From Pontederia crassipes (Eukaryota; Streptophyta; Magnoliopsida; Commelinales; Pontederiaceae), in NCBI GenBank assembly GCA_030549335.1, contig CM060196.1:17256501-17320500 (forward strand): a DNA stretch of 64,000 nucleotides, given 5' to 3'. Of the stretch, positions 1 through 64,000 are shown piece by piece. The first letter of the stretch is position 1. Each line of letters begins with the position of its first letter. The notes below the pieces were generated by a model. That model was given only the letters and a program-made list of their open reading frames with translations, was not told where the DNA came from and searched no databases. Both the position numbers and the translations under genes were made by a program.

Positions 1-371
1 GTTCTTCTCTGGCTGTCCGGGTAAGATCCCTGGTTGTCTTGAAGATGACGCAGCTTGTTGAGCTATCTGATTTTCCAACATTTTGTTATGAATGGAGAGG
101 CTTTCAATCTTCTCAAACATTTTCTGCATCAAAGTGTCATGTTTGACATATATTTCTCCATCATTACTTCTAGCTTGTTGGTAGAAGATGACCCTTGTTC
201 TGTCGAGGAATTTTGATGTTGTGCTCTCTGATTGAATCTATTTTGCCAAATGGGAGCCTGGTTTTGTTGAGAATTATTTTTGTAGGAAAACTTTGGATTG
301 TTTCTCCATCCTGGATTGAAAGTGTTAGAATATGGGTCATTATTTGATGGATAAGGGTCTATAGCATTAGC

Positions 372-1429
372 TTATTGTTGGTGCCCTTGCTGTTTTAATA
401 GCTCACAGTGCACAGAAATATGATCGGGTGAACCACATATTTCACAACATCTTGCTATCATATTGACAGTTGGAGTAGCTTCATTGAGTCTCAGTCGACT
501 AATTGTTTTTTGAACTATATACTCCACCTTGGAAGAAAAATCCTCACCGTCAAGTCGAGTTTGAGTTAATGCTGCAGACTCATTAGACCTTGAATGAGTC
601 AGGAAATGTTGATTCCTAGCTATTTCTTCTATAAGTTGGTAAGCTTCATCTACATTTTTCTTTATAAACACACCATCTCCAGCGTTGTCAAGCGTCATTT
701 TTGAAGTGTAATTAAGTTCATTGTGGAAGGACTGGACCAAAATCCATTTGCTTAAACCATGATGAGGGCACGACCTCAGCAATGTCTTAAACCTTTGCCA
801 AGCTTCATACAATGTCTCTTGGTCTTTTTGCACGAAACCAATGACTTGATTTCTGATTCTTATAGTTTTGTTGGGAGGGAAATATTCCGACAGAAATGCT
901 TTTACTAGTTGCCCCCAAGTAGTTAATTCCCAGGGTTCCAATGATTATAACCATTGTTTGGCTTTACCCTTAGCGAGAAAGAGAAGACCCTCAGTCTCAA
1001 TGCTTCTGGCGATACCCCATTTAGCTTAGTTGTCTCGCATATTTCCAGAAAATCTTTAAGGTGATGATTTAGGTCTTCATCTGGGGTTCCTCCAAATTGG
1101 TTTTGTTGGATCGTAGAGTTTAGAGATGATTTTAACTCGAAATTATTGGCTTGAATGGCAGGCTTCAGAATTGCAGACTCCAGTCCATCTGCGGTAGGAG
1201 TATAGAGTTCTTCTAATGATGGAACCGGTGGTCGCGGTTGAATTGGCTCTTCTTGTTCAGCCATCATTTCGATCTCTAGACCAGAATTCTCCTCGAACTC
1301 TATAGATTGAATGCTGCTTGTACCTTCAAAAAGGGATGTTCTATGCTTGTATTCTCGCACCCTTCTCTTAAAAGTTCGATCTATTTCAGGGTCTAATTCA
1401 AGTAATTGACTGCGAACATTTCTGGGCAT
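372..1429 (-). pseudogene. gag region of the Athila/Tat-like element
   Basis: Capsid-type gag region of the gypsy element. The upstream half is acidic and proline-rich (EEPIQPRPPVPSLEELYTP) and the downstream half holds the conserved gag core with W-G-x-L-x-x-A-F, Y-F-P and LYEAWQRFKTLLRSCPHHGL, ending in CCEICGSPDH. Retroelement origin is clear from these motifs; the lineage call (Athila-like rather than Tat-like) is from the PHHGL segment and is less certain. Fossil copy. Confidence 0.85.
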
Positions 1430-1524
1430 ATACTAATCCTTGAAATCAAAGATAAAGATTCAGCCATGAATAGCACTTAATTAAACTAAACGAAGATAAA
1501 AAGAGAGGAATTAATTAATCGAAA

Positions 1525-1542
1525 TCCCCGGCAATGGTGCCA
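1525..1542 (-). other. primer-binding site of the gypsy element (tRNA-Asp type)
   Basis: Read on the minus strand it is TGGCACCATTGCCGGGGA, two differences from the plant tRNA-Asp complement TGGCGCCGTTGCCGGGGA used by Athila/Tat elements. It sits about 11 bases inside the LTR edge, preceded by CGCCAAGTTTT, which is the usual spacing sequence in this group. Confidence 0.8.
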
Positions 1543-1553
1543 AAAACTTGGCG

Positions 1554-2624
1554 TGAACTTATCGTAGTTGTGAAGTTGCGGATTTTCATATAAAAAAAAT
1601 CTAGCCACGTTTTAAATTTTACTCGAGAGTTCACGCAACTGCAAGTGCACAGGTCGAGTAGAAATCCTGAGTGTAATAACCCCGTTGATTTAGATTAATT
1701 AATTACTCTATTTATATCTCAGAAATCATTATAGAATTATAAAAAAATAAACTAGATGCGTGAATGAATTTAGATAAAAAGAAATAAGGAAATAAGGTAA
1801 GAAAAGATTAAGGAGTGAAGGGAAGGATTCTCTCGTGATTAACTTGTTGATGCTATTGCAATTGACGTATCCGTTCATCAAGAAGGGGAATTACTACTGA
1901 TCACTAATTTAAGATCACTGATTAAGGAAACTCTCATCTCTAATCAGTAAAAGGGTTCGATCTCTCGATTCTTACAACCCAACCTATTAATCTTACACTA
2001 ATTATCAGAACGCGGATTGACTCCTCACTCGACTGTCAGGATTCTCGTCTCATAACAGTCACTTTCGTAGATCTCTCGATCTTTCTAACAAAATATGGAT
2101 CAACAATTACTAGAAGCATAACAATCAGGTGGCTGATTTCTCATCTCGGATAAAATCGGCCAGAGCAGAAAGACAATTGATCTCTCGGTCTAATTGAAAT
2201 CAAATGTAAATTCTAAATAGCCATGCATCATGTAAATGAAATGAGAAGTCAACTTCAAAATATCAAAAGGTCGGAATAAAGAATCAGCATCAACAAAGTT
2301 TGTTTCACGAGAGAGTCATAAAATTCTTCTTTAGTTCTTCATCGTCTCCCCTCTGGTTTTCTCCCTTCACTTATGTTTCATCCCTGTTCAAAATTCAAAT
2401 TTCGTCTCCCCTCTGGTTTTCTCCCTTCACTTATGTTTCATCCCTGTTCAAAATTCAAATTTCGAAAAGTGGTTAGTCCTTTCTTTTACTCGTTCAACTT
2501 TTTCACTAAAAATTAATCAAAACATTTAAATACGTCCGACTTTTATGTAAAATCGTGGATTTAATTGCAAGGATTATAAGTACAAAAAGAGGTGATCACC
2601 CACATCCTCTACTTGTGATGTGCA
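1554..2624 (-). repeat. 5' LTR of the Athila/Tat-like element
   Basis: Bounded by TG at 1554 and CA at 2623-2624 on the plus strand, adjoining the primer-binding site. About 1.07 kb. It contains many short ATCTCTCGAT-like motifs and an exact 60-bp tandem duplication. The outer edge is chosen from the TG...CA rule only; the partner LTR is outside the window, so the edge may be off by tens of bases. Confidence 0.6.
2342..2464. repeat. 60-bp exact tandem duplication inside the gypsy LTR
   Basis: Two back-to-back copies (2342-2401 and 2402-2461) starting TCGTCTCCCCTCTGG, with no visible difference, followed by the first three bases of a third copy. Confidence 0.95.
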
Positions 2625-3276
2625 GGGCTCGCTGGACACTTAGGCATTTCTCAACCAATAACTATTATGGGTTGGCATTTCTAAAAAAATATAAAAAATA
2701 AGATATTTGATTTTATTTCATTAATTTCATCCTATATTTTGATTTAAGATTTTTTAAAAATAAAATATTTTAAGTATGAAAATAATATTTAAATATTGAG
2801 AAGACTTATTTATTCTTTAAATAAATATTAAATAATATTCATATAATACAGAAAATAAGGAAAAAAATTAAAAGAAAAATAAAAATTGATGATCAGATAA
2901 TCCAACCCAAGGTCTCGTTTATTGCAAAGAAGAGCTTTAATTCAACCCGACTTCATATGATATTTCCACAAGTCGAATAAACAATAGCAAAAAGATGAGT
3001 ACTAATAGGACTCTTTTATAATCCTACTACAGTTTCTTTTTCTTTTGCAAATTTTAAATAATAATATTGCACTCGTTTCAAAAAATAATAATATTGCATA
3101 GTGACTTATATATCATAATATACGTGGCAACATTATCTTATTTGCTAGTTAAATTCATCAAAAGAAAATGACGAATTTTCGATGAGTAATATTCTTTGCA
3201 TTTCCAGACAAATTATGTGACGAAATAAAATATTCTTTCGATAGTACCGACGATATAAATTCATTAGTATTTGACC
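2625..3276. other. AT-rich intergenic DNA, no gene seen
   Basis: Low-complexity A/T-rich DNA. The only open frames are short and lack any recognisable motif. Confidence 0.6.
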
Positions 3277-3690
3277 AACGGGTTTAGCCTTTGGTATTAT
3301 CGAAAAATTTCCATCCGCCACCAGTGATACCAAAGATTAGGCCCATGGGTACTTGTATTAATAATAAAATATATTATAGTATTATATAATAAAATCAGAA
3401 TATTTTATTATTAATATCAACGGGTCTAGCCTTGAATATTACCAAAGGATTTTCATCCGTAAGTAATACAGAAGGTGTGACCCATCCGTACTTGTATTAA
3501 TAATAATATATGTCATAATATTATATAATGAAATCTTAACATTTTATTGTTAATACAAGTTCCAACAAGTCTAGGGATGGAAATCCTTGGTGTCCAGCCT
3601 TCGGTAGCACTGAAAGCGGAATCGTCAGTAATTATATTTATAATAAAATTTATGTCATATATATATATTATATTTTTTTTCTAATTTTTC
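3277..3690. repeat. degenerate tandem repeat, about 142-bp period, 2-3 copies
   Basis: Copy 1 (from 3277) and copy 2 (from 3419) both start AACGGGT(T/C)TAGCCTT and both contain TACTTGTATTAATAATA followed by an ATTATATAAT(A/G)AAAT block; a third, more diverged copy starts at 3564 (AACAAGTCTAGGGATGG). Each unit has a CCGTTGG/CCATCCG-like GC part and an AT part. This could be an internal array of a CACTA element whose end lies at 5767, but that link is only inferred. Confidence 0.7.
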
Positions 3691-4431
3691 TTATATTTTT
3701 TTCTTCATGAATTAATAAAATAATATAACAAATATATACTTAATTTTCATTTTCTCATAATTTTCTTTAATATTTTATCTTGTTACTCATCTGTTCACTT
3801 TATTTTTCTCATTAATAATAAAACAAATAAAATTAATAATGTTAAAAAAATTAATTTTACTTGGGTCTGTCTATTATATTTTTTATAATTTTTAAATATA
3901 TTATTCGACTTCATAACACATTACCATTTGTCATATTTTTTTGGCCTTCAACTTCATAATTGTTATTTATATTTATACTTAGTTTAAAAATCTTAAATTA
4001 GTTATATCTTGAATAAAAAGTTCACTTTTTATACAGAAGAATACGTGTACATCTACTTTTTTTATAATTTAATTATAATTAATGAAATAATATATAAGGT
4101 TATTTCCTCAAACTTTCCCTCAACTACATCGATTTTTAACGTCTGCCCGTAACTTTTGAACATACCCTAGCGCCCCTTAAACTATTTCGCATTTTTCATT
4201 TCCATCCATCAAGATATGTTAACTTTTTTGTTATTTCATTATTATATGAATTCACGAGGGTAGTTTAGCCATTCAATAAATCAAAAATTGAAAATAATAA
4301 GAAAATTAACAGATCTTGATGAACAGATCAAAGTGGAAAATGCATAATAGTTTAGAGGGCATTATGGTAAGTTCAGTAGTTAAGGGATGCAAAAAATCAC
4401 CATAGTTCAGAGAAAGTTCGAGGAAATAATC

Positions 4432-4434
<3 letters not shown>
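3691..4434. other. AT-rich intergenic DNA, no gene seen
   Basis: No coding pattern or recognisable element. A segment at about 4090-4440 (TTTCCTCAAACTTTCCC near one end, GAAAGTTCGAGGAAATAA near the other) is a weak inverted repeat and may be an old MITE. Confidence 0.4.

Positions 4435-4478
<44 letters not shown>
4435..4478. repeat. TA dinucleotide microsatellite
   Basis: About 22 uninterrupted TA units directly abutting the MITE at 4479. Confidence 0.95.
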
Positions 4479-4481
<3 letters not shown>

Positions 4482-4689
4482 ATTGATGTACCTTCAGAGG
4501 GGAGTTGCTCTAAAGGGATGCTGAGCGCATTTCGACCGTTGATTCACTAATCAATAAATTTCATAAGAAGTGATTAAATCTCATCATTTAAAAATAGCAA
4601 TTATTTCAACCGTTGATCAATGGATCAACGACTGTGATGCGCTCAACATCCCTTCAAAGCGAAAGGTGCTCAGGAGGTACATTAATCCC
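4479..4689. mobile_element. palindromic MITE, 211 bp
   Basis: Terminal inverted repeat GGGATTgATGTACCT at the left and its complement AGGTACATtAATCCC at the right, extended as an imperfect inverted repeat of about 50 bp (AAGGGATGcTGAGCGCAT against its complement). Flanks are TATATATA and ATATATA, so the target was the TA tract and the duplication length cannot be fixed. A TA-rich target and GGG ends would fit PIF/Harbinger (TWA target) or Mutator-like MITEs; I cannot choose. Confidence 0.8.
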
Positions 4690-5324
4690 ATATATAGATA
4701 ACTTTATCTATATTAGAGGAGTAATATAATATATATTATTTATATCTATATCAAAAGAGTACATGTCCATCGTAACAATAAATTAATTATAATTCATTAT
4801 GAAAAGTAAGAACATAAAGCTACAACTATATGACCCTTCAACTAATAGTATATAGGATAAGTCTTGATCAAGATTAAGATTAGGATATATGTGTCTTAGG
4901 ATAATATTAATATATATAATATTGTTAGTATGTACACATTTTGATTAAGATTAGTATTACATATACATTAACATACATATACATTAACATTATAAAATTA
5001 ATAATAAATTTTCCTACCGAATTATAAATTTATAAAGCTAATTTTCTTTCAATTAATTCTATTAAAAATATTAAGATACTTTTACAAGAAATATTTATTA
5101 AAAATAAAAACAAATATTGATAAAATTATTTATAAAAAAACATATTATGTCTTTTATAATATGTTCTTTTGTATATTTTTAAAGAGTCATATTGTGATTT
5201 ATAAAAAAAAATCATTATGTTAAAATTTTAGTGCACATTAATTAAGGATGTAATATAATACAAGAGTATATTTGATATTTAACTATAATGTGACATATTA
5301 TGTCTATTAATGCTTCCATCTGGT
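4690..5324. other. AT-rich intergenic DNA, no gene seen
   Basis: Contains repeated TAGGATATATG/TTAGGATAAT-like and TACATTAACATACAT words, otherwise nothing recognisable. Confidence 0.5.
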
Positions 5325-5767
5325 GGCCCGGGTCTGGCCGCCGACGCTGCCCCTCTCTCTTAACTCTGGCTGTCCGTAGCCACGACGGCTAAATTATTTA
5401 TATTTTAAAAAATTTTCCGACGTCCAAAACTTCGGCCGCCATTAGAAGTTCCGAAAGACATCGTCCGTCGAAAGTTCCGAAGGGCAGCTAACCGATGGAA
5501 GATTTGAAGGGCGGCGGACCCTCGAAACTTTTGAAGGGCGGTTCCCTTTACAACTTCCAACGGCTATGGCCCTTCAAAACTTCCAATAGGCATCACCTAT
5601 GTTCCGAAGGGCATTGACCCGTCTATAATTTTGACGACATCCTCCGTCGAAACTTTCGATGATTTTTCTATTATCGATGATAGCTTTTTTTATCACCGTC
5701 TACATGTCAAAAAATATGAGATTTTCGACGAATTTAGCCATCGAAAATCATAAAAAATGTTATAGTG
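5325..5767. mobile_element. right end of a CACTA (En/Spm) DNA transposon with subterminal repeats
   Basis: The segment ends in ...AAAAAATGTTATAGTG at 5767, which read on the minus strand is CACTATAACATTTTTTATG, the terminal motif of CACTA elements, followed inward by GATTTTCGATGGCTAAATTCG. Inside lies a GC-rich degenerate array of about 27-bp units (5420-5660) built on CCGTCGAAAGTTCCGAAGGGC, as in the CCGTCGG-type subterminal repeats of plant CACTA elements. No transposase reading frame is visible and I could not find the matching left end, so this is a fragment or deletion derivative. Confidence 0.6.
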
Positions 5768-6875
5768 ATTGCATAATGTTTTTCATCAGCCACAGCAAGA
5801 ATTGCACTCAAGCTGAAAGAACATCATTTTACTTGAGATTTGCTCATCCATGTTCAATCTTGTAACATGTCGATATAGTATAATAAAGTTCTTTTTTCTA
5901 ATTCAGGAATAATTAATAAAAGGAGGCTTGATGCTGCAACTTGAGTACTTTTACTATGTTAAGAGTTTGTGAAGATAACTATTTTAGATTTATGTCAGAA
6001 AGTGTAAAATTTATTATTTTGTATATAAAGTGGTGACTTTTTATTCTTCCTCTTATGATCTCTACTACATAGCGACTTTTATTTGCCATGAACATCATAA
6101 AAAATAAGCTTTGAAGCAAGATTGAAGATTAATTCCTCTGGTATTATTAATTAACTTCTACTAATAGTAATAAGGGGTGACACATTCTCTCTCCTCCATT
6201 CAAATTTTAAAATAAAAAGTAGCAGGCTAAAAAATTTTTAAAAATGGGGTAGGAGATGAGGGACCTCTCACCTCTCTAGGCACATGTAGAAGAGGAAGGT
6301 CTCTCCGTGCGTTCGAAAATGACATAGGATCCGAAGTAAAATACGCCCTCGCACTACCATGGTCACCCGATACACTGCGAAGTAAAAGACAATTCCTATT
6401 CTTTAAGAATTAATTTAGATTTTTTCATCCGTAAAAAAATGCCTATATAAATTTCCTAGAGCCCGAATACAAAATAATTTGAATTGTATTCCTTATTTAT
6501 TTTTCATCTAATAAAATTTTGCGTCACATTAAAATCCTGGATTCATTTTTCGGTGCATAATTTCTCTCATACAAAATCTTAACAAGAATTAATATGTAAG
6601 TGATGTTTGATATATGCCACATTCATTGTTTAAAATAATTTTCTATCTAAGAGCTTGATTGGATTGAGGATTTTGAAGGATTGAAATATGAGAGTACGAA
6701 TTATGTTTGAGTATTTATTTTATATTAGTTAGGAGGAATGAAGTAGAGCAAGAGTTGTTCAAGACATGAGAACTAAAACAAGATTTTATGAAGAGGCCTT
6801 CTATATAATAAAGAAATATATTTAAAATATATTTTTCTAACTATTTTAGATGCAAAATACTAATCATTTTTTCAT
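5768..6875. other. intergenic DNA, no gene seen
   Basis: Mostly AT-rich. The stretch 6180-6400 is less AT-rich (AGGTCTCTCCGTGCG, ACGCCCTCGCAC) but has no open frame or recognised repeat. Confidence 0.5.
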
Positions 6876-7735
6876 AATTTACTGATGAAAAATTATTAAT
6901 CAAAATTTATTAAGTTCTAGCATTTCTTTCCCACTCCTATCACTTTTTTTGCTATTGATAAGATAGCTATGCAGTTTAATCTTTCTTGATACATTGTTGA
7001 TTCTAAATAAGATTTTATTAATTTTAATTTTGAAAAACTTTTTTCAACTAAATCAACGATTATTGAAATTGTTAACATTATTCTATATGTATTTGTAAAA
7101 GTGTCAAATCTTTTATATGATTATCTCAATAGGGGTATTATCATTTATTTGAATAATTTCTCTTAAAATTTTCAACTCTCAAAATAAATCTAAACCATCA
7201 ATATAAGAGATATCATTATATTTTAAATAAAATTTAAGATCAAGAGAATATTTAAAGTCTCATTGTCTAAAGATCTTAATTAATTTCTTGCCACAAGATA
7301 AAAAATCATTTTTTTTCATACAATGTGAATTCTTCAAATTTACATTGAAGTGAAAAATGATTTTGTCATGTGTATAAATAATCAGTTCCAACATATTTCT
7401 TAGATGATTTAGTTTTCATTACTATCATTTTCATCAAATTATTTTTTCTATGTACAATACGTTTTTTTTAAGAAATTTAGGTTCAATGTTCATTTTGAGT
7501 GCAAATTCCTTAGCTTAAATAATTGCATTTATAAATCTTCTTCTCTATACTTTATTGATAACAATTCTTCTCTATATTTTTTAAAACTATGATATGACCA
7601 TTTATTTGATCAATAACAACACATATCCTTTGATTGTAAATTTTTGTTAATGGAATTAACCGTAAATAATGTATCATACCAAATAGTCATTCCAAGTAAA
7701 AAATCAAAATTAAAAAGATTAGAAAGATTGCAATA
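6876..7735 (-). pseudogene. decayed hAT transposase (TTF-type/DUF4371 plus hAT dimerisation domain)
   Basis: Minus-strand translation in shifting frames matches the plant TTF-type hAT family: near 7700 TIWYDTLFTVNSI-like text (here TWNDYLV then IH), QSKGYVLL near 7630, a basic RKKRIVHRKNN segment near 7450, and at 7080-6960 the hallmark C-terminal dimerisation block EKSFSKLKLIKSYLES then TMYQERLNCIAILSIA. Several stops and frame changes interrupt it, so no product is made. Family knowledge: hAT transposases dimerise through this C-terminal block. No terminal repeats were found around it. Confidence 0.8.
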
Positions 7736-8210
7736 TTTTATGGAATAAAGAGAAGATATCAAATAATTAATGCTGGATTGTTGTCTGAATGTTAAGGAGT
7801 ACTAAAGATTATTTGAGTAGATGAGCCTATAAAGAGGGAGTCAATTAAGATCCTTATTAATTATGAAATCAATTAATCATAAATAAGTTATTTATATTGA
7901 TTGGAGCAATGATGAGGTCTCATAAACAGTATGAGATTTCTTGGTTGTTATAATTTATTATTGACACTTTACATATTTTCAATTATATGCACAATGTGAA
8001 TAATAGAAATAAATAATATATGAATTATTATGGGGCCTCGAATAATTGGTAGTCTCTAGTAAGGGCTTTCTTTGCTTGGGCCTTGGTCTTCCTGGGGTGG
8101 ATAGCTGATTCCTTCTAACATCATATTTCATTTAACTAAATCATTGGAATGCTAATAAATTAACAATTTTAAACCAAATTAATTCTTCCTCTCCCTTCTC
8201 TTTCTCATTA
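7736..8210. other. intergenic DNA, no gene seen
   Basis: AT-rich; probably the 5' part of the decayed hAT element and unrelated flank. Nothing further recognised. Confidence 0.5.
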
Positions 8211-8613
8211 GGGCATGTTTGGCTAAGCTTATAATTTTAAACTAAAATGAGTTATAAGTAATTTTAAAATTTTCTCAGTGTTTAATAACTATTGATGAGC
8301 ACTTATTTTACCTACTTATAAGTAAGAAAAAATAAGCTGGGGGACCCTAGCTTATTTTGTGTGAGAAAAAAAGATAATCTCTTTGAACAATAAATGTACT
8401 TTTTTACCCTTAAAATATACATAATTTTTATTCACATATTTTTTCTATTATAATATTAAAAACTTTTTTATCATTTGACAAAAATAATAATTTTAAGTTT
8501 TTTATTACCAAACAAGTAACTATTTATTTTTAAAAAATCAACTTCAACCATTAAACTACTTATCAGCACTTCAACTTATCAGATATTTTATATCAGCTAA
8601 GCCAAATGAACCC
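8211..8613. mobile_element. MITE, about 403 bp, Tourist/PIF-Harbinger-like
   Basis: Left end GGGCATGTTTGGCTAAGCTTATA and right end TCAGCTAAGCCAAATGAACCC are imperfect inverted repeats of the GGGC..GTTTGG type common in plant MITEs. The flanks are TTA on the left and TAA on the right, compatible with a TWA target. The interior is AT-rich and non-coding. Confidence 0.75.
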
Positions 8614-9542
8614 TAACATCTCTCTTGGTAAAGGGATATTATGACAAAACAATTTTTATCCATATTTATTTTTTTAATCTATATTTATCTCTCATTTTTA
8701 ATTATTTGAAAATAGATTAATGAAATAATTACAAAAAATATAATATAATAAAAAATTAGATCAAATTTGACAGAAAGAGAAGTAAAACTTAATTAAGTGA
8801 TGAAAAAGAAAACTTAATCAAGTAATAATGAACTATATGATAAATACTTGTTAGTCATTAAAATTTTAATATTTAGTACATAATGAAAGGTAAAAACAAC
8901 TTTTTTTTCTAAAAATAAAACTTTTATTATTCCGCCACACATTTTTTATAATTTATTATATAAATATGAATTTTCTAATGACATCAATCATCACATCAGT
9001 CCACCACACTCTTTCGTTATTTATTTCACAAACAAGGCCTAGGAATATGATGGAATATAGCACGTTAAAGAGTTAAAATATATGATTACTTATCTGATCA
9101 AATTTAGCATGATATTAGAGACAATCATATAAAACATTCCATATACTGAATAGAATTAAACCAAAGTTATCAATAACATGCATATGAAAAAATGCTAAAA
9201 ATAAAAGTTATCAGCATGAGATCACTGACATGTACATAGGGTAAGCTACTCTATACACTTCAATAACACTGGCATAATTAAGAGCAGAGATTAATTAAGG
9301 TAGAGGCATCTAATAAGCCTTACCTTAATTTCCGAAAAATAGGCAAAGAACAAAAATTGGAAAGAAAAAAAGATAGAGCACATCCATCATATTAGAGTAC
9401 AAAAAAAGTTGCAAGGCATAGCAAGAACAAGCACTTGTTCTTTTGTATTCACAAAAAAGACTAAACTTAGGAGCACTTGCAGCATAATTTACACGGCCCG
9501 TAGCTGCATGCGCTCCCATGCATTTTCTTGTTCATGGCTTCG
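8614..9542. other. intergenic DNA and 3' flank of the CONSTANS-like gene
   Basis: AT-rich. The last few hundred bases before 9542 should include the 3' untranslated region of the gene on the minus strand, but I cannot place a poly(A) site with confidence. Confidence 0.5.
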
Positions 9543-11003
9543 TCAATATACGTAAGGCACTGCAGCGATTCCCGCTACAGACGGCGGCGGGGGTGACCGC
9601 TTCACGAAGCGGCCCTTCATCCTCGGGCGCTTCTCGGCGTTCAGCTTCCGGACCTCGTACCGGATCTTCTTCGAGAAGAGCCGCGTCCGCCGCTTCTCTC
9701 GGTACCTCGTCACCTTCGCTTCCCGACCGCCGCCGTCGCCACCTCCCATGGCGGCGTGCAGGCCTGCTGATCCGTAGAGTGCCCCTTGGACGTCTCCTCC
9801 TCTACCTAACCACGTCCCCTATGAACACAGAGTTTAGAACAATTAATCGCCAGGCTACGCAAACAACGTGATCGAGCGCGTCAAGCATATGGCATGGCTG
9901 CTTACTGGTGATTCCGGCCAGCGGTCGTCTAGGCAAAACTGCGGGCGTTCGCCGCCCGTCCATGGCGAAGGCGAAGATCCGTTGGAAGACCAGGCGGCGA
10001 TGACCGCCTCGTAGTCCAGACGCAGTATCCTTTTCGACTTGATCCCCGTCAGCGCCACTGTTGCACCGGGAACCGCTTTGTGCTCCTCCTCGATTGGTCC
10101 CGTCGCCGTCGGCGACATGTATCCGGGTTCAAGGTCGAGCGCCTCCTTCGAGATATCGAACTCAACGTCCAGCCCACAGCACGCGACGTCCAAAGCCACG
10201 GCCTCCATCTTCACCTTACGTTTGTCGATAGCGTTCATGTCAGCTTCCAGCACATCTGACTCCATCAGAGCGAGCGCGTCGATGCAGAAGGCATCGTCGT
10301 CGAGGTTCTGTCCGAGCAGGCTCTCCATGTCGGCTGCGAACTCTTCGAGGTCCATGTCCGAGGGATGGAGCCCGGCGAGGCAAATGGCATCGGCGAGAGC
10401 GCAACCTCCGAGGCCACCGGGGGCAGCTTTGCAATCGAGCGACATCGTTTGCACCATCGGCTTGGTATCCTCCTGAGCCGAAGGGTATTCATCGTCGAGC
10501 GGGGCCGGTGGCGGGGAGCAGAACTCCGCGAGCACGGGGTCGAAAACCGGCACGCGATAAAGCAGCTGCTGCTGCTGATCGTCATCGTCTGAAAGCGACT
10601 CGAGGTCCGGAACGAGGGGCTCGGCCTTGGCGGCAGCCCCGGGCTTCCCCCTGGGGGTCCGCGCCTTTCGCTTGAACCCGTGAATCCAAGCGGGCTCTTC
10701 GTCATCCTCCGAGGCGCCCAAGGACAGGGGCGACGACGGCGTCACGGAGGGCGAAGAGGAGGGGGAGGAGGAGGAGGAGGACGCGACCTTGATGCGGACG
10801 CGGTGGTGGCGCCGCGCGACGGGGTTGGCGGAGTGGACGGACGAGTCACAGGGTTGACAGAGGAAGGCGTCGTCGGCGGCGCAGTACCAGCGGGCTCGCC
10901 ACTTGAGGCAGCCATCGCATGCCCTCGCCGTCCTTGCGCCAAGCGCTCCGGCTGTGGCCGCTGCCGCCTTCTGCTTCGTACCGACCGATTGGTGAGAGCT
11001 CAT
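9543..11003 (-). CDS. CONSTANS-like protein, one B-box plus CCT domain (COL16/COL6-like)
   Basis: Two exons: 11003-9906 (366 codons) and 9818-9543 (91 codons and stop), joined across an 87-bp intron (donor CCA|GTAAGC, acceptor TTCATAG|GGG, phase 0), giving 457 aa. Residues 29-67 are a single B-box with C29, C32, C41, D44, C49, C52, H57 and H66/H67 as zinc ligands. A conserved [16 protein letters not shown] segment follows near residue 107, then acidic and poly-Q stretches typical of a transcription activation region. Residues 399-440 are the CCT domain ([20 protein letters not shown] and onward), which carries the nuclear signal and contacts NF-Y proteins and DNA. One B-box, a divergent middle and a single intron before the CCT match the COL6/COL7/COL8/COL16 subgroup, whose members act in light, flowering or chlorophyll and branching control. 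The coding region is very GC-rich. It looks intact. Confidence 0.95.
9819..9905 (-). other. intron of the CONSTANS-like gene
   Basis: 87 bp with canonical GTAAGC donor and CATAG acceptor. Its position just ahead of the CCT-encoding exon is the conserved position in the COL family. The reading frame is kept only if it is removed. Confidence 0.9.
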
Positions 11004-11099
11004 GGTGGCGGTTCTCCAAGTGTTCGTTCAAATGCCTCGCCCTACTCTTCAAAAGTGGTTTCGCGTTAAAACCGCACAGTGGAAGGGCGCGCGCGGAGG

Positions 11100-11107
11100 T
11101 TTATAAA
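11100..11107 (-). promoter_or_regulatory. TATA box of the CONSTANS-like gene
   Basis: TTTATAAA, about 97 bp upstream of the ATG, followed at 30-35 bp by a plausible start region, giving a short 5' leader of about 60-70 bp. The next 250 bp upstream are GC-rich, unlike the AT-rich surroundings, consistent with a core promoter. Position-based inference. Confidence 0.6.
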
Positions 11108-11227
11108 CGTACCGAGTAGTTCCTTCACCAACGGAGGTGGGGCCCCAAAAGGAAGGGAGAGCTGCGCTTTTGGACAGGTGGCAACCCACTAGAGGTAGAG
11201 GAAGCATCGCGGGGCCCGCGGCGCGGT

Positions 11228-11233
11228 CTTATC
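11228..11233 (-). promoter_or_regulatory. I-box (GATAAG) in the CONSTANS-like promoter
   Basis: CTTATC on the plus strand reads GATAAG(A) toward the gene, about 225 bp upstream of the ATG. I-boxes are frequent in light-regulated plant promoters; a six-base match on its own is weak. Confidence 0.3.
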
Positions 11234-11443
11234 TCGACTGCCATTGGCGGAGGAGGTGAAGGCCATCCGCTGCTGCGCGATCTCATTGGTCGAGCTGTCG
11301 CGATTGGAGATTTCTTGTGGGGCCCGACGAGGAAGGGGACCGTACCGTCGCGTTCTGGGCTCCAGAAGAGGACTTAAATAATTTTTGTGGGCCGTTGCGC
11401 GTGGTCCACTCGGAGACGTAGGTAAAGAGGTCTCTTTTTTTTG

Positions 11444-11574
<131 letters not shown>

Positions 11575-14500
11575 GTGTGTACGTTATGTTGAAATATTAG
11601 TATATTGTGGCATGACGTGTTTTGTGATTTTGATGCGTGCATTTATCATTATTAAAGTCAGATATGAATTCGTAGTGGTGAAGTTTTTTTTTTTAAGTAC
11701 AGGAATTCACTCGGAATAGAATGGCAAAGTGAGGTTGTGAGTGACTTATTACAAGTACATGCACTGTAGATTTTATACTAGTAGTTGAAGAACAAAACTC
11801 TCGCCCTTGTTTTCTATTATTTGTCATCATGTATAAATTGATCTCATGCTGTGGGATGTGTAATTAACGTATTATTTTACTTTAACAATTCTTTTTATGA
11901 TAAAATAACACATTATTTAATACATTATAGGAAAATTACGGTACTGTGGTAAGCCACATATCGACAAACAAGCATAATATACATTTGATAATGGCATGAA
12001 GACTACATAATCCTTAAAAAAAATTCGTTACGTGAATGGTCACGAATGTAGTATAAGAAAAGTAAAGGTTTTTAAAATGAAACCATGCAAGATCCAGTCC
12101 TATTCGAATTGATTGGGGTCATCTCTTTACTTATAACGACTTGACGTCAAGACCTGTTCTTGTTTCGAAATATAAAATGCGTAATTAATTACTTCTTTAA
12201 TGAATTCAGGATCATACTAAGAACTTAGAGAATGCAATCATCCGAGAGGGGATTCATATATAGGGGCGATGCATTCAGTGCGTTGTGGTCCTCCGAGCGA
12301 GTGTACAGTGAACGCTGCTCAGTTTTCTTATTTTCCTTTCTCTCTCATAGTAGATGTGCATAGTACAGTGGGGACTGATCGACTGAGTGGTGCCGTTGTG
12401 AGGTGGCTGTCAAGGATGTGGCGATCAGGATGGAAACACATTCATATATACATAAGTGAATGCATGGAGAGAGAGAGCGAGAGAGAGAGAGTATTGGACT
12501 TGGAACATTAATGGATGTTAATATGTGCACTATATACACTACCAATTACATCTATTTTCAAAGATCAGGCTTTAGTTTTCGCTATGCTTGATGTCTTGTG
12601 GTAGATGTTGGGGCTAAACGGGGGTGATTGAAAGACCTTACGCAGTTCAATTACTTGAATTGCATATCAGCATATGCACATATAAATATATGATAGACAA
12701 GGTTTATCCAAGTAAAGATTATATCTGCCGGTTGTCTCATCAAGTTTCTAGTCTCCGAGATTATATTGGCCGGGAGTTATTATTTTCCATTTATCTTCAG
12801 AAATATAAACTTAACTTAAAAATATAATATATAGGACTTAAAGTAATTAAAGTTTTATTTAGATTACCAGCTTTAACGATGACATAACAATGAACTTTTT
12901 TTTTGTAAGCTCCGAATTTCTAAAAAATAAAAAAAGTTGGAGAAATAAAACGGGTTCAAATTACATTGATATAAAAAGTGATACTGTATTACTATGTATC
13001 CGTTAGATAAAAATGTTTCCGAATAATATGCTAAATAGGGACTTGCCTAATTCAACAACTATGCACATAGTTTATAGTGTTAATTGATTTATTGCAATTT
13101 GGCACATCAATTCATAGAGATCAACTTATATTCGATTAATTAAAGATCCCAAAGTCCAACTCAAGAAATGTTAATCATGTTAAGCTTTTAAAAAATGGTT
13201 AGTATATTTTATTTAATAGATCAATTAGTAAGAAAAGCTCAGTGAACCATAACATAATATTTTATACATACATTCAACTGTTTTAAGATAAGCAAACCTA
13301 AGAAATAAAATAATCTATTATTTATTTTTCTTGAATGCCTAAAGTGAAGAAAAAAATTTTTAAAATGACGAAAAACATATTTTTTTATCAGTTAAACATT
13401 CTATTTTATTTGCAGACAAAATCTCAAAATACCCTTTCTGTTTTTTTCCTTTGGCATATATACAATAAATTAGAGATAAAAATCCCATGCCACATGGACA
13501 AATGAGACAACGAAACGTGGCATCTATCCAGAGGAAAAACGGGAAAAAAATGGAAAACTAACCTTTGATTTGCCATTGATGTCCCTTTTATATTATATAT
13601 ACTCCTTTCAAATTGAACGAGTCCTCCATAATTTTTTAACGTACAAATAAAAGAGGCGCCACATGCGGAGCTGAGGCGCCCGGGCGCCCACGTTGCATGC
13701 ACGGCATGGTCCCAAACGTGTGGCGTTTCTGCCCTCTGGGACGTCTACCGTCAGGTCGATTTGAAGCATCGAGAGAGAGAGAGAGAGAGAGCAGTGAAAA
13801 ATGTGACTACTGCCATCACCATCCAAAATTTCCACACTGCAGTCCCTTTCCAAAAGGTTGGAGAAAGGATAAGTACACAAAAATACATATAAAGTTAAAT
13901 TGCGAGTGTGATCACTGTCGGCATCTTCGGACTCTTTCTCAGTCTCGAAAGGGTATTAAACGAAGATGCAACAACGGAAATGTTGGCGCCCATAACTCTT
14001 CGGCAAATGCAAACGGATAAACTTAAATGCATAACTTTTTACCAACTTGCACGTACACACCATTTTGGTCTTGGCTATATAGGTACATACATGGTAAGAT
14101 GGAAATGTCATACCAGGGAGAAATAATCTCATTATATCTGATGTCATGTAAAACATTATCCTTTTGGATTAGTTTATTTCGTGCACCACAACTAAATTAA
14201 GAACAATACATTAGTTTAACTTATGAAGTGGATTAAAAATATTTCACCTTGATAATGTCTTTAATAATATATCCTACCCTAGCACCTCTATTCATTAATT
14301 ACGGTTCAGATACTGCACAATTAAATGCCCTCTTTACTTGGAAAGTCTCATTATATTGGATATTTATTTATTTATGATTAAAAGTAAATTTTAATATACT
14401 TTATTTATAATTTAAAATTAATTTTAAATATTCTAATAGGTGTCTTAATTAACTTCTGACAATTATCGTAAAACTTCAATTCTCTATAAAGAAAGTGTTT

Positions 14501-15289
14501 ATATAAGCTCTCTAAGGAGTAATATTAGGTGAAATTTCATGAATGAAATCTTTTGTGTGTTACACACACATATAACTTTTTTTCTCAAATTGAAAGAAAT
14601 GAAAGTCTACAATCAATTTAGCTGAAGTGTTCCTTCTTAAGCAAAATTTACGACCCTTTGACTTTCTATTTTGTTATAACTATGATTTTAGTTTTCATTT
14701 TACTAGTTGAATAAGAAAAGTATTGAGTTTGTCTATGAAATTATTTTGATCATATACTTTTTTAGTGTAATATTTCTTTTATTTTGTTACTAACTATTAT
14801 AATTTATTATTTGACCAGGACTCAATTTTTTCAGGAGTATATGATTAAAGATGATATAAAGAACTACATGCAACTTTCAGTAGTATATCTCATTCCTTAT
14901 CTTTGTTTTTTTTAATTTTCTTTTCATCTAAAGCAATAGATTTTCCAACCAGAGAACTTAATCCATTTAAAACCCTCATAAATTTCACATGTTCTCTTTT
15001 GTATGTGATTCTTCCCTTTGGTTGATACTCACAACAAATTTTGTATCATTCATCAACATCAAGTGAAGATATATCGGACATAAAGTGAGGATACAAAAAT
15101 TCACCAAGTAAAATAATTTCATTCTTTAGCAAATCAAGATACGTACAAATTTAAGTAAACACGATATGTGTGTCATTCATAAAGATCAAATTGAACGAAG
15201 CCAATCTGAAATCAAAGAAAATCAATCTAGAGGTTTTGAAATTACAAGAAAAGAATGAGCATTCTATGATATTGTTTTGTGTGGTGGAC
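11575..15289. other. intergenic DNA, no gene supported
   Basis: Mostly AT-rich. GA microsatellites lie at about 12469-12491 and 13771-13791. A GC-richer island at 13640-13760 (CTGAGGCGCCCGGGCGCC) has no supported reading frame. The end of the stretch (from about 14900) probably includes the decayed 5' part of the older copia element, which I could not delimit. Confidence 0.5.
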
Positions 15290-15820
15290 TAGACATGGTG
15301 GAAACGTTTATCAACAACTTGTTGAGCCAACATTTGTTTACTCTTTGCATGCAAAATGGTACCACTCAGAATGAATATGTTGATCAATTAAATATATTAC
15401 TTTTGGAGTTACATAACATTAATTGATTGACATGAAGATTGAGAATGTATGTAGTCATGTCGATATTCATCATACGAGAATTTCATAGTCTATGCATGTA
15501 TGGAGTTATATTGGTGGAAGAAGAAAGATTAAATCTTTGTACTCGTGAGCTTCGACATATAGTATTTGAACCATTGTAACAATGTTAAAAAAAGGGACAT
15601 GCCCCAACATCCAAAAACTGGGAACTAAAATCAAAGAACAATAAGAGAACTCCCAAAAGTATCTACCCATTATTGTAAGGAATCAAAACATTTGAAGGAT
15701 AATTGTATTACGAACAAGAAGACAACTCCATTTGTTGCAATTATGCAAATGACAAGGATTTGAAGATTATTTAGCCCCATAAGGATTGATCAAAGATGTT
15801 TATGATATTTTGATTCTTTA

Positions 15821-16232
15821 TGATGGGAAAATCCGAGAACAAGTAGAGAAGATCACAGAGAGATTGCAAAAAAATAGAGGAGACACACGAAATTTACCCA
15901 GGTTCACCCTTGAGATTAGGGCTACGTCCTGCAAAGAGGTTCCACTATATCGTTTAGGTTTACAGCCACCACACAAAATTACATCAGAAATTAGGCTATT
16001 AATAGCCTCTCCGAACCGAGTTTAAAATCCAAACAAACAGAGAAAAAACCTAATCCAGCAATATTGTTAATCCGAGCGGGACCGCCGTCGGGGGGCGGGG
16101 CCCCCCGAACCCCCCCTTTCGTTCGTACGCCAGCAATATTGTTAATTGGGTAATACTCAGATTCCCCTAAGCTCACGTGGGCGAACCCGGTGTGAGAAAC
16201 AAGGGGCCCTGAAGTATTCACCAACTCTAACA
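15821..16232 (-). repeat. 3' LTR of the nested copia element (412 bp)
   Basis: Plus strand reads TGATGGGAAAATCC...CCAACTCTAACA. It is preceded (in element direction) by a polypurine tract at 16233-16248 (CCACCAAGTGGGAGAA on the minus strand). It contains a GC-rich palindrome at about 16076-16119 flanked by direct copies of CCAGCAATATTGTTAAT. Confidence 0.95.
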
Positions 16233-19200
16233 TTCTCCCACTTGGTGGATACTTCACACCAATGAGAGCCTTGCCAGCAACATTCTTCTTCAATCCGACA
16301 GCAGTAGAGCACCACTCAAACTTTACACCTGTAACTGCTTTTGTCAGAAAATCAGAACTATTCTCTGTTGTATCAACCTTTTCAAGCTGAACCTCTTTCT
16401 TTTCCACCTTTTCCCGAATAAAGTGGTATTGGATGTCAATATGCTTTGTGCGTGAGTGAAATGCGGGATTCTTAGCTAACTGAATAGCACCTTGATTATC
16501 ACATCTCACCTCTATAGCACCTTGCTCAAATCCGAGCTCCAAGCACAATCGTCGTAGCCATATGGCCTCTTTTGCAGCATGAGTAAGAGCCATATATTCT
16601 GCTTCTGTAGAAGAAAGTGCTACCACGCTTTGTCTCTTGCTCATCCAACTTAGTGCAGCCCCAAATAATGTAAAAACATATCCGCTAGTGGACCGTCTAC
16701 TATCAATGTCTCCACCCCAATCAGCATCTACATGGCCCACAATATCAAGCATCTTTCCTTTTCCCGCACCTTCAAAGCACAAAGCAAAATCTGAAGTTCC
16801 ACGAAGGTACCTGAAAACTCTCTTGATAGCATTCCAATGTTCCCTGCCTGGGTTAGACATATACCGACTCAAGACTCCCACTGCTTGGGCTATATCTGGA
16901 CGCGTGCAAACCATGGCGTACATCAAGCTGCCCACTGCACTTGCATATGGCACACGGTCCATCTCTTCGGCTTCTTCATCCGTCTTCGGGCATTGCTCTG
17001 CAGAAAGTTTGGTTCCTAGAGACATAGGAGTACCGACTGGCTTGCAGTCTGACATGTTAAATTTCTTCAACACTTCTTTTATGTACTTCTCCTGTCCTAG
17101 CCACAACTTTCTCTTCTGACGATCCCTTCTAATCTGCATACCCAAAATAAAATTCGCTGGTCCCAAGTCTTTCATCTCAAACTTCTTGGCCAACAAACCC
17201 TTCACTGAATTCATCATCTTCATACTGTTTCCAATCAGCAACATGTCATCCACATACAGTGTAAGAATGACAAACTGATCTCCAACTCTCTTCACATAAA
17301 CACAATGATCTGAATCTGAACGTACAAACTTGAGTTCGAGCATGTACGTATCAAACTTCTGGTACCACATCCTTGGCGACTACTTCAATCCATACAAAGA
17401 CTTCTTCAATTTGCACATCAACTTCTCTTTACCTTGAACCTCAAAGCCTTCTGGTTGTCTCATATATATCTCTTCCTCCAAGTCCCCATGAAGGAATGCC
17501 GTCTTCACATCCATCTGCTCTACCTCAAGATTATATGCTGCTGCCAGAGATAGAACAAATCTGATTGAAGTCATTTTCGCCACGGGAGAAAAAATCTCAT
17601 CATAGTCGACTCCCTCAACCTGAGAGTACCCTTTAGCTACCAGCCTCGCCTTGTACTTCTCTACAGACCCATCCGGTTTCAGCTTTCGCTTGAACACCCA
17701 TTTGCAACCAATTGCCTTTCTATCCTTAGGCAATTTACACAAGCTCCATGTTTCATTCTTATCCAGTGACTGCATCTCATCTGCCATAGCAAGCTCCCAC
17801 TGATTCGCATCATCCATAGACCTTGCATCTTTTACAGAACTAGGTTCTTCTCCGATGATGCTCAAAGCATGAAACGAACTCAGAGCACTAAGAGAGTATC
17901 TCAAAGGTGCTCTTCTTTCTCGTGTCGATCTCCTGAGAACTGGTATGGTAGTACCAATATCTGGGTCTTCATCTGAATCTGCATCTTCAACTTCATTAAC
18001 CGAGTCCTCTTGATCCGGTTCTATAACAGACTCAACTGAAGTATCTTGTGCATCCACCTCTGAAGTTTCAGAATCAGAATCTTCTTCAAGCACTACCACT
18101 TTCTTAGGTTCATCACCTTTTTGAACTTCAACTTGGGAACGTGATTCACGAAAAACAACATCCCTGCTGTAAACAATAGTCCTTGACTTTGGATTCCACA
18201 GTTTGTAGCCCTTGATCCCTTCCTTGTATCCGACAAATATGTTCTTTTCAGATTTACTGTCAAGCTTACCCCGCTTTTCCTTTGGTATATGAACATATGC
18301 GTCACATCCGAACACCCGAACATGAGACAAATTTGGCTTCTTCCCAAACATTGCCTCATAAGGTGTCTGATCCTTCACTGATGAGGTCGGTGAGCGGTTC
18401 TTCAGGTAGTTTGCTGTGGCTACAGCTTCTGCCCAGAATTCTTGTCCCAATTCAGCCCAACTCAGCATACATCTGGCCTTCTCTATGAGTGACCGATTTA
18501 ACCTTTCAGCTACTCCATTTTGCTCAGGTGTATATGGAGTTGTCTTCTGCCTAGCAATACCATTGTCCACGCAGAACTGCTCAAACTTATCTGAACAAAA
18601 TTCACCTCCATTATCTGTACGAAGGACCTTGATCTTGCAGCTCAATTGATTTTCCACCAAAACTTTAAATTCTCGAAACTTATCGAATACATCTGATTTA
18701 TTCTTGATAAAATAAATCCAACTGTATCTCGAAAAATCATCTATAAAAGAAACATAGTACCTGGACCCTCCAATAGATGGAGTCGGAGTTGGTCCAAAGA
18801 CATCACTATGAATTAGTTCGAGAATCTTCGTTGCTCTTGAACCTGTGTGTTGAAAACTGACTCGGTTCTGTTTTCCATGGAGGCAATGTTCACAGAACCC
18901 GAAGCCCACAGAACAATCCGGAACTCCTTCTACCATCTGACTTGATGCTATAGTGGAGAGTCCTTTTTCACTGATATGGCCTAATCTCCGATGCCACAAC
19001 ATAGATTTGCTGTCTTCATCTTCTTTGGCCTCTTCAGAAATAAATCCGCAACCCACAGATATTGTCTCTCCGAGTAACTTGTACAATGTGCCATAGCGAA
19101 CCCCTCGTGCAATTACAATCGACCCTCTGATCATCTTGCACGAATCCTTATCGCAACTGAATATAACACCCGAGTCAGCCATTGTACCAACAGATAATAA

Positions 19201-20320
19201 ACTCCTGCTCATAAGTGGTATATGCATCACATCTGGTAGAGTCTTCACCGTGCCATCATTCATCCTCAACTTCACCCTGCCACGTCCAACAATCTGAACC
19301 GCAGTGTCATCTCCGAGCATGACATCCCCACCATTATACTCCTCATATTCACAGAACCAGTGTTTATGAGGCGTCATGTGGTACGAAGCACCAGTGTCGA
19401 TAAGCCATACATCTTTATTTGACTGTGCCGTACATGCAGAAGCCACATACATATCTCCTGCCTCAGCCTCCTTTTTGTCCGAGGTTGACTCAGCTTCTTT
19501 CTTATGAACCGGCTTGTTTTTGCAATCTCGCTTCAGATGGCCCCACTCTTGACATCTCCAGCATTGCACCTTCTTATCCTTACTCTTCGAACGCCCACGA
19601 GATTTGGATATCCCTCTCTGATTTTGATTCCTTTCTGGTTGCCTTCCTCTGGCCGCCAGCGCCTCTTTACCAGAACTTGCTGATCCCTTTCTCCGTATTT
19701 CCTCTGATAACAAGGTAGCACATACACTTTCATACGAAAGTTCTTTATCCCCGCCACCAATCACAACAATTAGATTGTCCCATGAATCCGGCAGCGAACA
19801 GAGCAATGTTATTGCCTTATCATCATCTTGAAACTTAACACCGATTGATACAAGTTGACTGATCACCGTGTTAAAGTTATAAAGATGAGTAGAAAATGAA
19901 TCACCCTCCTGCATCCGAAGATTGTACAATTTCTTTCTCAGAAATAACTTGTTAACCAACGACTTACTTTGATATAGGGATTCCAACTTCCTCCACAGAT
20001 CTCTGGCAGTAGGTTCGCCCATCACATTCGTAAGAATTGAATCCGCGAGACACAGCCGAATCAAACCCTTCGCCTTTCTATCAATCCGATCCCACTCTTC
20101 GATCGCCTTTGGATCTGCCTGACTGGAGGAGGCCTCGTCCGCGACCTTCGCCGCCTCCATGCCTGGTCTCTCCTTCTCGATTGCCGTCCAAAGATCTCGA
20201 TCACAAAGGAGATCCTCCATCTTCATCTTCCAGAGATCAAACCGTGTTCCATCAAATTTTTCTATCTCGATTCGCGATCCTCCTGACATCTCGAATAAAT
20301 CCTAATTCCTCGAACAACCT

Positions 20321-20334
20321 GTGCTCTGATACCA
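20321..20334 (-). other. primer-binding site of the nested copia element (tRNA-iMet)
   Basis: Read on the minus strand it is TGGTATCAGAGCAC, the standard plant copia complement of initiator tRNA-Met, two bases from the LTR edge. Confidence 0.9.
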
Positions 20335-20336
20335 AT

Positions 20337-20569
20337 TGATGGGAAAATCCGAGAACAAGTAGAGAAGATCACAGAGAGATTGCAGAAAAATAGAGGAGAC
20401 ACACGAAAAATAGCGGGACCGCCGTCGGGGGGCGGGGCCCCCCGAACCCCCCATTTCGTTCGTACGCCAGCAATATTGTTAATTGGGTAATACTCAGATT
20501 CCCCTAAGCTCACGTGGGCGAACCCGGTGTGAGAAACAAGGGGCCCTGAAGTATTCACCAACTCTAACA
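20337..20569 (-). repeat. 5' LTR of the nested copia element (233 bp)
   Basis: Same ends as the partner LTR (TGATGGG...TCTAACA) but about 180 bp shorter in the middle; both carry the GC-rich palindrome block. It abuts the primer-binding site. Confidence 0.95.
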
Positions 20570-20767
20570 CTTTATTCTATATGTTCCTATCATATAATCT
20601 TTGTACAAAAAAATATTCTTTATTCTATATGTTCCTATCATATAATCTTATAAATCCTCAATGTACTAATTAAAGGCAAGGTTGCTGGTACAATAAATTG
20701 AGTTGATCCTCTTATAAGTCCTCATTGTACTAATTAAAGGCAAGGTTGCTTGTACAATAAATTGGAG
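20570..20767. repeat. two adjacent short tandem duplications
   Basis: CTTTATTCTATATGTTCC with CTATCATATAATCTT occurs at 20570 and again at 20618 (48-bp period). Directly after it, CTTATAAATCCTCAATG... and CTTATAAGTCCTCATTG..., each through ...GTACAATAAATTG, occur at 20647 and 20711 (64-bp period). Both lie in the older copia element right beside the nested insertion. Confidence 0.9.
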
Positions 20768-22100
20768 TGTAAAATTAGATATGAGAGCAAGTCGAGTTAT
20801 AAAAAGTAAGTCAATTATAATTGGATATTCAAGAAGAAGAAAAGCTTGCAATTTTATCTTATTCGAACAAGATAAAATGATGTCAATGGCTAAAGGATAT
20901 AGTCAAAAGATATACATTAATTGACTATAATGTATCGTTATCATACTTTCATGTAGATGTTATTGATCTTAAACAATAATATGTCAATACTTTTTTTTCT
21001 TATGTGGATAATTTAAAAACATTCTCATAAGTCAACCAAAGGAGTCCTCCATTCAAGATAAGAAGACAATGCTTGAAAATTGAAGAAGTCTATATAAATT
21101 TAAGCGATCACAAAGTTAATGGCACCGAATATTTTAGACCTTATCATTAAGAAGAGTTTCGAAAGAAATTCACATTTTCTATGTGTATAAAAAGAAAATA
21201 AATGATGACTCTATCATATATATCCTATTACATGTTGATGATATACTTATTTCCTGCCATGTATATGAAAAACATTCAAGATTCAAAGAAGCTTCTTGGT
21301 GCAAAATTTGATATGAAAGAACTCAAATCTTTTGTAAAAGATTCTAAAGATAATGCCCTATATGGATTGTACATAAAGTAAATTCTTATGTAAAATAATT
21401 ATATCTTAAGATTTTATCTATATTTGATATGCCTATAGCGAAATTCTTAAGCATATCATTTGCTTCAAATGAGCATCTCTCCGCAACTTTTGTATCTCAA
21501 TAGAATGTAAAAAAGAAGTATGTCTTGAGTTCTTATCATCAATCTACTCATAAGTTTTATGTATCTCACTAGATTGTCATTAATGGATTCACTAGAAACC
21601 TTGAAAACATAGCAAATAATGAAGTATATCTTTTGGTATATAAGAATAACATTGGTCTCATTATGTATTACAAAGTGTTTGGTTGTAGGTTATTGAGCTA
21701 TTGATATTGATTGAAAAAAAATAATGAGAGATCATGTTCTCACTATTAGTTGTTTAATCATCATTTGAAAGCTATCCTTCAATGATTAGTTCTATTAGAG
21801 ATAATAAATGACACTAACAAAAGCTGATAAAAGATGATACGATTGAAAATCTTAGCTAGATATCTTCGACTATAATAGGATTAAATTATAATGTAAGGGT
21901 GAAATATATTTAGCAAAAGATCAAGTGCATAACAAGAAAACCAAATATATTTATGTTAAATATCATTTTATTAAGAGGAGAGAATTAACATGAATAATAT
22001 TACCATGAAAGATAGTTTAGTTGACATATTATTCAAATAAGTACCTCAAAACATGTTTGACTTTACTCAACATTTATAGTTGGTAGAAGTTGTGAGTTGA

Positions 22101-22613
22101 GGTTTGGTATGTAGAGTTTGGCATATATGTTTATTCCTAGAAGATTTAATTCGAATTGAAGATTTGACTGAATTTGAATACAAGTTATTTTTAAGTCTTA
22201 CATTTTGTTAGAATTATTTTTTTTTTATTTTCTTGATATATATTTTGTTATTTGATTAGGTTTTAATTCTTCTCAATGGTGCTAGAATAGAGGATTAGAG
22301 ATATCAATAGATGGCTAACAACCACATGCAACTTGGGTAATATTTTCATCGGTAAAATAAATTTGTCATAGTTAAAGGACAACCTAGGTAAAGATGAACT
22401 CTCATAAGTTCTTTATTCCTTTTTGCGATTCCTCTTTTTTGCTTGATATTTGCAAAACAAAACGTTAAAATTTATTAGCTTTGTAAACACCATAAATAAA
22501 ACAAACTAAATCGTGGAAATCAATCGAGTTAATTAAAAGCCAATATCCACGTAAGGGTGCATAAGTTGAAGACTCCTTTTGCCAATTTAATGCTATATAT
22601 CCACAATTTAGTT
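22101..22613. other. remnant of older copia 3' LTR and intergenic DNA
   Basis: AT-rich; the first part is probably the decayed 3' LTR of the older copia element. No gene seen. Confidence 0.4.
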
Positions 22614-22991
22614 ATGCTATAACGCTAGAGTGTACTTTCACTGTCAAATCTCCAACTTAATAGGATAAGGTCCAAACACTTTGGAGATCCACCCTTGTTA
22701 ATAATCTAATTTGGTGGAATTTCATTGAATAAAAAATGATATATAGTAGTAATAGTACTTCCCAGGTTCACAGTATTATTATTATTTCTAAAGAACATTC
22801 ATATATGCTATATAACACTAGAGTGTACTTTCGCTGTCAAATCTCCAACTTAATTGGATAAGGTCCAAACACTTCGGAGATCCACCCTTGTTAATAATCT
22901 AATTTGGTGGAATTTCATTGAATAAAAAATGATATATAGTACTTCCCAGGATGTTCACAGTATTATTATTATTTCTAAAGAACATTCATAT
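22614..22991. repeat. tandem duplication, about 190-bp unit
   Basis: Copy 1 at 22614-22804 and copy 2 at 22805-22991 share CTAGAGTGTACTTTC, TCCAACTTAAT(A/T)GGATAAGG, GATCCACCCTTGTTAATAA and TCTAAAGAACATTCATATATG, with only a handful of differences and a small indel (TAGTAATAG). A recent event in non-coding DNA. Confidence 0.95.
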
Positions 22992-23311
22992 ATGCTCGAA
23001 ATTTGCCACAAATTAAGTTATTATTATATTTTTTAGTTTATTTAAGGAGAGATTATTTAAATATAAATGAGCATCCCCCAAATAACTGAATCTAAATGTA
23101 TCTAAATGAACATGATGTCCATTACAATTGTGGATAGTGGTCATTGGATAATTATCACAGTTCACTAATAAAGCATAAGAAAGGTTGACAAATAATAGCC
23201 AAATTAACCGTTTCTTTAAAAGACAATTTCCCTTCCATAAATAATAATCAAACCGAGTTGTTAAATAAAAGAAAATTTATGGACACAAATTATCGATATC
23301 ATATGATGCAA

Positions 23312-23385
<74 letters not shown>

Positions 23386-23678
23386 GCAACGAAAAACAAA
23401 ACGAAGGGTTGTCAACTTGTCATTACCCCCAAGAACTGAATCAGTGCCTAGTTAATAATGCCGTAGGACCAAAAGCAAATTATTAACAGAGATGTCTCGT
23501 TTTCTTTCCCCTTTAAACAAAGTAGACAACTTTCTTGGATGTTGGAATCAAAGCTCAGGTGGTGAACCAATGAACACCAAGAAAAGTAAGAAAAAAAAAG
23601 GCACAGAAATTTTCAGAAAGTGCCGTTGATTGCAAAAGGGCTCTGATAACAATTTAGCAGCACGTATATTTTATATAT
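22992..23678. other. intergenic DNA with an AAT microsatellite
   Basis: No gene seen. An uninterrupted AAT/ATA array of about 24 units lies at 23312-23385. Confidence 0.6.
23312..23385. repeat. AAT trinucleotide microsatellite, about 24 units
   Basis: Continuous repeat; the poly-asparagine reading frame over it is an artefact. Confidence 0.97.
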
Positions 23679-24007
23679 TTATGGGTGGTCAGCATCAGAA
23701 TTCCCATTTTGCTGGGGTTCAACAACAGAGTCGAGGTCGAGGAGTGCGACCTGCTCTGTTCTCACCTGGAAAATCCCACTGCAACGAATCATTGTGATAA
23801 CTCACAGAAATCTATCCATATAACTCCCTTTGTCCCCATCCCAACCAAAGCATGGTAATGATAATTCTCAGGTAACAGGAAAGAAACCCTTCTGTTTATA
23901 CATTTGTCAAAAGAGCTGGTGATGAAGAATTCAGCTACGTGGACATTGCAAAGCAGCAGCAGAATCAGAAGCACAGCACAAGCATATGAAGTCTGCCGGA
24001 CCACCAT
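23679..24007 (-). CDS. possible small secreted peptide precursor (two-exon model, unrecognised)
   Basis: The minus-strand frame from 24007 starts MVVRQTSYACAVLLILLLLC and continues NVHVAEFF, a convincing signal peptide (positively charged start, long leucine core, small residues at the cut). A plausible model joins 24007-23888 to 23765-23679 (donor AGG|GTTTCT, acceptor TTTTCCAG|GTGAGA, 122-bp intron, phase 0), giving 68 aa ending LDLDSVVEPQQNGNSDADHP. Unspliced, the frame runs 72 aa. I do not recognise the family. It lies downstream of, and on the same strand as, the large PHD/SWIB/GYF gene, so it may simply be that gene's 3' untranslated region. Confidence 0.3.
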
Positions 24008-24670
24008 GATGGATCACAGACATGTCCTCACACCTAGTCGTTGCTATCAACTACATGATCAGACCAAATGCTATTCGGCCGCGGCCGCGGTGGATGAATG
24101 CGAATATAATCGTCAAAAAATTGCGGGGGACCACGGGAAGACAAATATGAATCAGAAATTTTCCCTCCCTGTGCAAATACATTTCCATTTTGCCCCCGTC
24201 TGGCTCTAATAATTGAACTGGCTGTTGGTAGAAGCAAAAGGCTAACAGTGCTGGTTTCCACAAAAAGACATTAGCAATAAACACATGGTTGCAAGTCTGG
24301 CGGTCCAGTTTGCTTGCGACATACCAGTACATCTTTGCACAGCAAATTAGCTGAAGCATAATCAAGCTATCAACACAATGCAGCTACTTACGTCATGATG
24401 AGGCCAAGATGAAACGCAGTAACTATTCTGCTGAGATAATGAGGTTAAGAGGAAAAGGAAAAAAGGAATTGCTATCCAACATAAGTCATAATGATAATTA
24501 TAGTTTAAGATATATTGACACAATATACCAGAGTCCAAGTAATTGCATAATTAATATGCCCATGACAGCATATTTCATCAATAAAAATTTAAAAAAAGGT
24601 GATGCCGAGGATTCCAGCTGCAAATTTATACCCCAGCGCACCCACCCCACCCCACGCCCCCCAACCCCAA

Positions 24671-24688
24671 CCCCCCCCCCCCCCCCCC
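24671..24688. repeat. 18-base C homopolymer followed by an A-rich run
   Basis: C18 then AAC and A13, preceded by 60 bp of CCCCACC-like DNA (24640-24670). It lies 60-100 bp past the stop codon of the large gene, so within its likely 3' untranslated region (as poly-T then poly-G in the RNA). Confidence 0.9.
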
Positions 24689-24746
24689 AACAAAAAAAAA
24701 AAAAGAGTATTCTGTTCCAATCTGGACAAAAAAACAATAACCGCCT

Positions 24747-27700
24747 TCATTGATTCTTCATAAGTAGATCCAGCAACAATATGCCGTCCTCCTTGGACTG
24801 GCCTATTCTCCAAACCTTGAAGTCATCCGGAAAAAAGCCTTTTGACCTCCAAACGGCCAGCGATTGCAAGTTAAAAGGCCCTTGTTCATTACCTTGAGGA
24901 TCAAGATAATTCCAAACTTTGTCCTCCGGTTCATCCAGAAGAATGATTGGTAGTGGTGATGCTGTCTTGGGACTTGGAACGGCATCATCTTTGATCTCAA
25001 TTACTGTAATGGCCAAATTTGGTTCAATTGGCTCAGGTGGCGCCATCTCTGTAACAGTCTCTGAAACAAAAACAAAAAGAAAAAAAAAAGAGCTCAATAT
25101 TCTAAGCATTCAGAATTACAGTGAACAATGTTTCATTGATTAATGCACATGCAGCAGGTTCTACAAAAATGATTGTGAATAATAAAAAATTTTCAGGACC
25201 AAGTGATTGGATATCTTGACTCCAACATCCGTTTCTCATTTTTTTGCCCACTCCATTTATTCCTTTTTTTGGTTCCTCTTTGCCAATCCTCCCAAACCCA
25301 CACCCCGGTGTCCTCATCATCTTCCTATCATAATCCCATTGGTAGCTCAGCAAGATGCTTCCGTCAATGTAAAAGTTCATATAAACATAAGCTTATTTTG
25401 GATAGCTTTTAGAGTGCAGTAGGATTTTTTTTGACAAAGGAATTAATTCATATTGTTTCTTCCAGATGTTAACAACAATCTTACTATTCTGTTACTTGTT
25501 TATTTTGAGTTAAACAGCATTAAGAAAAACTTAAATAACATCCACAGGTTCAACTGTCAATATTTGCAAACATAATTATGCAAGTCTAATTTGAAGCTGA
25601 CTCAAAATGAGCTAAAGAGAGCCCTGAGCTAAGGTTAAAGACAGAAACTATATGCCTCAAATCAAACAATAGTGATTTTGCTAAAACTAGTTAAAAGAGT
25701 TTTGGTTTCCAAAAGTTTTTGGATAATTTTGCATTTTTCAAAATAATTTTGGACAATTATGGTACAAGGCCCTTGCATACAAGCACACATATGTCTACTG
25801 TATATTGGATAAGACACCAAGAAAGGAAGAGAGTGCATTGATGTTTAAATAAACCTAAGAAAACTTTTTTGTTCTCGCCAAGTATTCATACTTCATTAAG
25901 TTACATCAATCACGACTAGTAAAAACATTAACCAAGCCAGGAACAAAAACTGTATCAACACGGTCCATCAATTATATATTCGGTGATAATGGAAACCTTA
26001 CACCAGTAAACTTTTTTTTTTTTGAGGAGATACACCAGTAAACCATCAGGACCAACCACATATCAGAACAACTGAGCCCAGTAATTGGCAATGCCTAATG
26101 CCAGTTCCATAGGGGCAACAAGTGTATGCCATAATGATCAACACATGTAACAGTAAACAACTCCTCACATAGTCAAACCATTTCCAGCAGGATCTATAAT
26201 GGTCGATTGGTCGTGATAGCCAATATCACATGCCATTTCCCACAAGAACTGAACCGACAGGATCTACAATGGTATATCGTGACAAAATGACACCGCATAC
26301 CAGTTCCCACAAGAACCAAACTGTTAAGTGTGTACAACTCAGTAGAAAAACTATAGCAACCAGGCTCGACTAGTTTATCCAAACTACTATCTAGACAGCC
26401 AATGTGGGTAAACACAATATATGAACTATTACTGCCAGCCTGACCAGTTCATCCAACCAGCCCCCTACCTAGAGCTATCATGAATAATTTACTATAAAGC
26501 ATTAACTACACAGTTCTATAACTAGAGCCTCATCACTTAGATATCAAAATTCGACTTATGACATAAATTTACTTGATCAACTCCCATAAAGTTAAGACTA
26601 TAAGACAATCCAAGTTCTCTTCAAACTCCAACTCTCCACTACAGTTCTGACGACAGTAAAGGAAACACACAAACTCTCGTGAATAGAGCTAAGCTTTATG
26701 CTTTTATAAAATCAAACGCCACTACAGGTCTCACTATGGACCAGAAATAAAAAAAAACCAACATAGATACAAAGACGACATGCAATACAGAGGATTCTTT
26801 ACAAGGTTCTAACACTACCATTGTACACCACTGATGAACAGCTTTCTTTGCACTCAAAAGGCAAGGCCCTGCAGCTCTCTACTTGACCATCAATCTTCAA
26901 TTGTTACTAAAACAGTGAGTGAAAGAAATTGATGAGTAATTGGCTTAAGAGAGAAGATTTCACATGTAGTTCTTAACTGTTTCAATGAATGGTCTTATTC
27001 ATTTCTCTTTTTTTTTTTTTTTGAAACAAGAAAGGACGACTAGCAAGGAGGTAGTCATCCGGGAGTTTCATTTTCATTAATGTAAAAAAGTTACAGCATA
27101 TTTTAGAAAGTAAAGGCAAAATAGGGTAGACAACTCCACCAGATTACTACTTTACCATCTTACAAATACTTTTTCCATTCCAAAAAGATTGCCTTAGAAT
27201 GGTACCCAACATTCTCAGCATAAACATGACCCTCCCAGAAAATGGCGTCATTCCTTTGCAGCCAAATTGCCCAGATATAAGCCAGGGGACGAGCTCTCTG
27301 ACGTCTGCAAATGTACACACATTGATGAAGGCCTCTGCAGCCATTGCAGAAAGACCTCCAAAAAGCTGTCTCTGAAGAAGAATCAATCCATCTGATATCT
27401 GCCACTGCCCAGATCTGGCGGGCCACCGAACACCCAAAGAACAAGTGGGCAGTATCCTCATTCGCTTCTCCACACAAGGCGCGGCGTCAGTGCCACTGGC
27501 CTAGCGTGATCTGTACACCTTAGTCAGGATTCTTTTTCGACGCAGAAACCAAGAGAAAACCTGCACCTTGAGTGGCGCCCTTGACCTCCAGATGACCACT
27601 CAATCATTTTTGAGGGTTAACTACTTAATCTCACTCAAATTGTATGCTCATGAGACTTGTGATATAGCTCTACCCACAATTAATTGCAATGCTCCAAATA

Positions 27701-30700
27701 TGAATGTTGGAAATCCTAGGTTTCAGTTTCTCTGTGTCCCATAGTTATGGGATTTGTTTTGCACATTTCTAATATGTTTGGGGTAGTGGTCTTATATACA
27801 TGTTCCATAAGAAGAAAATAATAAGATTTTTCCTACTACAATTTTCCACATGGTAGCCGAGCCCTAGCTCTATTACGGATTTCTTTGTTTCTGGCCTTTA
27901 TTGTTGTGAAACTTGCAGCCTTCATTTTCAAGGAATAATCTTTGTGCTCTTGAAAATACAGTATTACCTATTAATTGCGGTTCAAGATGTCGAAGATCAA
28001 GGAGACTACAATAACAATTCAGAAGAGATAATTTTAGAATATTCATGCTTCTTATATTGGTTGAAAATACAGTATTACCTATTAATTGTTGTTGTTGTAT
28101 TCATGCTTCTTATAGTGGTCACAACTCATTTTTATAGTGTTGAAAGGAAGGGGAAAGATTAGTCACCACATGAATATAGTTCCCACAAGTAAGAGGATCC
28201 TAACTTTGAAGCATGAGATGAAGAATTATGGCATGATTGTGTAGCTCTATGCGGAAATAAGTGATGCATGTTTACTACTGCAGAGGATATATGAGATGCA
28301 ATGCAACAAACTTATTTTGTAGCTAGAGATGCAAATCACGAATATGCGGTGAAGATGAAATTTAGTCTGCGAACCAAGGAAACAAGACAATTACTAAATC
28401 TGCAAATCATTCGAGTGATTCAAACAAAATGCTGAGATCATGCAGCAACTCTCAAGGAATTCTGGTTGAACAGTTGAATTTACTCCAAAATTTGATCAGT
28501 AAGGATAAAAAAACTCTTGGGATGTCTTGAGTTTCCAGGCTATAATTTACTGGCTCTAATACAATGTGAATAAAGTAAAGGAGAGGTTGATGCTTGAACC
28601 GTATGTTGCACAGATATGGGTACTGGTACGAGATTCGTCATTTTTTTTAAAACGAGAAAGGACGACTAGCAAGATGGTAGTCATCCAAAAGTTCCATTAA
28701 TAGTAGTAGAGATTACAAAAAGTTTGATAGAAAGGCCAATAGACTTCCATACCATGAACAAAAAGACAGCAAAACATCATTCTATATGAAAGATGGCCTC
28801 TGTATTCCATGCATTGTTGAACATCATTGCTCTTGCAACCCACCCTAAATTTGATGTGCTGACTAATTTTTCTAAAAGCTTAAGCCATTAGGAAGAGCAA
28901 CATCATAAATTTTATATTCTTAACACTCCCCCTCATGTGTGGGCTACTGACAACTTTGATTTAGCCCAGCCCGCCACGTGGACAACAAAGAGAGAAAAAT
29001 ACTTCTTTTTAATAAAAGCTTAACGAGGTTTGAACTTCTGACTCTGATACCATGAACAGTTTTTTTTTTAGAAGATACCATGAACAGTTGACAAGAGCCC
29101 ACACCGGTCATCCCATAATATGAGACCCCAATTTTCTAAGGAGGGCACAAATCATCCTTCAGAGATCGCAAGCCCAGAGGCCGCCCCTTGGAGATTCGTC
29201 ATTTTTTAAGGGGTACAGGTGCATATATATATATATATAAACACACACATACATGAGAAGTTATAATTTTCTCAAAAAACATTCGTAATTATTAATCAAC
29301 CAACCCTCAAAAAAATATTAATCAACCAGGAAAATGAATAATTCACATAAAGTGCTGATAATTTGAAAGTTATAGCTTAATGATATTTGTTAGATGGGCC
29401 CAGCAAAGCCCATTTGTATAAAACACACCCAACTAAAATGGAGGCATCTGAAATGAAGGCTGATGGTTCATTAGCTCCATTGCGAGGCTGGTGAAAAAAA
29501 ATGCCACAAGTGAACTGCTTCACCATGAAAAGGATGAAGACTAAAGGGGATCACTGGCATCTAGAAGGTTGTCCTCTGTCTCTCCGGCCATGATGGAGCT
29601 TTTTGAAGATTCCATTGAGAAGTGAGGATCCATAAAGAGCATTTGACAGCAGCATAAATTTTCCTTTCTCAGCTCTTCTTCCTCATTTCTGTGAGCGATG
29701 ACACCGTACCCACAGATACCAATTTGTTAAATAAATTTTATTGAATATCGGTGTGTGGTACCCATGCATACCCGTACCAGGTACATATCCAGTATGGTTA
29801 CTCTGGCCTCAAAGATGTTCCTGTGCATCATAGCTTGAACCACAAATCTATGATGTGATTGCGACAAATCAGACACAAACTTGGAGAAAGGAACAACATT
29901 TGGAGGAGAAAATGGTGATCAACAAAAACTCTCAAATCGTGATGGATTATAGTGTAGTACTGCAAATAGTCTCACCACACTCATGAAGAAGCTTCTTGAG
30001 AAGCCACTGAGCAAACAATGGAGCCAAAGAGGAGGTCAACGAATTTATGGACAAATCCACATTGCTGCATGCACGAAAACAACACTAGAACCACATGAGT
30101 TGAGTGGTCTTAATCAAATTGCGTAGTCCTAATAGTCTTGGAAAATTTGAAGAATCTGTTTGTACTTATTCATAGATGCATTCAGGTGAGTTTAGCAAAG
30201 TTTTGCCAATATTTTGTTCCATGATTAACGATCAATTTGGCGTAAAAAATAAAATAAAAATATTAGGGCAGGTAATGGAAAGAGATTATTTTAATTAGAT
30301 ACTGATTAATAGTTTCATAAACAAGGGATGATATAGAAATATTCTTGTGCTAATACTCACAACAGAATGGGATAGCAGAGATGAAAATTATGATCTTCAT
30401 TGGAAGATCAGAGTTTATTATTTGAAAAAAACTTGCCCACGTTTGGGAAGAATCAAATCTCACTCTTGTTTGCCTTCAAGAGTCTTGAATTTTAAGAGAC
30501 ATGACAAGGAATTGGTCCATGTGCTGTTGGACAGTGATGCGAGAATATAGAGAAAGTATCCAAAATAAAATGTGGATACATGCAGTTAGGCAATCAGCTC
30601 GTACAAGCTGCCATAAATCAAAATAGTGTCCAAAGGGTAAAACATTTACACCCATGATTCATGAAAACCATAGATATATAAATCAAGATGCTAGAAACAA

Positions 30701-33700
30701 ATTCAGAATTAAAGGAATGGGACAATTATAAACATTAAGAATGATAGTGATGCTTACAATTGCGGATTTCAAATAAGAATATGTCAATTGGATCTTCTAA
30801 GCCAGGAGAATCATGGAAATTATGGACCTATTAAATTTAGATCACTATTTTCTTTTAGAAGAGAAATTGATATCACTATTAATATACATCAATCTATCAT
30901 CTGATGCATAACTAATTTTGAGTGCATCATCTGGCAACCTGCCAACTGTTTTACAAGAACAAACATTACAGGAAATGACTCCTAAAATTGAAAGAAAGAA
31001 AAATAAAAGTGCTGCAGCCGGGCGAGACAGGTGGCCGCACACACCCTTCCAGAGGGCAGGAGGAAAGTGAACCTGCCCTCCTTTTTGGCCGACCAGATGC
31101 GGAGGTCCGGGGGGTTGCTGACCTGGTGGGGTTCAGACTTGTGCGCCGCCACCCATATCCACGTCCGGGTGCTCCTCAGCGGCCCTGGCAGTGCACCGGC
31201 CACTGCAAAGATTCTATTTGCTTACACGAGGGGGCATAAGGCAGAGGACAGCTGTGGGTAGAGTTCCACCCGCACGAGGGATGGTCATTGTTTCTTTATG
31301 AAGGTGTTAACATGGAACGTATGCAACCTCGGTGAAGAGGGGAGACGTCGAACTCTCGGCCCCTATGTACACGAGTGGGATGCTGATGTGGTATTCTGCA
31401 GGAGACAAAACTCATGGAGTGTAACTCAAGGATGTGGGAGCAAGTAGGTAGCTCCCAGCTCACCCAGCACATCGCACTCGGGTGGTTGTATCATTGGCTG
31501 GTTGTATCATGTTGGGTCGTTCGGATGGTTGTATCATTGGCTGGCGAGCCGATCTGTTCACCTTGGAGGACTCCTGGATAGCTCGTTTCTCGCTGACCGT
31601 CCACCTGAGACACGGCACAGATGGACGTCTAACCTTCTCTCCTGCGTATATGGTCCTTGTTCGGGGTCCCTCCGGGCTGCCATGTGGGAGGAGCTCACGG
31701 CCGCCTGTAGGCACCTTCCAAACGCCCGATGGCTGATCGGAGGCGATTTCAATGTCATACTTGACATGGAGGATCGTCCCAACATGCGGCTGAGGAGAGA
31801 CATTGGTTCTGAGGAGTTCAGAGATTTCATTGATTCTCAGTCGTTGTCCGACTTCCCGGCGACGAACTATAGATTCGCTTGGCGGAGCACAGAGGCACCT
31901 TCATCCAGACCACGACTTGATAGATTTCTCTGCTCTTTGGAGTTGGTCGAGTCGCACCTGCTTGCGGATGTTCGAGCCATGGACCGACTGTTTTCGGACT
32001 ACACACCCCTTTTGTGGAGGTCCAATGACAGTCTTTCGCTTTGAGTGCTCCTGGCGTTTAGAGGACGACTTCAGACAGATGGTGGCGGAGCACTGGCATA
32101 GTGTGGCAGCCTCGGACTCCGCCATAAGGACTCTTGCCTCCAGGCTTCACAGCTTGAGGGGCTTCCTTTTGGATCGCCATCGAGGCACGGCAAACCGAGG
32201 CATTGGAGGTGATTGCCCAGCTTGATCGGAAGGACTCCCGCCACCTCACGAAGACCGAGGTGGCGCGGCACATACGAGCTTAGGACACCATCCAGTTGGA
32301 GGATAGGAAGGTGGAGATCCAGTGGAGGCAGCGCTCCCGTGAGACTTGGCTTCAGGAGGGAGATGCCAACACTTAGTTCTTTCATCTCTATGCGAGCTCA
32401 TGCCGGCAGAGGAACAGAATTGACCAGATGGAGGTGATGGGGCAGAGGATCATGGGCCACCACCGCATCGGGGTTGCCATCACCTCCTTCCATCGAGACT
32501 TTTCTAGGCGGCGGGGGTCGCCGACTTGGAGGTGGTCTCCCAAGGGTATGCTTGTATTACTGATGATCAGTCTTCCATGTTAGTACAGACCATTTTCGAG
32601 GAGGTCACCGATGCGCTTCGAGACCTCAATGGCGAGGGGTCTCCCGACCTAGATGGCTTTCCAGTTTTCTTTTATAAGGAGTTCTGATCCGTGATGCGTG
32701 AGGATGTCATGGCAGTGATCTAGGAGTTCTCTAGTGGGAATCGGAGCTTTGAGCGCCTGAACCGGTTCTTGCTGATCATACTTCCCAAGCACACCCCAAC
32801 AGAGAGAGTGGAGGATTTCAGGCCGATCGTTTTATCCAACGCCTTCTACCTCTTGGTGGCTCGAGTATTGGCCAATCGGCTCCGAGAGGTGCTCCCTTGC
32901 ATCATTCACCCGGCACAGTCAGCATTCATTCCGACAGTTACACCATAGCTTCAGAGATCATCGCACATTGGAAGCAAAGTAGTCGACGAGCCTTCCTCTA
33001 GAAGGTTGGCTTCTCTAAGGCATATGACTCCTTTCTTTGGTCCTCTTTGCAAGTTAGGGGTTTCCTGCAAGTTAGCGGTGCATCACTACTGCCTCATTCT
33101 TGATCCTAGTCAACAGATTGCGGGGGCCTGGGTGCAACCACAGAGGGGAGTTCGACAGGGGTGCCCCCTCGCACCCATGCTATTTACATTGGCAATTGAT
33201 GGCCTCGTCAGGTGCACTCAGGAGGCATGCCAGGCATGCCACGGTTGGTACCTTTTCTACAATACGCTGATGATATAGTCTTCTTTGTGGAGGGATCGGA
33301 GCAGGAGGCCAAAGGGATGGCCATTCTGGTGGATCTTTTTGGCCCAACGTCGGGTCTCGAGATCAACCATGCCAAATCCTCCTCCATCCCATTTGGCATG
33401 GTCACGGAGGATGCTCTAGGTTGCGCGGCGGCGCTTTGCACACCGGTCGGCGCCTTCCCGATCACTTATTTGGGCCTCCCCCTCTCGGATCGTCTATAGG
33501 TTCTCGGAGGTGGACCCCAGTTATCAAGCATTTGGTGCATAGACTTCAAGGATGGAGCTCACAACTTCTATCGAGTGGTGGTCACCTTATACTGTTCCGT
33601 TCAGTTCTCTCATCCCTCCCGATAAACTTCATGTCAGTTCTTCGGATGCCTGCCCAAGTATTGACTCGGATTGATTTTTTGAGGAGCAGGTTCTTTTGAC

Positions 33701-36700
33701 AGGGGTGTAGTTCTACTCGGCGGGCTCATTTAGTGGCTTGGCAGTGCATATGTAAGCCCATCTCACAGGGTGGATTGGGCATCCGTGACCTACGCACCAC
33801 CATCTGGGCACTCCTTGCCCAATGGATAGGATGGATTATGGTGCCTGAGGACAGTCTATGGAGAGAGGTTTCCTTCACATGTTATGGCCGAAATCTTTCA
33901 TGGAGCTCCAGACCTATCCCACCTCGAAGCGCATCTTCCTTTTGGAGAGGTGTGGCGGCGCTTTTCCCCCTAGTGTGCCCCTTTATGACTTCATCGCTTG
34001 GCTCCGAGGAGTTTTTCTCCTTTTGGTGGCATGATTGGTCACCTAGGGGCTCCTTAGCAGAGTCCTTCCCTCGACTGTGGGCCTTGACACATCCTGATGC
34101 ACTGCGGCTGAGTACTGGTCTAAGAGTGGCGTTCCGAGCACTAGTTCCTAGACTCCCCTTTTTAGTTCTCTCTCTGACCGGCAGTTTTCTAAGTTATTAG
34201 CTTTTCATTAGAGGATTGCCCCCCTCCGTCGGGACCCGGCGCGGGCTGACGGTTGGATATGGATTTCGACTCATTCATGGCACGTAGCCTATATTTGCAC
34301 CATCTTCCAGCTACCACAGAACCTGATGACTTCGGAGCTGATTGCAAACTCATCTAACGTTCTCGAGCGCCGTTGAAAGTCAAGATCTTTGCTTGACTTC
34401 TGCGGCGCGAGCGGATCCTCACCAGAGTATACAGGGCGCAATGGGCACCCCATGCAGATTGGTCCCGCACTTTACGCGGGGAGATGGAGGAGGACGTCGT
34501 TCACTTATTCTTCAGGTGTCGTGTGGCCCGAGAGGTTTGGTCTCAGACATGCATTGTGGACTTCTGGCAGACCTTGAGGGGACTTGGCAGATAGAGACAA
34601 GGCTGGAGAGTTCTATTGGCGACATTTTTGGCTAGTGCCTGGGCCATCTGGCTACAACGCAACCATGTTATTTTTTGTGGGGAGAGATGTCAGGTGGATA
34701 ATATTGTACATCACATCTTTTGCCTTATCCGGGAGTGGGTTTTGAGTAGTTCTTGTACTCTATTCTCTTTTTGCTGCTCTCTTTTGGAGAGCATACCTTA
34801 TGTACAGTGCCTCTTTCTAGTGATATATACATGGATGACAACCAAACTTGGTAGTCATTCTTTTTCCTCTCAAAAAAAAATTTCTTGAAATTCAATGATC
34901 AGAGGTTATACTCCAGTAAAAGATAATCCAGCATAAAGTTTTTTTTGGGGAGGAATCCAGCAAAAAGTTAGATAGGAGATCGTACAAAAAAAATCATGTA
35001 GAGAATCATATGATGGCATTGGACCCTATGTTGCAAAATCATAGACATTGTCAAAACTTAAAATATCTAAAAGTTAGGCCAAGAAAACAATGTGTCACCT
35101 TGAGATGCTTCAAATGTAGATTGGTCAATGGATACTGCTTCATTGCCTGATGTAAGTAGATAAATATGTTTGAGAAAGTAGACTCTCTAATTAACATCTC
35201 AGAATGAACCTTACAGCCAAGTATGCCTGACCTTCAGATCCAGCTACAACAGCATTATCAACGTGGGGAACTTCATTTCCTACAATATGACGCGATAGTT
35301 AAATATTCATTGCCTACTAAAAGTAGATAAATATGTAGCAGAAAGTAGCCTGTGTAATATTTGTATTAGCATATAATCATATATGCCTAACCTTCAGCTC
35401 CAACAAGCAGAGTGTTCTCAACATTGGAACCTTCGTTTTCTGCAATATGATCCAAGTGTGATATATATGGTTGCATTTTTCAATATTTTACACATTATGC
35501 AAACACTTAAATGTTGTAAGTATGCTAGCCATATCAGTGGTATCACAATTTACATTTGCCTATGTTTGGCTAGCTTAATACTTTAAAAAAATTCAGTTAA
35601 CTTAATGACCCAAGTTTTCTCTGATATTAGCTCTAAATATACTCTTCCGTTGTCAAATATTGAGCTGCAACTATGTTATAAATGCAAACTAGGTCTTCTC
35701 CAGAAAATTTGCATTTCTAAAAAGATCAATAGAAACATTTCGACATCAGATATTTTCTTCCCAGTTTTATCAAATATCTCCAAATATTGGTTTGGGACAT
35801 AAACATACAAGAATGTCTACATAAAAGCGGATGTAAAATTTTAAACTTTATTTTTCTTTGGCCTACATCAAGGATCAGCTTTAACCTCGTATCTATTTAA
35901 CTTAGTTATCGATGCTATAACCGAGAGTATCACAGAGGAGGTACCTAAGTGCATGCTATTTGCGGATGATATAGTACTTTTAGCGGATTCAAGAGAAGAG
36001 ATTAATACAAAATTGAAAATATGGAGAAATACGTTGGAGTCAAAGGGTTTTCGTTTAAGTAGGAATAAAACAGAATATATGCATAGCAATTTCACAAATA
36101 AACAACTTAGAGACGATTTGAAAGTTAGGCTAGGGGAGGATATAATTCCTCAAGTGACAAAGTTTAAATATTTAGGATCAATTGTAAGACAAGATGGTGA
36201 GATTGATGACGATGTTAATCATAGAATTCAAGCTGGTTAGTGTAAGTGGAGGAAAGCCACTGGAGTTCTTTATGATATAAAAGTACCCAATAAAGTTAAG
36301 GGAAAATTCTATCGTACTGCTATAAGGCAAGCAGTGTTATATGGTAGTGAATGTTGGGCTATGAAGGGACGGGCAGCTGAAATAAGGATGTTGAGATGGA
36401 TGTGTGGTCATACAAGATTAGATAAGATTAGGAATGACCATATACGTGAACGAGTCGGAGTGGCTCCTATTAGTGAGAAAATGGTAGAGAATCGTTTGAG
36501 ATGGTTTGATCATGTTCAGAGAAGACCATTAGATGCGCCAGTAAGAAGAGTAGATCAAATAATCTGGAATCCGATTAAAAGGGGAGAGGGAGGCCAAGGC
36601 GGACACTTGGCGAACTAATAGAGCAAGATCTATTGGTGAATAATATACCGAAAGGTTTGGTTACTAATAGAGCGGAATGGCGTCGTATGATCCATGTAGC

Positions 36701-39700
36701 CGACCCCACCTAGTGGGATAAGGCTTTGTTGTTGTTGTATTACCCTAGTGTACACGTGTGGATATATTTTATTTGATATATGACCTAACCTACTAAACAA
36801 ATCAGTTAACATGCTTAAAAGGGCTTAAAACAAAATTGATCAAAGTGGCAACTAATCTTAGTCGCTGAACTCTCCCACCTCCCGTAGGTGTCATTTATTC
36901 ATTTTACAAAAAATACTTGTACTTTACCCAACATAGACACCTTCAACAACTCAAACTAGAAGATTCATTGATTTTGTTTATTTTCTGCAATTCTAAGAAT
37001 TCAAATATATATTTATAATTTTATTTCAATGAGGGAATAAAAAGACCAAAAGACATAAGATTTGGGTTTCTCGAACTGGCCTAACCCGGATGCCTACAAA
37101 ATTTTTTTTTTTTGAGAAGTAAAAGGATGACCAGGATGTGTGGAGAGCCACGGGGAGGACGGGCTACGCGATGTTCGAGGATGGTCCGTGGGTTGGGCTG
37201 ATGTCAGTGGAGGCAAAGGTGTGGGAGGTGGGGGTGGATGCCAGCCGCCAGAGGATGGTTAGGCACCCCTGGGCGGTCAGAGATGAGGAGGAAAGGTGTG
37301 ATGTCTGGGCTCGGGTCAGAGATTCAGACCGAACTCGGTGGTTATTTGACTAGGGTGTGGTGAGTGGAGGTGTGGTTCTGGCGCAGCAAAGGATCTTCGA
37401 GAAAGATGGAAGACACCGAGACAAGGATAATTGGGGCTGAGATACTTGCGAATCCTCGCACAATTAGAAACAATGAAATTTGATGGATGTAACCTGTCTT
37501 CTTTTCTATTGATCCTCATTTATATAATGCTTACATCCAGAAAAAGGAACATACTATTTTTTTTTTTTTGAGGAGAAAAAGGATGACGGACCATTTTGGT
37601 TGTCATCCGTATATATATAGATCACTATGAAGGAAGATCATATACATGTGGTGACGCACTCTCCAGCGGAGAGTGGCTAAAGTGAAGCATACAAAAGGTG
37701 CAGAGCACTATCCAAAACCCCAATCCCGTAGTAAACACAAAATGTGATGCATAATACAATCAATCCGACATCTCTCGCACCCAAAAAATAACTCGGTTGC
37801 GCTGAAGCCAAATGGCCCAGGCACCGCCAAAAAGGTCGCCATGGAGGCTCTCCATCTCTGTCTCTGTCTGCCCAATCCCCGCATAGCCTGCCAGAAACTC
37901 TCGGCAGCTGGCGAAATCATATCAACGATGCTCGTCTGGGACCACACCTCTCGGGATACCCTACATCCAAAAAATAAATGAGACACATCCTCCTCCATCA
38001 CCTCACATAAAACACAAGAGGTGTTCAACTGTGCAACCCATCGCGTTGTATATGCTCTGGTGAGGATCCGTTCACGTCGAAGAAGCCAAGCAAAAATCTT
38101 GACTTTCAGTGGGACACGTGATCGCCAAATAAGTCTGCGATCTGCGATGAGGTCATCCGGCACAGAGATAGTCGGGAGAAGGCGGAGGTAGAGGCTCCGC
38201 GCTGAGAAAGAGTCCGACATCCAGACCCAACCGTCCGGCCGAGATGGATCCGGACGGAAAGGGGCAATCCGCTGATGAAGTGCCAAAAACTCCACAAAGC
38301 GCTGATCTGAAAGTGGAGAGCTGAAAAGAGGAGTCCAAGAACCCGTGCCAGGGCTGCCCCTCTCTGATCATGACTCAGCCACATATGCGTCTGGGTGTGC
38401 AGCCAAAGCCCATAAACGGGGAAAGGAGCCAGCAAGCGAGCCTCCAGGCAACCAATCATGCTGCCAGAAGGAAAAAGCCTCCGCGGATCCAAGTGATGGG
38501 CTCATAAAAGGGCGTACTCTGGGGAGTATAGCCATCACTCCCCTCCAAAATGAGGATGCACCACGCGGTAGGATAGGCCTAGTGTCCCATGATAGATCAC
38601 GATCGTAGCATGTGAAGAAAACCTCCCGCCATAAGCTGTCCTCGGGCCCCATAATCCGACCCACCCACCGAGCGAGGAGCACCCGGTTCGTGGTGCGGAG
38701 GTCCCGAACACCCAAACCGCCCTGTGATATGGGTCTGCATATACAACTCCATGCGACCAAGTGAACACGACGAACGGAACTACATCCCTGCCAAAAAAAT
38801 CTGCTCCTCAAAGAATCAATCCGTGCCAATACTTGCGCGGGCATCCGAAGCACCGACATGAAGTAGATCGGAAGTGATGAAAGAACAGAACGAAGCAGAA
38901 CAAGACGGCCACCGCTGGAGAGGAGCCTCGAGCTCCAACCCTGAAGTCTATGCTCAAAACGCTCGATGACTGATGTCCATCCTCGAGAGCCAATATGACA
39001 ATCAAAGAGGGGAAGCCCTAAGTATGTGATCGGTAAAGCCCCCACCGGGGTGCGAAGCTCAGCCACACAACTCGTAGAAAGCTCTGCCTCCATGCCAAAG
39101 GGGATAAAAGAGGACTTGGCATGATTGATCTCAAGACCAGATGTCGCGCCAAAGAGCTCCACCAGAATGGCCACTCGCCTAGCCTCCTATACTGACCCCT
39201 CCACGAAAAAGATAGTATCATCTACGTACTGAAGAAGAGGTACCAGTCCACCGGCGAAACCCCTGAAAAGACCGGCCTGACAGGCCTCCAGTGTGCATCT
39301 GGCGAGCCCATCAACAGCAAGAGTGAAAAGCATCGGCGCAAGGGGACAGCCCTGCCGGACACCCCTCTGTGGCTGCACCCAACCTCCTGCCATCGTCCCA
39401 TTGACCAAGACCGAGAACGAAGCCATGGTGATACAACGCTTCATCCAGGTGATCCAGGTCGCCGGGAACCCTCTGACCTGTAGTGAGTGCCACAAGAAAG
39501 ACCATGAGAGAGAATCATAAGCCTTAGAAAAATCAACCTTCCATAGGAAAGCCTGATGACTGCCCCGTCGCCAATGTGCGAGGATCTCGGAGGCCATGGT
39601 GTAAGTGTCAGTGATGGATCGCCCCTGTATGAAAGCCGACTGTGCTAGGTGGATGAGGTCAGGGAGCACCTCGCGGAGTCGATTGGCCAATACCCTAGCC

Positions 39701-42700
39701 ACCAAGAGGTAGATGGCATTGGATAAGGCAATCGGTCTGAAATCCTCCACCCTCTCTGTCGGAGTGCGCTTGGGGAGCATAAATAGTAGAAACCGATTGA
39801 GGCGCTCAAAGCCTCGATTACCATCCGAAAACTCCTGGATCACTGCCATAACGTCCTCACGCACCACTGACCAGAACTCCCTGTAGAAAAATACTAGAAA
39901 GCCGTCTGGGCCGGGGGAACCCTCGCTGTTGAGGTCCCGAAGCGCATCGGTGACCTCGTCCTCAGTAATAGTCTGCACTAACATGGAAGACTGAACGTCA
40001 GTAACACAAGAAATATCACTGGGATACCACCTCCATGCAGTTGGGGGCCGTCTCCTAGAGAAGTCGCGATGGTAGGATGCGATGGCTGCTCCAATATGGT
40101 GATGGCCAGTGATCCGCTGACCCCTCACCTCTAGCTGATCAATCCTGTTTGCCCGCCGACGTGAGCTCGCGAATAGGTGGAAGAACCGGGTGTTGGCATC
40201 ACCCTCCCGAAGCCAGGTCTGCCGAGAGCACTGCCTCCATTGGATCTCCACCAACCTGTCCTCAAAGAGAATGGTCTCCTGAGCCCGCCTGCGCAGTGCC
40301 ACCTCATCATCCGTAAGCTGACGAGAGTCCTCTCGATCCAATCGGGTGATCCTCTCCAGAGCCTCAACCCTCCGTGCCTTACGGGTCGCTCGAATCTGGC
40401 CCCGACGCTCCTGTAGGAAACCCCGCAAGCTATGGAGCCTGGAGGCCAAGGTCCTCGCCGCCGAGTCCGAAGGCGTCACACTCCGCCAGTGCTCAATCAC
40501 TGCCTGTCGAAAACCATCCTCCAAGAGCCAAGAGCGCTCGAAACGAAACATCGAGCATAGGGCCTGACCATCGTTGGACCTCCACTGGAGTGGTGTATGG
40601 TCCGAAAATGGTCGGGCCATGGCCCGGACGTCCGCGAGCTGATGTGCCTCGACCAGCTCCAGTGAGCCAAGGAATCTGTCCAATCTCGATCTGGATGAGG
40701 GTGCCGCAGTGCTCCGCCAAGTGAATCTGCAGTTCGTTGCCGGGAAGTCGGACAACGACTGAGAGTCAATGAAGTCTCTGAACTCCGAAGCTCCAAGATC
40801 TCTCCCCTGTCGCCTAATGGGACGATCTTCCATGTCTAACATGACATTGAAATCGCCCCCAATGAGCCAACGAACATTCGGGAGGTGAGATCGGGCAGCA
40901 ATGAGCTCCTCCCACATGGTCGCCCGAAAGGACTCCGAGCAAGGGCCGTAAACGCAGGAGAAGAGGTAAGAGGAGCCATCGGTGCTGCCTCTCAAATGGA
41001 CTGACACCAAGAAGCGTGCAGTCCACGAGTCCATCAAAGTGAACTGCTCGGGGCGCCAACCGATAATGCAGCCCCCCGAGCGCCCCACCGAGCATAGTTG
41101 TAAGTGCTGTGATAGCCGCTGTCCCCCAATCTGCTCCCACATCCTCGAGGTGCACTCCACTAACTTTGTTTCTTGTAAAAACACCACATCGACATCCCAC
41201 TCCCGCAAGTAGCGGCCGAGTGTTCGCCGCCTTCCCTCGTCGCCGAGGCCGCGAACATTCCAGGTCAGTACCTTCAGAAAGAAACAGTGGCACTCCCTCT
41301 TGTGGGCGATCTCCTGCCCACTGCTGTCCGCCTCCGGAAGCTACATCGAGAGAATAATAGAAATCGCAAAGGTGGCCTATGCGCTGCAAGTGGCCGCCTG
41401 GAAGGGCCAGGTCGCTGGTTGGGGCGACGATGGATGAGCCTGAACCCTGCTGTGTCCGCAATCTCCTGGACATCCGCATCTAGATGTCCATCAAGGAGGG
41501 GTGACCCACTGGCCGGCTGATCCGCTCCTGGATAGGTCGCAGCCGGTGATGGAGGCCGAGCTGCAGACTGTGGAGATCCCTGCCCAAAAGGAACATACTA
41601 GAAAGGACATAAACTAACAAGGAAACCAACTAAGCAAGGAAATGACTTGTAAAAGGAAACAAACTACTGAAAATCAGCAACCAATAAAAGGAATATTTGC
41701 TAGGCTACATTGCCTACAAATATTCATTCTGTTGCAGCCTTAATTGCGACGTTATTGCCTTGATTTTCTACCACATTATGGCCTTGTTCTGCATCAGGTT
41801 CGAATAGAGGAAACCTGGCCCGAGTGAAGGAATGACCTGGGTCAGGCTGTGGAGGAGCGGGAGGTGTGTGTTTGGGCTGTAGGAGGGGCGCGGCCTTGGT
41901 GAGGTGGGGGCTCGGGTCGGGCTGTGGAGGGGAGGAGGTTGGTGGAGGCACGGCCCAGGTGAGTAGGTGACCTGGGTTGGGTTGTGGGAGAAAAGGGTGG
42001 GGTGGGGGTAGTGGTGGGTGAGGGTTGGTTTGAAATTCTTCCAAGAGATGCATCCCATCCCTTGCGTCACCCAGTCCCGAGTCGCATCTCTGTACCACTG
42101 TCAGCGTTGTCTAAGACTGTACTCGCATACGGACCCGCCCTCTGCAGACAACCCGGCAGACGCCCGCCTAGACCCAGCGGATACACGCCTGAACCCCGCA
42201 GATGCCCGTGTCAACACCAGCAGCCGGCCTGCTACCACGGTTGCCCATGACATCCCCACTTGTTGAGCCTGGAGGGTGATAAGGAAGCTGGATTCCTTCA
42301 CCCGCAGCATCACCGATGAAGGTGGCCTACAGCTCGCCGATGGTTCCACCTCAACCAAAATTGCAGACAGATCCGGCGACCCAGCGACTGGGATCGCGAT
42401 GGCAGTGGGGTTGCCAAAGCTATGGAGCATTGCCGCGACGATGTCCAGCCGGGTGAGGTGAAGGGGGGGACCTCAGAGATGTACCATGTATTTCGTCAGC
42501 GGCGGCAAAGGTTGCGCTCCGTCATCTTGCCACACTCGCCAGCTCACACTGCCACCAGAGGGCAGCTTAGAGGGGGTAGCAAGCAAAGCATTTCTTTGCT
42601 GGGGAGAGCCCGGAACCAGAAGCCACAGTTGAGGAGGTAAGCGGCTCAGGTGGAAAGGATTGGACGGCCCTACCAGTTCCTCGTCAATGGTTAGAGACAT

Positions 42701-45700
42701 CCTAGATGACTCCCTGATTACGCAACCCTTGAGAGCATCCACCACCCCTGCAGTTCTGGTGGCCAAGGAATGGAGATGGTCGGGTTCGCTGTGTTGCTGG
42801 TCATCAACAGGAACACAGTCGGTGGGAGCACAACCGAAGAGGCCAGCCCAGAAGCTGTGTGGATGGGTCGCGCACACTCGGAGTGACGATATAGGTGGTC
42901 GTCGCCCAGGAATTTGTAGCACTGTGTACCGGGCAGCTGCTGAGCAGCCGACCACTAGCAACAAGGTGATGAGGGAGCACGTGAAAACGCCGACCACCCA
43001 TCACCCAAAGCCTGGAGTCTTCGACGCATGATGGTGGGTGGTGGCGCAAAGAGGGTGGTTCCGCTGGCAGGGCAGCCGGAACGGAGCGTGGCGCCGCCGA
43101 CAGGGGTCGCTGGAGACTGAGCGTGGCGCCGCCGGCAGCCATGGATGTGTTCGCCTTGCGAAGATTGTACCGACTCAAGTATAAGAGTATAAAGATCTTA
43201 CATAGGTAAAGAGAATGAAATGTTCGTAGAAAAGGAGAGAAGCTGCCTACAATGACAACTTAAAAGTTTACAAGGAAAAGTTTGAAACATTTAAGTCCAT
43301 ATACTGATGACTTTAGGAAAGCCATTAGAGACATTTCTGTGCAAGACAACAAAAATTGTTTGGTCCCCTCAAAGCATCTCACAAAAATAGATGGCCACAT
43401 GATTCTCTCTTGCATTTCAGGTGCTCATTAACAAACTTGTGCATGACAAACCAACTTAAGCAAAAGATAAAGATCATTTGTAACTGTAAAATATTACAAT
43501 CTAAAGAATTATGTACAAAACAATAGAGAAACTTACTTGAATCCATCTCAATTTCGCATGTATCAGCAATAACTTGTGGAATCTTTTGAAGGAGAATAGA
43601 TCTTTCCTCAGATGTGCATAATAGATTCTTTTGCTCAATATATTCAAATAATGTAACTCAAGAAAAATGGTCAAGGTGAAACTTAACAATAACACTAGGT
43701 CAAATAAATTGATAAGCCATGTATATGTTAAATTAAATGAATGTATATTTCATGCTTGCATTACATGGGTGAAGGATATTCTTTGCGCCACCCCTTTTCA
43801 TTTGCTCTATCAATCAACCTCTGTAGCTTCTTAATCTCTCTTTCAATCCACTGAAGAAAAGCAAATATGAGTTCATACCACATTAAAAGACAAAGAACAA
43901 ATATCTAAAGCGTGGTCACAAAAGAAAATTTTTTTCCAAGCATCATCGCACCTAAAAAATCACAAAAAAAGGAACATGCGTTGTCAACCACCCTTCTATG
44001 CCCAACATAGGAAGTAGCTGATGATTGTTGATATCCTTAATTTGAGTGTCTTTTACATCAACAGAATAGGTGCAGAATAAAATAGTTTAGGTAACTGATT
44101 AATAACGTTTGTTGTTTTATGGCATGGACAAGATATCTAAATCCATATAGGCATGAATACATGATACTCACATGATTAGTTATATCAGCATGAATGCTTA
44201 TAATCTTCTCTTCCATCTCTTCCTGACAAAACAAGGTCATATAATACCATTGTAAGTTTCTTTTTTCTTTGTGACAGTACCACGTGACCATGAGAGAAGA
44301 AACTTACAATGGTCGGCCGTTTTAGGACACCTCTCTTGACCAGTTCGCGGAGATCTTCACACTCTTCCTATTAATAAACATAATGGAAAAAGTTGTAATC
44401 ATCATTTGAATAATATTTTTATATAACCAAGCTACAACGAATATGCATATACATTAAAAAATGAATTATCTTTCGGACGACATAATTAGGCACTCCTAAA
44501 AGACAATCAGACATTTTAAGGAAGAATACTTTAACTCAATCAAGTAAAACTTTCAGTTCACTTCAGTAAAAGTTACAAATAATAGAAAGTTAGATAGATT
44601 GTTCTGTGGCGTCCACAGGCACTGAGATTTTTGTCTATATATGGCCTCCATAAATACCTATGAAGCACGGGTACGACAAAAACCCTGAAGTACCCGTACC
44701 CGGTACGTACCGGGTACGGGTACACGTACGGTACGTATGGGTACGCCTTCCTTGTCTTAAAATAGAGTTTGCAAATCACAAAAATGAAAGAAGAGAGAAG
44801 CCAAAGAAAAAAAAAGCAAGAAGAAAGAAGACAGAAAGGTGAGAGAAGTAACAAAGGGTTCGGCTTACCAAAAAAAGGAGCGAAAGGTCTGGAGAACAAA
44901 AAGAAAAGCTGGCAACTCAAAAGTAGACGTTAGCGCTATAATTTTATTTTATTTTTCTGATAACAAGACTTAATGCTGTAAACTTAATTAGGATTTTTAT
45001 TTGCTGTCCTAATTAAAGGCATAAAAAATTAAATAATATGATGTGACGAATTATTTTATATTAATAGAAATATGATATCTCTTTGCAAAATAGTTTTATT
45101 ACTTATTATTATGGCTTAATTTATTATATTATATATAATTTTTTATATAAAATTTATATTACATATAACGTACCCGTACCCTAAATTTTAAGAAATTTGC
45201 GTACCACGTACCCGTACCCGTACCGGGTACCGGTACCGTACCCGTACCTATGCAACATAGATAAATACTTGTACATGATTATGAATTGAAGTTTTAATAC
45301 AAACCAGGATGATTACCAAGCTTAGCAGTTGTTCTTTCCTTCATCAAAAGAAACAATAGAAGAATTCTCTTTTTCGGTTTTACTTTATAAAGTAGAAAGA
45401 TGAAGGATCATACCTCTTCAAAGTCTTCATCAGACAACATGGATACCGGAATATCCTTCCACATATTAGAGACACATAGAAGCACATCAGTGGAAATTTC
45501 CCCCATCTTATATGTTTGTGAAGCCTTTTTAAATCCTGTCGTGAAGAATTATATATCACTTTGGTATGAGAAAAGGGAACCATATGTCTAGTTTAGCCTA
45601 TTAGAAAATTGACCTAACCCAAGACGGATATGCAACAGGGTGAAGATCATAATTGACTTCATATTTTCTACAAAATGGCTGACTACCCAATGTTTGTAGC

Positions 45701-48700
45701 ATCCTTCCCCCCTCCATAAAAGAACTTCATATCTCTACTCTCCACATTCATCTATATAAGATCTAGAAACACTCCCCGGCAGAGAATGAATTGGTGTATG
45801 CACTCATATTTCAAGCAAAAAAAAAATCTCTATGAATGCTATCCTTCCCTACCAGAAAAGAACTTCAATAGAATGGAAAAGTGCATGACAATATGCCTAC
45901 AAATCAACAAACCTGTCACTTGTCCCAGCTGGTACATCTTCTGTGGTAGATAGTAGAGTTCTTTTGGGTCATTCTTCACACGCACAAAGCAACCGGCTAC
46001 CTTGCTTTGGAAAGACTCTGAGCCTTTTAAAAGATTTATCACTAGAGATCTCCTCATATATACTGCCCGGATGTTTTGTGCAACTAAGGCAGCATATGGA
46101 CTTTTAGGCAGTATAGGCTCTTTTTCCGAACCGTCATCCGGAGATTGGCAAATCTTGATATCTGAGTTTGTGCGTTTTTTTCTTGTTCTCTCAGATAAGT
46201 CATCGTCATCTTCTGAACTTAAAGTGAAGCCATCTGAGTCATCATTTTCAGCAAAATGCTGTTTCAGTAAGCTGAATATCCTGTGAAATTTCAGTTTCTT
46301 CCTTCTGAACAGTGAATATAATTTATCATCACATTTTACAACTTTTTTCTTCTTGTCGGGATCACAAAGATTGTTTGCACGGATATATTCCTTAATTATC
46401 ATACAAGCATCCAATTGCGTTATAGTTTCTTTAGTATCCTCTCCAATAGATGTAAGAAATGTTATCAGTTCCCTTGAACCCCAGCCGATAAATGTCTTCT
46501 TTTTCTTCGACAAGTACCTTTTTGTCGTCTTTCTCCTTTTATAAGGCGTCTCTTTCAAGTCATTGAGAAATGAAATCTCTTCATCATAGTTACTTTTCAT
46601 GGTATCACATTCAGGCACATCCTCTTCAGGTGGCCAATCAGGATCAGATTCATGACTATGTTTTTTACCTCTTTTTAGAAGAGCACTTGCTGCATGAACA
46701 TCAATTAGAGTCAACCCTTCTTGTTCCTTCGCTATTGTCCAGTAATCCTTGAACAAAAATTCATATGTCTCTGCATCACTGAAATCTATCTTACCCTGAA
46801 AAGGATCATATAATTGAAAATAAGAAGAGAAAATGTGCATCTATGAATCTCATCTACCTTACAGTACTAAAGGTGATGAAGTAATGTAATTGTTCTGAAA
46901 GAATAGCATGTTCTCTAGAACGTAAAACATAATCAAGACAATGAGAGCAAAAATATATGCATGTAAAGCAAAGTCCATATGCTTGATACAAGCGCAACAC
47001 TTTTACTATAGAATTAAGGAGCCTCTTGATAAACTAAGATGCCAAAAAATAGAATCAGATATTTCTCTAATTAACATAAATGTCATAAGAATTGTACCCC
47101 ATCTGAATCAGCATCAATGTTTTCTTCTATTAGAATCACCAACTTTAAGCACTCACTACAGAAACCCTTTCCCTTTTTCTTAATTTGCACAAACTCGGCA
47201 TCCTTTATACACTGCTGGCATAGTGACTTTGGACAGCAGTAACATTGAAATACTGAACTCTCTGAGCAGAGAAAACATGAGTGCCAACCTGTCACATAAA
47301 TGATAAATAGGAAAAGCAATAAGAGCTAAATTTTAAAGGATAAAAGAAAAAATTGTGTCAGTGATCACTCGAGAACCATATATATTGAAAACGAGAGGGA
47401 TATATATTTGCATGCAACCTAGACGAAAGAAGCTGGTGAGTCTCATCAATAAGTAGATAGAAGAACAGCAAGATTTTTATCACGCAAAAGACAAAATCCT
47501 CTGCTTTTGTGCATATTAATACCCGAAAATATACCTTCCTTAAAATGAAAAAAAGGCAATGCCCTTCAACAATCAACTTTTATTAAGAGAAGCATTAGAT
47601 TAGTTACCATCTTTTTATCCCTTGAACTACCCAAATTGAATCATTTGGATTCACAAGTCTTTTTACGGAAAGATTTCTGGCATTTAAAGTTTGACAACTG
47701 ATTATTTGAGGACTTAGGTACACTTACCACAAGTCCAACGGTCATCTGTCTCCAAGAATGAAGGATCCTTGTTAACACATTGAGGATGATAAGCCTTAAG
47801 GCAATTCCTAAGAGAATGGAAATAGCGATCTTTAGTTCTATACTAAGAGCAATAAATGCTAACACAAAATGCTAACGAATATAAGTTTTTCATCAAGGTA
47901 AATGATCAAATGAAGATCTGATGAAGAAATGAACGGAACATCAGGAAGAATCAATGGAACAGCTGTGCAGTGTATGGAATATAGAAACAATTAATGGTAT
48001 GGACTATGGAACATCGCAATGGAGTATAGCAATCAAATGATCTTTGCACAATTATAGGCTGCTTGAATAATGTAAGGAGTAAAGAAACCAGCATTCAATG
48101 TAAAATGTCATCAAAATACTGGAATTATATTTTTTTTTCTTAATAGGCCCTTTGTGTTTCTTTGTTTTTAACTCCGCCTATGTTTTATAGCCGGTCCCAA
48201 GCCCGGATAAAGGAGGAGGGTTGTGTTAGGCCCCGACAGCCGGCGTAAAATTCTGTCGAATCTTATGAACATGGATCAACGAATAGAATGACGTCGTATG
48301 ATCCATGTAGCCGACCCCACCTAGTGGGATAAGACTTTGTTGTTGTTGTTGTTGTTGTGTTTCTTTGTTTTGAAGGGGGAAGTCTTTACTCTCTTTATCA
48401 CATTGCATTCGATTCCATAGTTTAGCTTTCCATAACTAACTCAGTCATCATCGTTCTTATCCAATTACTAATATTTGATTCTTGAGAGCATCTTATCCAA
48501 TTAATAATATGCTTGCAGTTTTATCATTTTTTGAATGAACAGCTAATATCTAGAATTTATCTTCTCTTCAGATGCATAAAAAAATATTGGAATTATATTT
48601 TTTTCTTAATAGGGCCTTTGTGTTTCTTTGTTTTGAAGGGGGAAGTCTTTACTCTCTTTATCGCATTGCATTTAATTCCATAGTTTAGTTTTCCATAACT

Positions 48701-49557
48701 AACTCAGTAATCATCGCTCTTATCCAATGACTAATATTTGATTCTCGAGAGCATCTTATCCAATTAATAATATGCTTGCAGTTTTATCATTTTGTGAATG
48801 AACAGCTAATATCTAGAATTGATCTTCTCTTCATAATTCAGATGCATAAAAAAATATTCTGCAGTTATATAGTGAAATTGATCGCAGAAAACTAATAGTA
48901 GATACAAATTCCTAGATAAATTATCTTAACTTACAATCAGATAGAATGAACCAGTAACCACATCTTAATATTTTTGCATATAGGTAAACATAAGACTTTT
49001 TTTGTTTGAAGTTGGTAATGAACCTTGCAAGCAAACATGCGGAAAAAGTTTTATGGACAATGAAGCACTCTCATAAGAACAAATTCCTTTCTTCTTTTTC
49101 TTTTTGATAGAGAGAGAAAGTGAACAAGCTACAAGTTGGTTGCTATTAATAGAGATTCAGAATAAATGCCACTAATCAATTGGATTCTTCATGTTTATCA
49201 TCTACCCAGGCTAAATATTTATTCTCAAGTAACAATATAGCTCATATAAACTGGCTAACTCTATCTGCACAAAAGCTCTTTCTTTCTTATTGTAGGCAAA
49301 TGTATTCAGATTTTTCACTGTGAAGTTGATCAATTCACTAGTCTACGAAATTCTGAGGCGCAAGCACACTCGAGTAGCAACTAAATGCAAAGTGCACTCT
49401 TTTTCCTGCGACAAAAACTCATTAACCAAGAGTTAATCGACTAAATGGAATGAAACAAAAGGAGAAACCGTTCTCACTTGAAGTCGCAGACACGGAGATG
49501 CCCTCCGTCCTTGCAGACGAAGCAGTAGTCCTCCGCCATCTCCGTGCTCTTCCTCAT
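24747..49557 (-). CDS. PHD-SWIB-Plus3-GYF chromatin protein (At5g08430/NERD-related)
   Basis: Thirteen coding exons, 703 aa: 49557-49478, 47807-47728, 47288-47098, 46795-45913, 45535-45414, 44367-44308, 44222-44172, 43850-43780, 43652-43537, 35439-35392, 35279-35232, 35146-35099, 25060-24747. All junction phases agree. Residues 10-105: PHD-like zinc finger ([38 protein letters not shown]). About 218-300: SWIB domain ([27 protein letters not shown]). About 348-480: Plus-3 domain ([30 protein letters not shown]). About 505-550: [12 protein letters not shown] helix. 567-599: triplicated 16-residue segment. 647-700: GYF domain ([30 protein letters not shown]), ending the protein as in At5g08430. 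Family knowledge: PHD fingers read histone H3 tails, GYF binds proline-rich partners, and NERD links chromatin to RNA silencing; function here is inferred. The 5' ATG is the first in frame; a second Met lies at residue 7. Two introns of 8 and 10 kb are full of transposons. Confidence 0.9.
26012..26030 (-). mobile_element. tail-only L1 insertion (19 bp) with target duplication
   Basis: T12 followed by GAGGAGA; on the minus strand TCTCCTC plus A12, the same as the last bases of the L1 copy at 37557. Flanked by direct repeats TACACCAGTAAAC (25999-26011 and 26031-26043). Confidence 0.85.
27008..27610 (-). mobile_element. 5'-truncated L1 LINE, zinc-binding end of ORF2
   Basis: Minus strand. The downstream edge is a T-run (27008-27023), i.e. 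the poly(A) tail. The frame near 27580-27480 reads [19 protein letters not shown] then, after an in-frame [23 protein letters not shown] and QIWAV, the CX2C...H...C reverse-transcriptase-associated zinc finger of plant L1 ORF2, then IWAIWLQRN. The 5' edge near 27610 is approximate and I could not identify a target duplication. Confidence 0.85.
28602..28629 (+). mobile_element. terminal piece of a hAT-like element
   Basis: TATGTTGCACAGATATGGGTACTGGTACGA resembles the ends of the hAT MITE at 44658-45260 (CTATGTTGCATAGGTACGGG on its minus strand). The continuation past the inserted retroposon is AAGGGGTACAGGTGC at 29207-29221, and GGTACCCATGCATACCCGTACC at 29757-29778 may be the other subterminal side. 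No clear second end. Confidence 0.4.
28647..29190 (-). mobile_element. composite L1-type retroposon with 17-bp target duplication
   Basis: Flanked by GAGATTCGTCATTTTTT (28630-28646 and 29191-29207). The poly-T side carries an L1 3' end (GAAAGGACGACTAGCAAG.TGGTAGTCATCC, the same words as at 27025). The rest includes an LTR-like piece (ACACTCCCCCTCATGTGTGG at 28923 through CTCTGATACCATG at 29043, the latter the tRNA-Met primer-site complement of copia elements), so the copied RNA joined L1 3' sequence to other sequence. Confidence 0.65.
29060..29072 (-). mobile_element. 13-bp T-rich insertion with 14-bp target duplication
   Basis: TTTTTTTTTAGAA sits between two copies of GATACCATGAACAG (29046-29059 and 29073-29086). 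On the minus strand this is a bare poly(A) tail, the smallest product of L1-type integration. Confidence 0.75.
29222..30980. other. intronic DNA of the large gene, no further exon supported
   Basis: AT-rich. A possible minus-strand exon at about 30955-30895 ([17 protein letters not shown] after a good TTGTAAAACAG acceptor) lacks a convincing donor and is left out of the gene model. Confidence 0.5.
31000..34877 (+). mobile_element. L1 LINE, plus strand, decayed, 5'-truncated
   Basis: Antisense to the host gene. ORF2 starts at about 31301 ([20 protein letters not shown]). Endonuclease parts: [11 protein letters not shown] near 31520, [19 protein letters not shown] near 31740, [16 protein letters not shown] near 31840, [12 protein letters not shown] near 32000. 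Reverse transcriptase: [20 protein letters not shown]-like text near 33125-33185, [14 protein letters not shown] at 33270, then the thumb to 33700. Zinc-binding end near 34490. Terminal A9 at 34868-34876. Multiple stops and frame changes; roughly three quarters identical to the minus-strand L1 at 37557. Confidence 0.9.
34939..34953 (-). mobile_element. tail-only L1 insertion (15 bp) with target duplication
   Basis: TTTTTTTTGGGGAGG between AATCCAGCATAAAG (34925-34938) and AATCCAGCAAAAAG (34954-34967), one mismatch. On the minus strand it reads CCTCCCC plus A8, close to the L1 3' end CTCCTC plus poly(A). Confidence 0.75.
35099..35439 (-). other. three tandem 48-bp mini-exons of identical phase
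   Basis: Exons 35439-35392, 35279-35232 and 35146-35099 are each exactly 48 bp, each start with two bases of a split codon and end with one (phase 1-1), and encode [30 protein letters not shown] and [15 protein letters not shown]. The introns between them are also alike (AAGTAGATAAATATGT at 35152 and 35319; TATGCCT before the first two exons' ends), so they arose by tandem duplication of exon plus intron with a unit of about 160-167 bp. Any of them can be skipped without changing the frame. Confidence 0.8.
35855..36738 (+). mobile_element. RTE-clade LINE, 3' part
   Basis: Starts inside the reverse transcriptase ([20 protein letters not shown]), keeps the catalytic [15 protein letters not shown] at 35959, then the typical RTE C-terminus: [92 protein letters not shown]. 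One in-frame TAG after HRIQAG (36238) where a tryptophan is expected and a small deletion before EIRMLRW inactivate it. It ends with CCACCTAGTGGGATAAGGC then TTTGTTGTTGTTG, the usual plant RTE tail. Confidence 0.92.
37102..41710 (-). mobile_element. L1-tailed non-autonomous retroposon (about 555 bp) split by a full L1
   Basis: Flanked by TGCCTACAAA (37091-37100 and 41711-41720). On the minus strand it begins TGTAGCCTAGCAAATATTCC, contains an LTR-promoter-like AAGCATTATATAAATGAGG, then a C-rich stretch, and ends GGTCATCCTTTTACTTCTC plus A12, sharing its last 20 or so bases with the L1 tail. The L1 at 37557-41585 interrupts it. No coding capacity seen. Confidence 0.6.
37557..41585 (-). mobile_element. 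L1 LINE, minus strand, almost complete ORF2
   Basis: 4029 bp flanked by a perfect 15-bp target duplication AAAAGGAACATACTA (37542-37556 and 41586-41600), poly(A) at the low-coordinate side. ORF2 occupies one continuous frame, 41277-37708, about 1190 codons, with only two internal stops (TAG at 39187-39189, TGA at 38368-38370) and CTG where the other copy has its ATG. Domains: endonuclease about 41277-40560 ([39 protein letters not shown]), reverse transcriptase about 39960-38700 ([35 protein letters not shown]), zinc finger about 38020-37960 ([18 protein letters not shown]). 5'-truncated: at most the end of ORF1 is present. Confidence 0.95.
41721..43185 (-). other. unclassified GC-rich block with minus-strand open frames
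   Basis: GC-rich DNA inside an AT-rich intron. Minus-strand frames include one opening [20 protein letters not shown] (43178) and a proline-rich one ending [19 protein letters not shown] (41724). There is no recognised domain. Its left continuation, before the retroposon inserted, was the sequence now at 37090. It could be a non-autonomous LTR-type element or the remains of a retrotransposed transcript; I cannot decide. It is not part of the host coding exons. Confidence 0.5.
43653..43779 (-). other. U12-type AT-AC intron in the PHD-SWIB-Plus3-GYF gene
   Basis: Exon 8 ends ...CGC AAA GA and the intron starts ATATCCTTC, an exact U12 donor. A CCTTGAC branch motif (TTCACCTTGACC, minus strand 43680-43669) has its A about 18 bases before the terminal AC (GAGTTAC|ATTATTTG). 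Splicing here gives [13 protein letters not shown] in frame, matching the family. The nearest GT donor (CAT|GTAATG) and AG acceptor (TTGAG|TTACA) do not agree in phase. Intron length 127 bp. Confidence 0.85.
44658..45260. mobile_element. non-autonomous hAT element, 603 bp, with GTAC-rich ends
   Basis: Flanked by a perfect 8-bp target duplication ATAAATAC (44650-44657 and 45261-45268), the hAT signature length. Ends: CTATGAAGCACGGGTACG on the left, and on the right the complement of CTATGTTGCATAGGTACGGG. Subterminal regions are built of overlapping GTACGGGTACC/GGTACCGGTACC words (44688-44745 and 45167-45250), largely self-complementary. The AT-rich middle is non-coding. It lies in the intron between exons 5 and 6 of the large gene. 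Confidence 0.88.
48116..48852. repeat. tandem duplication, about 266-bp unit, in intron 1 of the large gene
   Basis: Copy 1 (48116-48583) and copy 2 (48585-48852) share GGAATTATATTTTTTT.CTTAATAGG, GAAGGGGGAAGTCTTTACTC, CATCTTATCCAATTAATAAT and ATATGCTTGCAGTTTTATCA. Copy 1 is longer because it carries the 189-bp insertion at 48169-48357. Confidence 0.95.
48169..48357 (+). mobile_element. RTE 3'-end/SINE-like insertion, 189 bp, with 14-bp target duplication
   Basis: Flanked by TGTTTCTTTGTTTT (48155-48168 and 48358-48371). The end is CATGTAGCCGACCCCACC then TAGTGGGATAAGACTTTG and (TTG)n, the same 3' end as the RTE LINE at 36690-36738. It begins AACTCCGCCTATGTTTTATAG. No coding sequence. It may be an extremely 5'-truncated RTE or an RTE-mobilised SINE. 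Confidence 0.85.
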
Positions 49558-52490
49558 CTTAAAAGGCCACAGTGTGAGAAAGTTTTAGCTCAAGAATCAG
49601 AAACTCGTGAAGCAGTCAATAGCACAAGATTGCATCCAGAAAAGAACATAACAAGAAAAAAAAAATCAAGGAAGACCAACCACACTCCCACCCCAACCCG
49701 CGATTAAGAAACACACTTTCCACAGCAAAACCGCAAATATCAAAATTGAGCGCCTTTCGTGCGCATTTGGACCAACAAAAAATAGAGGGAAAAATAAGCT
49801 CGAAAAGGCGCCAACGGGCTTCTGAACCCTAAAACAACGTACTCTGACTATGTGCTCCTATTCAAGAGCACGGAAATGAGGAAAGGGATGAACAAAGCCC
49901 GGAATTGGTCGAAATCTGCAGCAAAATTATGAAGAAAACAAATATGCAGTTTTTTTCAAAAAAAAATCGACGAAGAGTTGCCAAATGAACAGTTCGAGAC
50001 CTTTTTAAGTAAAAAAAAATGGCTCAGGGGAAGAGGGACTTTTACAAATAGCACCCTGCGGATTATTATATTTGAATTTACTTATTTGGAGGCTTAGCTG
50101 TTTTAGGTTAAACATATAATTAGTATTAAAAAATTATTAATTGACCATTAAATAACCTTTGATATGGCAAGTGTGCACTGTGCAGGAAATCTTAAAAAAT
50201 ACTGATGCATTCATTTCTTATATTATGAATTCATGTTTTCTAACTATTTACATTGGATTCTTATTTTCACACTATCTAAAATCATGCTACAAGATCTACT
50301 CAATTTTATGTTTTAGGTCAAGTACGCACACCACACGAATTAGTAAATTATTATTGCTAGGGCACTACCTAAAATATGCACATCATAATTTTCACTTTAA
50401 TTCATTCGTCAATCATTATTGTTAAGGCACCTAGAATTGCTTGTTGGTGTAGAATTACACGTGTAAATCTCTCGTCTAAATAACAAATTAGTAAAATATA
50501 ATTAATCCTAGTCAATGTTGTCAAGTTCGAGAGTTTAGGTAAACTAATTTTTTGTTCGATAAATTTGTATCGTAGAATCAATCCGTAAATTCGTAGAGTC
50601 TATGTATTAAATAAGTTTAAATATTTAAGTAATTCTATGCACGTATGAACACATATATATAATGCATAAATTAGAAATAACTAATATATTTTACTCAAAT
50701 GAAATAAATACAAAAGTAATAAAAAAAGGTACTATCACAAATAACTAATAAATACTAATCAATTTTTTATTATCGTGTTTACTGAGATAAAAAAACTTAT
50801 ACAAAATAAAAGTAAGTAAAATTATTACACTATAAATTTTAATAATTTCATTCTAATAACAAATACATTATTAAATAGAATAATTAAAATTTTATAATCT
50901 TTTTTATAGTGTAAAATAAATAATTGTACTAATCATATAAACTCATGTAGACTCTATAAGAGTTTACAAAATTATTTAAATTAATTTTTAATAAATTTTA
51001 AGTCTAAATTATTTAAGAGTTTATGTCGATTTGATTCGTTTTACTTATCTAAACTCTTTCACTCATAAGAATTTGACTTGAGAGTTTAACATTCAACTTA
51101 ATGACCATAGGTCCATATCGAAAATGCTCATTAACCATTGGGAATCTCATAACCCCCCAACTGTAATCTTATATCTAAAAAAAACTGTAATCTTATAAAT
51201 AATTAGATTAAGCTTCAAGTGAATGTTTAAAAAAAATAAGGAAAATTTGTAATCCGCTTAATTTTCCCCCTAAAAAAGTTGAGAAAACTATTATTAATCC
51301 CACTGATAGAAGCTAGGAGAATTTTTAAATTAAAATTTAGGAGGATGTAGCACTTATCGCTAATTATTTGTTTGCCATTTTATTAATTTAATAGTTGAAA
51401 TTAATGTGAATTGTCAATAACACCGCATTGAATGTGCCCTTGAAATGATTCATGAACTTACTTAATCGGTTTAATTACTATATTTATCAATTTTTCTAAA
51501 TTAATTAATTTTCGTAAACCACTCTGGCATTCCTTGCCTTTATCTCCAAATGCACTATTACCGACTTACCCTTTTGACCTCCCTCTTATATTCGTTGAAG
51601 GCTTATCCTTTTCTCTAACTTGTAGGTTAAAGAGGATTGGAATATTATATAAATATATATAGTGTTTAATGTTCTTTTCTCTAACTGATAAGGTTTAATG
51701 TTTGTATTACCTTTTTTTTAAAATAGTCTCATCATATCACTATTAATCATCCTTGGCTGATAATGAATTATGAATTTATTAATTAAATAATTTTTTAATT
51801 CACCATTCATATATATATATATATCATTATTACTGATTCTGTAAATTTCTTACTCGGTATTATTTTGATGATACCGACCACTAAGCTTTCTGTGGGTCAA
51901 GTTTCAAATTAAAGATATGTTACTGAATTAAATATTAAAGGAGATTAGAAAATATCTAAGACAAAAGTCACAGGAAAAAGGTATTATATAATCAACTGAG
52001 CACAAAATATCTATCTATCTACATTATAATTGTATTCAGCTATAAAAAAAATGATTTAACAGAGTCTTCGATGTAGAATCAAGTTGATTGGATACTTATA
52101 GTAGGAATTGTTGTGATCAAATGATAGAAGTTCATTAGTGATGACTTGTGATGACAAACTTTATCGTAGTTCAGAGTCACTAAAACCAAATTATTCATTC
52201 AAAAATATTCTAAATCTCGGATTTCCTAAAAGAAAATTAGCATGACGTACATGTGAACACAATATATATGACATATAAAATAATTTGATATTGAAATGTA
52301 AGCTTGTTTTTTTTGGGATTTAAGCCCAAGAAAAATGTTTTTTTAGAATTTAATGGGAGGTGCTTCCAAATTAAGTATCTAGATCATGGGGATTGGACGG
52401 TCGCGTGTTGATGGTCTGAAGGATGGCACCCATAGCGACGCTGCGAAGATGACGCTTATGGCGCCAACGATCCAGTTGACGGGGAGACCG
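49558..52490. other. 5' flank of the large gene and AT-rich intergenic DNA
   Basis: The first few hundred bases should hold the promoter and 5' untranslated region of the large gene; I see no clear TATA box. The remainder to 52370 is AT-rich with no supported gene. From 52380 the composition becomes GC-rich, starting a segment that the solo LTR interrupts. Confidence 0.5.
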
Positions 52491-52850
52491 TGTTAGAGTT
52501 GGTGAATACGTCAGGATCTCTTGTTTCTCACACCGGGTTCGCCCACGTGAGCTTAGGAAAATCTAAGTATTACCCAATTAGCAGTGCTGCTGACGTACGA
52601 ATGCCCGTGTGGTTCGGATTAGATTTTTTCTCTGTTTGTTTGGGTTTTAAACTCGGTTTGAAGAGACTATTAATAGCCTAATTTCTTATGTAATCTGCGT
52701 GGCGGCTGTAAACCTAAACGATATAGTGGAACCTCTTTGTAGGACGTAGTCCTCATCTCAAGGATGAACCTGGGTAAATTCGTGTGTCTCCTCTATTTTT
52801 CTGCAATCTCTCTGCGATCTTCTCTCCTTGTTCTCGAATTTTTCCCATCA
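52491..52850 (+). mobile_element. copia solo LTR (360 bp), same family as the nested copia element
   Basis: Runs from TGTTAGAGTTGGTGAATAC to TTCTCGAATTTTTCCCATCA with a perfect 5-bp target duplication GACCG (52486-52490 and 52851-52855). It aligns over its length with the LTRs at 15821 and 20337 (minus orientation) but lacks their GC-rich palindrome block and has more substitutions, so it is an older insertion reduced by LTR-LTR recombination. Confidence 0.95.
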
Positions 52851-52855
52851 GACCG

Positions 52856-53580
52856 ACAGTCGCGGAAGGCGCGAACGTAGGGGCAAAGTGACATTGGAGG
52901 GGTCGAGGTTGACAGAAGGGGAGACGGAGGCCACGGAGGAAGGCGTCGGGAGCAGGGGCGGAGGTGGCCAGAGCGGGAGGGGAGGTGGTGGGGGCCTCTG
53001 ACGGCGGAGGCTCCATTGTCGAGGGAGCGACGGAGGCTCCGTTGTCGAGGGAGCGACGGAGGCTCCGTCGTCGGGGGAGCGGCGGAGGAGGGGGGGAGAG
53101 CAACGTGGTGGGGCTATTGGGAGGTGTAGCCGGGGGGACATCTGGGGAGCCGCAGAGGGCGACGATGTAGATGCTCTCATCGGAGATGAAGGGGAAGTCC
53201 AGGTAAGAGATGGGGAAGTAGAATCTCAATTCCTCGTCATTGCCGCCTTCGCGAGTCGTCACCCCCTTCACGATTCCTTGTCGTCGCCGCTATCACGAGC
53301 CCTCACTACCTTCCCGATTATTCATCACCCGAGCGAGTCGTCTCCCCTTCGCGAGTCGCCACCGCGTTCCACACGTTGCCTTTGCACATTGAAGGACCTG
53401 CAACCTCGACGAACTGCAACCTTAGTGCGGCCTTCTCAGTGGACTACAGCCTTTGTGTGGCCTCCTTGGTGGCCTCTACATGACCTCCGGCCTTGCTCGT
53501 CCTTGCAATCGATCATGCATCCCCCATGTCGCGCCTCGATCGTGTGGTGGGGAGATTTGGGAGCACCCTATTAAACCCTT
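52856..53580. other. unclassified GC-rich block with a 26-bp minisatellite
   Basis: GC-rich DNA continuing the segment that begins at 52380. Three 26-bp units (53005-53082) repeat CGGAGGCTCC.TTGTCGAGG. Open frames are proline- or arginine-rich in every frame, as expected from composition, and show no domain. Likely an old element or decayed gene; not assignable. Confidence 0.45.
53005..53082. repeat. 26-bp minisatellite, three units
   Basis: Units at 53005, 53031 and 53057, each beginning CGGAGGCTCC; the second and first differ by one base, the third by about four. Confidence 0.9.
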
Positions 53581-56500
53581 TTTAATATAAAACATGAATC
53601 ACAAACTCAAAGTTTACTGAAAAGACATAATTTGCTTTTCAAACTTCAAAGTTTTCAATTCTTGCGAAAACTATTAAATAGACAAAAGCAAGGACAAGTG
53701 AGGTGACCTCAATGATCCAACTCGGTGCATCGAGTCTGATTTCAATTTGACAGATGGGGTACGGATTGAAATTTTTCAATCTTAGTCAAACCGACCCAAT
53801 CTAACGACCTAAATAATAAAGAAAATATAAGGAAAATAAAAGAAAAAAATGTTAGTTGAGTTGAATTAAATAGGATCTAAGCCCTCAAAATAAATTAATC
53901 CGACTAGTGAACGGCCCTAGCACTGGGCTCCTCCCTCCCCCACCCCTAAAATAATAAAAAAGTATAATAATAATAATAATAATAATCTTGTATATATTTA
54001 TATATAAACATGAAATTTAAAGTATAATATACATGTTGGCTCATGAATTTTAAGGCTGGAACACAAGCTCCATTCCATATCATCTCCTCAAATCGCTATA
54101 CATATGGAGTATAGGGTTGCATCGTATTCAATGTCATATGATCAATCTATTGCATCATCAAGCAAAATAGAAACCAAAGATCCCAATAAGAAATACTTGA
54201 AATACTATTATCTAAAACTTTCAAATGGGCATACAAAAAAATTAGACTAGCTTGTATCTTTCCTGATCTCAAGAAATACTTCCAAGCTAGTGTTAAAAGC
54301 TTCCAAAAAGTTTTAGCTCAAGATTGAGAACGTCATTATTAATATAAATTTTCTTGAAATATAAGTTTTAGCTCATGACTACAAAATATTTTTTTATTAA
54401 ACAATACCCGAAACTTCATGTTTCCACAACTAACGGTTCTCTGCAATACTTTACTTCTCTGACAGAAATCAAATTCATCCTCTTTTTGGGCAGCAATTAT
54501 AATTTATAATTTAATAGTTTTTCCAAATTTATAAAATAGTTGTCATCTTATAATGAAGCATTTCTAACAATTTCATCTTTAAGATTTTGTTCTGGATGGA
54601 TCTCACAGATATAATTTCTTCCCTTTTAAGTCTAGTGTGAAAAAAAAAACATTACTTTGTTTTTCTTTTGTCTTGTTGATCTAAGTTAATTTACTCGATA
54701 GTCATATCATTTGTTCCTATGGATTCGATATCTAAACTACAATTAATTATTGTGCACTCGCGATATAAATTGTGTGTTTGAACATGCATGCTTGTCGTGT
54801 TCAACTTGTGCTGATCACATTGAGGAAATGTATTCATAACACATTCATGTTCTTTCATATCACCATACAATATTTATATCATGCATAATGCATGCATCAG
54901 AGAAGATACTTCCAATTTTATATTATATCACATAATACACTCACTATTATTCCTATCAATTTATAATTCGCAAATTATATTATTATTGTTATACTTTTTT
55001 TCAAAATTTATTTGTATTTGCTAATTGTTAAACATTTTCCCTTGTATTTGTATCCAAGAATCCAATATATATATATATATATATATATCAACTTGATGAG
55101 TACCATTATGTAATATAACTTATTACTTTTTTCCTGATTATTAATATTACTTAAATGAAAATGGCAATATATAGCTAACATTTTAAGTTTAGTAGTAGGC
55201 ATTGCGCCTCCCAATAGAAAAATATATATTTTAGGTTTACATGTGCAATAAATGCTTAGCAAGATAGTTTATAGCTATATCCTAATAATGTTTTAAACTA
55301 ATTTGCTCATATGTATGTAATAATTTTCTTACTCATATATAGGGTTCAATATACATTTGACATCCATTTATCATTATTGAATTCACAATAAATAATGAAA
55401 AGATAGAGGTATCTATCTTTTAAAGAAGGGACACCTCCATTACTAAATTTATTAATATTTTTTTCATTCCAATCATCCATCATGCATTAGATAGTGGTAA
55501 ATGAACTTCTGATAGTCTTAAATGTAGCATAATCATTCTTTCTATGTATGTAAGTTTAATGGGGATGAACACCTTAATCTACAATAACCATTTCGGATGA
55601 AGGGAATGGATTGAAACCACCAACCTAAAGGATACAAATGTTGGTTTTCATACTCATCATTATATGATGACCTATTTTCTCTGTCCTACATAGACAGAGA
55701 GAATTGTCACCAAGGAAGATGTCACCCTTGTCATCCCACTCTCATGGCCCATCACCTCACTTGGGTCTATCACCCACTGCCATCCATCCTCGTGCTTTCC
55801 TAAGGGCTTATTTGGATGATGGCTTAGGAAGGAAAAAAAGAAGAAAAGTAAAAGGAAGTATTACATTTGGGGTTGAAATAAAATAGAATAAATAAAGGAG
55901 AATGAATGAAAAAAATGAAGATTCTTTTTTATTTTCCTTTTTTAAATTTTATTCAAATAAGAAAAAAAATTTAGTCTTCCCTTTCTATTTTTTCACCTCC
56001 ATTCAATCCAAACATAATGTAAAGAAAAAAAAAGGAGACATCCCCACTTAGTATGAATTGTAATGCTTTTCTTCTAAAAAATGAACTCTTTCCTTTTTTT
56101 ATCCACTTAAAATTTGTGTTCAAAATTATTAGCACTTCGTTAATCCTGAAAGAACTTTGCTCCTTGTAGAAATAATAAGACAATTTTTGAAACTGTGCAG
56201 AGCAGGAGGACTTCACGATGGATGGGCTCCTATGAGGATGGATTAAAACCATCTAATTAATTAGATGAATGAAAAGTACTAAAAATATTAGTTCATGTTT
56301 TTTTTAACTAGTGTAATGGTCTACGCGATCCGTGGATGATGTAAAATTAAATAAATAAATATTTTAATATTACTTAAAATATGATTATTATAAATTAGAT
56401 AAATAATTTATTAACTTTGCTAATTTTCTTTGTGTATCATTTATTTTCCTCTTTTCTCGTAAAAATAATATTTTCATTTAAGTTGGAGATATTAACTTGT

Positions 56501-59500
56501 TAATTTAATTCATTTTTATATGAATTTATAATATATAATTATATATTATATTTCTTTTGATCACTATTCTATTTATCCGGATCATAGGCTTGATGTAAAG
56601 AAATGAATAATATATTAAAAATTATAGCACTTGCAATAAGCAAATATGATAATGCTATAAATAATAATATTATAAAAATAATTCTATATAATTATTATAT
56701 ATCAAATTAATAATTTGTTGACTTAATAACATGAATTTTTAGAAATTATAGTTATATGTTTAATCACCCTTGAATTAATTACCGGCATATGATATTTTAT
56801 CTTATAATTATTTTGCTTAATTGGGTGTGCAGTTACACATGGAGTATATCTAACTCATTTCTTAAGTTTAACAATTAAGATTGAGGTTAGACCTAAACAT
56901 GTATGATCCCAAGAAAAATGAACTGAATATATGAAAATTTTAATTAGTTAAGTTAAACTAATAACAATTATGAATAATTTATGTTATACTTTCTTCATAT
57001 TTTGATCGCTAATTTCCTAAGCAAATGCCATCATTTTTTCATTCAAGAATATAAATTTATAATTTTCAATAGTGTGCAAAATAGCATAACACTATATAAT
57101 AAAAATTTCATCCTTAGATGGTTATGGATATCTATTATACAATACTCCAATAAAATAATTATATAGCTAATTAATTTTATTATTAACTCTCGTATAATTA
57201 CAATATATTCGAGGATATTTGATGATCTATATAACTCTATTGTTTCATGAGATGTGATCAATGTTTTCGTGAAATCAAAATATTACTATGATACTATGCC
57301 TTATATTGGGAAGAACGGGATGATGACAAAAGTATATATATGATGAAAGAAAGACATAAAACATAAAAATACTTATGTATTTTTTTTTAATTTAGAAAGA
57401 CACTTATCATTCTTCATAATTGATTTGTTGATAATTAGATAAATTTGTGGATAATGAATAGTTGTTATCCTCTACAGAAAATGTAAAATCACATAATCAA
57501 TTATGTATTGTAACCATCTCTCATAAATCATCATTAAAATTAGCTATAAATTGATATCGAATGAATATGTAAATTATGTTATATTTTTATAATCCAGTTG
57601 TTAATTTAATAAAGACAACATCAATTTTATCAAGTAGAACAAAAATGTATTTATTTAATAGTTTTCATAATAGAAAAACACTAACATATAATTTATTGAT
57701 AATTAGAATAATTTATTCAATCCCTTTATATAGGTAATGCCTATATTTATCCTCCAACTCTCTTTCTTTAATTAGGTATGATTTTATTATTTAAATAACT
57801 ATTATTATTACTATTATTTTAAGAAATAAAGAATATTTAAAATCCTAAGAAGATAGGTTAATATAGAAGATAGATATATATTACTAACATAGGTCTCTAT
57901 CATGGAAACATGCTAACAGAAAAAATATTTATCGGAAGCACTTACATTTTGCTACGTTGTTGTGCCCATCCATGAAAAACTCTACTTGTATGTTAATTTT
58001 CAGTAGATTTAAATTCGATAATATTTAAAAAAACATTTATAAAGTTATAAATTATTTTTAAATTACAGAAATCCAAACAATTTTTTAAATCTAAAAATAA
58101 TTAGAAAAATATATAGAAAATCAGATATATATTTGTTAACAATTAATTTAAGGGGAAAAATGCATAAATGATTAGTTACCACCTAACTTTTGACAAATAA
58201 ACTAATTTTTTTGTCTAAATCATGAGTGAAGCATTAAGATCATATCTAACTCGATATATTTTTTTATCACGATCATGATAATGTAGTCTAATAATTATGC
58301 TAAAAATATACAAAATAAATATTTGGGCACCATAAAAAAACTACATCTAAAGACATTTCGAACATTTGCTCGTACCCTCTCTTTGCACATATTTATATGG
58401 TGGCACAACTTAGAATGATGAAAGTAGGGATGGTTAGAATGAATCGCTTTAATATATAAACCGCTTCATATTTCAGTCATATTTATTTATTTATTTATTT
58501 TTGTGAAATATAGATATCAAACTATCTCTCTCATGTTTAACCAATTATTTACATAAGTTATATAGTTCTTATATAATTATCATATTTCATAAATCACAAG
58601 TACCTAATAATTTTAATTTTTAATTAAATAATTTATTTATGTTTTTGGTAACTGAAGATGAAATAACTTTCATGTTTTTTCCATTGACATAATTGTCTAA
58701 TATATATAAAAAAATCACATATAAATAGATTTTAGATTAGTAACTGAATTAATATGATATTAACTTTTCTTTACGTTTTTTGGGTAAGTTATTTTAATCT
58801 ATCAGTTATATTTGTTTGATTCAGTTACAACAAATTTTTTGTTAGTTAATTATTTAAGTCATTTATCATGTTTTATAATAATAAATATTCGATAATTTTT
58901 ATATTTAACCAATTTATAAATTTTCCAATCAAAGATGAAATAAATCATACATTTCAATTGACACAACAGTCTCATATATAAAAATAAATAAAAAATGGAT
59001 ATATTTTGTATTATAAACCGACTGTATGATATACTAACTTTTGTTTTCATTTTTGGGATCTTCTTTTAATGCCTGTATGTTTATTTTGATCCAGATACAA
59101 TTATTTTATTAGTTAATTATTCAAATCATTTAAAAGAATCAGGCTATGCCAAGTGAGTCATTTATTAAAATTTTGATAAATATTTTTATGATTATATGTT
59201 TTCTCTTTTAGTTAATTAATGAGTATATTCGAATTAAATAATCACCAATTATCTAACTAACTACCCATTAACTATTAATTATGTCATTAACTAAAACATA
59301 ATTGTGCAAAATAGATTTTTGTTACTAACTAACTAATCATTAACTCAAAATTATAATAAATCAATATTTTAACTAATTATATATGCACACAAGGTCACTC
59401 ATCAAGAGTTCGCCAAATGCCACTTCCTCCTTTACAAAATATAAATAAATATAGATTATAGATAAAAAAACCAGAGTAGTAAGTTTTTTTTTCTTTAATG

Positions 59501-59656
59501 CACAACATTTGGAAATTGAAATAGATCTGAAATGCTACTATGCATGTACGCAACTTACCGGATAACCATTTATTGAATGCATCATTTTAAAATTGCATGC
59601 ATTCCTGTCGTGGTGTATGTCTTTGCGGTGTAACACAGTTATGCATAAATATGTAA
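53581..59656. other. long AT-rich intergenic stretch, no gene supported
   Basis: No coding pattern on either strand. It holds short AAT (53968-53987) and TA (55066-55089) microsatellites, a possible MITE-like inverted repeat around 55800-56010 (GGGCTTATTTGGATG near one side, CAATCCAAACATAATG near the other), and a diverged duplication at 58640-59135. Confidence 0.6.
58640..59135. repeat. diverged tandem duplication, about 270-bp unit
   Basis: 58640-58865 and 58905-59135 align through AAGATGAAATAA, CATTGACA.AA..GTCT, TAATATGATATTAACTTTT against TGTATGATATACTAACTTTT, and TTAGTTAATTATT.AA.TCATTTA. Old, AT-rich, non-coding. Confidence 0.55.
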
Positions 59657-61533
59657 TGTCCCCAGATCGACCAACGCCACGTGGCGATGATTTCTCTGAA
59701 GGCACTACGAAAACACAATAACTATGATCAATAATTTAATTAGAACTCCATAAAAACGATAATAAATCAGCAATAAAAATAACAAAGAAACATAGGACAT
59801 CAAAATAGCGAAAGTATCAAAGTGTTACAAAATCTCCATGATAGTCATAATATCTGAGTTACATCAAAGCTCATAAAGCGGAAAATAGAGATAAAGATAA
59901 TTAGGCCATCTGTCAGTTCATGTACTTTATCATCGCTCGAGCTAGTCGCAGCACACGATCTCAACACCATCACTGACCTGGCCCTATGAAAATCAAACAC
60001 AGAGAAGGAGGTCCTCCCACAAGTTATACAGCCTAGTCGGGATCCATAAAGTGCTCAATGCATAATAATAAATAATAATAGTCACAATCAATGATCATTG
60101 ATAACAAGATCAAGTAGTGAGCATAAGATCATTCAATTGGAGATATCAATGAATAAAAGAGATCATGGATCATATAATCATGAGAGGTTACCATAATCAT
60201 GCTGGATTAATAATCATGCATCACTTATAATCATCATTCTCATATCACATGTACATATTCTTTGTATTTGTATCTTTCACTTAGCTTATGTGACTTTGGG
60301 TGCCTTCAACTTGTAGGGTTTTACGTCGAACAAATAATACAGTCATGTGCAGTCAATGGGTGATCAAGCCATAACTAAGGGAGCGACCCTTCACTTATAA
60401 GCACTTAGCATGGACTGGCCACCCTCCATTTATCTCTTTACCTTTCTTGCTTTAATCTGTTTATCAATTCATAATTCTTTCATTCGATAAGGGGATTGGA
60501 TCAATGAACAGATCAATAACAAGACAATTGATGTGGTCACACAATAATTCAATCAGTAGGGATATGCATAACACAATCATAGAATGAATCTTGGTCAATC
60601 AGCAATCAAAAATGAATTCTGGTCGACCGACTTTTGGGCACCGATCGATCGATATCTCTAGATTGGTCGACCGGTTGGTCTTAATGCAATACAATGGTTC
60701 TCGGTCTGCAAGTCCTGAGCACCGGTATGGTCGACCGACCGATAATACTTAGTCTGAAAAAGGAGCTTCGCTCGGCCGATCGGCCGACCTATAAAAGGCT
60801 CGGAAGGAATGATCGATCGACAGGTCTCCATCGATCGGTCGATCGATTTTCATATCACCGATCGACCGATATTCTGGATCGGTCGACCGGTCGCCGTGAA
60901 AATAGAATCGGACAAAATCCGATTTTCAGCGAATTTCAATCCAGAAATGAAATCAATGTATACAAACAATCATCTAAGCATGGAGAACTGATACAGAACA
61001 CATTCATAGTCATAAGAAATCACAAAACAGGAATCAAACACAAGAACACAATCAATCATTTCTTTTTCACATCCTCCAATAATCAAGAACACATTCCAAG
61101 ATAAGAATCCTAATTCTACACTATTGCTAATTAAGTTATGCAGGGGGATTTCGGATTCACCCACCTCCTTTTGGAATTGATTCTTGCTTGAAACCTTTTC
61201 GATCACCGATAATCACTCTCCCCTTGTCGTTCTCCACATAAGAAGCATTCCAACGGGGAGAAGAAGTGAGGGATTGACATAAAAATCAAGGGATGTGGAA
61301 ATGAAGATGAACCTTGAAGACAACCTTGCTGGAGCACCCTTTCTTTTACTGGATTAGAGTGTGCTTGGGGAGGAAGAGAGAGGAGTGAGGGAGAGGTAGT
61401 GAGTGGATAAGATGAACCTTAGGGCAATAATGTTTTTATAGGCTAGTGTTTGGGCTTATCATACTAATGGGCTCAATAATGGGCTACGGTGGTTGGTTTT
61501 ACTACTTGATTTTTTTTTAAATCGAGTATTACA
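59657..61533 (-). repeat. 3' LTR of the Tekay/Del-like element (about 1.88 kb)
   Basis: Read on the minus strand it starts TGTAATACTCGATTT at 61533, just after a purine-rich AAGAGGGTAATAA, and ends ...GATCTGGGGACA at 59657. Length near 1.9 kb is normal for this lineage. It contains a cluster of GATCG/GGTCGACC words at 60610-60900. The lower edge is set by the CA rule and could be 5 bp lower. Confidence 0.8.
60610..60900. repeat. cluster of GATCGATC/GGTCGACC palindromic words in the LTR
   Basis: More than a dozen overlapping CGATCGATCG, GGTCGACCG and CGATCGGTCGACC words in about 290 bp, several on both sides of short spacers so that the segment is highly self-complementary. A CTATAAAAGGC motif lies inside it near 60790 on the plus strand. 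Confidence 0.85.
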
Positions 61534-64000
61534 TTATTACCCTCTTAAAAGAAAATTCGTCCTCAAATTTTGCACTAAGTAGAGGTCTTACCGAATAGGT
61601 GCAAAAACTCCTGGCGCATCTCTGACTCGAGTTCCCATGTGGCCTCATCGCCGTATGAAAACGCCAGGCTACTCTAACCATAGGTACATCCTTATTCTTC
61701 TGATGCGGTACTTTGTGTTCCACGAGATGTGCCGGGTACTTTGCGAAGGTCAAATCAGCAGCTAGATTTAGCTCTTCGATCTGTAAAATATTAGCAGCAT
61801 CATGCTTGTACTTCTCGAGCATGGAAACGTGAAACACATTATGCACTCACCCATAGAAAGGTGGCAAGGCTAGCCTACATGCTGCTTCACCTACTAACTC
61901 CAGTACCTCGAAGGGTCTCACGTAATGAGGACTGAGTTTCCCTCGCTTATTGAACCTCATAACTCCCTTCATAGGAGACACCTTCAGCAGAACCTGATCA
62001 CTAGTCTGAAAGATCTGCTCACGTCTGCCCTTATCATCATAACTCTTCTACCTGTCCTGAGCTGTCTTCATCATCTACTTGATCAGCTTCACTTTCTCAG
62101 CATACTCTACTGTCTCTTTTACTTCTTACTTGCTCATGATCTTCTCTTCACCTACTTCACCCCAATGAGCAGGTGAATGACAAGGTCTGTCATATAAAGC
62201 CTCAAAGGGCGTCATGTCGATACTGGAATGGTAACTGTTATTATAAACAAATTCGATCAGATGAATGTGCTCATCCCAGTTGCCTTGCCAATCTAGTGCA
62301 CATGCTCGCAGCATGTCCTCTAATGTCTGAATAGTCATCTCAGACTGTCCATCGGTCTGAGGGTGTAAAGCAGTGCTAAAATTCAGTCTTGTGTCAAATG
62401 TCTCCTGCATACTCTTTCAGAATCTAACAGTGAATTTGGGATCTCGGTCAGAAACAATCGATGCTAGAATGTCATATAGTCTAATCACTTCTCTAACATA
62501 CAAATCCAATAAACTCTCTACCGATTGCTTCCATCGGATAGGGATGAAGTGTGCCGCCTTTGTGATTGTCTACCACCATTAATACAACATCACGACCCTT
62601 CTTGGACCTGGGCAAGTTGGATACAAAATCCATAGTAATATTATCCCACTTCCATTGTGAAATATCTAAAGGCTTCAATTTCTTGTATGGCCTCTTATGC
62701 TCAATCTTCATCTGCCAGCACACCAAACATCTAGATACATACTCAGCTATCTCCCTCTTCATGTCAGGCCACCGATAGCTACGATGTACATCCTTGTATA
62801 TCTTAGTGCTTTCAGGATGGATGGCAAACTCAGACTTATGGCATTCATCCATTACTTCACGTCTGATGGTAGCATCTGTGTGAACCCATAACCTGTCCCT
62901 GTATCGAATTCCTCCATCTGCTCATATCTGGAAATTCTTCGGCTCATTCTGACATCTCTTCAACACCTTCTGGTACTCTAGGTCCTCCTTTTGAGCAGCT
63001 ATGATTCTGTCAATCATGCTAGGCCTCATCTAATGCATCATCCACATCGCTCCATTATTATCAAGTCTGGGACACCACTGATCTAACTCCTGTAACCTCT
63101 CGTACTCCCATACCCTGATGTAAGTTAGTGAGCCTTCTCATTTCCTGCTCAGTGCATCCGCCACTAAATTTGCTTTACCAGGATGGTAACTAATAACAAA
63201 TTCATAATCCTTCAGAAGTTTCAACCAACGGCGCTGCCTCATATTAAGGTCTCTCTAATAATAAAATATATTTGAGACTCTTATGATCTGTGAAGATCTC
63301 AAAAGTCTTCCCATCTTCAAAGCAAAAACTATAGCAGCTAACTCTAGGTCATGCGTGAGATAGTTAACCTCGTGCTTCTTCAACTGGCGCGAAGCATATG
63401 CCACTACTTTACTATGCTGCATTAGTACACACCCTAAGCCTGTCCCGCATGCATCACTGTACATATCATCCGCTGCCTGTCGGGATGGTAAGGACATGTG
63501 CTGATGTCAGGCGATCCTTCAATGTCTGAAAACTCTGCTCACACTTATCAGATCAAATAAACTTCTCAGCTTTCCTCGTAAGGTTCGTGAGTGGTGCTGT
63601 AATTTTGGAGAAGTCTCTGATGAACCTCCTCTAATAACTTACCAATCCCATAAAACTACGGATCTTGGATGCATTCTTCGACCTTGCCCAATTAGTCACT
63701 GTTCTACTTTTGCGGGTTCACTGAAATGCCCTTCTTGGATACTATATGTCCAAGAAACATGATCTCCTTCAGCTAAAACTCACACTTTGAGAGTTTGTCG
63801 TATAGCTTGTGTTGGCACACAGTCTTCAACACTATTTTGATATGCTCCCGATGGTGCTCTGGGCTGAACGAGTAGATTAGGATGTCATCCATGAATACTA
63901 TGACGAACTGATCCAGGTATGTCCTGTTCATCATATCCATAAACGCTGCAGGAGCGTTCGTCAGTTCAAACGACATTACTAAAAACTCATAATGACCATA

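Follow-up and report, generated by a model that had tools for sequence, protein, structure and literature searches.

A plant chromatin protein gene of Pontederia crassipes carries three consecutive 48-nt exons between its Plus-3 and GYF domains, and the locus raises the question of how such an array arose and whether its members are all included, selectively spliced or only partly in use. It lies in a stretch of 64,000 nucleotides (positions 17256501-17320500 of contig C14; hereafter the window) from an assembly of 1.13 Gb. The genes and transposons of the window are of plant type. We found no relative when the whole protein was compared with GTDB genomes and viral contigs, nor when its first 551 residues were compared with plasmids.

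Gene model and anatomy of the mini-exons

The 13-exon model on the minus strand keeps a single frame open throughout 703 codons. Each Pfam domain scored over its cut-off: PHD_NSD at residues 11-56, SWIB at 231-298, Plus-3 at 358-460 and GYF at 649-687. The order PHD, SWIB, Plus-3 and GYF is that of the ZMP-like plant proteins, and judged by this domain set the predicted product is a ZMP/NERD-type chromatin protein. The nearest solved plant structures are 1v32 (SWIB) and 1wh2 (GYF of At5g08430). The main features are listed below; identities refer to a second gene on C13, which is described further on.

24747..49557, minus strand: coding span of the PHD-SWIB-Plus-3-GYF gene, 13 exons, 703 aa
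45913-46795 and 45414-45535 (span 45414..46795), minus strand: exons 4-5, SWIB and most of Plus-3
43653-43779, minus strand: intron 8, 127 nt, AT-AC, presumably U12-type, frame kept
43537..43652, minus strand: exon 9, which precedes the array and ends in phase 1 (gene model)
35392..35439, minus strand: mini-exon A (exon 10), 48 nt, phase 1-1, 48/48 identical in the C13 copy
35280..35391, minus strand: intron A-B, 112 nt, in part a duplicate of intron B-C, 112/112 identical
35232..35279, minus strand: mini-exon B (exon 11), 48 nt, phase 1-1, 46/48 identical
35147..35231, minus strand: intron B-C, 85 nt, 85/85 identical
35099..35146, minus strand: mini-exon C (exon 12), 48 nt, phase 1-1, likely the older copy, 46/48 identical
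24747..25060, minus strand: exon 13, with the remaining linker, the GYF domain and the stop codon (gene model, Pfam)

The initial annotation had described three exons of exactly 48 bp, all of phase 1-1, and the gene model agrees in coordinates, lengths and phases. A, B and C are each flanked by AG and GT, and introns 9-12 are GT-AG in every case. Each mini-exon encodes 16 residues (jointly residues 552-599), and at 48 nt each falls within the size range of micro-exons (51 nt or less). The proposal that members could be skipped or multiplied without loss of frame was borne out: with lengths that are multiples of three and equal phases at both ends, as in a symmetric cassette, all eight inclusion combinations remain open and give proteins of 655-703 aa. 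The encoded segments had also been called acidic. An acidic excess is present but mild, with nine acidic residues and one basic among the 48; the 106 residues from 12 before A up to GYF contain 23 acidic and three basic ones. A charge-hydropathy index placed the 48 mini-exon residues on the disordered side, and the same crude index called the 46 residues between C and GYF 'ordered'.

Intron 8 was read as AT-AC because the frame is kept there and not in the GT-AG readings tried. Its ends, ATATCCTT after exon 8 and TTTCTTGAGTTAC before exon 9, are identical in the C13 copy, and by the consensus we take it to be U12-type. The motif RTATCCTT occurs seven times in the window (both strands). A GT donor for exon 8/9 (CCCAT/GTAATG) was rejected since it breaks the frame: three AG acceptors lie 40 nt or more downstream, and with none of them is the conserved frame read without a stop.

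Several other features share the window:

9855-11027, minus strand: frame of 390 codons whose B-box zinc finger scores slightly over the cut-off, in a stretch common with C13; presumably CONSTANS-like
~15.8-20.6 kb, minus strand: Ty1-copia element whose gag-pol frame has 973 codons, terminal stretches alike by eye
~31.0-34.86 kb (plus strand), 35.85-36.75 kb (plus strand) and 37.6-41.35 kb (minus strand): LINE-type remains in introns 9 and 12, bounds by eye

The LINE-type remains matched endonuclease and reverse transcriptase, in one case below the cut-off. They enlarge introns 9 and 12, which measure 8.1 and 10.0 kb, and the mini-exons sit in an island of ~1 kb between the remains.

Homology among the copies and order of the duplications

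Mini-exons A and B are identical at 33/48 nt, a level reached by none of 20000 dinucleotide shuffles; B and C share 26/48 (4/20000 shuffles as good) and A and C 23/48 (32/20000). As a control of real sequence we used 7297 AG-anchored windows from the same 64 kb, compared in fixed register. None was as good as the A-B pair. For B-C, one was as good against B and none against C; for A-C, the counts were 14 and 8. The encoded peptides were compared with 3311 open controls, which equalled the A-B match in no case, the B-C match in no case and the A-C match twice. When 40 nt of upstream intron were included and gaps allowed, 5 and 8 of the 7297 controls did as well as A-C, and 14 and 54 did as well as B-C. 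Chance 48-mers taken from the whole window without the AG anchor reached 26-27/48 at best, which is the level of B-C. On this comparison of sequences A and B are a homologous tandem pair. C is likely homologous to both, at modest strength, and is best seen as an old copy that is tied in via B. We found no further exon copy in the window, as the array accounts for every one of the 15 best-scoring AG-anchored stretches.

The introns had been described as recognisably duplicated. This applies to introns A-B and B-C, which align locally at 54/71 positions with three gaps (0/500 shuffles as good), but not to the intron after C, whose similarity to the two inner introns did not rise above shuffles (314 and 168/500 as good). 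Nor did the flanks upstream of A and downstream of C resemble the cassette introns above shuffles (80-314/500 as good).

The A and B copies belong to a head-to-tail tandem duplication in which 35466-35306 aligns with 35306-35139 at 117 of 161 identical positions, with three gaps, all intronic. The duplicated unit of ~165 bp takes in 27 nt ahead of the exon and, at its other end, the first 8 nt of exon C:

35306..35466, minus strand: tandem unit 1, comprising 27 nt of intron 9, exon A and intron A-B up to the relic (117/161 against unit 2)
35139..35306, minus strand: tandem unit 2, comprising the tail of intron A-B, exon B, intron B-C and 8 nt of exon C (from the alignment)
35306..35315, minus strand: relic at the duplication junction in intron A-B, an acceptor AG plus 8 nt (GCAATGAA) resembling the start of exon C

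Neighbouring exons and introns are thus both homologous (117/161; 54/71), as in tandem exon duplication. Since intron A-B contains a relic that resembles the start of C, C or its forerunner predates the separation of A and B. Use of the relic acceptor would add 34 nt and lose the frame, as read from the sequence.

We infer an older B/C duplication from this order. An old tandem duplication would first have produced the ancestor of the A/B exon and the ancestor of C. A later head-to-tail duplication of ~165 bp, ending inside the C-like exon, would then have given A and B and also left the cut exon start within intron A-B. The term 'triplicated' would thus better be replaced by two successive duplications (older B/C, later A/B), in place of one triplication. 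Because all copies are 48 nt long and of phase 1-1, each duplication would have been tolerated and would merely have lengthened the tether. Harmless in this sense, the array could have grown without selection for growth.

Gene copies, gene-free fragments and selection

A protein search of the genome gave at least 39 matches. A second gene, at C13:37887576-37919726, has all 13 exons at 95.8-100% nucleotide identity, encodes 703 aa with one terminal stop and has unchanged splice dinucleotides in all 13 exons. It keeps A, B and C, so that 6/6 mini-exons are intact over the two genes. Twelve blocks in 40 kb of its flanks (30 downstream, 10 upstream) align with the window, 11 of them at 84-95% over ~18 kb and the twelfth at 71%. 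These shared blocks indicate that the C13 copy is a segmental or homoeologous duplicate; an allelic haplotype would be the less likely alternative.

C13:37876001-37952000: duplicate of the window region, from the flank blocks; intron 12 is longer, 15.9 kb by coordinates

The other relatives bear less directly on the array. A gene copy at C4:30519968-30524667 matched exons 1-8 only, with seven gaps in exon 4; exons 9-13 were unmatched in the 30 kb examined and there was no GYF match among the matches listed. This locus is probably a truncated pseudogene and uninformative on the array. Five more distant relatives lie on C10, C9, C14 (at 62 Mb), C6 and C7 (at 17.6 Mb). A GYF match was present in four of the five, within open frames of 463-957 codons compared with 120 here, and their linkers appear to be located in long exons.

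A 247-nt probe of the array matched the genome at five places: C14, C13 and three others at 75-80% identity, C8:41267499, C7:35179251 (C7a) and C7:35187147 (C7b). These three span ~10 nt downstream of exon A, a relic-like stretch, B, C and the start of intron 12; exon A is absent from all of them. No other exon of the gene was detected by blastn in 20 kb around the C8 match and 30 kb around the C7 matches, or by tblastn in the 30 kb on C7; tblastn on the 20 kb of C8 gave one match, with an E value of 0.44. We presume that the three are gene-free fragments and can serve as neutral controls. In C8 and C7b, not in C7a, the array gives way within ~200 nt to sequence that matches window positions 30670-30502, beyond a LINE there. 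The three fragments have 1-2 kb in common. Fragment exon B compared with C agrees at 26/48 nt, with 0/50000 letter shuffles as good, in keeping with the likely homology of C.

Only three of the six exon copies in the fragments (B and C of C8, B of C7b) retain an AG, 48 open nt and a GT. In C7a, exon B has 47 nt and has lost the frame, and exon C lacks the AG at its acceptor; in C7b, exon C has no donor left and its AG is shifted by one base into the exon. Because 6/6 mini-exons are intact in the genes and 3/6 in the fragments, the exons appear to be retained in the gene by selection, which would act on splicing and frame more than on residues, although with such small numbers this is suggestive only. 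In a neutral simulation with rates from the cassette introns, which makes no correction for our having chosen an intact case, A and B both stayed intact in 2767/40000 runs (7%), or in 7754/40000 when indels were ignored. If C is assumed to be homologous, as the simulation does, all three stayed intact in 6 (deeper C) or 64 (shallower C) of 40000.

The residues themselves appear to be under little purifying selection. Exons A and B do not resemble each other more closely than the introns do (33/48 versus 54/71, Fisher 0.41), and dN/dS was 0.48 for A-B, 1.14 for A-C and 0.96 for B-C, at 15 codons each. C13 and C14 differ in the mini-exons by four nonsynonymous and no synonymous changes, compared with 13 nonsynonymous and nine synonymous in the remaining coding sequence (Fisher 0.26). 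With the fragments as outgroup, 2/2 exon B changes fall on the C14 side and 2/2 exon C changes on the C13 side. Exon B of the gene compared with C8 and C7b gave pN 0.30-0.41 and pS 0.18 (C7a was excluded for its frameshift), and exon C compared with all three fragments gave pN 0.26-0.34 and pS 0.09-0.14. We do not claim positive selection on exon B: at the 12 differing sites, exon A agrees with the gene at seven, with the fragment at two and with neither at three, and therefore the fragments changed more in B. At the exon C sites polarised in the same way, A agrees with the gene at three, with the fragment at three and with neither at five, which favours neither side.

The cassette introns behave differently. 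Introns A-B and B-C do not differ between C14 and C13 (0/197 nt), compared with 83/2219 nt in eight other intron stretches, namely introns 2, 3, 4, 6, 7 and 8 together with the last part of intron 9 and the first part of intron 12. The chance of this is 0.0005 (Fisher 0.0015), for a difference that was noticed post hoc and mainly in one gene pair. The three exons changed at 4/144 positions (Fisher 0.03 against the cassette introns). Compared with fragment C8, the cassette introns differ at 32/176 positions, exon B at 17/48 (Fisher 0.017 against the introns; 0.07 with C13) and exon C at 12/48 (Fisher 0.31). There was no clear difference between exon B and the start of intron 12, which differs from C8 at 34/128 (Fisher 0.27).

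Use of the array and its relation to known systems

The reading we favour, and hold to be rather probable, is that A, B and C are genuine micro-exons, normally included, which act as 16-residue tether spacers in an array grown in two steps. The segments would as a rule be included and form a mildly acidic, probably disordered spacer between Plus-3 and GYF; since the duplication, selection would have kept frame and splice sites while residues drifted. We infer in this the inclusion of A, B and C in the mRNA, the tether function of the segments and the selection that keeps the exons. An array produced by chance resemblance or misassembly is very improbable. C is just 23-26/48 like A and B, where unanchored chance 48-mers also come close, but for A-B chance is refuted by the shuffles and the real controls (0/20000 and 0/7297), and the arrangement is repeated on C13 and partly on C7 and C8.

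The initial annotation had read the array as a cassette that tunes linker length by splicing or copy number. Frame-safe skipping stands; copy number does not vary in the one gene comparison available, as C14 and C13 have equal numbers of mini-exons. Regulation by splicing, with tissue-wise single or joint skipping that yields proteins of 655 to 703 residues and a varied Plus-3-GYF spacing, is possible but on the whole unlikely. Conserved introns flanking an exon are a mark of regulated exons, and the invariance of introns A-B and B-C is the only support for regulation besides the eight in-frame combinations; it was, however, seen post hoc in a single pair of copies. Donor and acceptor strength is ordinary: the U1 duplex energies of the A, B and C donors (-6.1/-5.9/-6.6 kcal/mol) are like those of the other eight U2 donors in the gene, which run from -4.6 to -11.0 kcal/mol. 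RNA folding of the cassette was no better than that of shuffles (z -0.05 for the whole, -1.22 and -1.29 for the two inner introns). The only Rfam match, mir-92_2, scored 23.2 bits where the gathering score is 70 and was taken as chance. The stronger proposal that the array is a regulated length adjuster, in which the two inner introns hold splicing-control elements and are more constrained than the exons they part, exon residues drift and linker length, not sequence, is selected, seems doubtful to us. We also think it improbable that some exons only are used, the rest being open remains of duplication, or that the exons are mutually exclusive as in MAF1. Such partial use would suit the weakly constrained residues and the dead relic already within intron A-B, and open 48-nt AG-GT stretches are common: of the 71 stretches of this kind in introns 9-12, 36 are open when read in phase 1, among them A, B and C. 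Yet frame and sites are kept in both gene copies, where half of the fragment exons are broken. The plant intron minimum is about 70 nt; introns of 112 and 85 nt exceed it and allow normal removal, so there is no steric reason for exclusion. We saw no sign of an exclusion mechanism, whether steric, U2/U12 or through RNA structure, in these GT-AG introns with their shuffle-like overall folding.

The locus is a compact natural record of protein linker growth, in which two ordered duplications and a cut exon at their junction are preserved. The same genome offers two intact gene copies and three gene-free fragments, the latter as presumed neutral controls. If the array is regulated, Plus-3-GYF linker length would be directly testable in a relative of DNA-methylation proteins.

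According to the portions of PMC9699677 available to us, the land-plant ancestor of ZMP-like proteins is inferred to have had the four-domain set including GYF, the rosid ancestor of ZMP lost GYF, and ZMP (AT5G63700) is a partner of Pol IV with an influence on both siRNA biogenesis and DNA methylation. The protein described here resembles these in its zinc finger/PHD, SWIB and Plus-3 domains and, unlike rosid ZMP, keeps GYF; those portions do not mention a mini-exon array. The Vanilla GYF family has 10-22 exons, with no such array in the available text (PMC13132833), and none of the papers listed in our literature search dealt with an array of this sort in a gene of the ZMP/NERD type. Plant micro-exons are defined as 51 nt or less in PMC6600660. 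The 48-nt exons are under this limit and differ in forming a tandem duplicated array, of which there is no example in the text available for PMC6600660 and PMC12409088; the word 'tandem' is absent from that of PMC6600660. In MAF1/FLM, as far as the excerpt of PMC3266260 goes, one of two mutually exclusive small exons of 19 and 15 residues is chosen. Both are cases of small plant exons in a regulator, but here joint inclusion is in frame and an exclusion mechanism was not seen.

Tandem exon multiplication in a plant chromatin protein is already published, and the closest precedent is CENP-C (Cenpc) in grasses. As described in the sections of PMC549713 at hand, exons 9-10 and 11-12 are tandemly multiplied there in a poorly conserved middle region, with triplication in rice and with older duplications nested with younger ones. 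The peptides from exons 9 and 11 are acidic, the exons come in pairs with 25-38 residues per exon, copy number varies among species and positive selection is reported. The array described here resembles this in its place in a plant chromatin protein and in its old and young layers of duplication. Unlike the CENP-C exon pairs, it consists of single 16-residue exons, present in equal number in both gene copies.
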